A stretch of 64,000 nucleotides of DNA from Paramacrobiotus metropolitanus (Eukaryota; Tardigrada; Eutardigrada; Parachela; Macrobiotidae), in NCBI RefSeq assembly GCF_019649055.1, contig NW_026570318.1, positions 372,001 to 436,000 on the forward strand, written 5' to 3'. Below are positions 1-64,000 of this stretch, piece by piece. The notes beneath the pieces were generated by a model that was given only the letters and a program-made list of their open reading frames with translations, searched no databases and was not told where the DNA came from. The position numbers were made by a program, and so were the translations under genes. Positions within the stretch are counted from its first letter, which is position 1. Every line of letters starts with the position of its first letter.

Positions 1-1
1 T

Positions 2-100
2 ATCGGTAAATTAGGATACTTCTGGGAAGGCAAGCACAGTCGGCTTGAAGGACGCTTTACAATTCCCGCTGCAGAGGCTGAATCTCACAGGTATGTTATT
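2..100 (+). other. Possible internal exon cut by the window edge
   Basis: An open frame runs from base 2 to a stop near 171. A GTATGT donor-like signal follows AATCTCACAG at about 101, so the left part may be the end of an exon whose upstream part lies outside the window. The peptide (starting IGKLGYFWEGKHSRLEGRF) matches no family I recognise. Open frames of this length occur by chance, so confidence is low. Confidence 0.2.
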
Positions 101-101
101 G

Positions 102-1006
102 ACGGCAGCGTTACCGGTCGGCGGCGGTCGCTTACATACTGTACTGCACATAGTGGCTGCAACCAGCTAACTTGATGCTAAATAACACATAAGTACATCA
201 TATGACGGTAGCAATTCAATAGTACTGTAACTGTTATTAAATATAAATTTGTATTTGTGCATTAAAATGCATGTGCTGTGCTTTGTAGAAGTCCAAGTAG
301 CTGTGCGTACGTCTGCACCGTATAGATTTTGGTATGGATGAATCGTAGGTATGAAAAAAGGCAACAATTACCAAACTCAAGAAACGGGAATCAGAAATTT
401 GGAAGAAGGAACAGATCTTCGATACGCGAAACAAAATACAACAGCTAATTCAGTATATAGCTCTAGTACCCTGCATACGGGAACAGTATTAATATCAAAA
501 CATGAAGTGAAGAAGCCACAGGGTTAGATAACCTTAAATACATTTACATGTATTTTAGCGTGAAACTGCATTGTAGCAGTGTTATGTTATGCTTTCGGTG
601 CCGTCCAATCGGCAAGCGGCGTAATATGAAGCTTCCGATGACCGTACCCTTTCGTGGTAAATAGTTTATCAGTATCTGGCACTGTACGTGCGAATGCTTG
701 ATGTCCGTCTTGCGAAACTTCCACAATTTGTTATATACTATGATTACTTAACGTAAAACAAATAGTGGTCGTCCAGCATGTTTTGTTTATGGATTTAATA
801 AGCGTTTGCCAAATCGTGTGCTCGTGCATTGAGATCATCATTTGTTCCATAGCAAAACGTCGACAATAATGTATAATTGCAAAAGGCAAAGTAAGTTGTC
901 CTTGAGAGTATTGCAGAGCCATGCAACAACGGACCAAAATAATTAATTTAACCAGACTTTAACAAATCAGGTTTTAACAAATCAGTCTCTGAAAAATATT
1001 TAAATT
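102..1006. other. Intergenic, no gene seen
   Basis: Only short unsupported open frames are present on either strand. It is AT-rich and lies downstream of the minus-strand receptor gene, so it would hold that gene's 3' UTR and polyadenylation signals. I recognise no repeat. Confidence 0.5.
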
Positions 1007-2071
1007 CTATAGAACTGATGGTGATCTTGCCGAATCCGCCACGGATGATGGTACTTTTGATTTCGAGCTGGGTCCAATCGAACTCATTTCACACATACTG
1101 CGTCTTATCACCCCGATCCCTTCTCTGGCGCTTTTCATGACGTCTTTGTTCATCAAAAGGAGAAAAACCTGTAAGAAAATATCAGTTTTTGATAAGGAGA
1201 CGCTTGGTGTGGCTTAAGATTTTCATACCGGACTTCCAGCGTATCCGATTTCCTGCATTGTCAAAAACCAGCCGGCACGCAACTTATCAGCGAAGAAAAA
1301 ACGGGGTAATCCATAGATCGTCACCATGAATGGCAAGTAGCAGGCAACATACCACAAATAAGAGCTGAACAACAACCGAAACAATTCAAACCGTTTTTTC
1401 TGCACCCTGGTGACTCGTCCGCCCTGATCTTTTTGGCGATGATTGATAAGAATAGCAGCATAAAGGAACGCTTGCAGCCCCAACGGAAAATAGATCCCCA
1501 CAACACCATGCATGGCGACAATATTGTGATCGGTTACGCGGATATATCCACAGTCAAACTGCCGCATCCCGAAATAACTCCCGATTCCCAGGAGCGCTGG
1601 GATTTCAATAGCGGCACTGATGCACCACGCGGCCACTATAAACCCGGCAACGGCAGCATTCGATGAAATGTGCCGGTATTGGTGCGGGTAGATTAGCGCG
1701 ACGAAGCGGTTAACCGCCAGGAACACCGAGCTCCATGTCTCCACGCAAATGAACACTTGACAGAAGAAGTGCGCAATGGTGCAGTCGATCCCGGTGATGG
1801 AGACACCGCCCAGCCACACGGCCCACCCAACGACAATGTAGAAGGGATTGCTGACCCCGGTTTGTAGAACATGCAGCAGCTGTTGATGGGCGATGAGGAT
1901 TCCGGAACCTGTGCGCAATTTCGGGCGCGTTACGATGGTCAAAACCAGTGAGGATGATAAAACGACGCCGGTGACACCGGCGACGGTGAAAACCGACACC
2001 AGCGTTACCAGTTCCGGTCGACGGCTTCGGAAAGATTGGGAGAGATTGGCCTGGATTGCTGAGATATTCAT
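1007..2071 (-). CDS. Seven-transmembrane receptor, array family member 1
   Basis: Two exons, 2071-1229 and 1168-1007, flank a 60-bp GT/AG intron (1228-1169, phase 0) and give 334 residues. The ATG at 2071 gives the short N-terminus MNISAIQANLSQ seen in its paralogues. Seven hydrophobic segments are visible. Cys97 at the start of TM3 and Cys174 in the second extracellular loop (FDCGY) can form the usual rhodopsin-class disulfide. The DRY position reads NRF (121-123). Exon 2 opens with VFLLLMNKD, so the TM7 NPxxY site reads SPVFL. Membrane signalling is expected; the ligand is unknown. Among relatives in this window it is closest to the broken gene at 5-6.6 kb (ANLSQ, IYPHQY, CYLPF), to which it lies head-to-head. 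It could be chemosensory or peptidergic; the sequence does not decide. Confidence 0.85.
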
Positions 2072-4981
2072 GTTGTCGAGCCAGAGCCAGGAGATCAGGG
2101 GCTACATATTATATCTTAATACCATATTTTTCGCCACAGTCATTGCATTTGTGCTCTGACAGATGGCTGAGTATTCTGGCGACAATGAATGTGGCCAAGC
2201 GGAACTTCCATCATGCCATTACTGCAAACGGCACTGGAATATCACGATAAATCCGTTCTAGCAGCAGTAAGTCAAATCCTTCATTCCCTGATTCTTGCCA
2301 GCAAGTGGCGGCACATCTTAAAGTTGAATCAATTTGCTATAGTACTTGAAAACGTTTCCTTTTACATGCTCATGTTAAGCCGCAATTCTTTGCATACTTC
2401 GTGACTTCATGTACATTTGCGCGTGAACGGTGCAGACCAGATTAAACAATAAAACGGTAGCGCTACTGGAAAATTGCGTGTTTACCATATCCAGATTCCT
2501 CACTGTATAATCAGGGGAATGCGCCAACCTTTGGCCATTACATGCAGTCGGTTCTGGTTGATACAGCTTCCCTGCTTGCTGTAATACAACCCCGGCGAGG
2601 ATATTTACTTGAGCATATTTATTACGGGAAGCCACACACGGCAGCTTCCAATTAGACGCCGGACACACGTCGAAGTCATCACTGCGTTGCGCTGTACATG
2701 GTTTCAGTTGAAAATTGGCGGTGATTGCCTTAATATGGAGCTTGTTGACGGTTGCAGTATATTAGGCAGCGATTCCGGTGGCCTACGTACACTGCATTCT
2801 TTATTGATATTTTACACGTGCTGCGAACGTGCAACGACGGCACAGCCGGTGTTGCACATACCTAGCTACCTAGTTATTATGTGCACATTCCTATAGCTTC
2901 CGATCATATGATTAACCGTGCAAGACTGCTTATCAACGGCCTTCTTAATTGGCATTATTAATGTATCTGTGCCAACAGATGTTCGGCTTGCTCGGTTACA
3001 AACTTAACGCCGGTTGTTAACCATAGAACTAGCAATTTTCCGGTGTCACTGGGAAATGGTGAAGTGGCATAAGCATAACAGTGGCATAAGCTGTAGCGTG
3101 TCCCATGGAAATGCTGGATTACTGAGACCGGAAAGGCGCGATATGGCATAGATTCAACTGAGCCCACACCGCACAATTAACCTCAGCGGTGTGTTGTCTC
3201 TGTCCTTGTCGAAAAGGTCAAAAACGTTGTTCTTCTCAGTTTCGGGACGATGTTCGAAACAGCTATGGTTCTGTGTGTTGGTTTATGCCGAGTAACTGTG
3301 TGATGCGCCGTGCTCCTCGAAATCAATGTCCGGGACATCATGTACAACTGTACATACAACGTTAAGTATGGTTTATCTTGCCAGTATAGTTAGGGAAAAA
3401 GTCAATTTAATACGTATATGAGCTAAGACGGGCTAATTATAAGATAACTTTAGGAAGTATGTAAGATTACGCATTTACGCTGGTTCCAAGTTGTTATATA
3501 ACTTGCTGTTTTATGCAGTGATGCAGTATACGGCAGGCCATCTTGTCCGGACCGGGCCCAACCAATGGGCCGGGCCCAACCAATGCTAGCCAGTTTCATT
3601 TTCTAGCATATCCGGCTGGCGCCGACCGATTAATATGCATGATTTTCATAACAGCGAAACTAATGCCTCGACTGCTGATATTTTCTACCTTTAAATCAAC
3701 GAATATCGCAAGTCAAAGAAAGATGGGAACTGTATTTCACAGTGGAATTCGCAAATTGAGAGGAAGAGTTTACAAGCTTCTCGAGGGATTAAGGGCGTAA
3801 AGGTACAGGCAGTACACACTACGCTCAACACTGGCATTAGAACGAGGCCACTACACAACACTACAGTTATCGCAATATTAATAATTTTTTTGCATACCTG
3901 CAATATTATGATTTCAAGTTCTGAAGGAAGTACAATGTTATGATTGACACAACAATGAAAATTTGGTAAATATAGATACATATAGATAGATATTTGTAAA
4001 TACTCGTACATGTACATAGATATTTGATGTGCACCAGACATGCCTGATTCGTGAAATGCGTAAAAAATGTGACTTGGCGTGGCGTGGTATGGAGGCGAGC
4101 GTAACCCACAAATGTGCATGTTTCGCTGCCTTTATGCGTCCATAATTTCTTGACGAACTTGTACTTGACATGTTTTACATCGTTTACCGGAGGTACGTAT
4201 ATTGAAATTGTTTCCACGGAATAAATGAGGACGAACTGATGCTCCTGTGCTATGGCATTAGTGTAACCCGACCGGATACACTCATGTGCCATGTCGTTCT
4301 CCCTTGGCGTTGCCGGCTTATAAGGACATTAATTCAATCAATGTCAATTACTGACATAAAGCTTGCGCTTTGAATAGGAATGGATATATTTCCTGATGAA
4401 GTGATCTCAGGCGTGGGATGTGCGCATTGTGTACTAATGAAGGAAAACAAATGGTAGTAAATAGTTAAATTAATAGTAATTTCCATAGTAGCTATTTACC
4501 TTGGAAGGGTGAGCAGGGACGTACTAATCAATCACTTTTATTCATAAATCTACGAGTGGACGTGTCAGCGTCTCAAGGCTTAATATGCCCTTTCGGCTTC
4601 TGTATACGATGGACCATGTTCTAATAACACAAAACCGGCTCACCGGCTGATCGGCTTAAGTAAACCCAGATAAGTGAATGAAAGAGTAAATTTAATAAAC
4701 GAATTGCCATAGCAACTAGGCAGAAGTACGATACTCTGTACTGTCCGCCACGAAAAATGCAACACGTAAATGAATTAACGGACGGAGAGCACTTCATCCC
4801 GTCTCACTACTACAGCACCGGATGTAATCGCTCATAGTAAATCAATATCCGCGTTCTTTAACTCAGTGAGCCTCGCCTTTTTCGAGTTTTCGTCGTACAA
4901 GTACTATGCATTCCCATTCAGCGTACGCAGCGCTACGTATTAAATAAAATTTGCTGTAGTAGATTTGTCTCATTAATTTTA
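2072..4981. other. Intergenic spacer between divergent receptor genes
   Basis: About 2.9 kb separate the minus-strand receptor from its broken plus-strand relative. No coding sequence is convincing. A 17-bp unit, CCGGGCCCAACCAATGG, is repeated in tandem near 3550-3585. The 3950-4020 stretch is rich in ATAGATA/ACATGTAC words. Promoters of both genes should lie here, but no clear core element stands out. Confidence 0.5.
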
Positions 4982-5014
4982 TTGTCTTCTCTGCCACATC
5001 GTAAATCGCCGAAT

Positions 5015-6593
5015 ATCAACGTTTCTATTCAGGCAAATCTGTCGCAAACCTTCTCCAACCGCCGCACTAAGCTGGTGGCGCTACTGGCGGTTTTCACAGT
5101 GGCCGGCGCTACCGGGATAGTTCTATCCACTATCCTCGTGTTGACCATTTTAATGCGCACGCATCTGCGCACGGGCTCCGGTATCCTCATTGTCAACCAG
5201 CAACTGCTGCACGTCCTGCAGACCGGATTCAGCAATCCTTTCTATACAGTGACTGGTTGGGGGTGTTCCTGGGTGGTTTCCCTGTCACCCTCGACTGCCA
5301 CTTGGCGAATTTCTCCTCTCAGATATTTTAATTCAATTTATTTGGCATTAGCCATCAAAGGAATAGAAGAAAGTGGTATGTCCATCACAAGGGACAGCTG
5401 GCGTTTAGGTCCAGTCACAACGGGTTCCGCTGACTTTACTCACCAACTACGGATGGAGTATGAACGCATTAACCATTAACCAACAGCTGCGCTACAGTCA
5501 ACCGTGGACAACTGCAGCATGTACTGGTTAACCGCTGTGACGCAGCTATTAACGGCACTGGCCACTGAGCAATCGAACGTAGATAGTTGGACTGCGCCAC
5601 TGCGTTATGGTAGACACTCGATAGGTCGCATTGGCAAAATGAATTTCCTATTGACTCGAATAATCACTTTCCCTAAGTACATAAAAATACATAGAAATGC
5701 AGTACATAAAATACAGTAAATAAAATGTACATAAAAATGATTGAATTTTAAATCCTCCAGTATTCATCTGCGCCGAAACCTACCCGGTAGAGCTCTTTCT
5801 TTCTGGGCGTTAACCGTTTTATCGCTCTAATCTACCCGCATCAATACGGCAGAGTCTCTTCAAAAGCGGCCGTGGCCGGCTTCATTGCCGCCGCATGGTG
5901 CATCAGTGTCAACACTGATATCCCGGGTGTACTTGCAGAAAGAGCTGAGTTCGGGTTTCGTCCGCGGGAGGGAGATTGTGGCTATTTGCGCAGCGAGGAT
6001 CACCGCAGGATCGTCATGCATGGCATCTTGGGTTGCTACCTTCCGTTGGAGGCGCAAGCGTTTCTGTATTGGATCATTCTGGTTAACTATAATCGAAAAA
6101 ATTAGGACAGTCGAACCGCCGCTCTACAGAAGAAACGCTTCGATTTGTTTCGTCTGCTGTTTGGTTCGTACGTATGGCACAAGGTCCGTTATCTGCCGTT
6201 CCTGGTGTCCATCTACGTATTTCCCACTTGGTTCTTTGCGGGCAAGATGCGCATCGGATGGTTTATCGGATGGTTTTCCGCAAGAAATCGGCTATGGGGG
6301 CAGTCCGGTAAGTTGCATACCTTCATTTAAAGTAGCTGTTGTATTCTGTACTATAAATCTCAGGTATCAACTGCAGGTACATTAAAGTTCTCAGGTGTCG
6401 CATAAAATACTTTTCATCAACTTAATTTGTTTTTTGATAGGTTTTTCTCCTTCTAATGCACAAAGAAGTTGTGGCAAGCGCCAAACAAAGCGTGCGATCA
6501 ATAAAGCAGACCTGCTGCAAAACCCAACTCGGTCATGCCCGACGGAAAAAAACCCCGCATCCACTTCTGATCGGACACAACCAACTGCACTGA
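5015..6593 (+). pseudogene. Broken seven-transmembrane receptor, array family
   Basis: Related to the intact receptor at 1007-2071 but carrying several independent lesions. The ATG position reads ATC (near 5015, INVSIQANLSQ). A frameshift near 5265 breaks TM2-TM3. About 440 bp of unrelated DNA (roughly 5325-5760) interrupts TM3 just before the segment corresponding to NRF. A TAG lies before that segment (near 5790), and an in-frame TAG lies at 6103-6105 in the third intracellular loop. A duplicated CGGATGGTTT and a frameshift follow near 6270. The family splice sites survive: donor at 6308, acceptor at 6440, and an intact last exon 6441-6593 opening VFLLLMHKE. It cannot make a receptor as written. 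Confidence 0.85.
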
Positions 6594-6977
6594 CTCTGAG
6601 AACTTTGTGACGGCTGTGTTTGTTTGGAAATCAGCCATCGTAGATTTCTTTTTCATCGACTGTAAAGACTTTATTCCATGTGGACTCGTTGTTTTTTCTT
6701 TATGGTGGTTCGATTTCATGTGGTTGCATAGCTGCACAATGCAAATGCACAAAAGCGCATATGTCCTTTTAGAGAAGGTATCAATAACCACTGGCGAACC
6801 CTATCTAGAAAAACCTGATCATTCTGATCATTGTGTAATAAGCAGAAAGGTATCAGGTATCATATCACATCAGAAAGGCAGAAAGATGTCGTATTATGAG
6901 AGGTGGCGAGCACAGAAACAGTTACAAAAATAAATTAGTCAAACAGTTAATACTAATTCAATAGAAAAGCGGCATCT
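6594..6977. other. Intergenic between convergent genes
   Basis: Lies between the 3' end of the broken receptor (+) and the 3' end of the oxidoreductase gene (-). No supported coding sequence or repeat was seen. Confidence 0.4.
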
Positions 6978-9900
6978 CTAAATGCGACAGTTTCCTGTCG
7001 CGTCCCACGATTCGCTACCAACGCACTGGCTGCATACAAACATGCCGTTAGGATCCACCGTCTTCTTAATTTGCTGCAGCCGTGGATAATTACTGCCCCA
7101 GAACGCCTGCTGCCAATTCGGCTCCGTCGTGGACGCTTCGTTGAAGTACGCTCCGGAATCGGGGTACGCATCCCGCCATACTTGGGTCCCGCTTTCCAGG
7201 AGCCCCTTTACAAACGCAATATCCTCTTCGGAGGTACTGCCGTCCCATCCGGTCACCAGGATGGCGTGCCAGCCGGATTTCCGCCATGCCGGAGTTACGG
7301 AAGTGTCTGCGGCGTGCGGATTGTTGCGGACGCCGTTGCCGTTAATATGCAGGAAACCGAATGTGGCAAGCTGGCCCAGTTTGGATGCACCTGCGAGAAT
7401 GGTCTGCGCGGTGGTACGGGACTGTACAAGAGAAGTGACTGGGATCAGTCGGCTCCCGAGGGCCACGCGCGATCCAGCGTAGAAACCGTCGTAAATGCCG
7501 GTGGTATCGCTCCATGAGCGCCAATCCTGCCGCAGAAACCACGAAACCGGTTTAACAGTAAGACCCCTCGCCACGCACTTTAAATACGCTCTATAAGATA
7601 AAGTGTTGGAAGTTCTGTAAAACGGCATCTGCCAATGGGACAGCGCATAATATTACAGAGCGTTACAGAGTAACGCGACCACAAACCAAAACCTTGCAAG
7701 TTCTTCAAAACTCGAATCTATACTGGAATTTATTTTCACAACAATTTTCCAACTGCCAACGTGCTGACAATCCACCGGTAAGGGGGTGGGATCAAAACGT
7801 TACAGAACTTCCGGCACTTTATGGTACAGAACGCTTTTAAAGTGCGCAGCGAGAGGGCCTATTACTGCCAAATCAATGAAACGTAGAGCAGAGAAAGAAA
7901 TACTGGTACGAAAACATACCTGCCGCAGAAAGACGTCTGCGCACTGCACAATGCATTTCACAATGCAACACCCAGTTTAACTACTACTGTATTTAGTGAA
8001 AGACACTGTCCGAACTGCACACGGTGGCAGTTTCGGCATCAGACTGTTTCACAAAATGTCGTTAGGAAACGACCTGTATCAGTCCATTTAAAAACGCTTT
8101 TCAAATTTTAGTTCAAACCTTGCGGGGTTGCTGAAACCCGACCCTGGAAGTAAAAATTGAATGGGTAGCACTGCTCGTACAGAATGACATAGAACTGCAG
8201 TATATCGGTAGACCTTTTTGCTCAGTCTACCGTCCTCGCCCAGAAGCTTGTTCAACGTAACCCCCAATTAACGACTGTATCTAGCATTGCGAAGCGCCGC
8301 GTTATATAGGCCGGTATTCCCTTAGGAACCTATTTTGCGCCCTGTTCTTTCCAGCAGATACCCACGGTCGTATGCATGCACTGAACAACACAACACATTG
8401 TTACTACTGTATACGTACCTCTAAACGGTCGTAATGTTTATAGTAAGTGCCGACGTTGGCAAACGGTCGAGCTAGGACTCTCGATGCCACTTCCATATCG
8501 GTAAATTCCTTCAGCAACTGGTCGAAAGGCGGCGACGCTCTTGTGCTCCCCGCATCCGCCAGTTTCAAGAACATGAAGCTGAAACCGAAGGCGGGGTTGT
8601 AGAAATGGTAGCCGCCCCACCCAGCGGCATCAAAGCTGCGGTATACCGCGCGAAGATTTCGACCAGATCTTCCAGCACTTGATTACTCAACACACCGCTT
8701 CCGTTCGTCGCTGTGATGATCAGCGAATATGTGTCGAATCCGTTGGGGCCGGATGCAGCTGGTACGTAATGGAGGTCACGACACCGAAAGTCCCGCCGCC
8801 ACCGCCGCGAAGTGCCCAGAAAAGATCCTTGTTCTGGCAAGAGTTGGCGGTGAGCAACTGCCCGTCGGCGGTGACGACGGTCATCTCGAGAACATTGTCC
8901 ACCGCCAGACCAAACACCGTGGAGAGGATGCTGTGCCCACCGCCCAGGGTGTAGCCACCAGCGGCGCCAATGTCTATGCAGTAGCCGGCAACAATACAGT
9001 ACTTTCCGTTGAAATCTTGGTCGACCTGAATTCAGTAATGGTATTAAAAATTTAAAAATTGAACCAATTTATTATTGCGGCTACACATGGCAATGGCAGA
9101 GGGCGGTACCTTGATGGTTGTGCTGGACTTTTTCGCACACTTTTTATCATAATTTTCAGTTTTATCCTTTATAAAGAATTTTGTTAATATTTATAAAATT
9201 TGAGGTAGGTAAATACTAAATTTTTTATCACGTATTTACTATAATTATTTCTAATTAAATTATGTTCAGTATGTGTAAAATTTTAAATAATACACAAATA
9301 CTGAACATAATTTAATTAGAAATAATTATAGTAAATACGTGATAAAAAATTTAGGTAAATACTAAATTTTTTATCACGTATTTACTATAATTATTTCTAA
9401 TTAAATTATGTTCAGTATTTGTGTATCATTTAAAATTTACAACAATATTTTAGTAAAATTTTATTTTGCTCAGCGTATGCTTATACTTATTATTTGCACT
9501 GGTTTACTGCACGCTTTACCAATTAAAGTACCTTTGGATAAACATCGTCCCAAGTCTTTCCACCGGTGACCGTAATAACCGGATCCACAGTTTGACTGCT
9601 GGCATCACATCCACTAGGCGTAAAGGTCATCTTCGTCTCCAGTTGTCCCTGGAAGTTGTGCAGCCAGATCAGCAGTGCGCCGGGTGCGGTGCTACGTCCG
9701 AAATAATCGTGTCCGGTACTCTTAATGACCACCCGCAGATTGTGCTGACTGGCAAAGGCCAATGCTTTCTGGATATCATCGGGAACATGGACATCTACGG
9801 CAAAGGCGGGCGTACGGCCAAACTGGCACTGCATGTTCCATTCATTAGCGCCTTCGAGTGTGCAGCGTTGATTGCCGAGATCTTCCCAGTTGAAGGCTTG

Positions 9901-10962
9901 CATGCTGCCGGCCTTACCGATCAGGAAACCCGGGCGGTTGTAATATTTTTGGATCTGCTGGCAGTCTCGGGAATCGTATCCGGCGCCGGCATAACAGGGA
10001 TATGCTGCATAACCGCAAGGTTATATTCATTTAATTTCAAGCGGTCATCATGGACTATCCTGCAACAACAACAACGGTCATCATGGACTATCCTGCAACA
10101 AAACGACTAAAGGACGATGGGCGAGACATAAAGAAATGAACAGCATCGCGAAAAACTGTTGTGAAAGCGCTGGTTTTCCTTGTGAGATCGAACCGAACGG
10201 CTTGTCATCAACCACCGCAAAAAGACCGGACGGGATGACACTGATACCAGTTAGACAAGGAAAACCGATCGTTTGGGATGTAACCAGCTGGTGTACGGTT
10301 GCTGACTCTCATGTCACTGGAAGCTCCAAGAAATGTGGCAGCGTAGCCCAGCTGGCTGAAACTGCGAAGCGTGGAAAGTATTCGTTTTTGGAATACGGAT
10401 ATCTTTTCTACCCTCTAGTAATGGAAACCCTTGGAGTATTTGGTCCGGCTTTAAGTGAATTTTTACATTTTATGGGTCGCAAAATTCGGGATTTGACAGG
10501 AGAAGCGCGTTCTACCGCTTTCCTTAAGCAGCGATTCAGCCTTGCTGTTGTCAAAGGAAATGCTACGGCTGTTTTGAGTACGTTACCTTTTAACCCGAGG
10601 GAGGACCGGGAATTTGGTTGTTTTTTTAATGTTTAAATTCTAACGATTAAGTGGGGTGTCAGCGCATGCATCTTTTGTTATTTGGGTGGCTATTGCCAAT
10701 AAAGAATTTCAAGCTAAACGAAAGGTGTATGATAAAAAATTATACCGGTTGGATGCGGGACGACGAGACGTCCGCTTATGGACGCGTTCAGGGCGGTCCA
10801 TTGGCCATCAGTTGGCCAGCAGGGACTTCCGGGAAGACAGCGACATTGGCTACTGGTGGTGTTGTAATTTTGTGCTGATATTAGCGTTGTATAAATCTGA
10901 AAAGAGAAGCAATGCAAATAATACAAGTAGTCAAATTTGGAAATAATGCAAACAGTTGTCAA
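6978..10962 (-). CDS. FAD-linked oxidoreductase, berberine-bridge type, two frameshifts
   Basis: Four exons: 10962-10746, 10004-9532, 9025-8419 and 7526-6978. Allowing for two 1-bp losses the product is about 615 residues, the usual size for this secreted family. Exon 1 has the N-terminal motif [16 protein letters not shown]. Exon 2 has the FAD-domain motif [10 protein letters not shown] with the candidate flavin-linking His. Exon 3 has [18 protein letters not shown] with the candidate second linking Cys, then [15 protein letters not shown]. Exon 4 carries the BBE domain ending [28 protein letters not shown] and VGSESW. Exon 3 is 607 nt between phase-0 introns, and homology changes frame near 8735 and 8625, so either the gene is decaying or the assembly lost two bases. 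Such enzymes oxidise alcohols, sugars or amines and reduce O2; the substrate is unknown. A good acceptor (CTTCTCTTTTCAG) inside exon 1 suggests the true signal-peptide exon may lie further upstream. Confidence 0.8.
7540..7880. repeat. Imperfect foldback at the last intron of the oxidoreductase
   Basis: The plus strand at about 7797-7880 and the minus strand at about 7623-7540 match over roughly 80 bp, sharing TTACAGAACTTCC, CACTTTAT and TTTAAAGTGCG. They form arms about 170 bp apart. One arm sits directly upstream of the exon 4 acceptor. The origin is unknown; it is probably a small inverted-repeat element. Confidence 0.6.
9206..9425. repeat. Three-unit palindromic AT-rich repeat in an intron
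   Basis: A 67-bp unit starting TAGGTAAATACTAAATTTTT occurs at 9206-9272 and again, identical, at 9352-9418. Between them the last 56 bases of the unit lie inverted (9298-9353). A small GTGTAAAATTTT palindrome joins units one and two. It lies wholly within oxidoreductase intron 9026-9531. The identity of all three units implies recent origin, gene conversion or an assembly artefact. Confidence 0.85.
10041..10104. repeat. 27-bp direct duplication
   Basis: CGGTCATCATGGACTATCCT followed by GCAACAA occurs twice, near 10041 and 10075, separated by a few CAA units. It sits just upstream of the retroelement fragment. Confidence 0.7.
10100..10636 (+). mobile_element. Retroelement ORF fragment, restriction-like nuclease region
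   Basis: The frame is open from about 10100 ([13 protein letters not shown]) to a stop at 10634. It resembles the segment that follows reverse transcriptase in some invertebrate non-LTR retroelement proteins, with the order ARHxxxN, then RPDGMTLIP, then a hydrophobic WDVT, then ...[10 protein letters not shown] and [17 protein letters not shown]...N, PD and a downstream D are the pattern described for R2-like restriction-like endonucleases. No reverse transcriptase is present, so this is a fragment. It lies antisense inside oxidoreductase intron 10005-10745. The family call is from remembered motif patterns; an alternative is a domesticated host gene exon. Confidence 0.5.
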
Positions 10963-13713
10963 GCTATAGAAAAAAAAAGAATGGTTTAATAAGATAATTG
11001 CTGTCGTACCAGAGTCAATGCAGTCGTAAGGAAATATAATCGACAGAGGAGCAGCTGCCGTTGCATTACTGATGATTTAAAAACTTTCTGTTATCAGCGT
11101 TGTATCCGGTAATTCCGTCGCCAAATTCTCTAAATTCATGGACTTGCTCAGAAACGCTTTATGATGGCCATGTGTGTAATGTGTAAATTACACTTGAGAT
11201 ATTAACCTTGAGAACTTTACCAAACCTGTTTATACAGCACAACCGGAAGTCGCACCGTCCCGCATGTAAAGTCGGAACTACGGAAGCTAAAATCTTATCG
11301 TTCTATTAACGTACCGGCATGAATGAAAATTTCACGGTGATACATAATTTAAAGAAATCACATAATATAAAGCGACACTTGGACAGCAAAATATGAATCA
11401 CAATGTCGTGTAACGCAGTGTTTACAGCAGACCAACAGAAACGTGCCAGGCTAACGGACGATAATAAGTTCGAAAGTAATAATATTATCATACAAGATAT
11501 TAATGATTTATGTGTTTGCTAGCAAGTGTATAGTGTACACTGTAATTTGTACGCAAACATATATATTTTTTCATATTGTATCGCTCTGAGTCCGCAGCGA
11601 TATCACCGTTATATATGTATTCCATTAGAACCAATGTACATGTAAAGAAACAGTAGGGTAGCAGTTTCCAAAGCTAAAAAGTATTTTTCCATAATTGGGT
11701 TTTAAAGACAAAAGCAACATGATGTCGTATCTACAGCCTACATGTACAGGTAACACATATATTTGCAATAGCATACAACAACAACACTTCTGCTATATTT
11801 TTCGTGTCAAAAACACTGCATTTGATAACACAGATCGTTATAATTCGAAAAAATATGTTAAATAAAATAGTTATGCTGGAACGTTCTGTACAATTAGGTG
11901 CATGTTTGTGATCACTAAATTACTTACTTGGATAAAAAAGTTGATTTGCACCGGTAATTTATTTGTGCTGCTAATAAAATTACTCGCTAAGCATATTTAT
12001 TTTTAACGTCATCCCAATCGTCATATATGTCGTCATAGTATGCATGATGTAACACCGATTATTCTGTACCTATGTCGATAATCTGTTTACGATGCAGCAC
12101 GATAAGCAGTGATATAATGCGGTAATTCCCGTAAGCAGCCGCGTATCCATCTGCTCACTCCTGCATCAACAGCAGCGTGAACATTTAATTAACACGATCG
12201 GATAGAGCGCATTATCCGGCTGGGCTGTATATACTGTGCCCGGGCGGATAATGCGCATTGTGCCGGTATACCCGGCACAGCTAACGGGCAGTGGATTAGG
12301 CGGCGTATAACAGAATGCTCCATTGATCACTGCCCATCTGATCGGGAAGAGGCAGCGGGAGAAGTGCCTCCAAAGGCAACAGATGTCCCTCTCCTCCGTT
12401 TCCAATCCGTGACATTTGCTCTCCACCGTGGAGAGAGGATAATGTTTGTTATGGGCAAACTTTTCAATCCGTTCACTGGCTGCACTTTACCATTTATAAT
12501 TTCTGAGATTGTGTTTGTGTTGATGCTGGGTGAAGGAAAACATTGTGTCAAGTTGTGTATTTTTGCACAATGACACTTTCCTGATTCAAACTTCATCTTC
12601 TTCTCGAATTCAAATAATCATGCTATATTTCATATCATGTTTTAGTATTTATGGCTTTAGCCCCAATAAAGATAATTATTACAACAAGCGATAATTTTAA
12701 TATTTGAACTATTAGTGATTATGTTATTGCTACAAGCATTTTTTTTTCGAACTTAGAATCATTTGAAGTTAAGTAAACATTTTGCAATAATAATTAATGT
12801 AATAATTGTAATATTAGGCACTAGTTTCCATATGATATTTTTTGCGTATGAACGAGCAAAAATTATTCATGAATAGAATTTACTGCATTTGCTAAATTGA
12901 ATTTTAAGAAATTACTACGCATAATTTTGTTTATCGAAAGCAATTGACAACACGTTTAACGGTTTAATCCATCTTTTATTTTTCAGATAATAATGCAACG
13001 GCGTAGGATTACTGCATTTTTCTCTTAATCAAGATAAAATACGCTGATGTCATAATGATTATAAATTGGTTGTTATTAATTTCCGGCACGGGCCCGAATT
13101 ATCGACTGAATGGGGCGCTGGTCCATCGTTGACCCATTGTCACATCAGCCCGTAATCCGATGATATATTGACCATCCGCGTCCGCCCCTTGATCGGTTAT
13201 ACGGCCCGTGCTAATCAGATTGGATAATGCGGCCATTATAACAAGTGGGCACTTGTGCCGGTGAACGGCGGGCCGGGCGACTATACGGCAAACTATGCCA
13301 TATGGCACACAAACAGCCACAGCAGGAGCGGCAATGGATACGCTACTCCATTGTGTACGAGTCTGTCGCCGGTGCACTGCCTGACAGACAGCGGGACAGA
13401 CAGAGTGAAGCCGTCGCGGCAGATTGGCGTATCACGATGCCCCCGCGTCAGCCGTGTTAAGCGTTTACATATTCCGCAGTCCACAATTACTGACCGCCGC
13501 ACTTGCCATTCGACAATCTCCGCCGGCGGTTAACTCACCAATCTGCTATCATTTTAAACTTGCTCGAGTTAAAATTTCTATGATCATTTTCGCCTTCGAT
13601 TTTGTAATTAAATTAAACATGCCCTCTTTCGTTAAATCTCCGCATTAATTTATCGCTAACTGAGTATTCCGAGCGTGACCTTTTTCTTAATGTTACGTAT
13701 TTGATGGACAGGA
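10963..13713. promoter_or_regulatory. 2.7 kb non-coding DNA upstream of the NeuroD-like gene
   Basis: No coding sequence is convincing. Two stretches (about 12150-12430 and 13080-13530) are clearly less AT-rich than their surroundings and are candidate cis-regulatory blocks. Four GGATTA/TAATCC words occur at 12293, 12965, 13006 and 13153, the core bound by K50 homeodomain proteins such as Otx and Pitx. A minus-strand open frame (11491-11306, MIILLLSNLLSSVSLARF) looks signal-peptide-like and could be the missing first exon of the oxidoreductase, but nothing confirms that. Confidence 0.35.
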
Positions 13714-14936
13714 ATGACGGCAGATTTCGGTCAAAATGGACAGCCCAAGAAGAAGCGCGGACCGAAGAAGAAAGTGTGGCCCGCACAGGTGCGGCAGCAG
13801 CGGCAAATGGCCCGCCGGAACCGCGCTAACCACCGCGAACGCCAGCGGATGCACGGCCTGAACCGGTCACTGGATCTCTTGCGTAATGCCTGTCCGCTCT
13901 TTGCCAACCAGCGCCTGAGCAAGATCGATACGCTGCGTCTGGCCCGCAACTATATTAAAGCGCTCTCGCAGATCCTGGAGAACGGGAAGCAGCCGGATAT
14001 GCTGGATTATGCGCGGACACTGACCAAGGATTTATCGCAAGGGACCATCAATTTAATCGCTGGACATTTACAGGTTAGGCTGACCTTTCATTTGTTATCC
14101 AATCACAGCTGGCAGGAGCAGAATAGCGCTAGAGTTATAATTTAGTAACTTCAATGATTTTTTTTAATTCCACAGGAACAGAATTATGATAGGTATTTTT
14201 CATTCCTGGTGAACAACAACATATGCATAAACTGTTGTAAATCAGTGTTGCGTTTTTCCCTATTTTATAAATATTGTGGTAGGATCTTTGTTACTAATTT
14301 CTAAAGATTTCAGTACTTTATCTTGGATTACATACAGAGTATAGAAATTAATGCAATAATGGTAGTCCTATCGATTTGAGCACCCATTATTTTTTGACTT
14401 TTTAGTTGTGGCCCACAAAAACTCTTCTTACAAACCTTCTTGCTTTATTTTTGCGAAAACGACTCGCTCTGTTGCGTTGATGATAAGAAAAAAAAGCGTG
14501 TTGTGAAACGTTTCTAATGATTACCAGAGAATGTTTTTTAACCAGTTGCAGCTGTGCGTACTCCCTTATTGTTACAGCCATTGCACTACAAAACTCTGCT
14601 ATAATATCATATTACTCTGAAGGTTCAACTACGAAGTAGTGCCGAGGTTGTGATTTTCTACAGGTATCTCCTCATCTTCTTTGGTATTCCGAGCACGTTC
14701 TGTACACTTCCGACCCTTTCCTGTATCCTCCCACCCTTCCTACCGCTCCATCTTCCTTCCCCTTCTATCCGCAGCCCGATGCGCCACCGCACTTCCGCTG
14801 TAATCCGTCCAGCAGCCACGCGGCTGACCAGCTGATGCAACCGGCTGTCTATCCATCCGACGCCTTTGACACGCGTCTCCTCCCCGTCCACGCCGCGCCG
14901 TCCAATCAGCACGCCGCGTTCCCTTATCGCCACTGA
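13714..14936 (+). CDS. NeuroD-family bHLH transcription factor
   Basis: Two exons, 13714-14073 and 14664-14936, with phase-0 GT/AG borders, give 210 residues. Residues 11-20 are a basic stretch ([10 protein letters not shown]) that can serve in nuclear import. The bHLH spans about 35-90: basic region [10 protein letters not shown], then helix 1, loop, and helix 2 [17 protein letters not shown]. Immediately after come [13 protein letters not shown] and [14 protein letters not shown], which match the conserved NeuroD segment after the bHLH and separate it from neurogenin and Atonal proteins. Exon 2 encodes a Pro/Ser/Tyr-rich tail ([11 protein letters not shown]), a likely activation region. The protein should bind E-boxes as a heterodimer with a class I bHLH partner in neural cells. 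An in-frame stop at 13702 and TTGATGGACAG just before the ATG suggest a spliced 5' leader exon. Vertebrate NeuroD proteins are longer, about 350 residues. Confidence 0.85.
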
Positions 14937-16341
14937 TCGTTCCCCGTTTATTGCGGCGGTATATGGCCGCACGCTAATTACTGTGTGTGATTGATGATGT
15001 GCTGTATCGGTGACACTTCTGATCTAGTCAGAATAGCCTGACTGTATGTCATGAGGTAGTAGTGGGTTAATGACGAGTCAATAGGGTGACAGTATTATTC
15101 CCTAATTAAACCCGGGCTACGCTTAATTGTTCCTGGTCATTAAATATGGATATGTATGGCGTGCGAGCGTTTTATGCTGCTACAGCGTTCAGCTAATGAA
15201 CAGATGGGATCACGAGGCCTGTGCTTGGTGGAACTTGGGTCATCCAGTGGCATTTTATAACTGTCGCAGAGTGCCGCTGGTGTGTTAACTATGCTTGCCT
15301 TTAACAATCGCAAACAAATTCAACTAAAATATTTACATAAAGTATGATCACGTAAGGCTGTAGAAGCTAAAAGAATCAATAAAATAAAAACCAAAAGATA
15401 AAATAGCGTAGAAAACATCTACAATGAAATTTAAAACTATTTTTACTTTAATGAAATGTAGAATTTTCCAATCAACGTTAAAACGATCAACGTAAAATAA
15501 AAAAATTTTGCTATAAAGTCACTACGGGCGAACCGCTGTACAAGCCCGCTGATTTACTTTCTGCCTAATTATAAACATACAGAGGTACAGCGAGAAATAC
15601 AGATTACTTGGTTGCGCGAATGTCCATACCAAGGCCCGCCCCGCCACATTTTTTACGGGTTGGCATGGCTGATATACACGTCAAATATTGATACCGTGTA
15701 AACATATTTATCGCAAAATCAAAGAAATTATCTATCAGATTTATTTGTCATATTAAGCCATTGTAAAATAAATTTATCGTTGCGTATTGTGGTGTTGTGG
15801 CTGCTTTTTAAGCGCCAGCATCGCGCTTAATGTGTACTGTGTACCTGTGGTATACCTTCACGCAAATTGATCACCCGTATTCGAAGCGCTGAAACTCGAC
15901 AGACTCGGTTGGATAGTGTTTGGCTGCAGTAAGGTACCTTGTCTCGTGTTCAAAGCAAATTATTTCATCTAGCCATAATAATGAGATATCTGGAATTTTC
16001 GTAAATTGCCTCGGTAAGAAAATACTCGCACTAAAAGAAATAGAAGGATGCTGACGCAGTCTCAACAGCCATATATGCAGATACGAAAGAAAAATTCAAT
16101 CCTAAGGAAAGGTTAACATGTGCTTCAGCAAATGAATGTAGTAAAGGTCACTTGCCTGCCCTCTGCGTTTGCGTTTTAGCCTGCGGCAACAAATTGGTCG
16201 GAGTGATGAAATATAGCGGTTTTATGTCGCTCGAATTTCAGGTGGCGCGTAATCATAACGATGCCGTTTTATGGACAAGCTATCCTTCTTTTAGCTTGAA
16301 ATTAGTTCGAGGGATTTCGCCTGAAAATTTTCACTACTAAA
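14937..16341. other. Intergenic between NeuroD-like and long-intron receptor genes
   Basis: No supported gene or recognised repeat was found in about 1.4 kb. It would contain the NeuroD-like 3' UTR and the promoter of the receptor starting at 16342. Confidence 0.5.
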
Positions 16342-19300
16342 ATGTCTTTCAATTCAACCCTTTCATCAAAGAATTCAACATCCGCTCACTCGGCATCTGT
16401 GTACCGCGTATTAAGCAGTGTCGAAGCGGTACTATTCCCTGTAGAAACCGCGTACATTACCGTTATCGTCATCGTTTTTTTTCTGCATAAAGCACTGCGT
16501 ACGACGTTCAACGTGTATTTGATCAACATTATGCTGAGTTACGCCATAGATATGTTTTTGAAGAGCATTACGCAATGGCACCTTCTGGCGGTGGGCTTAC
16601 AAACGGAGACCAGGGGTACCTGGTGTGCCACGAACATGCTGCACACATGGATTACACCTCAGCTGTATGTCAGTGGACACGCTCTGCTGGCCATCAACCG
16701 CATCTGGGCGGCGACCTTCCCTGTACTGTATCGGGCATGCCATACCAAGCGGCTGGCCATAGCCAGCTGTGCAGTAACCTGGGTGATAGTGCTGGCCACG
16801 CGCTTGCCGCATTTTGTGGTGGGTGTACAACAAGCGCTGTGGGAGGGCGCCAATCCGACAACGTGCACGTATCCCATGCACGTTTTCCCGATGTATTTTT
16901 CGTTTTTGCGGTACCTGGGTATTGCGACGTGGCTGGCTACGTGTGGATCTATGCCGATTGTCCTGATTATGAGGCAGATACGACGCCGGCATTTTTTGTC
17001 ATCATTGCCAGGTAAAGAAACTAATTTTGCAACGTAATAAATTTTGTACCACGAATAATCAAGCAAGCGAGCGAAGCGAGCTTGCGTTATTATAGATGAG
17101 ATTTGAGTTTTCTGTGACACGGAGACCTCGAACCCGGGTTCCTGGGTTCGCCACTTAGTTTCTGCTGCTAACCTATATATCTCGACACGCTGAGTCGAAT
17201 GGCATCGAGGAACCCAAGAACCCGGGTTCGAGGTCGCTGGGTCCCGGAGGTCGCCACCGGGATTTCGCACTTTTCTGGTACAGTTTAATGTGGCGAGTCT
17301 AACCGAAATACCCGGGGTCGAGGTCCCGGGTTCCCCGAGGTCGCCACCGGGATTTTGCACATTTTTGGTACAGTTTAATGTGGCGAGTCTAACCGAAGTA
17401 CCCGGGTTCGAGGTCTCGGGTCCCCCGAGGTCGCCATCAGGATTTTGCACTTTTTTGGTACAGTTTAATGTGGCGAGTCTAACCGAAGTATCCGGGTTGG
17501 TTTGTAAATGAGTTTTGAAGTACGAAAAGGATAATCTAGGATTTTAATATGCTGCTTTTGCAGAAGTTGTATGTAGCTTATGCACTGCTTATATCCTTAA
17601 CAAATCGATAAAAGGGCAGCGCAGACCACTCTGTACTGAAAAAAAGTGTAAACTCTAACCTTCTCCAGAAACGGTGAACAATGACTACAGCTCAATTCAT
17701 AACCTGAAGATTTTGCATCTAAAGCCACATAGTGCCATGTGGAGATATTGTGCAGCATCATTTTGATGTCCCCAGATATAAGATTTGAATAAACGTTTTA
17801 ATAAAGATTTCGAAGTCCGTGCACGGTCCGCGGACTTCGAAATCTTTATTAAAACGTTCTGAACGAGCGCTTAATTTAAATTGACCGTACAAAATAAATT
17901 AATTAGGAAAACAAATTAAATATTTTTAAGTCTACTTGATTTTTCCCCATTATTTCAAAACACTTCTTAAGTATTTTTAAACATTTCTAAGAATATTTCC
18001 AAATATAATTAAAAAATGTTAGTAAGAATAATTCTGAATACTGCTAAATTCTTCTAAATTGCTCTAAAAATTTCTAACATATTCTCAATTATTTCTAATA
18101 TCTTTATATGTATTTCTAAGTGTTACTAAAAAAATTATTTCTAAAAACATTTTATATATATTTCTGAAAATATTTCTACATATTTTTAAATATTGCTAAA
18201 TTCTTCTAATATGTTAAATACATTTACAAATAATTCAAATATTTCTTGATATTTCTTAATATTTCTTAATATTTCTTAATATATTTCTGAATATCTTTAT
18301 TTTAAATTATTTCTTGATTTATTTCTGAATACTGTTAAATATCGTTAAAAAACTTTTTAAGTATTTCTAAATATTTTTAGAAAATGCTAAATTCTTTGAA
18401 TGTTTTTAAATATTTCTAAATATATTTCTAAAGATGCCAAATATTTCTATTTATATTTCTAAATGATTTTAGAAATAATTCTAGATTATTTTAAAAATAT
18501 TTCCAACAAATTCCACATAAAACTTGCTTTAAACATTGCTAAATTCTTGCTAAATATTTCTGAAAGTATTTCTAAATATTTGTATGTAATTCTGATTATA
18601 TTTCTAGAAATTTTTCAATATTTCTGAATATTTTTCGATTTATTTTTGAATATTTCCGGATATTTTTAAGGAAACCTTTATAGGCAACCCTAAAAACCCT
18701 TGTTTATTATAGGCACCCCTTTTCGCAGAGTGTTTATTATAGGCACCCTTTCTGAATTAATAATTATGATGTCTGATATTATGTGAACGTAATATATTCC
18801 GACATTAAATCATTATTGTTTTATACTGTTGTTAAATTGTTATGAACTTGAAAGCTTACCATGTGCAAAAGGTCAGTGTTAAGAATAATGTTTAATGGAA
18901 GGTGCAATCGAAACTTCTGATTCAGAAGTCGTTATCACTGATAGAGTATTCCCATTTCTCGAAAATATCGAACACTAGAAGTATGCAAACCCTTCTTTCA
19001 AGGAATTCGAGAAAGATTTTCAGGCATTTTCTTGTCGACTCACTTGGCAGACCATTTCGTACAATGAGTTATGTCCTATTTAAATTGGATGCAACTCGCC
19101 GTACGAAAAAAATGCCAAGTTGACTCGACAGTACAAATATAGTGCGTCCCAGTTGCATATATCCTTGGGGTATATCTTACGTTAGATAACATCGCAACCT
19201 TGACGTCGTGGTAGTTATTAAGATTGTTTGAAAAATGATAATGATGATATTTGCGTTATTCCACATTCTACATTATGTACAACAATTTTACAAATCTTTG

Positions 19301-22300
19301 CCCACTTTCAGCACTTCCCCACATTGGGGGTGGCATCTTGATTCTTAATCATCCGTAATATGTTCTGCTGATTTGTTTTTATTGAGAAAAATTGAATTAA
19401 AAACTGAGAAAATATTAAATAATCATGTTTATTGATAGCAGTTAGTTTTCGAATAAAACAAAGAATTTAATGCTGTCGGTATATCTCCGATATATCGGTG
19501 CAATACTATAATTTCGCACAAAGTAACTGAGGCTTGCAGTCGTATTAAATGTTGTCATAATATTATTATGTACCACGGAAAATATTACTCTTAAAAAAAT
19601 AATTTTGAGACAAGTCATTACTTGCATTAACACTAAAAACCTACACTAAAATGTCGGTAGGAATCATCATACAGTGTTATTGGGTTTAAACATTAACATA
19701 CTATTAATTTTGCACGTTGTTTCGTGCGCCATTTCTTTTGTTTATTTGCCGAATTAAGCAAAAAATACTAGGGGCTTGCACATACAGCTGCAATATGGGA
19801 GCCATCCTTGATGCTATTTTTGTTTTTCCAAAAAATGTCTACATGTCGCTCGCTTGCTTGCCCTTAGGGCTGCTGAGACCTATACTAGTTATAGATGAGA
19901 TTTGAGTTCTCTGTGACACGGAGACCTCGAACCCGGGTTCCTGGGTTCGCCACTGAGTTTTTGATGCCACCCTACACAACTCGACACGCTGAGTCGAATG
20001 GCATCAAGGAACCCAAGAACCCGGGTTCGAAGTCGCTGGGTCCCCGAGGTCGCCACCGGGATTTTGCACTTTTCTGGTGGTTCAATGTGGCGAGTCTGAC
20101 CGAAGTACCCGGGTTCGAGGTCTCGGGTTCCCCGAGGTCGCCACCGGGATTTTGCACTTTTCTGGGGAAGTTTAATGTGGCGAGTCTAACCGAATCACCT
20201 GGGTTGGTTTTTAAAAGGGTTTCGATGTATAGAAAGACAGTCTAGCGTTTTAAGGGAAGTGGCCCGGTACATAGTACCAAAATCGTGTACATGCAGGAAA
20301 TCTATCACTTTCGCGCACTCCCAAACCCTTCTTTCTCTTCTTTTATAACATTCTGTAGCCAGATGATTGTACACACAGGCGTGAAAACCGTTTGTGCGCG
20401 CAACATCCGGTTCGGGAGTTATGACTTAGAAAATTTCAAAAAGTTTAAATGCATTCAGGTGTACTTAAAGTCTCATTACGAACCAATCTCTTTCAAATTT
20501 TGCACGTAAATCCACATGGCCATGAAGATCGTTTTTACACCGATCCACTGTTCTAGCATGTTTTTCAAATTTTAAAATGAATTTCAGAAATTTTAAAATT
20601 CATTTTAAAATTTGAAAAAAATGATGGAACTCTGGATCGGTGTAAGAACAATCTTCATGGCCATGTGCATTTACATGCAAAATTTGAAGGAGATCGGCTC
20701 ATAACGAGACTTTTGGTACACCTGAATGCATTTAAACTTTCTGGAATTTTCTAAGTGCCATAACTCCCGAACCGGATGTTGCGCGCACAAACGGTTCTCT
20801 CGCCTGTGTGTACAAATCATCTGACTACAGAATGTCATAAAACCAAAGAAAAAAGGGTTTGGGAGTGCGCGAAAGTGAAAGATGTCGTGCATGTACACGA
20901 TTTTGGTACCATGTACCGGGCCACTTCCCTTAAGAGTTAAGATGCTGCTTAACAGAAAAGTAATATTTTTAAAAGCTGTTGAAATAATTTTAACCTGTTT
21001 TGCAAAACTCATTTGAATTTCTTCCAGCAGTACCTAAGCCTTAAAAAATATTTTAAACGATTTATCGAGCATTTCGAATGAATGGCTAGATGTTGTTGTT
21101 CTGATTAGTTTTAATTTTTACGTACACCCAAATTCTTAAAAAATTTTGAAAATATTTAACTATCTTTCAGTGTCCCTAATTACGGACTTACTCGTCATTA
21201 TTTCAAAATAAACTATGTTAAATATGTCAAAATTTATTACTACAGCTTTTGAGTATTTTTATATATATTTCTAAATAATTTTGGAAATGTTTCTTAATAT
21301 TAAAAAAAATATAAATATTTTGAAATATATTAAAGACTTGAATTGGCTAAATAAATTTAACTAATTATTAAATTATGAAAACGAATTGAATGTTTCTATG
21401 TCTTCGAAGACAATAAAACATTCAATTCGTTTTCATAATAACTAGTTAAATTGAGTTAACCTATTTAAGTCTTTAATATTTTACATTCAAAAATAAGGAA
21501 TTCCTTATTTTTGAATTTTCCTAAACATATTTTATTTATCAATATTTTCAAATACATTAAATATTTAGAAAATCAGATCATTAAAATTATTTATAAAAAT
21601 TTTGAAATAAATTAAATATTTTTTCAATTCCTGCTAATATTCTTAATGTTTTTAAATATGTTTCTAAACATGTTTCGAAGTATTTTCTAATACTTTTGAA
21701 TATACCGTAATTATCGAATTTGTGGCTCCCCCCGCAATAAGAGCCCCCCCTGTAATAAGCCCCCCTCCCTGACCCTGTTTGAAAAATAAGGCCACCCCCC
21801 GAAATTACGCCCCAGGGGCCGTTATTAAATGTCAAGCGCTGCAAGTTGATTGGTGTACCGCAAATGCTTTTTAAAAATTGTTGTGCTTATGAGCAAACAT
21901 TAAACGCACATCAGTATAATGCGGTATTTGTTGGCAAAAAGGTGTACAGGGACCTCAGTATACGCTCGAAAATGGTGCAAGGAAGGTTGCGCTGTTGCGT
22001 ATACCGGTAACTACTGCGTTCAGGTCCACTAGAACCGGATGCGAAGTTGTTTGACATATAATGCCCCCTCCCAAAAAATACCGTTCGAAAAATAATGCCA
22101 CTCCCCGAAATTGCGCCCCCTCCCCGAAATAAGCCCCCTTCCGCCATAGCCTTCGAACTATTTGTGCCTCAGGGCCACAAATTCGATAATTACGGTAAAT
22201 AATATTTAAACAAAATAAAAAAATTGAATTAATTATGAAATAAGGAAACCAAATTAAATATTTGTCAGCCTTCTGGATGTTTCCTCAATATATCAAAATG

Positions 22301-25285
22301 CTTCTAAAAGTGTCTTTTAATATTTCTAAGAATATTTCAAAGATGTTAAAATATTTCTTAATATTTCTAAATTCTGCTAAACTCTTCAAAACTTTTCTAA
22401 ACAAAATGTAAATATATATCTTTGTGAATTTCTAATATTTTGATATATGTTTTTAAATATTTTTAGAAAAACTTAGAAATACTCGTAATTTTTACATGTT
22501 TTGCAAATATTAATAATTCTAAATATAATAATTATTTTTAAAATGTAATAAATATCATAAACAACTGATCTAACAAATATTAGTAAAATATCTTTTAATT
22601 TTAAATATTCCTAAACAGTTTTAAATACATGCACAAATATTTCTAAGTATTTCTTAGTATTTCTTGGAATATTTCTAAATATCTTTCTTGGTATATTTTG
22701 AAACATCTTTAAGTATTTCAAAACATTTATAATTTATTTCTGAAAGCTTTTAAATACTTCTAAATGCTTCTGAATATCCGTAAGTAAATTTTTAAAATAT
22801 CTGATAATTTCAAAATTTTGCTGAGTTCTTTGAATGTTTAGTGTTTCTTAATACGTCCTAATATTTCTAAATTTATTTTTAAAGAACAAAGTATATTTCA
22901 ATAAAGAATATTTCAATTTCAATAAAGAATAACTTAAAGAATATTTCAAGATAAATTTCTAATTAATTCAAGAAATAATTCTGAAAACATTTCTACAAAT
23001 AATTTACTTGTTTTGAAATAATTCTAAGTCTTACTGAATGTTTTTGAATGTATGCATAAATACTTCTAGATAGTTTAAATACAGATACAAATATTTCTAA
23101 GTATTTCTCAGTATTTCATGATGTATTTCTAATTATCTTCAAATGTTTTAAAATGGTTCTGAATTTATTTCTGAATATTTTTAAATATTTTTAGGTGCTT
23201 CTAAATATTTTTAAATAGATATTCAAATAAATATAGTTGAATATTTTTAAATAATGCTAAATTTTTTTAATGTTTGTGAATATTTCTAATTTTATTACTA
23301 AAGATTTCAGAAATTTATATATGTATTTCTAAATGTTTATAGAAATAATTCTAAATATTGTCTAAAAAAAGTTTACATATTTTTAAATATTGCTAAATTC
23401 TGGTAAATATTTTAAAATATATTTATAAATAATTGTTATCATTTTCAAACATGTTTGTAAGCATATATTTAAATATTTAAATGAATTTTTGAATATATTT
23501 TTAAATTTGTTAAATTTTTCAGGCATCTCCTGATTTATTTCTAAAGATATTTCCAAATATTTTAGGTTTCATAGAAGATTTTTAATTTATTTCTAAAGGT
23601 TTTTAAACATTTTTAAAAAATTTTAAATTCTTTTAGTTATTTCTGAATAATTTTTAAATGTTTTGAAATACATATCTCGAAATAAAATTGATTTTTTCAA
23701 AATACGTTTTTTCAAAAAATTTTTATTTCAAAATAATGTTTTGCCGACTTATTTGGCAGCGCCATTTCGTACAGTCAGTTATATGGTTGGTAAGTTATAT
23801 GGTATCGGAAGCATCTCGCCATTCAAAAAAATATCAAGTTGTTTTGACAGTACAGATACAATGCTTCCCAGTTGCATATATCGTTACGAAAGTATAGGTT
23901 TATCTTACCTTAGCTGGCATCGCAACCGTGACGTCGTGGTAGTACTCGTAATTACGATTGTTTGATGAAACGCTTAGTTGTGATATTTGAGTCATTCTAC
24001 AGTCTACATTATGTACAACAGTTTTACAAATCTTTTCCCACTTCAGCATTTCTTCACATAGGGGGTAGCATCTTGATTCTTAATCGTCCGTAGTATTCTG
24101 CTGATTTGTTTTATCGAGAAAAATTGAAATTAAAAGCTAAGGAAACAATAAAATTTATTAATTATGTTGATTTATAGAACTTAATTTTGGAATAAAACAA
24201 AGAATTTAATGCTGACGGTATACCTCCAACATATCGGTGCAATAATAGAATTTTGCACAAAGTAACAGGGTTGCTGTCGTATTAAAGGTTGTCGCAATAT
24301 TATTATGTACCACGGGAAATTATTACTCTTTAAGAAAATAATTTTGAGACAAGTCATTATTTGCACCAACACCAAAAACACATTAAAATGTCGTTAAGAA
24401 TAATCATGCAATGGTAATGCTCAGATTTTGGGCACTGTTTTGTCTCATAATAATTGAAAGGGATTTTTCATTTAGATATGTAAACGCAAGGCGTTGCCGT
24501 TTGTCAAACATCCTGAATAAAGTCATCCCATATATCATACAGAGTTATTGGGTTTAGAAATTAGTAAACTGTTAATTTTGCACGCACGTTGTGCCATTCC
24601 TTTTGTTATTTTGTCGATTTAAGAAAAAAATGTACAAGGTGTTTCAACTCCTCCTGCCCTACACACAGCAGCAATATGGGAGTCATCCTTCATGCTGTCG
24701 TCTGTGTATTAACTTCAAAAAATGTCTACATGTCGCTCGCTTGCTTGCCCTTAGGGCTGCTGAGACCTATACTAGTAATACCGTATAGAATACTTCTGTT
24801 GTAACTGACAACAAACCAACAATAATTTAAGGATACTGTAAACAAAAATAAATAACAGAAATGAAAAATTTTTGAAATTAAGACAAATACCGTAGTTCAG
24901 TCAATAACGCACGCACTGCAGCTGAATTTCTTCGTCGTACCGCGTCATTTCAGGTGCCGCAGCCGTGCAGAGATCTCCACTGGGTGGCGCCAACACCGTG
25001 TTCTTTGTTTCGACCATCATAGACTTATTGATTTGGGGCTACGGTATCGGTATGGCTATCTGGTTTCCGCCGGGGAATTTCCTACTGGAGAGCGGACGTT
25101 TATTGGGCAGCCTCAACAGTGTCATAGATGCCACGGTATTCGTCTTATGTGTGCGTCGGACCCGAATGGTGTTCTACGCCTGGCTGCGACGCCGGCGCAT
25201 TCCAGTAGTGATTGTAACTCCCCAATCGCAGACGTCGCGTGGTCGCGAAAAAAATCCAGCCGTTATGTCGAGAATTTTGACTTGA
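16342..25285 (+). CDS. Rhodopsin-type receptor with a 7.9-kb intron
   Basis: Exon 1 (16342-17011) encodes TM1-TM5 and exon 2 (24954-25285) encodes TM6-TM7 and the tail. The joint is phase 1: donor G|GTAAAG, acceptor TTTCAG|GTGCC. The product is 333 residues, a normal receptor length, and neither exon alone makes a complete receptor. The N-terminus has N-glycosylation sites (NSTL, NSTS). Cys95 and Cys175 can form the TM3-loop disulfide. The DRY site reads NRI (119-121), and the TM7 NPxxY site is replaced by NSVIDATVF. The tail is Arg-rich (RRRRIP). The sequence is clearly distinct from the array family on either side. The ligand is unknown. The exon pairing is inferred from phase, topology and strand. 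Confidence 0.75.
17090..17550. repeat. 90-bp tandem repeat element, copy 1
   Basis: The element begins TTATAGATGAGATTTGAG and contains units of exactly 90 bp; CAGTTTAATG recurs at 17281, 17371 and 17461. Each unit carries GAGTCTAACCGAA, CCCGGGTTCGAGGTC and GAGGTCGCCA. It is GC-rich within an AT-rich intron. A related copy lies at 19889-20246. Confidence 0.85.
17792..17858. repeat. Perfect 28-bp inverted repeat
   Basis: The arms are 17792-17819 and 17831-17858 (starting AACGTTTTAATAAAG), with an 11-base loop. It marks the start of the AT-rich low-complexity block. Confidence 0.85.
17880..18680. repeat. AT-rich degenerate tandem block 1
   Basis: Loosely repeated words of the type TATTTCTAAATATTTTT fill about 800 bp with no fixed period. 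The same low-complexity sequence returns at about 21040-21700 and 22200-23700 in the same intron. Confidence 0.7.
18900..19888. repeat. Duplicated intron segment, copy 1
   Basis: This roughly 0.9-1 kb segment shares ordered blocks with 23690-24776: CATTTCGTACA, CCCAGTTGCATATATC, GACGTCGTGGTAGT, AACAAAGAATTTAATGCTG, and an ending GGGCTGCTGAGACCTATACT. Both copies are in the same orientation, with some divergence and small indels. It has no coding potential. Confidence 0.75.
19889..20246. repeat. 90-bp tandem repeat element, copy 2
   Basis: The same start (TTATAGATGAGATTTGAG) and GACACGGAGACCTCGAACCC region as the copy at 17090, but with fewer 90-bp units. It directly abuts a large foldback. 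Confidence 0.8.
20250..20933. repeat. 684-bp foldback (large inverted repeat)
   Basis: The arms run from TTAAGGGAAGTGGCCCGG at 20250 to its inverse complement ending near 20933, centred near 20590. They share long stretches including TTTGTGCGCGCAACATCCGG. Arms are about 330 bp and highly similar, with only scattered differences. The short central region is itself palindromic (AAATTTTAAAATGAATTT). It is a foldback or MITE-like element with no coding capacity. Confidence 0.85.
21040..21700. repeat. AT-rich block 2 with inner palindromes
   Basis: Low-complexity A/T sequence. It includes an inverted repeat at about 21330-21478 (arms sharing TTAAAGACTTGAATTGG / CCTATTTAAGTCTTTAA and ATTCAATTCGTTTTCATAA) and a palindrome AAATAAGGAATTCCTTATTT near 21490. 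Confidence 0.7.
21703..22197 (-). mobile_element. TA-flanked G-rich inverted-repeat element, copy 1
   Basis: Terminal inverted repeats CCGTAATTATCGAATTTG and its complement are bounded by TA on both sides, as in Tc1/mariner-type MITEs. C-runs (GCCCCCC, GAAATTACGCCCC) sit inside both ends. The core matches the copy at 33471-33926 in opposite orientation. It has no coding capacity. Confidence 0.8.
22200..23690. repeat. AT-rich degenerate tandem block 3
   Basis: About 1.5 kb of TTTCTAAATATTTTTAA-type low-complexity sequence, continuous in character with blocks 1 and 2. Confidence 0.7.
23690..24776. repeat. Duplicated intron segment, copy 2
   Basis: The direct-orientation partner of 18900-19888, about 4.8 kb away, ending at the shared GGGCTGCTGAGACCTATACT. 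It carries a short private insertion (about 24410-24530) absent from copy 1. Confidence 0.75.
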
Positions 25286-26480
25286 CGCGCTCACAGTATG
25301 GTGTATCTGTTCTTTCTATGAGTCTGCATTAGCTTTAGCCGATTTACTGACTTTGTTTTATTTATTTTGCATCAGCGATAGCGTACAAGTATCGCTGTGT
25401 GTATATGCAGAATAAAACGTCTCCAGTGCCGAGATTTTTCTTCTAAAACTTGTTTGAAGATTTCGTGTACAAAACTGCTTGCAACATGTTACCTTTTCCA
25501 TAAGGAAGGTTAAACTGAACTCTGCTGTGGGAGACAGTCACGCGCAAACTGGCTTCTGAGAATCACTTTGAAAAATCAACTCCTTCTCAGTGACGTGCAA
25601 GCTGGTAAACAAATCTCAACGGCCGGCACATTTAGCGGAATATGCAGTTATCTATTTAATTCGCAGGCCGGGATGCCTCGAGGGTGACTGGCTTATTCTT
25701 ATACGTTCTATTAAGCGGATTAATTCGGACAGCCGTCGCCGAATTCCCCGGCCCTTGGCTCTCAGGTGGATCGCTTGGAAAAGTTGTGTTGTCATAAACG
25801 ACAAATGAAAGTACAGTTTTCTTTATTCAAACATACGACATACCTACTCGTACGTCTTTAACTGTACATGTCTTATTTTACATAATGAACCAGTGCCGAC
25901 TATTTTGTTGGTAAGCGCGACTATCGACTTAAATCTTCAGCCTGGCAGTGCTTCAGAAATCCTAATTACCGGTATATGCACCGATTTTAGAACTGGTCTA
26001 CAGTTTAAGGAATGGTACGGGGTATTATCTATATAAAGGTAGCGCCTTCCATTTTTCGTTTACTTAACATCGTGCCATCGATACAGCAACCAATACTAAC
26101 ACTTTTCAGCCAAATTAGCTAATGAAAAGATCCCCCGAGAGCCATGACCTCAATCAGCAAAAGCCCTAATCTGCCACAAAGTACCAAAGAGCGTGGGTTC
26201 CGTCGTGTGTTGATTTCCGATGATGAACCAGCTTCCCGGCTGCGATAAACACTGCAGTATATTCTCAGTGCGTGCTTTGCCGCTATTGAACTTAATTACA
26301 ACGTACCTATTTATTCACACCCACCCGTCATCAAAAATTTATTTTCACATCATCACAAGACACCAGTCGGAAATCCTATGTGACACTGCAGTAATGAAGC
26401 AAAATGATTCTCCAGCAACAACCCTTCATTTTATTTCATCATTTAAATTAAAACACTGCATTTTCCACTTTAGTAAAAAG
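25286..26480. promoter_or_regulatory. Intergenic upstream of receptor at 26481
   Basis: No coding sequence. A TATA-like CTATATAAAGG occurs near 26030. TGTGACACTGCAG near 26380 resembles TTGACACTGCAG near 36231 upstream of the 36290 receptor, a possible shared upstream element. The open frame extends in-frame upstream of the chosen ATG to 26220, but that extension has no counterpart in paralogues. Confidence 0.35.
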
Positions 26481-27544
26481 ATGATTAATGTGTCCACACT
26501 GCAAGTCAACATCTCGGACACATTCGGGAACCGGCAAGTCGAACTCGTCGCCATGATCTCCATCTTCACCGTCGCTTTCGTAATCGGCACATTTTTATCT
26601 TTAATTTTAACCGTAACCATCGCTTTTCGTCCGCGACTACACACCGGCTCGGGAATCTTAATCGCACATCACCAGTTTCTCCATGTTCTACAAACCGGCA
26701 TCAGCAACCCGCTGTACATGTTCACCGGATGGATAGTATGGCTGGGATTATCTGTCAGCGGTATGAACTGTTTCGTCATGCATTTTTTTTGTAAACTCTT
26801 CACCTTTACGGAAATGTGGGCGTCACTGATGTTGGCGGTTAACCGGTTCGTGGCGCTGATCTTTCCGCATCATTATAATGCCATTTCCTCTAATAAAGCC
26901 ATTACTGTGTTAATGTTAATTCCATGGTTAATCGGATTAGCGTTAACTGTTCCCGGTTTATACGGAATCGGGACATTATTCGGCAACCGCCAGGTGGATT
27001 GCGGCTATATTACCGTCACCTCTCACGCCGTCGCCACGTTGGTAATTGTCATGGGAGTTTATTTGCCATTGGCAATACAGGGACTTCTGTACGCTGTGGT
27101 GCTGATTGTGCATTACAGACAAACCAAAATTCATGAAGTATCTACGGTACAGAAAAAACGTTTTCTGTTGTTTCGCTTATTATTCGGTTCGTATTTGTGG
27201 TACGTCGTATGTTACGCGCCGCAACCAATTGCGCTGTATGGATTTCCACAGTTTTGGTTTGAAGATAAACTGCGCGCCGGTTGGTTCCAGTTGCTGCAGG
27301 AAGTGGGATACGCCGGAAGTCCCGTGAGTTTGCGAAATGACTACTCTATAGATTGAATAAACCTAATTATTTCTTGAGCTTGTTTTTGATTGATTAGGTG
27401 TTCCTGCTACTGATGAACAAAGACATCATGCACGATACAAAGGAGGGATGTTCTAGATTGTGCCACGCGCGCTCTAATTCCTCCGTGATGCCGTCAAAAA
27501 TGATGGTTTCCTCTAATATGGCACTTAGCCGGCGCAAGTCATAG
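26481..27544 (+). CDS. Seven-transmembrane receptor, array family member 2
   Basis: Exons 26481-27323 and 27398-27544 join in phase 0 and encode 329 residues. The start MINVSTLQVN is chosen because paralogues begin MINVSSIQAN; an upstream in-frame ATG exists at 26220. Landmarks are RPRLHTGSGILIAHHQFLHV (TM1-TM2), Cys97 and Cys174 for the disulfide, NRF at 121-123, and a third loop with VQKKRF before TM6. Exon 2 begins VFLLLMNKDIM, then a Ser/Arg-rich tail. It differs from the 36-46 kb copies by CYAPQPIALYGFP and FGNRQVDCG. It sits immediately downstream of the unrelated long-intron receptor on the same strand. Confidence 0.9.
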
Positions 27545-28290
27545 CCTTTTTACAGCAGATAATGATAGTGGAATTTTTAGTTTTTCTTGAGGAGTGCACC
27601 GGTTCTTAAATTGTCTTGCTACAAAATTATTGTGGCAATCATTAAGTCAGTACTTACAAATTTAACCCGTATGGTATTGTTGAACCACGACTTGAATTTC
27701 TGGTGATTCTAATATATTAGTGGTATACTCAGGTCATCTGTTGTGAATACATGTTGTCTCGCTCTATACATACTCTCCATTTGCTGTCTGAGTGCCCAAA
27801 CAAAGAGGGGCAACCGCCCTGTGCAACAAGCAAGGGAAACGATTCTCCATCATTATTAATGCGATCGGAGCAGACAGGGTTCACAGTACTACCTCTTCCG
27901 AAATCACCTTCCAACCTGTCCAAAGCCAGCGAGTCTTGGCGATTTATCGCCACATGCACTGCTGCACAGATACAATCAATAAACTACGGTCATGACTAGA
28001 CTCTCCTTACGATGCCCCACTCTGCCTGCTGCAATAACATTATATAAGATTAATAAGAAGGATAATATAAGAAGGATGTTATATTAGAAGGACATAACCG
28101 TATTCCAATTGTACGGACCATTTCTTTGAACTGCTCTTATTGAGTCAACTAAGTATTAGAAATTTCGCAGCCAGTTATTGGATCTGACCTATACCTACTC
28201 CCGTACTACGACTTATCCTTGCCTTTTTGACTGCCAAGTGGTTCTCTAAATTGCTTTTGAGTTTTGACAAATAATTTTCGCTGCCCGAAG
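27545..28290. other. Intergenic, short A/G-rich repeat
   Basis: AGAAGGATAATATAAGAAGG-type repetition at about 28045-28095. Short overlapping open frames at 27729-27999 exist on both strands, but neither has paralogue or motif support. Confidence 0.4.
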
Positions 28291-29517
28291 ATGCCGACAA
28301 AACGCCGTGAGCCATCTGCTCGGAATCTGACTATGGCTCATCTCTTGCAAAAAGTGGACAGGCTCAAAAATGAAAGGCGTTGTACGAAGGTAAACCGCGA
28401 AAAGTCATAGTTTATTTGACTTTTATTTATCAATATCCACTGAGTGCAGATGTGTAGGATTTATCAATATCCACTGAGTGTAGATGTAGGAATGCCATGA
28501 GTGTGTTATGTAAGGTCCCTTCTCGTGCCAACTGGGACAAATTTTTCATTTGAATGTATTTTTGAGCGATGCTCGTCTCCATACATATTGCAAATAAAGT
28601 AAATAATATCCACTTTTTACGTTGGCATCCTGTTGTAACTGCAGAATCATCAACTTTCTCTAACAATCTGTTATAATCTAAACGGGAAACGTAATATTCA
28701 CATTATTTTAGAGTACATGATGGTATGCTGCGCATAAAAGACAGGGTAATCGGTGAAGTTGAAGTCGACCGCAGTTCAGTAGTACAAGGTACTGCTGATG
28801 TTGTCAATGCGAAGGTCGCTGCTGACGAGAAAGAAATCCCGGAGAAATCCCCAGCGGAACGGCGTCTATTTTTTGCACATTTGTACGACTCGATCACGCA
28901 AAGTAAGATAAAGCTGGGTTTGCTGTTAAACCCATTAAAAATCTTTTTAAGGATTTAGCCGTGAGTTTGGGAAAACTGACATGTATATTTTTTACGTCGT
29001 GTTTTTTGTAGCTTCTGATGATACTCGTACATCGAACGCTCGACTGGCGCTCAGCCGTCTGCACCGCCGGATATCCGGTGACATGCTCAATATTTTCGAC
29101 CAGCTCATTAATCTGCAGGTGCCACAGGTACGGGAATGTGCCAAGAAGTGCTTTCGCAATCCCGGCAGCTGGAAACATTTGAAGGTTAAACGGTTATGGC
29201 AAATTACATATTAAAGTCTTCATATGACTATGATTCTCATTTACGTTTCACAAGTCTATTTTTCGGTACAAAGCAAAATTCTGGTAAGATATGATTACAT
29301 TGCCTGGATAAAGAATACAAGTATAGCACTGCTGATACTGAATGAATGATACGAGTGATTAAAGTGCAAAGAGTTTCCGCAAGAACAGCGCCTTTGTGTT
29401 GTAGAGAGTGTGGTGAATTTCTCCAGGACAATATTCGAAATGCAACGGAAGACTGTTCAGATCTTGGAAGAACGCTGGGCAGAACTTGCCAAGGATCAGC
29501 TGAGTGAACAAATGTGA
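28291..29517 (+). pseudogene. Degraded copy of the helical four-exon gene (copy 1)
   Basis: All four exons of the family are recognisable: 28291-28389, 28712-28902, 29012-29184 and 29405-29517. Exon 3 keeps LINLQVPQVRE, and exon 4 aligns with the others (VQILEERW against VKKMEERY). Exon 1 is shortened. Exon 2 is open only in a frame needing a phase-2 join that exon 1 does not supply. Exon 3 lacks one base after GGGAATG compared with copies 2 and 3 (50 against 51 nt between fixed points), which shifts the frame before the exon end. I read it as a pseudogene, though assembly error could explain part of it. Confidence 0.6.
28448..28519. repeat. 34-bp direct duplication
   Basis: TTTATCAATATCCACTGAGT with AGATGT following occurs twice in tandem, inside intron 1 of the degraded helical gene. 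Confidence 0.7.
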
Positions 29518-31162
29518 AGGGAAGGAATCAACTTGTTCAAATTGTCTCTATTCATGCAGTAATAAATTTGCATTTTATTTCTCGAGCTCGTTGCATCAAC
29601 CGCTATGGATTTAGTTGTGAAACATGTAATAAATCTCGAACTATTTTCCAGCTATGGTCGAGTATGTAGTAGTACATAGTTGTTGTAATTTAGCAAACTA
29701 ACATTTGGAAATATCGCAAAATTTCGGCAAAAAAATGGCGTTGTTAACTTGGTGCACGACGCATGGAAAGAACTGAGCTTCCGTTTCCTGTTCACCGCAA
29801 TGCTTAGCATGAAGCCGCTCTAGAGCATAGTGGTATTCCATCACGTACTGCAGATCTTTCACGAGGCGGTTACGAATTTTCGAATTTGCTTGATATTTGT
29901 TATCAACTTATCAAGCATCACTAATAGCATAGCTACATAAGCAATCGACTAAAAACTGCAGTTACAATTTTTGCATGAATATCCTAATTTGAAACGCTTC
30001 ACAATCTCTCCAACTAGAGAAATAATACGAGATAAAACTCCGTCCCGATTTCCAATACACTCTGAACTCTGCCACATCTCGAAACCGCGAAATGTGACCT
30101 CTCAGAAACCGTACAAGAAGCAGCTTTCCCAGATCTCCCTAGTCGGTAACTTCATTTCTTTATATTTTGCATTTCTGTGGTAATTTTTACAACTTTTGTC
30201 CATGCTGACTGCAAACTTCGGTTTTCTTAGGTTTCTCAATGTACAGATACAGTTTGTATCTGTACATTATTCGATCAATGTTCACCAGTTGTTGCACGAT
30301 CTATCACTCAACATGCACATCAGTTCCTACTTGTTTTCATGGCCGAGTACGGAACGCCTGAATTAGCAATTCCAGTCCGCGATGGTAACAGTACTGTGAC
30401 GCATTTATTCTGCCAACGACAAGTTCCACGTTCCCGCTCCTCCTGCATGCTGTTTTAGCCGTGAACACCATTTTCCAAGGAAAATTTATTAAACATTAAA
30501 AAAACTCAGAAAACCTTCGTAAAACTCGAAAGACCAATAAAATAGTTAGAACAGAACGCCGGTTAAGAGAATTCACCAAAAGCGAACCATCGGTCAACGA
30601 TTTGCCGGTTCACGGTTATTCGATCAAAAAATTATCAAGAAAAATGAAGGCCGAAAGACTGACGATGCTACCAGTACCAGGATATCTTATTCTGTGTTGT
30701 CTGAGACTGAACAAAATGGAAACGGACAGGTTTTCATTACTTTTCAAGTAATAAAAGCTTTTCAGGCCAGAAGTATGCCAGTACTGTATAAGAGACAGCT
30801 GCAAGGTGAGCTCAACAAAAACTACAACAGAGGTCACAAGGCTGGTCGAAACTCTGCCTATTTAGCCATGTCACGACTGACCCAACCAGGCCAGCAGTAC
30901 ACGTTACGATTTATTCACCACGTAACCCACGTGCCCAAGGCGCAGAGCTCCTTATAAAGCTTTGCAGTTTTCAACGTTCTAATCGTTTTAAAACTTATTC
31001 AAAATTTTAATCGGTTTTTGGTTTAATTTAGCAACGTGAATTAAATTTTCGAAAACTGACCTTTGCACATAACTAGTACAACGTATAACACGAAACATCG
31101 ACCTGCCAGTTTTACCCGTGCTTTCCCTTAACTCGATTTTACCAGAATTTCACTGCTCCAAA
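29518..31162. other. Intergenic; hairpin and duplicated 5' flank
   Basis: AATGTACAGATAC and its exact complement form a 13-bp-arm hairpin at 30238-30268. Near 30800-30900, GACAGCTGCAAGGTGAGC and the following AAAACTACAACA resemble about 41036-41090, upstream of copy 3, so the duplication unit included upstream DNA. No gene is supported. Confidence 0.45.
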
Positions 31163-33067
31163 ATGTCGACATTTTTGGGTGTGGAAGCGTTTCGGGATTC
31201 ACAAATTTCGACTTTACTGCAGAAAGCCAATTCTCTCAAAGCTGCTCGTCGAGAATGCGTGGATATATATAAAGGTATCACCATCTACGTAATTATTATT
31301 TGCGATTCCTCTGGATCCACTTGATTTCCTTTTCGGTACCTTATAATCGTTTGATCTGAAACTGTCAGATAAAATTTATTGTAAGACTTGCCTTACGCTT
31401 GCTCTGGCAATAACTGCTCTAATCTTTACTTTTTAATTGACGTTTACCGGTTTTGGAATAATCCACCCTTTACCCACTATATTAGAGCATTTCACGGCCG
31501 TCAAAAAACACGTTTTCGGAGTGGAAGACCCCAACCAGCCCGCTGAAAACGCGGGCGCCAGCCCCGAGGAGATTGCTGCCGAAGATAAGGAAATTTTGGA
31601 TAAGTCCCTAGAGGAGCGACAGCAGTATTTTGCGCAGCTGTACGATGAGGCTACCAACTGTACGTTATCAAAACGACGTAACAAACCAGCTCAGCCAAAA
31701 TTTTATTTAATTAATGAATTTATATTATAATTTTTCACATTTACATTCGCATTACACTCTGAAGTTGTGAGCCACCGATCACTGGCCCCTCGAGTTGTAG
31801 ATTATGTGATCAACTGCTGAACGAATACTAGCAGCATGTCTGATTGGCGACAAACCGAGAACTCACCTGCCGCATTACATGAGGAATTAGTTGCCGATTA
31901 ACCTATAGAGTATAGATATCAAGTATATAAACGAATTTCCCGAAATCTGGATCGATGACCGGTTCTACTGTAGATCGATTATTCGATATGTGCTCCGAAA
32001 ATGATTGGTAGTTAAGGAGTAAATAGTTCGCTTACTTATCAGTTCACTGTTAGGAATTAATGAAAATTAAGTGCTACCCAATCGTCCTCTTACATAAGTA
32101 TATACAGGTAAACAATTCGAGCAATGATGACTTACGCTTCATATGCAGTGTTAGTACGAGTTATATGACCATATGGAACTAAAATAAAAATCTGTAAAAT
32201 GTACCATCTACAAGAAAACGTTAAATTGTTCATGCTCCTCGCAGCGTACCGCGGGTCACGGGAGATTCTGCGGAAACTGTCCAGTCTGTTGCGCCGGATC
32301 ACCAATGAGATGCTGGAGGTTTTCGATCATTTGATTAACTTACAAGTGCCGGAAGCACGTCAGTGGCGGCACGATGCACTAAGGGCTTCTCGGCAGCTGG
32401 ACGAGCTTCAAGGTTACAATATTATTCTAATTTTTTTAATAAAGCTTGAAATAATAGAATCTTGATTGAAATACATAAATATCAGAATCTAGAGTTAAGT
32501 TAAAGTTAAGAATAATTAATTTTGGAAGTTAATTGTATAAAATCATCCTGTACATTAGCCTGGTAACCCATTAGCCTGGTAAGATATCTTCATCTAGGAA
32601 AAGAAACCAAATTTATGTTAATCTGCTCATAGCCTGGTGGTAGTACGTCTGGCTTTACGATTGTATGTCCTGGGTTCGATTCTCAGGTTGGGTAACTTTT
32701 ATCTCATAAAATCAAACAAACAAACGTATAAAATTTCAAAATGAGCCAAAAAAATTTTCCATTAGCCTGGTAAGATATTTTCATCAGCTTACGCTGAATA
32801 AGCTGGCTACTGTGGGAAACAATAATAAAAAAAACACAGAACGCATCGTATATACCTCGTAAAGTAGTAGTAGTAATGATTCGTGAAGCACGGTGTTTTG
32901 ACAATAAATGACGAGTGACACACTTTGCAGATAGCTTGATGTCCTTCCACAAGGGATTAATCAACGATCAGCAGAAGGCTGTGAAAAAGATGGAGGAACG
33001 TTACATGAGTACTACAGCCGGAACAAACTCCCAAGCTTCTGGTACCGGGACGAGCGACCCATTGTGA
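31163..33067 (+). CDS. Uncharacterised helical protein, copy 2 (intact)
   Basis: Exons 31163-31274, 31486-31659, 32245-32412 and 32931-33067, all joined in phase 1 with GT/AG borders, give 196 residues. I do not recognise the family. It has no signal peptide and no membrane segment, so it is probably cytosolic or nuclear. The sequence is strongly helical and charged: LLQKANSLKAARRECVD (exon 1), an acidic exon 2 with ASPEEIAAEDKEIL, exon 3 LRRITNEMLEVFDHLINLQ with VPEARQWRHDAL, and exon 4 QKAVKKMEERYMS before a Ser/Thr/Gly tail. Spacing of hydrophobics suggests a helical bundle or coiled-coil adaptor. Exon lengths 112, 174 and 168 are identical to copy 3, which supports real, constrained genes. 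An upstream in-frame ATG at 31118 has no match in copy 3. Confidence 0.75.
32590..32785. other. tRNA-like B-box sequence between short direct repeats
   Basis: Within intron 3 of the helical gene, CTGGGTTCGATTCTCAG (near 32671-32687) folds as a T-arm and matches the RNA polymerase III B-box; TAGCCTGGTGGTAGTACG upstream resembles an A-box. I cannot fold a complete tRNA, because the acceptor and anticodon stems fail. ATTAGCCTGGTAAGATAT with TTCATC flanks it at about 32570 and 32762. Possible tRNA-derived SINE fragment. Confidence 0.3.
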
Positions 33068-33470
33068 AGCAGCCATGCTGCTTCGCGTAGATGCAGAATT
33101 TAATGCTGTACTTCTGCGGATTTTGTATTACTGTTTCTATGCCGGCTAGATTTCGCTGTGTGCATAAATGAGGGAGGATCCCACATTTATGCATTCCATT
33201 AATATTATTAATATTATGTTATTAAATCGTTATATTATTATGCTATATTATTATCGCATGCGTACGAAGAATAAGACATACATACCGACATTAAAATTGT
33301 TTACAGAAATGTATATCCAAATTCTCTAAAGCAAATATTTAGATAATTTCACAGAAGACAGGCAGAATAAATAACGTAAAGTTAATTAATGAATTTGCCA
33401 TCGTCAATGTACTTATCCGCTACCGACGGCCAGTTCCAACACCATGGCAGTGCCAATATGTACCGTAATT
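33068..33470. other. Intergenic, AT-rich
   Basis: ATTATTAATATTATG-type simple sequence near 33200-33260. Nothing else was seen before the TA-flanked element at 33471. Confidence 0.4.
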
Positions 33471-33926
33471 ATCGAATTTGCACCCCTGGGGTGCAAATAG
33501 TTCAAACGTCCTGGAGGAGGGGGGCTTATTTCGGGGAGGGGCGTTATTTCGGGGGGTGGTACTATTTTTCAAACAGCTTTTTTTCCGGAGGGGGCCTTTA
33601 TTTTTCAAACAACTGGGCATCCAGTTCGACTGATACTGAACGCAGCAGATACCGGTATTTGCAATTACACAACCTTACGAGCAGCATTCCGAAGCCACGC
33701 ATCACATTATTTTTGTGACGTTTGTCTGCTTATACATTAAATCATAACAATTATGGTGAAGCAATTTGCGGTATATCTATCATTTTGTGGCGCTTAACAT
33801 TTAATAACGCCCCCTGGGTGGTAAATTCGGGGGGAGGTGCTATTTTTCGAACGGGTTGTGGGAGGGGGGCTTATTACGGAGGGGGGCCTTATTACGGGGG
33901 GAGGTGCAAATTCGATAATTACGGTA
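33471..33926 (+). mobile_element. TA-flanked G-rich inverted-repeat element, copy 2
   Basis: TA, CCGTAATTATCGAATTTG, G-runs with GGGGCTTATTTCGGG, a unique core containing GAACGCAGCAGATACCGGT, more G-runs with GGGGGGCCTTATTACGG, then CAAATTCGATAATTACGG and TA. It is the mirror-orientation relative of 21703-22197 over its whole length. Open frames inside (YFGGWYYFSN, GGGLITEGG) are translations of the G-rich repeats, not proteins. Confidence 0.8.
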
Positions 33927-34460
33927 TATCAAGCCGAGCTGAAAATGATAGGGGCCGTACTCCCATTAGACATCTCGTCGTGTGGCGACTTGCGTTTGTT
34001 CAGGCGCAGGAAGTCGCACACATGACGGAATCATCGGCAAACCATCCTGTATACATACACTCTGGTCGCTCGGTTTCTTGCTGTTTTACTGTAGGAGAAG
34101 CAGGAAAGCGTAATATGTGGACATTTCTCATACGTTATATACAACGGAGAATGTTGCTAAATTCCATAATGAAGTGTACTGCTAACGCTCACAACAGTTA
34201 CTGAATCGTTCAACACAACATCAGCACAGCGTTTAAAAAAGTTTCGCATCGCTAGAAATACGTTTCAGAAAGTTAACCCAGTATAACTTAAACTATCTTC
34301 TGCGATCTAGTTCTGTTCCATACGACGTGCCGCATCATTTCCGTCAACAGTTACTTATTTTACAAAGCTTACGTGATTGCTGGAGGCTTTATAACGACAA
34401 CATTATTCGGATTCAAGTTTTCTGTAATATACTGTACAACAGTATTTCCAATCTCTAACC
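33927..34460. other. Intergenic; flank shared with receptor at 38456
   Basis: GAAATACGTTTCAG, TGATCTAG-type and CATACGACGTGC words at about 34255-34340 resemble 38285-38365 upstream of the intact receptor. The promoter region was therefore duplicated together with the receptor stub that follows. Confidence 0.4.
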
Positions 34461-34576
34461 ATGATTAACACTTTTTCCATCCAAGCTAACATCACTGATA
34501 CTTTTGGCATCCGGAAAACCAAGTTCAAGGTCATCGTTAGCATTTTCACCGTCATTTTTATCAGCGGTTCAGTGTC
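34461..34576 (+). pseudogene. 5' stub of an array-family receptor
   Basis: The frame opens MINTFSIQANITDTFG and runs through TM1 to VIFISGSVS, closely matching the first 38 codons of the receptor at 38456. Similarity then stops abruptly near 34576. No TM2-TM7 and no VFLLLMNKD exon follow before the next receptor gene. It is a truncated duplicate. Confidence 0.75.
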
Positions 34577-36289
34577 GCAAATGACAATAGCTGTGCTACT
34601 TGTGGGCTCTTTCATAGCACTGCCATGCGTTAAAGGAATGCGTACCTGTACGTTAGGTTGTATGCTGAATTTTGTGAACTTTTCATTTAAGCTTCTGTTT
34701 TTGTTTCGAATTAACTTTTCATGGTAAATGTACACGCACAGTAATGACACATAAACAAGAAAGACTGGTTGAGTGTATCGGGCTGCCGAACTCGACAGAA
34801 AAAAAATTTTACTTACGGTTAAACTTACGCGAGTATTATAATTACTATTTACTGGGTTAGGTATATACCTCATAAACATGAACATAAGGCTTTTTCGCAT
34901 AAACATAAATATAAAAAATAAAGCTGTCCTGCATAAACATAAAGCCGAAGTGCATAAGTATGTACCGCAAAAACATAAGGAGAAAGCTCCACACACCACG
35001 TTTTACCACTACCAGTCTCCGCACAACACTGTTCGCACCATGTTTTGTCTCGAGTCACCGTTTTTGCGCCGCCACCATGTATATCAAAATACCGGCAGTC
35101 TCGGGACACCACTATACTCGTGGTTTCGAAGACATATAATGGGCGGTTGTACTGTATATACGACTAATACGGGCTATGTTGGGATGATTGGGGCATACCG
35201 CCGAGAGTTGCGAGGTTTAGATCAGGAGAAATTTTGCGGATGTTTGTTTACGGATGAGGAATTTATTTGTCCAGTACAAAGAGTCTGGTAAAGCTATCGA
35301 TCATGCATGCCACAATTTCTGTATTAACAACAATAATGATAAAAAAGGTGATAAAAAGGATGATGATAAAAAGGTGTGAACTGATGATAAAAAGATAAGA
35401 GTTATTGATAAAAAGGTGTGAGGCACTGTGAGCTAATTACAATTAGGAAATAAAAGGTTAAGCAGTATGGATTTAGAACAGGAGAGCATAATGCTCAGCA
35501 TATCAGGGCGGTAGCGGTAGATCGATAAGGTGATGGAAAAAGTTGCTGACTGCTTAATAGTACACTTCCCCGGTGTTTCACCTGACACGCTAACCGTTAA
35601 CATCGCTGGTGTTCGAGTTTGCCGGCTACACTCGGACACCTTCTAAATCTTCCACGCATGTCACCTTGACAGCTACAATGTAATGCAACCGTATTCTTCA
35701 CAGTATCGTTTACGCATCTTCAATTCATTCTGCTGTCTACCGCTGGTCTACTAGATTCTTGAATGGTTGTGGTCACGGGAAAGCATCATCCGTATGATGA
35801 CACTTCTGCGGTTTCGGTTTCCACTTGCTTCTCAAATCCTTGTTGCCAGCACAAGCGTAATAACGTTCAATAGTTTTCACTGCCATCAAGAAAGTTAACG
35901 TGATTCCGTTTTAGAGATACGTTAGCCCCACCGGAAGTAACTTCTCAGAAAATTGCATTGACTTTCCCAGTAACGCAAAAATGGACGAAAAAGACACGTC
36001 ATCCAACACCAGGTGCAGTGAAAAATTGATATATTTTCAGGAGCTGCTGAAAATTCTCTCAATGCAATTAGTTAAAGTATTGATGTTTCGCAGGTGTTCA
36101 TCATGTATTAATGTTCATGTACTGATTGTTCCGCATCCGATTCGCAGGAGAAATCCGGGATGGTTACAATATTTTGCGATCAAGTCCGCTGAGCAACCTG
36201 AGCGTTGGGAATTCATCATTTCAAAATGTGTTGACACTGCAGAAAATGGTAACAGCAGCATCATTACTCATTCCTAAACTCTAACAATC
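34577..36289. repeat. Intergenic with two simple tandem repeats
   Basis: Two arrays are visible: CATAAACATAAA-type units at about 34868-34985, and GATAAAAAGGTG-type units at about 35325-35425. A 137-codon open frame (34878-35291) crosses the first array and is probably spurious. No other gene was seen. TTGACACTGCAG near 36231 is shared with the upstream region of the 26481 receptor. Confidence 0.5.
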
Positions 36290-37449
36290 ATGAATGTGTC
36301 GTCGATCCAGGCCAACATCACTAATATTTTCGGCAACCGGCAAACCGAACTAAAAGCCATCACCTGTGTCTTTACAGTAGTTTTCGTAACCGGTTCCTTT
36401 TTATCGTTAACTCTGGCTTTGATTATAGCCTGTCGACCGCGTTTGCGCACCGGTTCAGGGATTCTCATTGCGCATCAGCAACTGCTTCACGTTCTCCAAA
36501 CCGGCGTAACCAATCCGTTCTACATGGTCACCGGGTGGGTGGTGTGGCTGGGTTTACCCATCACCGGGCTCAACTGTACCGTCATGCATTTCTTCTGCAA
36601 ACTCTTCACTTTCACCGACATGTGGGCGTCGCTGTTCTTGGTGGTCAATCGTTTCGTCGCGCTGGTATATCCCCATCAATACGGCGCAATTACGACAAAA
36701 CGCGCTATAATTATGTGGATAATTGCTTTCTGGATTATTGGTTTACTTCGGAGTTCAGCGTTAGTGCTTCCCGGTATCTTTGGAGTCGGAGGCGTTTTCG
36801 GGATGCGGAAATATGACTGTGGTTACATTGGAGTAACGCTGTCTTTCATTAACGACACCGTCAACAGTCTGGGAGTTTATATTCCGTCAATTTCGCAGGG
36901 CATTCCTTATATAGCTATGTTATTATTGACGCACCCAAATAAAAATTCGCGTGTTCATAGAAAACGTTTGGCGTTATTTAACTTATTGTTGGGCTCATAT
37001 GTGTGGTTCCTGCTTTTTTATTTACCACAACCCATCGCGCTGTCCGGATACCCTCGGTTTTATTTTGAGGATAAAGTGCGCGCGGGTTGGTTCCAGTTGT
37101 TACAAGAAGTAGCATATGCCGGAAGTCCCGTACGTCTTACTGTGTTAGAACATTTCTTCGTAATATGCAGAGGATTACTGCGTTTTCGGATGTGTCAGTG
37201 CGTTATTGACTTATGGATCAACAAACGCACGTTATTGATCAACGGATAAGCTGATATAGCGTTTAAAATTACGCAGTTATACAGGGTGCGTTTGTGTTGT
37301 AGGTTTTCATTTTGCTGATGAACAAAGATATTGTTTCGGATGCTACGGAGGAACGCGGGTGGAAAAACTGCTGGAAATTTGGCGCTTCGTCGTCTCCAAC
37401 AAATAGGGTGGTGGCATCTAATTCAAACGAGCCCGTTATAAATAGTTAA
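36290..37449 (+). CDS. Seven-transmembrane receptor, array family member 3
   Basis: Exons 36290-37129 and 37303-37449 (phase 0) encode 328 residues. NRF is at 120-122; Cys96 and Cys177 (KYDCGY) form the expected disulfide pair. The second transmembrane area reads HQQLLHVLQTGVTNPFYMV. The tail after VFILLMNKDI contains ERGWKNCWKF, shared with the 38456 receptor, where the Cys is a possible palmitoylation site. Some positions diverge from that sister gene: RSS in TM4, HRKRLALFN before TM6, ALSGYP in place of ALYGYP. It may therefore be under relaxed constraint, but no disabling change is visible. Confidence 0.9.
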
Positions 37450-38455
37450 TCTTTGAATTCCAAGCTAGAAGATAAACAAAAGCCTCTTTGATCAAACTTA
37501 TCGTGACACCGTGATTTTAGCCACTTCTACCGTACATGCATGGGTGAAGCATTTACGTACCTGTTAAAATGCATGCAAGAGGTTTAGAAATGTTGATAAA
37601 GAAATTAATGAAATAATAATTTGGAAATAAAACGGTCTCTGGCGTCCGGTTCCCGAATCCGTATTGTGAGATGTTTGGAATGCGATGCTGCGTCGAAGTA
37701 TTAATTAGCCGCCGTTAATTTTATCAGATTTTGCTGACGACTGATACATGTACCTAGAAGCGTAATTTAAAAGCTGAAGTTTTTTAGCATTGTTTCGTTA
37801 TCAACAAGACTGAGCAACGTGAACTCCTGGAATTAACTTCTGTACAGGTCGTGCCAGCCGTTTACAAAGATAAAAAGCTAACAGTTGCACTATTTTAAGC
37901 TTAAATTTTAGGATGACCGAAATTGGGAATAATGAACTTACGCATGCATTCCGATTCTTCTAATTTCCCGCCATTTTACGTTCCGCGTAACTGAAGGAGC
38001 AGCAGCAAACCAAAATCCGATTGCCGGTTTGCGCTTGATTAAACAGGATTTTCCAAAGGTTTAATTAGTGGCAATAACGTGGCACGTGCATACACCGAGA
38101 TAAATGAGCATTAGCGGAAGAAAGCTCGCCATGAGGGAAGATCGAGTTCATTGAGCTTGACCGGTAACCCAAAAGAGAGGAAGATGACGCAGCAACAAAC
38201 ACAAGGTGTAGTGAACAGCTGATTTCATTTCAAAACACATTACGAAAGATCGCAGGGTAGCAATTAGTTCCTGTATCGCCTGAAATACGCTTCGGAAAAG
38301 CAATCCACTATGGTCACACGATCTCCTGTAATCTAGTATTGTTTGCACACGACGTGCGTCGAAATGCACTGATTTTAAAAAAGCTGACTAGGTTGTTGAA
38401 ATTCTGACTATGATATCAATATTTATTTTTGTAATATACAACAGTAAACTCCAAA
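37450..38455. other. Intergenic between two sister receptors
   Basis: AT-rich, with no gene or clear repeat. The 38285-38455 part matches the flank of the stub at 34461 and so probably includes the receptor's upstream control region. Confidence 0.4.
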
Positions 38456-39602
38456 ATGATCAATGTTTCTTCTATCCAAGCTAACATCACCGATACTTTC
38501 GGTACCCGACAAACCGAGTTAAAGGTCATAATTAGCATCTTCACCGTGATTTTTATCACCGGTTCTGTATTGTCATCAGCCTTGGTTTTGATTATTGCCT
38601 GTCGACCGCGTTTGCGCACCGGTTCTGGTGTTCTCATTGCGCACCATCAGCTGCTACACGTTTTACAGACCGGCATCAGCAATCCGTTCTACATGGTAAC
38701 AGGTTGGGTGGTGTGGCTGGGATTACCCATCACCGGGCTCAATTGTACCGTCATGCATTTCTTCTGCAAGCTCTTCACCTTCACCGAAATGTGGGCGTCG
38801 CTGTTCTTAGCGGTCAACCGTTTTGTCGCGCTGGTATATCCGCACCAATACGGCGCAATTACGACAAAACGCGCTATTATCGTGTGGATGACTGTTTCCT
38901 GGGTGATTGGTCTATTGCTGAGCGCGGCGTTAGTGGTTCCGGGAATTTACGGTGTGGGGAGTTTTTTCGGCATGCGGAAATATGATTGTGGTTATATTGG
39001 AGTGACGCTGTCGTTAATTACTGATAGTGTCAGCAGTTTGGGAATTTATATTCCGTTAATTGGACAGGGACTTTGTTATATTGCCATCTTATTGTTGACG
39101 CATCCAAGAAAAAGGTCGCGTGTACAGCAAAAGCGTTTGGCGTTATTTCGGCTATTGCTGGGCTCATATGTGTGGTTCTTGCTGTTTTATTTACCACAGC
39201 CAATTGCGCTTTACGGATATCCACGGTTTTATTTTGAGGATAAAGTGCGCGCCGGTTGGTTTCAGCTGGTGCAGGAGGTCGCGTATGCCGGAAGTCCGGT
39301 AAGCTCTTATGCGCTGAGATTTATATTTACAAGGCACCCTGTCTTTTGAATGTTTGGTTCAGAGTTATAAGACACGCACGTGTAGTTATCAGTGCCTCAG
39401 CTTACGGAACCTTATACTGTGTACAGTAATTATTACGGAATTACAGCAGATTGTATTGTAGGTGTTCCTTTTGCTGATGAACAAAGATATTCTACCCGAT
39501 ATTACGGAGAAACGCGGATGGAAAAATTGCTGGAAATCCTCTACTTCGGTGGCGCCAGCAAATAAAGCACTCGTTTCTAATTCTAACGCGGTTTTTACTT
39601 AG
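38456..39602 (+). CDS. Seven-transmembrane receptor, array family member 4
   Basis: Exons 38456-39298 and 39462-39602 (phase 0) give 327 residues. This is the sister of the 36290 gene and the likely source of the stub at 34461, by its first exon and 5' flank. NRF is at 121-123. The TM3 Cys is in LNCTVMHFFCKLF, and the loop Cys in KYDCGY. The TM6 approach is QQKRLALFRLLLGSYVWF, and TM7 opens VFLLLMNKDI. The tail carries KRGWKNCWKSS. All landmarks seen in the other intact members are present. Confidence 0.92.
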
Positions 39603-41855
39603 TACTGATGTGGGTCGTTTACAACTTTACATAGCTCTAATTTAGAAGTGGGAGTGAAGCCCGTTTTATCCACCGTAGTTTTAACTACACCATTATTACA
39701 TTAAGAACAGACCATTCGATTAACTGGACTTCAACGTATGGTCGATACAAGAGAGCTAACTTCAAGACAGATCAACGATTCAGAGAGCAAAATTTAAGAA
39801 AATGCCATCACCATCGACATTGAGTATCTTTTTGTCAACGTTTTGTGTGCGCTCAAAAGTATCTTTATGTCGAATCTCCAGCATGCCTTTTTCTATCTTC
39901 TTCTTCACCGGTGCGACAATTTTTGTTGGGTTCGGCAAGGTATATGGCGCTCTTACGTTCGTGAAGTCTATCATTTCGACTAAATACGGCGGCGGATACG
40001 GCGGCGCTTCGTAGCTGTAGATCTTGTACAGCCACTCCGCTTGGACTGCTTCCAACAATATTATGATATTGTACAATCCGGTCCGGAGATGAAGCACGAT
40101 AGAGAAACAGCTAATGCATAATAAGCGCGATGGACACTAAACTACTTTTACCACAATACGTAAATGCGCTCCGCATGTTACATGCGGAGCGCTTTTACGC
40201 ATAGATTGTCTCTCACGGCACCGACCGTTTTCTAGCCACCTTCCGCCAGACAATTACGATTAAGGGTATATTCAATAAAATAAATGCCGAGCAACCAGCC
40301 ACCAGCCAGCCAAACGCATGTTACGTGTTTAAACAGTGAGGCGCGGTATGTTGTTTGGCGTAACTCATGAACTTACACATTGTTCGTTGTTCTCTATCAT
40401 GCTCTATCTCCGGACCGGCTTGTACATACATATTAACTGTAAACACTAAACATACAGTTTAGACAGTAGAATATTTCACCCGAATTAAAATGTTGTAGTC
40501 ATTGTAAGAATTAGGCATATTCTAGAATTCGGCGTCAATCGGCGCAGAAATAAGCTAGAATAGATAAATCACACGGGCACGGTAATTTATTTTAGTTCAT
40601 TTCTTCCGCGCAGAATGCGCGGAGTCTACTGGTGCAAAATAATTCTAGTCGATGTTTAACTGTACGGTGCAACAAATTCTGCCGTTCACCCCTTTGTGGT
40701 TATGTGGTTGTCATCGTTTCCAGCCGAGACCCGCTTCACAACATTCATCTAAATATATTACTATGATGGCACAATAGCCATAATATATTATACTAATAAT
40801 TTTTATGGATATTACTAGGGGATTATGAAGCTTTTATGTTTTTCCTTCAAACTGTTTTGAAAGCTCCGAACACGCTGTTGTTGCCAGCGTACAATAAATT
40901 GTTTCCAGAGATGGATGTCAAACAGTACAGTATATTATTTAGGTTATATGTGGTGGAACAAAATTAGCGCAGTCTGTGCAGGCGCCAGACATAATCGTTC
41001 GCGCGGACATCCGTTTATTACTGTACTCGTAGTTTGAACAACTGCAAGGCGAGCCCATCAAAAATTACAACAATCAACAATGGCGACAGTCCAGCATGAT
41101 CAAAACCATCCAGCATGATTATCAAGGTTTCGACTGGCCAAGCAAGCCAATATAACTGGAACTCATCGCTAAGTGATTGTGACCAAAGCTGGTCTTATCA
41201 GCAAAGCGGACTGCGGAGCTCCGTTGAGTTAGCATATGAGCCTCAAGTAATTTCTCGTACAAGATGGAGGGATGGGTCTGCAGTACGCCGTGTACAAAAC
41301 TTTGCGTCGAAACGGATGCACCCTTTGAAAAAATTGTTAATCGAATCAGGAAAGCAGTACAGCAAGTTCCGTAAATCGTTCAATTCGTTGCGGCTGCCAT
41401 TGTCTGTTCCTCTTGTTTCTGGAACAAATGAGCATTGTCCGTTTACTGTGACCAGCAGACATGTGCAGTGATGGGCGATGGAAAAAATGCACAAACACTC
41501 ACTTGTTAAGCCATTTCTCATGCAATCAAATTTCAACAACTGCTAAAAGAAGCTGGTACGAGTTCTCTTCCAATCAGCGGAGTTGGATCGTGGAAGTGGC
41601 CGTGGCTTCCAAATTTTGTATATTTTATAGGCTTTGTTGAGGTCCACTTGTCCAGATCTCCAGACTGCAGCGCTCCTTATAAATCAGTGCCTTTCTTAAG
41701 CTTTTCTGATTGTTCAACAGATGTCTCCCGCCTAATTGGGCAAGGCGTTTTCCAATTTACAGCCTATAATAGTGTCTGTTTATGACAAAGTTTTTTTATA
41801 ATTTTCCCCAAAATTCATTTTGCCATCCACAGATTGTACTGTCCGATGCTAGGAG
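39603..41855. other. Intergenic, one weak ORF and a hairpin
   Basis: A perfect GCGCTCCGCATG / CATGCGGAGCGC hairpin, extended by flanking pairs, lies at 40159-40199. The 41036-41090 part resembles the upstream DNA of the helical gene copy 2. A minus-strand open frame at 39780-40097 is listed separately. Other open frames (41115-41471 and its complement) have no support. Confidence 0.4.
39780..40097 (-). CDS. Weak candidate small gene, unknown
   Basis: A 105-codon frame with one hydrophobic stretch (GLYNIIILLEAVQA) and a Pro-rich part (APPYPPPYLVE), then a Lys-rich end (PVKKKIEKG). The composition is more protein-like than most chance frames here. There is no paralogue in the window, no recognised motif and no splice evidence. 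Confidence 0.25.
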   Translation of the reverse strand: MLHLRTGLYNIIILLEAVQAEWLYKIYSYEAPPYPPPYLVEMIDFTNVRAPYTLPNPTKIVAPVKKKIEKGMLEIRHKDTFERTQNVDKKILNVDGDGIFLNFAL

Positions 41856-44779
41856 ATGTCATCGATGTCAGATAGTGTAGCGGTTCGGAATTTAACAATC
41901 GCGGCTTTACTGCATAGAGCCAATGCATTGAAAGCCGCCCGCCAAGAATGCGTGGACACATTCAATGGTACCAATAAAATTAACATTATTTCCTTAATGA
42001 TTCGATTGTTTTCTGTATCTTACAGCCGTTTTTGAGCTATACAGTGCCAATTATTGTGGCTTATCTTGTTGTAATCCACAATAATTAGATTTACCGTTGA
42101 TACTACGCCTTTAGAACACATCTTCACAGTTTTGGAGACAGGTAGCCATTTTTGTCCACTGTTTTAGAGCATTTCGCGAACGTAAAGAAACACGTTTCCG
42201 GCGTGGAAGGCCACGAGAAGCCTGGAAAAGTCGTCTGCGCCAGCCCCAAAGAAATGGCTGCTCATGAAAAGGAGGTCTCCAGTAAATCATCGGAGGAGGG
42301 ACGCCAGCATTTTGCGCAGCTCAGCGACTTGACTACCAAAAGTAAGTAATCAAATGTAAACTAGGGAAGTGCACCGCTTTAGGCTAGCACTATTAGACCG
42401 AAGCGAAGCCGGAAACTGAGTGTTGTACAAAAATACTTAGGTTATTTTTATGTAGTTTTAATACGCAGTAGCCATCAAAATAACAAAAAATTGCAAGCGC
42501 TGGCATACTACTTTACATCACAGTTAAAATTTGAACATTAAAAATCGATGTTATTTTATGCTGATTAATGTTGATAAATACATAATGTTATGTTGATTAG
42601 GTATTTATTTCGTATTAAATATTAGGAAATAGCTATTCTTATCGCCCTGACACCACCTTTGTAATGTCACCACCTTTCACCTCGTTTTTGCTATTCGCAC
42701 CATCTTTTTTTAATATTTCTTACACCACCTTTAGCTATTCTCACCACCTTACGTCTTTACTGCATTCGGCTATTGCCATCTGTTTTCGCTCCATGTTCTC
42801 ACGCGTGAAAAGCCAACATTAATAAAACTGGATGCGATTTCCCGCAATTGCTAGTGTGGATTACCGCTTTATCGCACGTAATGCCTTTACTTTTGTGTAA
42901 CCAGGTTATCGCTCAAGCTAATGTGAGCGGGAAATGTTTTCTTGTGCAGTTTTCGAACTTGTTTTCGGACTTGGGAACATTACTGCATGACCGACGGACA
43001 GACAAAAGCGCCGCAATGTTGTACTTATAGGTCTTGCGCTGTATGTTTTCTATAATACTCAAATTCATACAATAAATACGACAATTTTTTTAATATATTT
43101 AATTTTTATTTATATTTATTTTATTCTTAATTTTCTTATTTTTATGTGACCGACGGACAGATTAGTGCGTGACCGACGGACCAAAAGTAAATCAAAATAT
43201 GACAAAACCGTTGCCCTTTATTTACAGGGCGCACACGCCAAGTTGTTATCAAAACTTTTTAAATCTTATAGTTTTCTGATCAAACCGGAAGTATTTGTTT
43301 AATTATTGTTTTTGTGGTTGCTATTGTTACTTTCCATCGTTTGAGCCATAAACTGCCACATGTGAGCGGGCTGCGATTTGCAGCTACCGAATACAGAGTA
43401 CTTGTATATCAGTTTTCTTGCCATCGCGAAAAACTGTTTTTTGCATTTGCTTTTTAGGTTTTTCTTGCAGTCGTCGATAGTTAACATTGAATCGGAAAGT
43501 TATGTATGTCCCATCTACTTTTAAATCGTTCAGAGGGAATCCTTGCCTCAGATTTTCTAACAATCTTGTGAACTTATAAAGGTCTCGGGCATCTACAAAA
43601 ACCTTTTCGGCTCTCGTACCGTATAACATTCCCAGAGCGGGGAAAACTTTCAAAAAAATGTACCTTTTGTGGTTTAATGGTTCCATTGCGTTGGTTCTCT
43701 TCTGCAGTGCTTACTTAATGTATATTTAGCTTATTAAAACCAATTTCAAATTTCAAGCGAGAAAATGCTTTCCTGGTTTTCTTATAACTTCAGTATACAG
43801 TTCAGTGCTGACCGGCCACAGAGACGCCACCAAAGATCTCACTTTGGATCTGCCTTCTGATATCAGTTTTAGAGCTAATGGTCAGATGCTGATTTAGAAA
43901 AACGCAATAGTTGATTCTGTACAAGAAACAAACATACAAACTGGAGTTAGGGAAACTCTTTAATTTTAAAAATGATCAACTTTTTAATGACATCTAGGCG
44001 TGTGCTCCCTGGCAGCCCCTTCATATCTATATAAGGTATTGCTTAACCCGTCACCGATGTACTAGTACACGGAGATGAAAATATTCAAGACGTGCTAGAG
44101 TACCATATATTAAACTCATATCTAAGTGACTCATATCTAAAGCCTGAATGACTCATTTATGACTAAATGTCTCAAGTATGGTTTATATGCCATAATTATG
44201 TGATATGGCTCATATCTAAATATAAGTGGATATGAGATGCGTAAGTCTCAGAATATTGAATAATCTGCAGTTAGCAATAACTATTACGTAATAATTTCCC
44301 GTACAGTACTACGTACTTATAGCGCATCACGAGTCAAGGGATGTGCAGCAGAAACTCTCCAATCTTACGCGCCGAATTACCAATGAGCTGTTGGAGGTTT
44401 TCGACCAGCTGATTAACCTGCAGGTGCCTGATGCACGCCAATGGCGCCACGATGTTTTATTGCAATCCCGGGAACTGGAAAAGATGCAAGGTTACTATTT
44501 CTACAATTTTTTTAATAAAAACCTTTACTTTTGAAAGTTCATGAAGGACGTAAGAATAAACCAAAGCGGTTGTACGTTACTCGTAAGCCGCTAAACGGCA
44601 TACTGAACATCGCATACGAGTTTCTCTAGATCGTTGTTTTGCCATCAAATGACCGGTTTGCAGAGAGCTTGGCGGCCATTGACAAGGGATTAATTGATGG
44701 GCCGAAGAAAGCCGTAGAGAAGATGGAGGAACGCTATGCCACAGCCGGAAAAAGCTCCAAACCTTCGGGCAGCGAGTGA
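41856..44779 (+). CDS. Uncharacterised helical protein, copy 3 (intact)
   Basis: Exons 41856-41967, 42168-42341, 44323-44490 and 44664-44779, all phase 1, give 189 residues. It matches copy 2 exon for exon: ALKAARQECVDTF, EHFANVKKHVSGVEG, RRITNELLEVFDQLINLQ, VPDARQWRHDVL and AVEKMEERYATAG. Two in-frame ATGs (41856, 41865) give MSS or MSDS starts. Identity across all exons with conserved intron phases argues that both copies are expressed proteins. No signal or membrane segment is seen. Function is unknown; a helical scaffold or adaptor is a guess. Intron 2 (42342-44322) is almost 2 kb and holds simple repeats and an antisense open frame. Confidence 0.75.
42645..42775. repeat. Simple repeat CACCACCTTT
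   Basis: Imperfect tandem CACCACCTTT/GCTATTC units inside intron 2 of the helical gene. Nearby, TGACCGACGGACAGA recurs at about 42988, 43147 and 43170. Confidence 0.6.
43384..43686 (-). CDS. Weak candidate nested ORF, unknown
   Basis: A 100-codon antisense frame inside intron 42342-44322. It looks protein-like (KVFVDARDLYKFTRLLENL, then TYITFRFNVNYRRL and a Lys/Arg-rich end) and starts at an ATG preceded by AAGCACTGCAG, a possible acceptor. No motif or paralogue is recognised. It may be a decayed transposon gene, a nested gene or chance. Confidence 0.25.
   Translation of the reverse strand: MEPLNHKRYIFLKVFPALGMLYGTRAEKVFVDARDLYKFTRLLENLRQGFPLNDLKVDGTYITFRFNVNYRRLQEKPKKQMQKTVFRDGKKTDIQVLCIR
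44105..44235. repeat. Simple repeat CTCATATCTAA
   Basis: GACTCATATCTAA-type units recur imperfectly just upstream of exon 3 of helical gene copy 3. Confidence 0.55.
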
Positions 44780-45969
44780 TCCAGTAGGCATAAAGGCCGC
44801 TGCTGTGCGCTATATAATGCCAATACCGCTCGCGCTTCCGCACGTGTATTATAATACTGCGTTATAATACTGTTTTTCATGTGGGCTAAAATTTGGCACT
44901 TTGTGCATAAAGTTCTAAAGTGCCATTGCTAAACAATCTTCAACAAAAGCCTATTACACATGTTGTCACGACTTGAAGGTGGCGTAATATCTTTAATATT
45001 AACCCGCCACTGAGGGCGCACAAAACCAACTAATTATCGGCAACATAGCAACACAGGCACACTGCTTCCGCAGTTGCCATGCTGGACACACAGGTCACAG
45101 CGAACACAGTATCTCGTGACATAGTGCCACTACACTACGCCACACATGTGTAAAAATTCCTTTGACTGGCAGTACATACCACGAACGTTACAAAGCAACA
45201 GACATTTTTACATCTGGTTTTTTATTTGCTCTACAGAGTCTGTACCTGTTTGGAAAAGTTCGTCTGTTGACTGTTATGCCTAAATTTAACTGTTGTCCAT
45301 ACACTGTTGTTCGTACTTAATACATGACTGCACTTTTTGCGTCATGCTCTCCCTGCCTCTCTGGTTTGTGCACTTCTGTCTTCTGTAAAACAGCCGAACC
45401 GAAGGCATTAAATTTCTCATTATTAACCTTTAACTGCGGCACATACATACGATAGTAAGCACTGCGTCGGAAACTACTAATAAACCAGAAGAAGCGCCTG
45501 ATGCAAAATGATGTTGTTGGATACCTAGCACCGCCTACAAAACCGTTCATGAAAACGTAGGGCAAGCACCTGTTCAAATGGTTTCGGAAATGCAGTACCA
45601 CAAATACACTGGCGATATCGACAGTACTTTCCATGAATGTCTATTGGTAGCACTAGCCACCATTTAAAGATAATTAATCGCAGGCACATAACGAGCACAG
45701 TGGGACTGCAGTATATGTACTGTATTTATCAGCATTTACGTTTAATATTGTACGAGTATGCATTTACATTGTATATACTGTATATCCGTAATATAATGTC
45801 ATCTAAAGGCAATATTTGCAATATTTGAATAATGCGGTGCTTAAACAAACATCTAAAAAACCCCCCCTCACTCTGACTCAAGAGTTGTACGAAGCGCTCA
45901 GAAACCACTTCACAGAAGCCTGCCACAAACGATATCGCGAAACATAAATGATTTACTGTAATTGCCATC
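44780..45969. other. Intergenic, no supported gene
   Basis: A 105-codon minus-strand open frame (45317-45634) has no paralogue, motif or splice support. No repeats were recognised. The receptor at 45970 must have its promoter here. Confidence 0.4.
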
Positions 45970-47048
45970 ATGGTCAACGTGACGACCACCGACGCCCGAA
46001 TCGTCGACAGCTTCGTAGTCTATCAAACCGAGCTGAAAATCATGGTGGCCATATTCACAGTGGTCTTTGTAATAGGCTCACTTTTATCACTCACCTTATT
46101 CTTGATCATCGCCTTTCAACCGCGACTGCGCACCGGCTCCGGCATTCTGCTCGCTCATCACCAATTCATGCATGTTCTACAAACCGGCATCTCTAATCCG
46201 TTTTACATGGCCACAGTGTGGGGCGCCTGGATGGGCATCCCAGTCCGCGGCGTCAACTGTACGGTTATGCATCTCTTCTGCAAACTCTTTACATTCACGG
46301 AAATGTGGGCGTCCCTGTTTCTGGCCGTTAATCGCTTCGTGGCGTTCACTTATCCGCACCACTACAGCGTGATTACAACGAAACGCGCCATTTTCTTATG
46401 GGTGTTATTTGCATGGTTAATGGGGGCGATATTAAGCACTGCCTTAGTCATTCCCGGCGTTTATGGCATGGGCAGTTTTTTCGGTTGGAAAGGATATTAT
46501 TGCAGCTACATTGGCATTACATCGCAATCGATAACGAACAGTGTCACGAGTTGTGGTGTGTATTTGCCGTTGGTCGGCCAGGGATTTTGTTATGTAACGG
46601 TTCTCATTTCGCACCATAGGCAGTCTGCTAAGCATCGATCCGTCAGTTATGAAAAGCGATACGTGACCTTGACATTACTGTTTGGGTCGTATTTGTGGTT
46701 TCTGGTCTTTTTTGTTCCACAGCCCATCGTCCTGTACGGATTTCCCGATTTTTATTTCGAAAACAAAGTTCGCGCTGGATGGTTTCAGTTGGCACAAGAA
46801 ATCGGTTATACCGGAAGTCCTGTATGTAAATCTGAGATAATCGATAATCTTTACAAGGGGAACGGTTGTTCGCTAATTACGCGCAATTTTGCTAGGTTTT
46901 TCTGTTGCTGATGAACAAAGATCTGATGCGCAGTGTTAAGAGGAGCCTCTTTGGAATTCTACCACCTTGCGCTACGTTTTCGGCGGAAAAATCCGGCAAG
47001 GCTTCCGTTTCTAATTATACCAGTTTTGCTATGAGTCGGAGATTCTGA
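45970..47048 (+). CDS. Seven-transmembrane receptor, array family member 5
   Basis: Exons 45970-46821 and 46896-47048 (phase 0) encode 334 residues. This is the most divergent intact plus-strand member: MVNVTTTDARIVDSF start, WGAWMGIPVRGVNC in TM2-TM3, and KGYYCSYIG in place of KYDCGYIG, keeping the loop Cys. NRF is at 121-123. The TM6 approach reads YEKRYVTLTLLFGSYLWF, and TM7 GSPVFLLLMNKDL. The tail is Ser-rich, ending MSRRF. It has several N-glycosylation sequons near the N-terminus (NVTT). No defects are visible. Confidence 0.9.
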
Positions 47049-47825
47049 CAGAAAAAAAAACTCATAGTGACTGCTGCGTCGCAACTCCTTAAAAACACGT
47101 TAAACTGCGCACAGTGTTGCTTGTTTTGAAAACGAAAAAACGAAATAAATTTGACGCCTGATGCTGCAGGATGCCTCGCAATTTTTTGATAGATACTGAC
47201 CCAGGCAACGACTAATGACATTCTATCTCAGCTTCAGCAGTTGCGAGACACGATTGTGTTATTCCATATCTGTATTCACATGTTTCCAGGTTCAAGTACG
47301 AGCGAGTGTCAATTATTAAGTCATACCTTGCACTTGCAGTTCCAGAAAATCTGTCAATTTATTAATGTTTCACTGTAATTAATTAAACGGAAACAGCACA
47401 TGAGTCAATTTAATAATTTCTCACTATAATCAACTAGACGGAAGCAGCACGGTTGCCCTTGGAAGAAACAACAGCCTCCGCTCCTGCTATTGTTACTAAC
47501 CGTGTTGCGATGACTCTCAAACCGTCACATATCACCGATGCTTATCATCGCAAGTGCTATAAAAATGGCAAGCGGTCTGAATCAGACCCATTCTTGTGTG
47601 ATAACCGTTCGCTGTTTAGCTCTGCATCCCTGCCCAATTCGCCTTTTTGAACCGATAGGTCCTGACTCCTGATCACCTGGTCACCTCTCTACTTCCTATC
47701 AAAAGACACAGGAGAGGGCAGAGTTGGTCAGACTGGTCGAAATGCATATGGTCTAAGGTGCCACATGAATGGGACAGTATACTTTCCTTTCTTTTACTAC
47801 CTTTTCTGTATGTGATGGTGCTGGT
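47049..47825. other. Intergenic, no gene seen
   Basis: Contains two similar short stretches near 47340-47440 (TTTAATAATTTCTCACTATAATCAACTAGACGG and a diverged neighbour), suggesting a small local duplication. No coding sequence is supported. Confidence 0.4.
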
Positions 47826-48749
47826 TAGAGTGAGTCTTGAAATTCACTATGGCGATCGCGATTTTTAATCGTGCATTATCGAAATGGTAGGTGAATTTAC
47901 GGACTCACGAGTTAGAAAACCGACAAATGCAATGCTATAGCAAATGACACGCCGTGGGATCGCTTTCGCTATTGCGATCACATTCGCGATCGCACACCTA
48001 CCGGTGTCCAGAAATCAAAAGTGTAATGGCAATTGTACCGGAACCGGAAACAGCACTGTCGACATTTATCGAAATGAAGAACGCTGGTTTTTATTTTCTC
48101 CACTTCAGTGCGCAGTAAATTTCACCTGATTAATTAACTTTTACTCGCAGCGTAGTTTTTTTTATTATGGCCGTTAGGCTGCTGAAAAACTTTCTCGCAA
48201 TAAATAGCAACCTGAAAGGCTGCAACTATTTGTAACTGATACTGCAAAACATAGGTCTACTGCTAACTGGTGCTGCAATGTTAAATAAGGTTACTTCTCA
48301 GCTAACGGAAAAAATGTCGCATGATTACTGTATCCATTGATTACTAGGAACTCTTACAACTTACTATCGGAATAACACTATGTCTGTTTGATCTTAATTT
48401 TTTGTATGTTGATACGCAAAAACCGCTGGAAATCCCAGATAGCACGTTTTCTACGCAGCTATCTAGCAACGTAGAAATAGCATGTCCCATGACACATCCT
48501 ATAGCAGATTTTACGGACACTGGAGATTTGGCATGGCGATCGCACATGCTATCACTGCGATAGCGAAATAATTTCGCTATGGTATTTACGGACACGACTA
48601 CGTGCGATCACAGTAGCACGATTTACGGACTCGCGGAATACAATTGCTGCTGCAATCACCATCGTACATGTCATGGTAGACCATTTCAGGACGATCTCGT
48701 GTGCTATTCGTACTATCGCGATCGTCGTAGTAAATTTCAAGACTCACTC
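47826..48749. mobile_element. DNA-transposon-like element with TIRs, non-autonomous
   Basis: The ends are inverted copies: GAGTGAGTCTTGAAATTCAC at the left and its complement with one mismatch at the right, continuing imperfectly through CGATCGCGAT for about 35 bp. The flanks read TTA on both sides, a possible target duplication. Inside, TTTACGGAC recurs at least four times near the ends, like the subterminal repeats of hAT-type elements. No transposase is encoded, so this is a MITE-like deletion derivative. Confidence 0.65.
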
Positions 48750-49134
48750 TTATATGTGATTTCGTTTCGCAAGGATCTGGTAATAAGGAGGCCAGAGCTG
48801 CTTTTTCATATCACGCGGCAGCGGTTGTGATGTGACGGTCGTTCTGTGATATGTAACTTTTAAAGATCGCCGCAACACGGTTACTTTCTGATGACGTAAC
48901 GCATCTAGAAGTTAACATTGTTTTTTATGGAAATTGAAAGGGGTTTGCTGTTATCGCGATGATGGTACAGACATTTGCTGCAGCAGTACAATACTGAGGC
49001 ATAGAAACCTTGTCTTTGATATTCGCACGCCGAGACCGTGTCTCGGTAGCGAAATGCCATCATTTTCCCAGTGCCGGAACCAACGGAGACAACTTGAAAA
49101 ATTTGTCCTCCACTTGTGGTTATCGGATACAACT
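48750..49134. other. Junction region replacing the receptor 5' end
   Basis: No receptor similarity is visible here, although the following gene should have about 150 bp of N-terminus and TM1 at this place. The open frame leading into the receptor (from 48934) is Cys/Arg-rich and unrelated. Confidence 0.4.
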
Positions 49135-49999
49135 TACCCGCAACTCCGCACCGGCTCGGGTATCCTCGTCGCGCATCAACAGTTCTCGCACACCTTGCAA
49201 ACCGGCATTACCAATCCATTCTACATGGCAACGGGATGGATTGTCTGGTTGGGATTGTCAATTCGCGGAGTCAACTGTACCGTCATGTATTTTTTCTGCC
49301 GAGTATTCACGTACACGGAAATCTACGCATCACTGTTTCTCGCCGTTAACCGTTGCATCGCCTTGATCTTCCCGCACCGCTACATTTTAATATCGCCAAA
49401 AAGAGCGGTTATCCTGCAGATGCTGCTGCCATGGGAGGTCGCCTTGCTGCTGAGCCTGGGTTGGGTGGTGCCGGGTTTCTTCGGGATCGGGAGCATTTTC
49501 GGGAACCGGAAAACGGACTGCGGACATATCGGTGTCCCGTCTGCTCTGATCACTGACACCGTAGCCAGCCTTGGTTTGTGTATTCCGTTAATTATTGAGG
49601 GACTTTGCTACGTCACGGTGCTGATCCATCAGAAGAAATGAGCACCGAACGAAGTGTCCGTCACACATCGGAAACGCTTCGTTATGTTCCGTTTGTTGTT
49701 GGGCTCATATGTATGGTTCTTGGTGTGCTACCTGCCGCAACCGATTGTCAACTACGCCTTCCCACAATTCTGGTTTGAGAATAAGGTCCGCGCTGGATGG
49801 TTCCAGTTTGTGCAAGAAGTAGCGTATGCCGGAAGTCCGGTACGTCAATTGTATTGCAGTTTTTATTTTCTAGGGTGGTCTTTTTATTTGGTTTCTTTAT
49901 GGTGTACTTTTCCAGGTGTTCCTCTTGTTATTGAACAAAGATCTTATGCGGGACATTATGGATAGCGAAGGGCGTGTACGTTCTCGTTTAACTTCGTAG
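49135..49999 (+). pseudogene. Broken array-family receptor, 5'-truncated with stop
   Basis: Similarity to the family begins abruptly at PQLRTGSGILVAHQQ, so the start codon and TM1 are missing. TM2-TM5 are well preserved, including NRC in place of NRF and KTDCGHIG. An in-frame TGA at 49639-49641 (VLIHQKK-stop) interrupts the third intracellular loop; the same frame then continues SVTHRKRFVMFRLL through TM6. The family splice sites (donor 49840, acceptor AG at 49914-49915) and last exon 49916-49999 (VFLLLLNKDLM) remain. Its close match suggests recent loss. Confidence 0.85.
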
Positions 50000-52005
50000 G
50001 CAGTCGTTCCGGCAAAACAGGGTTTCACATCAAACTACATACTCCAGTCAGCCAGCAAGTCCCTCGTAATGTGCAGCAAAAGTTAAGTTCGTTGTAATGT
50101 AAATATTATTGGTGCATTGTTTGTCTAAATTTTTATAGCTTTCGAGAATGTTCCATAAGCATCAGGAAGTGTAAGTTTTATGAATTATTCAGCGAATTTG
50201 TCAGCATTGCACTAGTAAGGATTAAATTTTTATTAACTACGAAGTGTAACCGCGCTTTCTCTGTTGGTAACCTAATGGCAGTACGTAGCCTACTAAGAAA
50301 GTACTTGCAAAATTAGAGTCATAAGTGTGAATATTCTAGAAGTGGACAATGGACATTATTAAAGCCAACTTCACCTTAACGTTTGCCCTATAAACGTTGT
50401 TTAAATCCGCATGATTAGGTGATTAAGCAGTGCGTCGATAAATCTGGGAAAACACGTCACAGAACAGCAGAAGCTGGTTTACAGCTGCACCTGTGAATAC
50501 TTAACCGGAAGTTTGGCACCGAGTGCTGCAACTTTTTTTTGGCATTCAACCAGTGGAAAACTGGAAAAATTCATAAACTTCTGGTCTGTTGCTGAACAGC
50601 ATTCTTTTGTCGTCGCGTCTTATTTGTATAAAACACATGTGAAGTCTCGCCTAAACAGCACGCAATGCGACTAGCGGAGTTGGATTTAATTGCCATAAAC
50701 ATCCAGGACGGGGTCCCTCATCGAGTAGAAAACACCCGCGCAACGAGAAAAGAAGAAAATTTTTGTTGGATAGCAAGTGACAAGTAATGCAGAGCTTCTA
50801 ATAGCGCGAACGGCCTTATATAGTTAGCACACATCCTGTCCAACGGCCGTGCCACACACCCATGCAGGTAACGAGTTACGTACGTACAAATATTATATTA
50901 TGCAAGTTAAGTTTACCTAGCTGATGGTAAATTGTCGCAACTTTGAATCCCTGTATAGTTGTTTCCCTGTTCATTCTGACACCGGCAGTGTGCCGTGTGC
51001 ATCTTGCTTTCCATGCGTTAGTTTACCGTTAGTAGCATTCGCGGTTTTTCCTTCGCTAAATAAATTTACCACCCACCCGCCCAACTGGGCATCTTACTCG
51101 TTCTCTTTATGCGCTGCTACTCGCTTTTGTCGTTAACGTTTATGTCATTCGCCAATAAAGGGGGGCGAAGGGACCGGGCACGGGCGGAAGGTGCCGGCAG
51201 TGAGCAATCTGTACCGCACGGTAAGATACTCACCTGTAACTGCGCACTTCCGGTCATGCCGGAAGTGCGCAATCGGTCTGCTTCCGGCCAGCTTCAAACC
51301 TCACAAACCGCACGCGGAGTCTATCTTTTGCTGACTGCACCGGATCCTTAGATGCAAATTCCCGTACAATTTAATATACAGATTTTCTCTGTAGCTGATC
51401 CTCCACATTCCCGGAGTTAATTTAGGAAAAAAACGGTTGAAGCGTTGGAAATTGAGTATCGACAGATTATCATGCCAATTGACGTTCATTTTGCAGTTTT
51501 TAAACTGCACAGAACAAATTGCTAGTTATAACTAACAAACACAACCGAGAATATAAATTATTTATTTGCCTGCGTTGCTTTATTGCAGTTAACGAGCACT
51601 GAGTACCGTTCTGATCATTGAAAATGTCAAACTTGTACGATACACATGTGTTATTCGAAGCTGATGCAAATAAACTTTTACATTGCACAGCGTAAAATAC
51701 ATTGTCATTCCAGTCCGTGTTGTGATGATATCGAAAACGATTGAAGAATCTGATAGTCACTGAATTCGATTGTTTCGAAGCTATCGACACAGACCTGCTG
51801 CACTGCGTTAGTACTTTTGCTGGCTGTTAGTGAAATAAGTGAAATAAGTGAAACAGCATACCTTCGATCGCTTAACCCTTTTTGCTGTGTCACGGGCAAG
51901 ATAAACACAGCAAAACTTAAAAATGCATGTATAAAGACAATTCAACCGTTCAGCAGTCTGTCGATAGTAGATACATTCATTCCCTTGGTTCCAACCTTTG
52001 CCAAA
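50000..52005. other. Intergenic; hairpin and LRR promoter
   Basis: About 2 kb. A perfect hairpin TGCGCACTTCCGG / CCGGAAGTGCGCA lies at 51241-51271. From about 51560 onward the sequence resembles the upstream region of the third LRR gene (61135-61500), so the promoter was duplicated along with the gene. No separate gene was seen. Confidence 0.45.
51879..51937 (+). promoter_or_regulatory. Palindrome plus TATA box, LRR gene 1
   Basis: TTTTGCTGTGT and its complement ACACAGCAAAA lie 14 bases apart (51880-51915), followed by TATAAAGA at 51930, about 75 bp before the start codon. The same arrangement precedes the LRR paralogue at 61510. Conservation at promoter distance suggests a transcription factor site or a core promoter. 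Confidence 0.55.
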
Positions 52006-53183
52006 ATGGAGAGGAGTGCTGTGGTAGGTGGGCGGCAGTTTGTAGCGTCTGTTCTCTTATACAGTGCGTTGCAATCCACACGTGCTCTCGCTGACAGCGA
52101 AGTACCGTTTCATGGATGCGATTATAACCGGTATAATTACCTGGAGTGCAATACCGACACCTTCAGGCTGATGGACACGCTAAACCTTTCCAGCATTCCG
52201 AAATGGATGCAAGGCGTCCGTTTCTCCGGATCCTGTCACAATTACAGCCATGGTACCCATTGTTACGGATTACCCCCGAATGTAACCCCATTACCGCGCC
52301 GCCCTGGATTCTCTACGTACGGTGTTCACTTTGCCGGATTTAAGGCAATGGACGGTGGCAGAATTCCCCTCAACCGCTTTCTAAGCGAAAATAAGGACGT
52401 CATCAGGTTCATAACGGTTAGCAACAGTCATATTGGGTATATTGATCGGGAATTATTTGCTGGATTTGCTGGACTTCGGAATGTGAACCTTCGAGGAAAC
52501 GACATCCATAGCATCCGCGCGGATGCCTTCGAAGGTTTGACTGACGGAAGCGATCTTCAGCCGGTACTGGTGGCGCTTGATCTTGGTGGTAATCGGCTGG
52601 AGCAATTTGACTGGAGTGCGCTGCATTCATTAAAAGATTGCTTGGTATGTATGCTTAACGCTTCAATTTTTAAATAAGTAAATTAATATTTTAATTGCTT
52701 TTATCAGTTTCTAAATTTTATAAATCCAACCGAAATTGTAAACTGAATTTGTAGGAGCACCTAGATTTAAATGAACAGACCCCTGGATTGACGTCGATTA
52801 CCCGTAGCGGCTCGAGCACCTTTGCCACTCTTATGCGGACGTTAGATTTGCGAAGAAACCGGTTACAATCCCTTCCTGACTGGCTCCTGTATAATGTAGG
52901 TCTTGATAATTCCAGTTTACGATCTTTTGACTTTCGCTACAACGCCTTCTGCGAAAATCCGGCTGAAGTTATCCATGGTTGCGGCTGCTGTGATTTGAAA
53001 AATTTGGTTCGCTGGGCGACGACCGTTAAATCCAATTTTATCAACGAGTTTTCGCGGCCATCCGTCTGGTTCAGCATGATATGTGAAGATAAACCAGTAC
53101 AGTTTACCTATGACGCCGTGAACATTGCTTCGGGTTTCGCATCATCAATCGCGCTGCTGGATAACACACTGAAGCATTGTTAA
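52006..53183 (+). CDS. Secreted leucine-rich-repeat protein 1
   Basis: Exons 52006-52644 and 52755-53183 (phase 0) give 355 residues. The ATG at 52006 gives a signal peptide (hydrophobic FVASVLLYSAL, ending near ALA) and lies just downstream of a TATA box; upstream in-frame ATGs do not. A Cys-containing N-terminal cap (HGCDYNRYNYLEC) leads to LRRs: FITVSNSHIGYIDRELFAGF, LRNVNLRGNDIHSI, LVALDLGGNRLEQFDW, then in exon 2 LRTLDLRRNRLQSLPDW. A cap of LRRCT type follows (NAFCENPAE, HGCGCCDLKNLVRW, ending in a final Cys). There is no membrane anchor, so the product is probably extracellular. LRR proteins bind protein or glycan ligands, often in immunity or adhesion; the partner is unknown. Confidence 0.85.
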
Positions 53184-53634
53184 CTGTAATACTAATAACT
53201 GAACAATTCGTTCATTTTTAAATTTATATCATGGCTCATGCTCAGCTTTAATTAAATTGTACCTGTACTTCTACCGATATTTTTTGGCCATGGCATAATG
53301 AGAGTGAAAGTTCTTGGATTTTTCAGCGGATTTATTATTGTTGCGCTACTGATAACTAACATGGTTTTTAATAAATATGAAGTGGCGCCCTCGCGTCTGC
53401 ATCGCTATTGCCCTTTAAAAGGGTGTCACTGTGAAATTATATTAAAGTCTGTGCAGTTATGCGAATGGTAGCGTTTATTGTTACAAACGTGGCCTCAGCT
53501 TTTGTCGTACATGTGCCGATTAAATTCTAGCCGCTTGACGATGGTGTCGTACACAAATATACAGCATAAACCGGAGAAAGCTAACCACATAAAAACAGCA
53601 CCACCTGTATATACGATAACAGCCTGTTCGTGCT
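53184..53634. other. Intergenic, nothing recognised
   Basis: The 3' flank of LRR gene 1. No gene or repeat was seen before the TA-flanked element. Confidence 0.4.
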
Positions 53635-53912
53635 TACCGTAATTATCGAATTAGAGCCCCAGGGTTACAAATATTTCAAACGCCCCACGGGGTGGGCTCC
53701 AATTACGGGCATGGGCTTGTATTTCGGAGGGGGCTTCAATTTTTCAAACTAACTTTTTTGGCGTTCGCTAACATGGGCTATATAGCATTTAATTAGCCCA
53801 TGGGCTTATATTTCGGGGGGAGCTTATAATTTTCAAATGACTTTAAGGGTGGGCTCTAATTACGGGGGGAGCTTCTGTTTCGGGGGGAGCTTATAATTCG
53901 ATAATTACGGTA
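53635..53912. mobile_element. TA-flanked G-rich inverted-repeat element, copy 3 (short)
   Basis: TACCGTAATTATCGAATT at the left and AATTCGATAATTACGGTA at the right, with GGGGGAGCTTATAATT and GGGCTTATTTCGGGG-type units between. It is about 278 bp, shorter than the 456- and 495-bp copies, lacking their unique core. The TA flanks match the other two. Confidence 0.75.
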
Positions 53913-54748
53913 ACTGACAGTGCTGTACCAGTCTACAGCAGTTTAAGTATGTAATTTAAAGTTGTAGTTTTAACTTGCTATATGTATTTTTAAGTTTATG
54001 TGGTTTTAACTTTGTAAGTATGCTCAGTATAGAACAGTATAACTCCTACTTAGTTTTAACCATCGTGGATGCCAAACCTGGCCGTTATTGCTTTATTTGC
54101 ATAGCCCTACCGGCAAGCACAACAACTGACGTCACTTTCAAAACGATAACAAAATTCACAAGCTTGGAGAATACATAAGCCATATCCTGGGCCATTGTTA
54201 AACAAGCTCCGTTTGCCGTCACGCGCTCCCAGTGTTTATTTACTTTGCAAAGCAGTGATCCGGTAGCAACTACCGTGAACGCTGTTTTTCTGCGAGCAAC
54301 ACTAATTGTTCCAGCACGGAATGCCAGCAGCCGAAGCCCTAATAGCTGCCGGTGCGCTATTGTTGTGAAGCTTTTATTGGAGGAAGCGGAAAAGAAAATT
54401 TCGGAAAACAAGGCGATAAAACAACGAGAAGTAGGGAAGGCGGTATATAAGTGCAGCCAGGCATCGGTCAAAATCATATCGTGAGAAAATCAATCTGAAA
54501 TCTGGTATTCAGAAGAGATATTGAGCGATAACAAGGAGTTGACCGAATCGTGGTAACTACAGCCTACAGGTAAGATACTTATGGTGATTCGTTATCGGTA
54601 TGAACTCCCTTGAAAGATATACCGCATTAGAGCAGAAAGTTGACGAAAGTTAATTTTTAACAATAATGCAAGGCTGCATGGTTTTGCGGCTGCTTTGGAT
54701 TTTGGGTAATAGTTTGATGTTGGTTACAGGTAAAGTTTACTCGCTACA
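53913..54748. other. Intergenic upstream of six-Cys peptide gene
   Basis: Opposing open frames at 54085-54484 overlap each other and have no support. TTGGTTACAG at about 54720 just upstream of the ATG could be the acceptor of a 5' UTR intron. Confidence 0.35.
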
Positions 54749-55081
54749 ATGTACACCAGCTCGATTTCTGTGATTTGCGCGGTTCTGTTGGTCGCCCAGT
54801 TGGCCACTGTCGCCTTGGCAGAAAACGAAGCCGCGGCCGAGGAGTTCAACCTGTTGCGTGCCAAACGTGGTAGCATCGGTAAGTCTACTTTCCTCAGTAA
54901 AGGTTTAATTTAAAGATTTAAAGGCAAAATTTAAAGATTTTTCTCTGTAGACTTCTGGTGCACTATCGGATGTGGAGCCTACTGGACCTGCGTGTTTGGC
55001 AACAAAGGCAACGCCAGCAAATGCGGCTCGCAGCCATCGAGATGCCAGTGTAACGGTTTCGCTTGGCAGGGCGGGAAATAA
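54749..55081 (+). CDS. Secreted six-cysteine peptide precursor, defence-like
   Basis: Exons 54749-54878 and 54951-55081 (phase 1, 72-bp intron) encode 86 residues. Residues 1-25 are a clear signal peptide ending ALA. An acidic propeptide (ENEAAAEEF) follows, ending in a dibasic RAKR site near residue 40, a furin or prohormone convertase cleavage signal. The released peptide of about 45 residues is Gly/Trp-rich and has exactly six cysteines spaced C-x3-C-x5-C-x10-C-x6-C-x-C, enough for three disulfides. Layout resembles antimicrobial peptides, though the spacing is not the standard CS-alpha-beta defensin pattern. A neuropeptide-like or other secreted role is possible. It sits among secreted LRR genes. 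Confidence 0.75.
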
Positions 55082-56094
55082 ATGCCGAGACAGCGCAGAA
55101 AGAGCTACCAGTTTTTACCTATGTAAAAGTTAGAAACTGACGCTTCGTATGTACAGTGTACATTATTTTAAATTGTTGCAGTTATTTGCAGCTATGTTTG
55201 CATCGGATTAACATTAACGTTGCCTAATCGACGTACGTAATTGTTATTTGCTCTTGTCGATTTCACAGTAAAAAAATTACTTTGTGTTGTTTTTGGCTGG
55301 CTGGACCTCGGCTCATGAAAAAATAGTTTATTCAGATCACAATCGGCGCATCCAAATCACATATCTCTTGGCCTCCGCGTCTGCACGTAAACAGCACTTT
55401 CTTATAGAATTTTTTATTAACAAGCTAACCAGTCTATGTACAAAACGCAAGGAAAAGTGCCTTCTAATATGTACAGAATCTACAGATGTATACAAACAAC
55501 GCCAGAAACGACCGTTGTTTCCGTGTTTAGCGTTCAGAAGAGCCCTGGTAATCGATCCGACAAACACTAAAGCACAATGCGTCTGTTGAAACAGCCTCGT
55601 GCCTAGTCTGCAAAATTTTTACAGTTCCGGCAGTTTTTTAGCTGCACTGATTTCACTACACCTTTAACAGTGAGCCACTAAGCAAACCAAAATACGTGAG
55701 GCACATAACAGTATCTGTATACTGGAACAATGCAGAGATACTCCGTTTATAAAGATCGATAGATTTAGATTCCCCGCTTTCATAACGCCGTACAAATGTG
55801 ATGTTTCAGAATTAACGAAACATTTATTATACGGATGCCGCTTCATTTTTTTCTCGAATAGACGAAGACACTCAACGTAAGTGCTACAGCGGGTCCAATC
55901 TTCCGGTAGTATTCACGACGTGCAACATTTACATTTACCTAATGCTCAGTGCTAAATCGCTGCCAAATTGCATATTAACATTTTGCTTCCGTTTCTTATC
56001 TCTTAAACGTGCGCTAATAAATTTAAGAAAATTATTGTTTCTGTTATTAGTGCACATGTTCCTTTTCTTAATAGTGTTTACAGGCGGTATCGAA
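55082..56094. other. Intergenic, no supported gene
   Basis: An open frame at 55284-55589 lacks a signal, motif or paralogue. A 3' acceptor (TTTACAG at about 56081) shortly before the next ATG implies a 5' UTR intron for the following gene. Confidence 0.35.
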
Positions 56095-56436
56095 ATGGAT
56101 GCATTTTGTCGGCCGTGGATAGCGTATTTGTTGGCCCTGCAGATTTTGTTTGTCGCTACTTATGCGGCCTCCATCTCGGATTCTCGGGTGGCACGCGCAG
56201 TCCCGTCAGCCGCTGATCCCAAACTGCAAGGCGTCATGCAGCTGTGCTTCCAGCCGTATTGGCAGTGTTTGAAACCGGAAAATCTCATGCCAGAGAAATT
56301 AGACGGCGGTAAACCCCGTTTCAAAGCTGATACGATGAACGGCATCGCCGATTCTTTTAAGAACTACATGAACTGCTTGAATCCCTATCTGGAATGCCTG
56401 ATACGCGTAACAAAACCGGGAAGTGTTGCAACTTAA
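56095..56436 (+). CDS. Small secreted protein with paired C-x6-C motifs, copy 1
   Basis: A single coding exon encodes 113 residues. The ATG at 56095 is chosen because it opens a good signal peptide (WIAYLLALQILFVATYAAS) right after a splice acceptor; the frame also extends upstream to 55942. The mature part has two conserved boxes, CFQPYWQCLKPEN and NYMNCLNPYLECLIR, each holding a C-x6-C pair, separated by about 40 charged residues. Two disulfides joining two amphipathic helices are likely. I do not recognise the family. A paralogue lies 1.1 kb downstream. Confidence 0.7.
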   Translation: MDAFCRPWIAYLLALQILFVATYAASISDSRVARAVPSAADPKLQGVMQLCFQPYWQCLKPENLMPEKLDGGKPRFKADTMNGIADSFKNYMNCLNPYLECLIRVTKPGSVAT

Positions 56437-57588
56437 GAACGCATGGCGGCATACCGGCTGGAAATCTCACATCGAGCCGACATCAGTCACACTCAGACCG
56501 AACTGACAGAATGCTTACGATGCAACGTCTTTTTTTTGTGATCATATTATCAGCTTGTATTCCATCGCGTTACTGTACCTGTACGGTATAAAGCAGTTTT
56601 AGCGTTTGGTCTTTTCTGCTTCCGCCAAAATCTGAAAACAGCTTACGCTGTTAATCAGGGATTTATAACGGGATTTTCAGTTGAGTTGCAATTATGACGA
56701 GTTTCCTAAATTTTTCTTGGCTGCTTAATACGTCTGGACTCTGCATTACTAAAACTGCATACCTGTCGCAGTTTGAGGAATTGATGATGATAACAATTGT
56801 AAATATTAAATTTGGATGGTGGAGAGCAATACAACAAACTAAACAGTCCGTATACAGCACACGTGTTCTAGCTTTTGCATATCGATACATCTGTCTTAAA
56901 TTGTTTTACCAGCTGTTGCTCTTTGAGACCACTGATGTTGCACTAGAAGTATTACAGACACAAATTCAGGTATAAGCAGCTACACGTAAACTCAAGTTTA
57001 CTCAATAAAGTAAACAAATCAAATTTTTTCTTCACTGTCGACGGATGTGCTGCAGAAACAGCAGCAAAATACCAGCCGCATCGGGTTGTAATAAGAAAGC
57101 TGCTAGAAGAAATGCGCCGACAAAGAGACAATAAACCTTTGTCATAAACAGAAATTGTGATTTCAGCAGTTTCTTTGTAGCCAGCAAGTTTCATCAACGG
57201 AAACCGTATGTGTTAATTGCAATAAAGGATGGCACGGCAAGTAAAGCTTGTAAACGATCGAACACTGCTACCTGCCAGTAAATGGTCTGTTTTACGTTAA
57301 AGACAACCGTTGGAAATGGTGTCTAGAGAATGCCGTGAAGTGTTAACAAAATTAAGTAAAGGAAATACTCAAGGTAAGCGTCCGTAAATCGATATAAAAG
57401 ATATTTGTACCGTTATGTGTTTGTTCGATAGATATTCTTCTATTCCAAAATCAAATTAACGTTTTCGCACCGGTCAGTCAATAATACCAAAACGAGAAAC
57501 TACATTGTTTACGTCATCTGTTGTGGTTGACAGTCAACAATGGACTGGTACTACAAACCGCCACGAATTTTGTGCAACGTTGTTGCTA
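56437..57588. other. Intergenic, no gene recognised
   Basis: Short open frames on both strands (56694-56975, 56952-57197) have no support. It may hide a 5' exon with the signal peptide of the following gene. Confidence 0.35.
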
Positions 57589-57939
57589 ATGAAGTTTCTA
57601 TGGATAAGTGGCCGTTCATCGACCTTCGCACAACGCCAGATCGACCGGTCAACACCGCGTGGCGATAGCCATAATTGCAAAACGGTGAGCGATTCCCCGG
57701 AGTGCTTCCGACCCTACTGGAGGTGCATGAAACCCGAGAACACCCTCATACTAGAAGATCCGACCGCTGACCATGACGATAAAATGGAGAAACTTAGCGG
57801 CAGTGTCGGTACTTTCCACAATTACATGAGCTGCTTAAATTCTTATCTGGATTGCCTTGTACGCATATCCATACCTGGTACCGGACAATATGGAGACAAG
57901 AAGTTGGTTGTCTTGAAAGGAAGTCGCCTGGAGATATAG
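57589..57939 (+). CDS. Small protein with paired C-x6-C motifs, copy 2
   Basis: Paralogue of 56095-56436: CFRPYWRCMKPEN and NYMSCLNSYLDCLVR align box for box, and the charged spacer is of similar length. The first in-frame ATG at 57589 gives 116 residues but a poor signal peptide. Either a signal-peptide exon lies upstream, the protein is not secreted, or the copy is decaying. An extra Cys (SHNCKTVS) precedes the first box. The C-terminus is extended (GDKKLVVLKGSRLEI). Confidence 0.6.
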   Translation: MKFLWISGRSSTFAQRQIDRSTPRGDSHNCKTVSDSPECFRPYWRCMKPENTLILEDPTADHDDKMEKLSGSVGTFHNYMSCLNSYLDCLVRISIPGTGQYGDKKLVVLKGSRLEI

Positions 57940-58622
57940 AGAAAGGTCCGCTGACAATGTTATCCCAGTTACTGTTCTATTTAAAGCTTTATGTACACTG
58001 CCTGTACAGTATTTGAGAACGAATCCTTCTTTAGGGACAAACTGCAAAGGCGAACCGTTATCTTATTTAGGCCAGATGCTTCGTCGTAAAGATATTCTTT
58101 TTTCCAGAATGTTGACGCGAGTATTAGGAATGATGTTTATCTAAAAAGTAGTAAGATCCATTAACAGAAAAATTTTTAATTTCTAAGCCGATGACCGCGC
58201 TATCGCTGATAATTACGGATGCTGTTAATTTTGCACCGTGTAGCTCCTGTGTTAACCCGAAACTATGTCGGCTACTTTTCAGTCGAGCTTACACAATAAT
58301 TCAGACTGCCAAAGTTAGCCGATGCTATCGGAAAAGATTAGCAATTTCGATAGTGAAATTTTATACGTAAAGACAGTCACTAAATAAAATTTCCATCTGC
58401 TCTATTTGTACGGTTGCACTGGCAATCCAGCCATGTACAAATAAAACGATAATCAACGCTGTGGTGCTCTGTTGTCGTTTGCAAGTATGTCTTATAATAT
58501 TCAAGCTCGTATATAAACCGCTGCCAATTTAATAAATTTATGTATTCTCTCCAAATTTCTCTCGGATAGCTTTCAATGTTAGCAATATTTTTAGTCAGTT
58601 TTTGTAATATGGAATATGTGTA
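57940..58622. promoter_or_regulatory. Intergenic upstream of LRR gene 2
   Basis: A TATA-like TATATAAAC lies near 58510, about 110 bp before the LRR gene 2 ATG. The palindrome seen before LRR genes 1 and 3 was not found here. No gene was seen. Confidence 0.35.
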
Positions 58623-60831
58623 ATGTACTCCTTATTCACTATTATGGCGCCTGCAAGATCACCGGACTGCATGACAATCGTATTGGTATATTTGTTGTAC
58701 AGCACATTTCAGTTTTGTCAAGTTCCTTCTGCCAACTGTGAATGCATTTCTAATTACACAAACGGCTGGAACGAATATCATTGCGATACCAATATCTTTA
58801 GGATGATGGCGGCGGTGAACGTCTCAAAAATTTCGGCTCTAGTGCAGATGGTTTATTTTTGGTGTAACCTGCGAGGCACATATTGCTACGGGTTGCCGCG
58901 GAATGTGTCTGCTCTGCTGTTTCTAGGCGTGTTATATAAAATGACCTTGGAAGGATTAATTGCCACTGATGCTGACAGGATTCCCATCACCCAGTTTCTA
59001 GCTAACAATAAACATATCATAAAGTTTTTGGTGATTAGAAATAGCCATATTAATAACATCGACCGAGACTTTCTCGTTGGGTTTTCAGTGCTGCGCACCC
59101 TTGACTTGAGTCACAACGATATTTATTCTATCAGTGCCGATAGTTTTGAAAGTTTAACGGACGGCCTTCCGATTTTAAATAGCTTAGATCTGGAGCATAA
59201 CCAATTTGAAGAATTCGACTGGAGCGTAATTTATCCATTAAGAAACTGTTTGGTAAGTTGTTACTTCCGGTATCGTTATAATGTGTATAGAAATAACGAG
59301 GTTACGAGCTTTACATGCAATTTGGGGGCTACGGCCCACTCCAAAGGAGAAATTAGCAGCAAAGAAGGCCGCTGGATTTGATCAAATTCAAATTTTCTTG
59401 CTATGAAGCAGCCAGAATAGATACCTTTCCGAAAAATATTTAGGAGACCCTCCGTCTCGTGAATCAACAACCAGGGTTGCGCAACTTATACCACAGTGGA
59501 TCCACCTTTCAAACGTCTATCCAGCTGTTATTCCTGGGATTTAATCGTCTAACATCAATCCCTGACTGGATTTTATATAATATTGGCCTGAAGAATTCCA
59601 GCATGCGCCTTTTCAGTTTTCACTCCAATGCCTTTTGTGAAAATGCTGCCGAGGAGAATCCTGGTTGTGGTTGCTGCGACATGGAAAATTTAGTGCGCTG
59701 GACGCTGAATGTTTCTAGCGAAATTTCGCCGCCGTTGATCTGGTTCAGCTTGAAGTGCGGGATGTTCGTGAGGACAATTACTAATGACCCCAGTGTAGTG
59801 GCAGCCAACCATGGTTTCCCAATCACGACGCTGGGGAATTCGTTCGAGCATTGTAATATATTTAGGCAATAAATCGAGCAAGTGTTTCAAAATTTAGCCG
59901 TTTCTAAATCTTACGAAATGCAGGCCAAAGCAAAACCACAACCAAGTTGCCGCCAATAATCACCGTCCTTTCCACTTTTAAATCACCATCTTCTAATACC
60001 CACGTAATTAATACCGACTTTCGTTGCGAAAATGGAAACTCGCTCAAGATCAACTGTTCCGCGGGCCGTTTGCAACTCTCGGAACCTGACCTGTTTCGTG
60101 CCACGGCCGCCGAAGCCATTTTCTCTAGTGACGGAACATTCAGCTGCATCAGCAAGCTCTACGATCTCCACTTAATGGTGCTGGAAATGCTGGAAATCTC
60201 TCCCCGGACGGAACCGATGACTGGCCGCCAAGATATCATCCAGGTCCAATGTCGAAACCGGCTCTTTAGCATCAACACACGTGACCCGGAAACGTCTGGT
60301 GCTAGCAAACTGGTATTCCGCACCGATTTATATCCTCAATGCTTTGATAAATTCACACATTTTCTTCGCTACATCAACGACAATTTCATCACTGAAGCAG
60401 AAGTTGCTGCTCCCGACTTAGTAGTCGAACACGAGTTTTCTTTAAGCGCCGGGAAAAATTGCAGTGGGTCCAATTTGCAAGGAGACATTGTGTCGGTTAA
60501 CTGTACAGATGGAGTCTTTGTATTTTCACACAACAACGACTCCGCCACTGCCGCGATTGGTGTCACAGTTCGCAGTGACGAATCTTTGGACTGCCGCGTG
60601 ACTTTTGCAGCGATCCACGAATACATCTTGCACGAAGCGGAATCTACTATCTACGCACCGGATGTACCGTTGCCCAAAGCCATTGTTGCCGTTTGCCATA
60701 ACGGTCATGGATTTGTATCAGAAGGCCAGCCACGGCGATCTAAGAAACTGGTGCTGGAGTACTTCTCAACGCCAAGTAGACGGTGCCGTGATACTTTTAT
60801 CCGGTTTTTAACGTATCTTTTCAAATTATAG
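58623..60831 (+). CDS. Secreted LRR protein 2 spliced to a four-repeat domain
   Basis: Exons 58623-59252 and 59444 onward match LRR gene 1 (exon 2 is 429 nt to its stop in both). If the second exon stops there the protein has 352 residues. However, CAT-T|GTAATA at 59853 is a usable donor and ATGCAG at 59921-59923 an acceptor. Joining them restores the final cap cysteine and opens 302 further codons to 60831 that have no start codon of their own, giving about 648 residues. Domains: signal peptide (MTIVLVYLLYSTFQF), LRRs (LRTLDLSHNDIYSI, LNSLDLEHNQFEEFDW, LLFLGFNRLTSIPDW), LRRCT-like cap (HSNAFCENAAE, PGCGCCDMENLVRW), then four repeats of about 75-95 residues, each with a first Cys (FRCENG, VQCRN, VNCTDG, AVCHNG) and a second about 30-50 residues on. 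The repeat part could instead be a separate gene with an unseen 5' exon. Confidence 0.6.
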
Positions 60832-61509
60832 CCCTCAATTTTCTAGCTTTTTTAATATTTATTTCAGTTGAAATGTATGGCTGTGTTCATTGTCAAGTAA
60901 TATTTCTGGTCGTTGCAAATGCACGAAATGTCTGAGCGTCGGGTATGAACAAACTAATATTATTTCCATTCACATTATTTTTCGATCTCAAAAACAGCAA
61001 ACAACTGATTCACGGATAATCGTAGCTCTTACTTATTTGGCTTATTTATTTTTAGTTGGCTTGTTTATTCTATTACTGCATTAAGGGAATGGAATCAACA
61101 AGTATTTTAGTATTAATTATTTATTTCTAATGAACTGGATTGTACTGTAATACGCAGAACCTGGATGCTGATGTAAATAAACGCTTACATTGCGCGTTAT
61201 AACAGGAATTGTAATTCTATTTTGTGTTATGATGCTATCGAAGAAGACGATTAACAAATACGATAATCAGCAAAGACTTGATTATTTTTCAGCTATCGAC
61301 AAAAGTTGGCTATGTAACAGTAGTAATTTCGCTCGCTTTTAAAGTTAAGTGAAACAGCAGTTATCATACGCCGCTTTTGCTGTGTCACGGACACGATGAA
61401 CACAGCAAAACCCAAAAACGTCTTTATAAAGACGCTCTCTCAATGAACAGCTGTCCAGTGACTTCTGTTCTAGACACTTTCGCCACCCGGTTTTCCTTCT
61501 TTCGTTACA
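60832..61509. other. Intergenic; duplicated promoter of LRR gene 3
   Basis: From about 61135 the sequence resembles 51650-51960 upstream of LRR gene 1 (GATGTAAATAAACGCTTACATTGC against GATGCAAATAAACTTTTACATTGC). A 64-codon open frame at 60890 is unsupported. Confidence 0.45.
61375..61432 (+). promoter_or_regulatory. Palindrome plus TATA box, LRR gene 3
   Basis: TTTTGCTGTGT (61375) and ACACAGCAAAA (61400) with a 14-base centre, then TATAAAGA at 61425, 85 bp before the ATG at 61510. It is nearly identical in arrangement to 51880-51937. Confidence 0.55.
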
Positions 61510-62831
61510 ATGCGCGCGACGCTTGCGCGACGTTGGCAGCTTATAGTACCTGCCATCCTGTTCAGTGCGTTTGAATCAGCGCACGTTCTCGGCGCCAGCG
61601 AAATAACCAATCATGACTGCGCCTATAACCGATACAATGACCTTGAGTGCTATGCAGAAGCTTACAAGCTTAATTATGGACACGCTGAACGTTTCCAGTA
61701 TCAGAGCATCGGCACAAGGTGTCAGTTTCAGCTGCCGTAATTCTCAACGCGGCGCCTACTGCTACGGATTATCGCCGAATGTGACGCCTTTGCCGCGCCG
61801 CCCCGGATTCACCACATATGGTGTTTCCTTTGACGGATTCAACGCAACGGATGGCGGCCGCATTCCTCTCAACCGCTTTCTAAGTGAAAATAAAGACATC
61901 ATCAGATTTATTACGATTCGAAACAGTCAGATTGGGTATATTGATCGGGAATTTTTCGCTGGATTAGCGGACCTTCGGAGCTTGGATCTTCGCGAGAACA
62001 ACATTCGCAGCATCACCGCGGATGCCTTCGAAGGTTTGACTGACGGAAGCAGCTATCAACCGGTGATGGTTGCGCTCGACCTTGGGTACAATCAGCTGGA
62101 GCAATTCGATTGGAGCGCACTTTACCCGTTAAAAGACTGTTTGGTATTCCTTTTCAAAACTTACAATAAAGTTTAATCTGAATTTAACATTTTTAACTGA
62201 ATTTTGTTTTTAATTCAAGAATTTAGAACTTCTAGAAATTTTAATTTTTTGTCTGCGTTTTCGTGACTAAGCATGTTTTTACATTGTAGGAGATCCTCAA
62301 TTTAAATCACCAAACAACAGGACTGAAGACGATAACCCGTACCGGCTTGAACACTTATGCAAGTCTTCTTCGGGCGCTAGATTTGCGAGGAAACCGCTTA
62401 CAATTCCTTCCTGACTGGCTTCTGTACAACATCGGTCTTGATAGCTCCAGTTCACGATTTTTTGACTTTCGCTACAACGCCTTCGCGAAAATGCCGCTGA
62501 AGCTATCCATGGTTGCGGGTGTTGCGATGTAGAAAATTTGGTGCGCTGGGCGAAGAACGTCACAGCGGATTTCGTCAATGAGTTATCACGGGCATCTGTC
62601 TGGTTCAGCATGGTTTGTGGAGAAAAACCAGTACAATTCACTTATGATGCAGCGCACATTGCTTCCGATTATGCAACCTCTATTGCGCTGCTGGAGAACA
62701 CGTTCGAACATTGTAAGCCAAAAGCCAGTAATGAATTCTTCATTACAGTATTCAGTTTCGAATTAATTCTGTATAAATTTTTACTGGTGATCTTTTTACG
62801 TGTAGGCGGCTCTACAGCTGTTTCCCGCTAA
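61510..62831 (+). pseudogene. Frameshifted secreted LRR gene 3
   Basis: Closest relative is LRR gene 1. Exon 1 (61510-62143) starts with a good signal peptide (WQLIVPAILFSAF). An extra AATT at 61672-61675, directly before ATGGACACG, shifts the frame in the N-terminal cap. The LRRs then continue in the other frame (LRSLDLRENNIRSI, MVALDLGYNQLEQFDW). Exon 2 from 62290 lacks one base near 62494 (TTCGCG for TTCTGCG), destroying the cap Cys and shifting again. The rest (ENLVRWAKNV) is open to 62831. A donor T|GTAAGC at 62713 and acceptor TGTAG at 62805 bound a 93-nt stop-free intron. Two indels point to a pseudogene, though sequencing error is possible. Confidence 0.75.
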
Positions 62832-64000
62832 CGGCCCGGCCTCCGACGCTGGCATTATTTGCTTTAATGACCGGTTGCCGGGAGAACTTTCCTTTTATGC
62901 ATGACTGAAATTTGCTACCCGGTCACCGCCCTGGGCACGGCCATCTCCAAAAACCAGATCAGCGCCACTGACCGTGGAATACCGAGAAATATTGACTTTC
63001 CTTCGCGAACAGTTCTTAGATTTTTTCTCTCAATACTGTATGTGCTCATGATAAATCCTTCTGAACGTATTTCTCTGACTTGTGAGCCTAATTATAAAGC
63101 ATAGCAAAACAGGCAATATACGAAATAAGTTTCCATCGACAGCCCTCCTTCCATAATGGGTTAGGCAACAAAAGATATTTGGTTGTGCATTACTTCAAGT
63201 AACAGAGATGCAACTTAGGAAAAAATCTTTTTGGAATGTCTCTTTGTAGTTATAGCGAAACATACATTATTTATACGTTATTTATTGCAAACGTTCTATT
63301 GTATATCACATACGTTATTTATGTACGTCATTTAGATGTCGGTTAATATAACGTTGGCAGGGAGTACTGCAAATACAAGTACTAAGAAAACAAAAAAGCG
63401 GAAGACATATTGATAGGCTACTTTGTACTGTAATACGGTAATTCTATATAATCTCTCGTATTTTTGCAGATATTGTATTCTGCGTTGATGCACCTCCAAA
63501 ATCGAAGGTGATGACGAGCGATATTTCGATCAGTAACTTAGTATTTTTGTGAAGAAGCAATACAGCAGAAATTGTAGCAAAGTAATATTAGCACTAACAG
63601 CAGTACATATATAATAAAAGCTGTAAGGAGCAAATAATATTGTAGTGATTATCGGTGCAAATGCCGCTCGACTGTTTCCTCATTCTAGAATAGTATTTTG
63701 ATAACAAAGCGGTACGAATTCTATGATTTGCTCAATTTATCTTTATTGCCATAATAACGACGTTGTAACAACGCTTAATAATTTGAAGAATGTAGTGAAA
63801 GATTTGTTGTTGCAGACCTTACATTGCGATACATTTGTATTACGAACAAATGACAAAAACTACATCAGCAACGTGGCACTTCGTCACTTCCGTGTGCTAT
63901 TGCGTTGCAATCTGCATAACTGGGATCATGGCTGATAAAACGTTGATACCGTTTATGTTTCAAAGCAGAACCTGTATTCGTCTTTGTTAACATAATGACG
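62832..64000. other. 3' flank, no gene recognised
   Basis: Short open frames (62901-63104, 63723-63935) have no motif, paralogue or splice support. The end of the window is AT-rich. Confidence 0.45.

Follow-up and report, generated by a model that had tools for sequence, protein, structure and literature searches.

The window analysed here is a 64,000-nucleotide stretch of the Paramacrobiotus metropolitanus genome, in which the second of three LRR genes reaches a stop codon shortly before an open frame that encodes four two-cysteine repeats. This arrangement raises the question of whether the LRR part and the repeats belong to one protein or to two. Combining splice-site scoring, comparison between paralogues, and domain and structure searches, we find that LRR gene 2 and the repeat domain are probably one gene, fused by a phase-1 intron of 71 nt.

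The window and its gene families

As judged with Pfam and, for the GPCR copies, by self-comparison, the window holds rhodopsin-family GPCR genes, a neuronal-type bHLH gene and extracellular-type LRR genes. All three LRR genes are on the + strand, with gene 1 at 52006-53183, gene 2 extending over 58623-60831 in the model proposed here, and gene 3 starting at 61510. The related GPCR copies on the + strand number at least six, two of which were tested with Pfam 7tm_1, and apparent in-frame stops are present in two copies (at 49639-49641 in 48916-49962 and at 6103-6105 in 5791-6327). A second multi-exon gene family, with at least three copies (28695-29211, 31073-33064 and 41853-44776), has conserved donors of the form AAG/GTTA. 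Between LRR genes 1 and 2, the stretches 55816-56436 and 57460-57939 encode related small secreted-looking proteins (31% identity, E 8e-21) that share the motif CF-P-YW-C-KPEN, and the former has no Pfam family above cut-off. Two related G-rich stretches at 53620-53793 and 33386-33715 (44% identity of translated pieces, E 1e-5) look like repeat-element copies rather than genes, and 17062-17543 and 19888-20245 share tandem-like repeat blocks, with 29-codon units in several frames, that are perhaps a satellite or a transposon piece.

Proposed exon layout of LRR gene 2

The features of gene 2, with the second intron and third exon as proposed, are:

58623-59252, + strand, exon 1; 210 codons ending in phase 0, with a hydrophobic N-terminus, a Cys-rich N-cap and LRRs
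59253-59443, + strand, intron 1; 191 nt, TTG/GTAAGT ... TTTAG/GAG, at a position conserved in genes 1, 2 and 3
59444-59852, + strand, exon 2; ends in phase 1, with the last LRRs and an LRRCT-like Cys motif; its final base is the T of the last Cys codon
59853-59923, + strand, proposed intron 2; 71 nt, phase 1, ATT/GTAATA ... ATGCAG/GCC
59868-59873, + strand, AATAAA inside the proposed intron 2, overlapping the LRR stop codon
59924-60831, + strand, proposed exon 3; the four-repeat domain, 301 codons past the junction Cys and a stop
61176-61181, + strand, first AATAAA beyond the stop of the repeat domain

Read without splicing, the LRR frame of 59444-59872 has the C-terminus HCNIFRQ and a TAA stop at 59870-59872, and 51 bases (59873-59923) separate this stop from the first base past the acceptor GCAG/GCC. 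This gap, given in a preliminary description of the locus, is correct letter by letter, and the same description was exact in its coordinates for a GTAATA donor within the last Cys codon that joins in phase across 71 nt and rebuilds the Cys. The donor, T/GTAATA, begins with the G of the last TGT codon of exon 2, at 59853; the 59852/59924 join keeps the frame and yields T+GC, that is TGC (Cys), giving 302 residues when the junction Cys is counted as residue 1. Together, the three joined exons make one frame of 648 residues.

The repeat frame is open over 59908-60831 (307 codons without a stop), with its stop codon at 60829-60831. The earlier remark that it has no ATG needs rewording: ATGs do occur, the first in frame being at 60175 (residue 85), past both Cys of repeat 1, and a start there would give a truncated product lacking a signal peptide. 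Because no in-frame ATG comes before that Cys pair, the repeat frame needs an upstream exon. Exon 1, which ends in phase 0, cannot be spliced to it in frame, as a phase-1 donor is required; this leaves exon 2 as the sole compatible exon of gene 2.

The upstream exon could also come from elsewhere, with LRR gene 2 ending at 59872 and a second gene, encoding the repeats, that takes a start codon and signal peptide from a distant 5' exon or is trans-spliced as part of an operon-like pair. Intercistronic spacings in operons are comparable to 51 nt, and the gap seen here is similar; an AATAAA lies at the LRR stop, and the gene 2 donor is weak (see below). Yet 51 nt is too short for a promoter and a first exon, the repeat frame offers no ATG before the end of the Cys pair of repeat 1, and a matching intron interrupts the corresponding codon of gene 3, so that we consider two separate genes unlikely.

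It is highly improbable that the repeats lie in a frame that is in decay or open by chance, or that an assembly indel splits one continuous gene. Other copies in the window do look broken (gene 3 has frameshifts, and two GPCR copies have in-frame stops), but a run of 307 stop-free codons carrying four repeats with exact C-x29-C spacing speaks against decay. Nor could one indel connect the LRR and repeat frames, because the former closes at 59870 and the third frame at 59895, both ahead of 59908, where the repeat frame becomes open.

Strength of the junction and competing joins

Splice sites were scored, leaving one out at a time, against a reference set of 18 donors and 10 acceptors at paralogue-conserved exon ends in the window, drawn from GPCR tails, LRR intron 1 and the second tandem family, with one from a single secreted-looking gene. 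On this scale the gene 2 donor is weak. All 18 of the reference donors have a G at -1 or at +5 (12 each), and ATT/GTAATA has neither; its score is 3.04, and 19% of the GTs found across the window score at least as high, while 16 of the 18 reference donors outscore it, with 2 lower. The acceptor at 59924 scores 3.48, within the top 8.8% of AGs, and is the best one 30-400 nt downstream of the gene 2 donor. The reference introns (n=10) measure 72-191 nt, with four short ones of 72, 74, 74 and 76 nt, and the 71 nt proposed here are just below these.

Among 31 in-frame joins, 59853/59924 comes second (6.53) to 59814/59924 (7.24), a rival join that deletes the last LRRCT-like Cys. Of the in-frame joins, 59853/59924 is the only one that keeps this Cys, as judged from the joins whose donors lie at 59850 or beyond and from eight extra joins with donors upstream of 59601. 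As a control for chance, we took 1268 other TGT sites on the + strand of the window with the best acceptor within 40-150 nt of each, required a rebuilt Cys, and used as thresholds the scores of genes 2 and 3 themselves. Because 16 of the 1268 sites reach the scores of gene 2 with a rebuilt Cys, the letters of the gene 2 junction alone are weak evidence.

A weak donor together with the AATAAA at 59868-59873 would also suit one gene with two mRNAs, in which intronic polyadenylation yields a short, LRR-only protein with the HCNIFRQ end and splicing yields the long LRR-repeat protein. Being a sub-case of the fusion, such a gene is compatible with it, and gene 1 indeed encodes an LRR-only protein that ends at the same Cys. 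However, with 82 AATAAA on the + strand of the window, about 0.09 are expected by chance in any 71 nt, and nothing in gene 1 corresponds to the short tail NIFRQ; we see two mRNAs as a possibility, although an unlikely one.

A matching intron in LRR gene 3

The features of gene 3 that bear on the fusion are:

61510-62712, + strand, exons 1 and 2; intron 1 at 62144-62289, with apparent frameshifts near 61675 and between 62487 and 62505
62713-62805, + strand, intron 2; 93 nt, phase 1, ATT/GTAAGC ... GTGTAG/GC, at the same codon and phase as in gene 2, T+GC giving Cys
62806-62970, + strand, third exon, probably decayed, with a provisional 3' end; the strict frame stops 7 codons past the Cys (CGSTAVSR, then a stop)

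The donor GTAAGC previously noticed at the homologous Cys codon of gene 3 is present, at 62713. What lies beyond it and went unremarked there, the acceptor at 62806, is the strongest support for a fusion in gene 2. This intron scores 5.82 at its donor and 8.75 at its acceptor, the latter within the top 0.7% of AGs, and its combination of donor, acceptor and rebuilt Cys is matched by 0 of the 1268 control TGT sites. G+C is raised in this region (0.48-0.53 in three 90-nt windows across 62760-62969), which suggests a decayed exon of unspecified kind.

Left unspliced, 62713-62831 of gene 3 reads HCKPKASNEFF... into a hydrophobic stretch (KD19 2.21) with a short tail, so that retention of the intron would yield an LRR-membrane protein. 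We ranked this reading as a membrane segment below the intron, given the Glu and Lys inside the stretch and an acceptor in the top 0.7% of AGs.

Comparison with gene 1 yields dN 0.16 and dS 1.02 in exon 1 (155 codons) and dN 0.14 and dS 0.90 in exon 2 (75 codons), values that suggest constraint on the LRR codons of both genes (dN/dS about 0.16). Because the frameshifts of gene 3 coexist with apparently constrained LRR codons, gene 3 would be a young pseudogene or else contain assembly errors.

Gene 1 and the history of the boundary

The remaining paralogue has a simpler structure:

52006-53183, + strand, LRR gene 1; exon 1 at 52006-52644 and exon 2 at 52755-53183, with a stop right after the homologous last Cys (TGT TAA)

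Gene 1 has no intron 2, and it is the closest relative of gene 3 (75% identity over the 155 exon 1 codons compared). Exon 1 of gene 2 is 44% identical to that of gene 1 and 52% identical to that of gene 3, and exon 2 of gene 2 is 50% identical to exon 2 of gene 1. An origin of intron 2 before genes 2 and 3 separated is well supported, and the simplest history would place it in the common ancestor, with loss in gene 1. The preliminary description had gone further and suggested that an exon at this point might be ancestral to the family. The intron half of that suggestion is strengthened by the gene 3 acceptor in the same phase; the half that concerns the repeat exon is not, as we found no significant similarity to the repeats past gene 3 or gene 1.

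Downstream of gene 3, a six-frame profile search with the repeats gave no match, the DNA alignment with them scored 25 (shuffle mean 26.2) and the frameshift-tolerant alignment 27 (shuffle mean 33.5). A candidate remnant at 62806-63050, pieces of which by eye resembled a repeat helix, was dropped, all comparisons being at shuffle level. Downstream of gene 1, the DNA alignment with the repeats scored 26 (shuffle mean 26.3), and in 53184-53530 the frameshift-tolerant alignment reached 25, with nothing above background. The following stretch, 53531-53876, had a frameshift-tolerant score of 42, above all 37 of the native control windows (maximum 39); the same score was reached by 2 of 200 dinucleotide shuffles and by 32 of 722 further windows taken from both strands. 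Its core at 53545-53616 is a gapless match of 24 residues, CRTQIYSINRR... against CRNRLFSINTR... of repeat 2, with one stop inside, and begins 14 nt past 53531, the best acceptor-like site downstream of gene 1 (score 6.96). As 32 of 722 windows are as good and this was one of three stretches tried, the match is not significant; 53531-53616 is no more than a possible relic of a repeat exon that would, if real, support an ancestral one.

The four-repeat domain

The four-repeat domain reported earlier is real: exon 3 contains four units of about 65 residues, each with a Cys pair exactly 30 residues apart (C-x29-C), at the following positions (residues counted from the junction Cys):

60025-60213, + strand, repeat 1; Cys 45/75
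60220-60408, + strand, repeat 2; Cys 110/140
60472-60660, + strand, repeat 3; Cys 194/224
60664-60828, + strand, repeat 4; Cys 258/288, at the C-terminus of the protein

Five of the six repeat pairs are more similar than shuffles at p<0.05, the exception being repeats 1 and 4 (p 0.93), with segment boundaries that were set by the Cys residues, a choice that favours pairwise similarity. The domain has three sequons that overlap a Cys (NCS, NCS and NCT). Scored with a training set rich in GPCR codons, codon usage gives 0.055 bits per codon for the repeat frame, 0.033 and 0.096 for the gene 2 LRR exons, and -0.216 and -0.291 for the other two frames, so that the repeat frame resembles the LRR exons and exceeds its two alternatives. 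Non-coding control stretches (mean -0.128, sd 0.096) have a maximum of 0.222, and the value of the repeat frame is within their range; because such controls reach 0.222, codon usage alone is no proof of coding.

The repeat domain has no match in Pfam or in NCBIfam, the latter a prokaryote library. Against PDB sequences, the best hit of the single protein (E 0.23) is not convincing, and that of a four-row profile (E 0.02), which aligns 19 positions with designed TIM barrels, was taken as chance. Pattern searches gave 28 stretches in GTDB species genomes and 19 in IMG/VR, with none confirmed in either, and megablast of 59444-60831 against phages gave no hits; these being prokaryote and virus collections, their silence says little about an animal gene. 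AF2 predicted the whole repeat domain, alone and without relatives, at a pLDDT of 32, and a single repeat with four rows as beta-beta-beta-alpha (three strands and one helix) at a pLDDT of 50, a weak prediction. With this low-confidence model of the repeat, the best Foldseek hit has an E value of 2.4, and we claim no fold. From its sequence, it is plausible that the repeat is an unnamed domain.

The LRR part and the predicted product

Pfam LRR_8 matches 58623-59378 (exon 1) with E=1.5e-10 and 41.2 bits against a cut-off of 27, and the PDB matches of the gene 2 LRR part are extracellular LRR proteins. Genes 1-3 share a GCGCC...C...HC motif, which we take to be that of an LRRCT-like cap; Pfam does not detect LRRCT in exon 2 of either gene 1 or gene 2, and exon 2 of gene 2 has no separate Pfam hit at all. 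A hydrophobic stretch begins at residue 16 (KD19 1.54), and a slightly higher one at residues 95-113 (1.64) lies in the LRR part of gene 2 and is not hydrophobic in gene 1. None of the six most hydrophobic 19-residue windows of the protein (1.32 and above) falls in the repeat part, which thus has no evident membrane anchor. The gene 2 product is most likely secreted and soluble; attachment to the membrane via residues 95-113 is possible.

In the model that we propose, LRR gene 2 would give a three-exon mRNA. Splicing would remove the 71-nt phase-1 intron that interrupts the final Cys codon of the LRRCT-like cap, and four two-Cys repeats would follow the LRR ectodomain as a C-terminal domain. 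In this protein, the N-terminus would act as a signal peptide and the Cys pair of each repeat would form a disulfide. The LRR part may bind a ligand, with the repeats serving as a binding or oligomerising stalk, by analogy with C-terminal additions in other secreted LRR proteins. In APL1C and LRIM1, such an extra non-LRR part sits C-terminally. These two are secreted immune LRR proteins of Anopheles, which gene 2 resembles in having a part beyond the LRRs (PMC10898737, in the portion of the text available); theirs is a coiled-coil domain, going by a title cited there, whereas that of gene 2 consists of four two-Cys repeats, weakly predicted as beta-beta-beta-alpha. They offer the closest working analogy, that of a soluble secreted LRR protein whose LRR face would sit on a target while the extra part oligomerises or binds a partner (PMC10898737, same portion).

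Discussion

A fusion of LRR gene 2 with the repeat domain is the best reading of the locus: 59853/59924 alone keeps the last Cys, the repeat frame has no usable start of its own, and no single indel joins the frames. Against it count the weak donor, the higher score of 59814/59924 and an AATAAA at the LRR stop, which would be expected of a separate LRR mRNA; further counterpoints are that gene 1 lacks the intron, that no significant repeats follow genes 1 and 3, and that codon usage is within the non-coding range. The fusion first put forward in the preliminary description stands as the best-supported gene model in its frame, phase, Cys and shared gene 3 intron, and is qualified by a weak donor and by splicing that is predicted from the letters. 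We think it quite doubtful that the combination of a two-Cys repeat on a secreted LRR ectodomain, a weak donor and an intronic poly(A) signal amounts to a switch between LRR-only and LRR-repeat forms, with paralogue 1 fixed in the short one.

The survey of the eLRR superfamily by Dolan et al. 2007 (PMC2235866) distinguishes, in the part available, classes that include LRR_Only and LRR_Other, the latter with some further domain and with 23 of its 63 members listed as secreted. Gene 2 is like the eLRR proteins described there in its hydrophobic N-terminus, Cys-rich N-cap, Pfam LRR_8 LRRs and putative LRRCT-like cap, and unlike them in an added domain that neither Pfam nor NCBIfam recognises and that has no convincing counterpart among PDB sequences. 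A phase-1 intron at the edge of a module is what usually marks a shuffled extracellular module (PMC8001218, as far as its available passages go). If spliced, the repeat domain would resemble such class 1-1 modules in being presumably extracellular and in having a phase-1 intron exactly at its 5' boundary in genes 2 and 3; by the same passages, it would differ from them in forming the last exon, where the stop ends repeat 4 and there is no 3' phase-1 intron, and in having no introns between its four repeats (PMC8001218). A word search of the open-access literature gave, in the titles and opening lines of abstracts among the matches listed, no description of an LRR protein with such repeats. It is plausible that LRR plus repeat adds a new combination of domains to an established superfamily.

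Should the fusion prove real, an unnamed repeat domain would join the modules known to be attached to extracellular LRRs, and the three tandem paralogues would represent three states of one boundary: an intron followed by an open exon in gene 2, an intron followed by a broken exon in gene 3, and a stop at the Cys in gene 1. While leaving the general picture unchanged, they would then provide a small natural series on the gain or loss of a tail at the LRRCT boundary.
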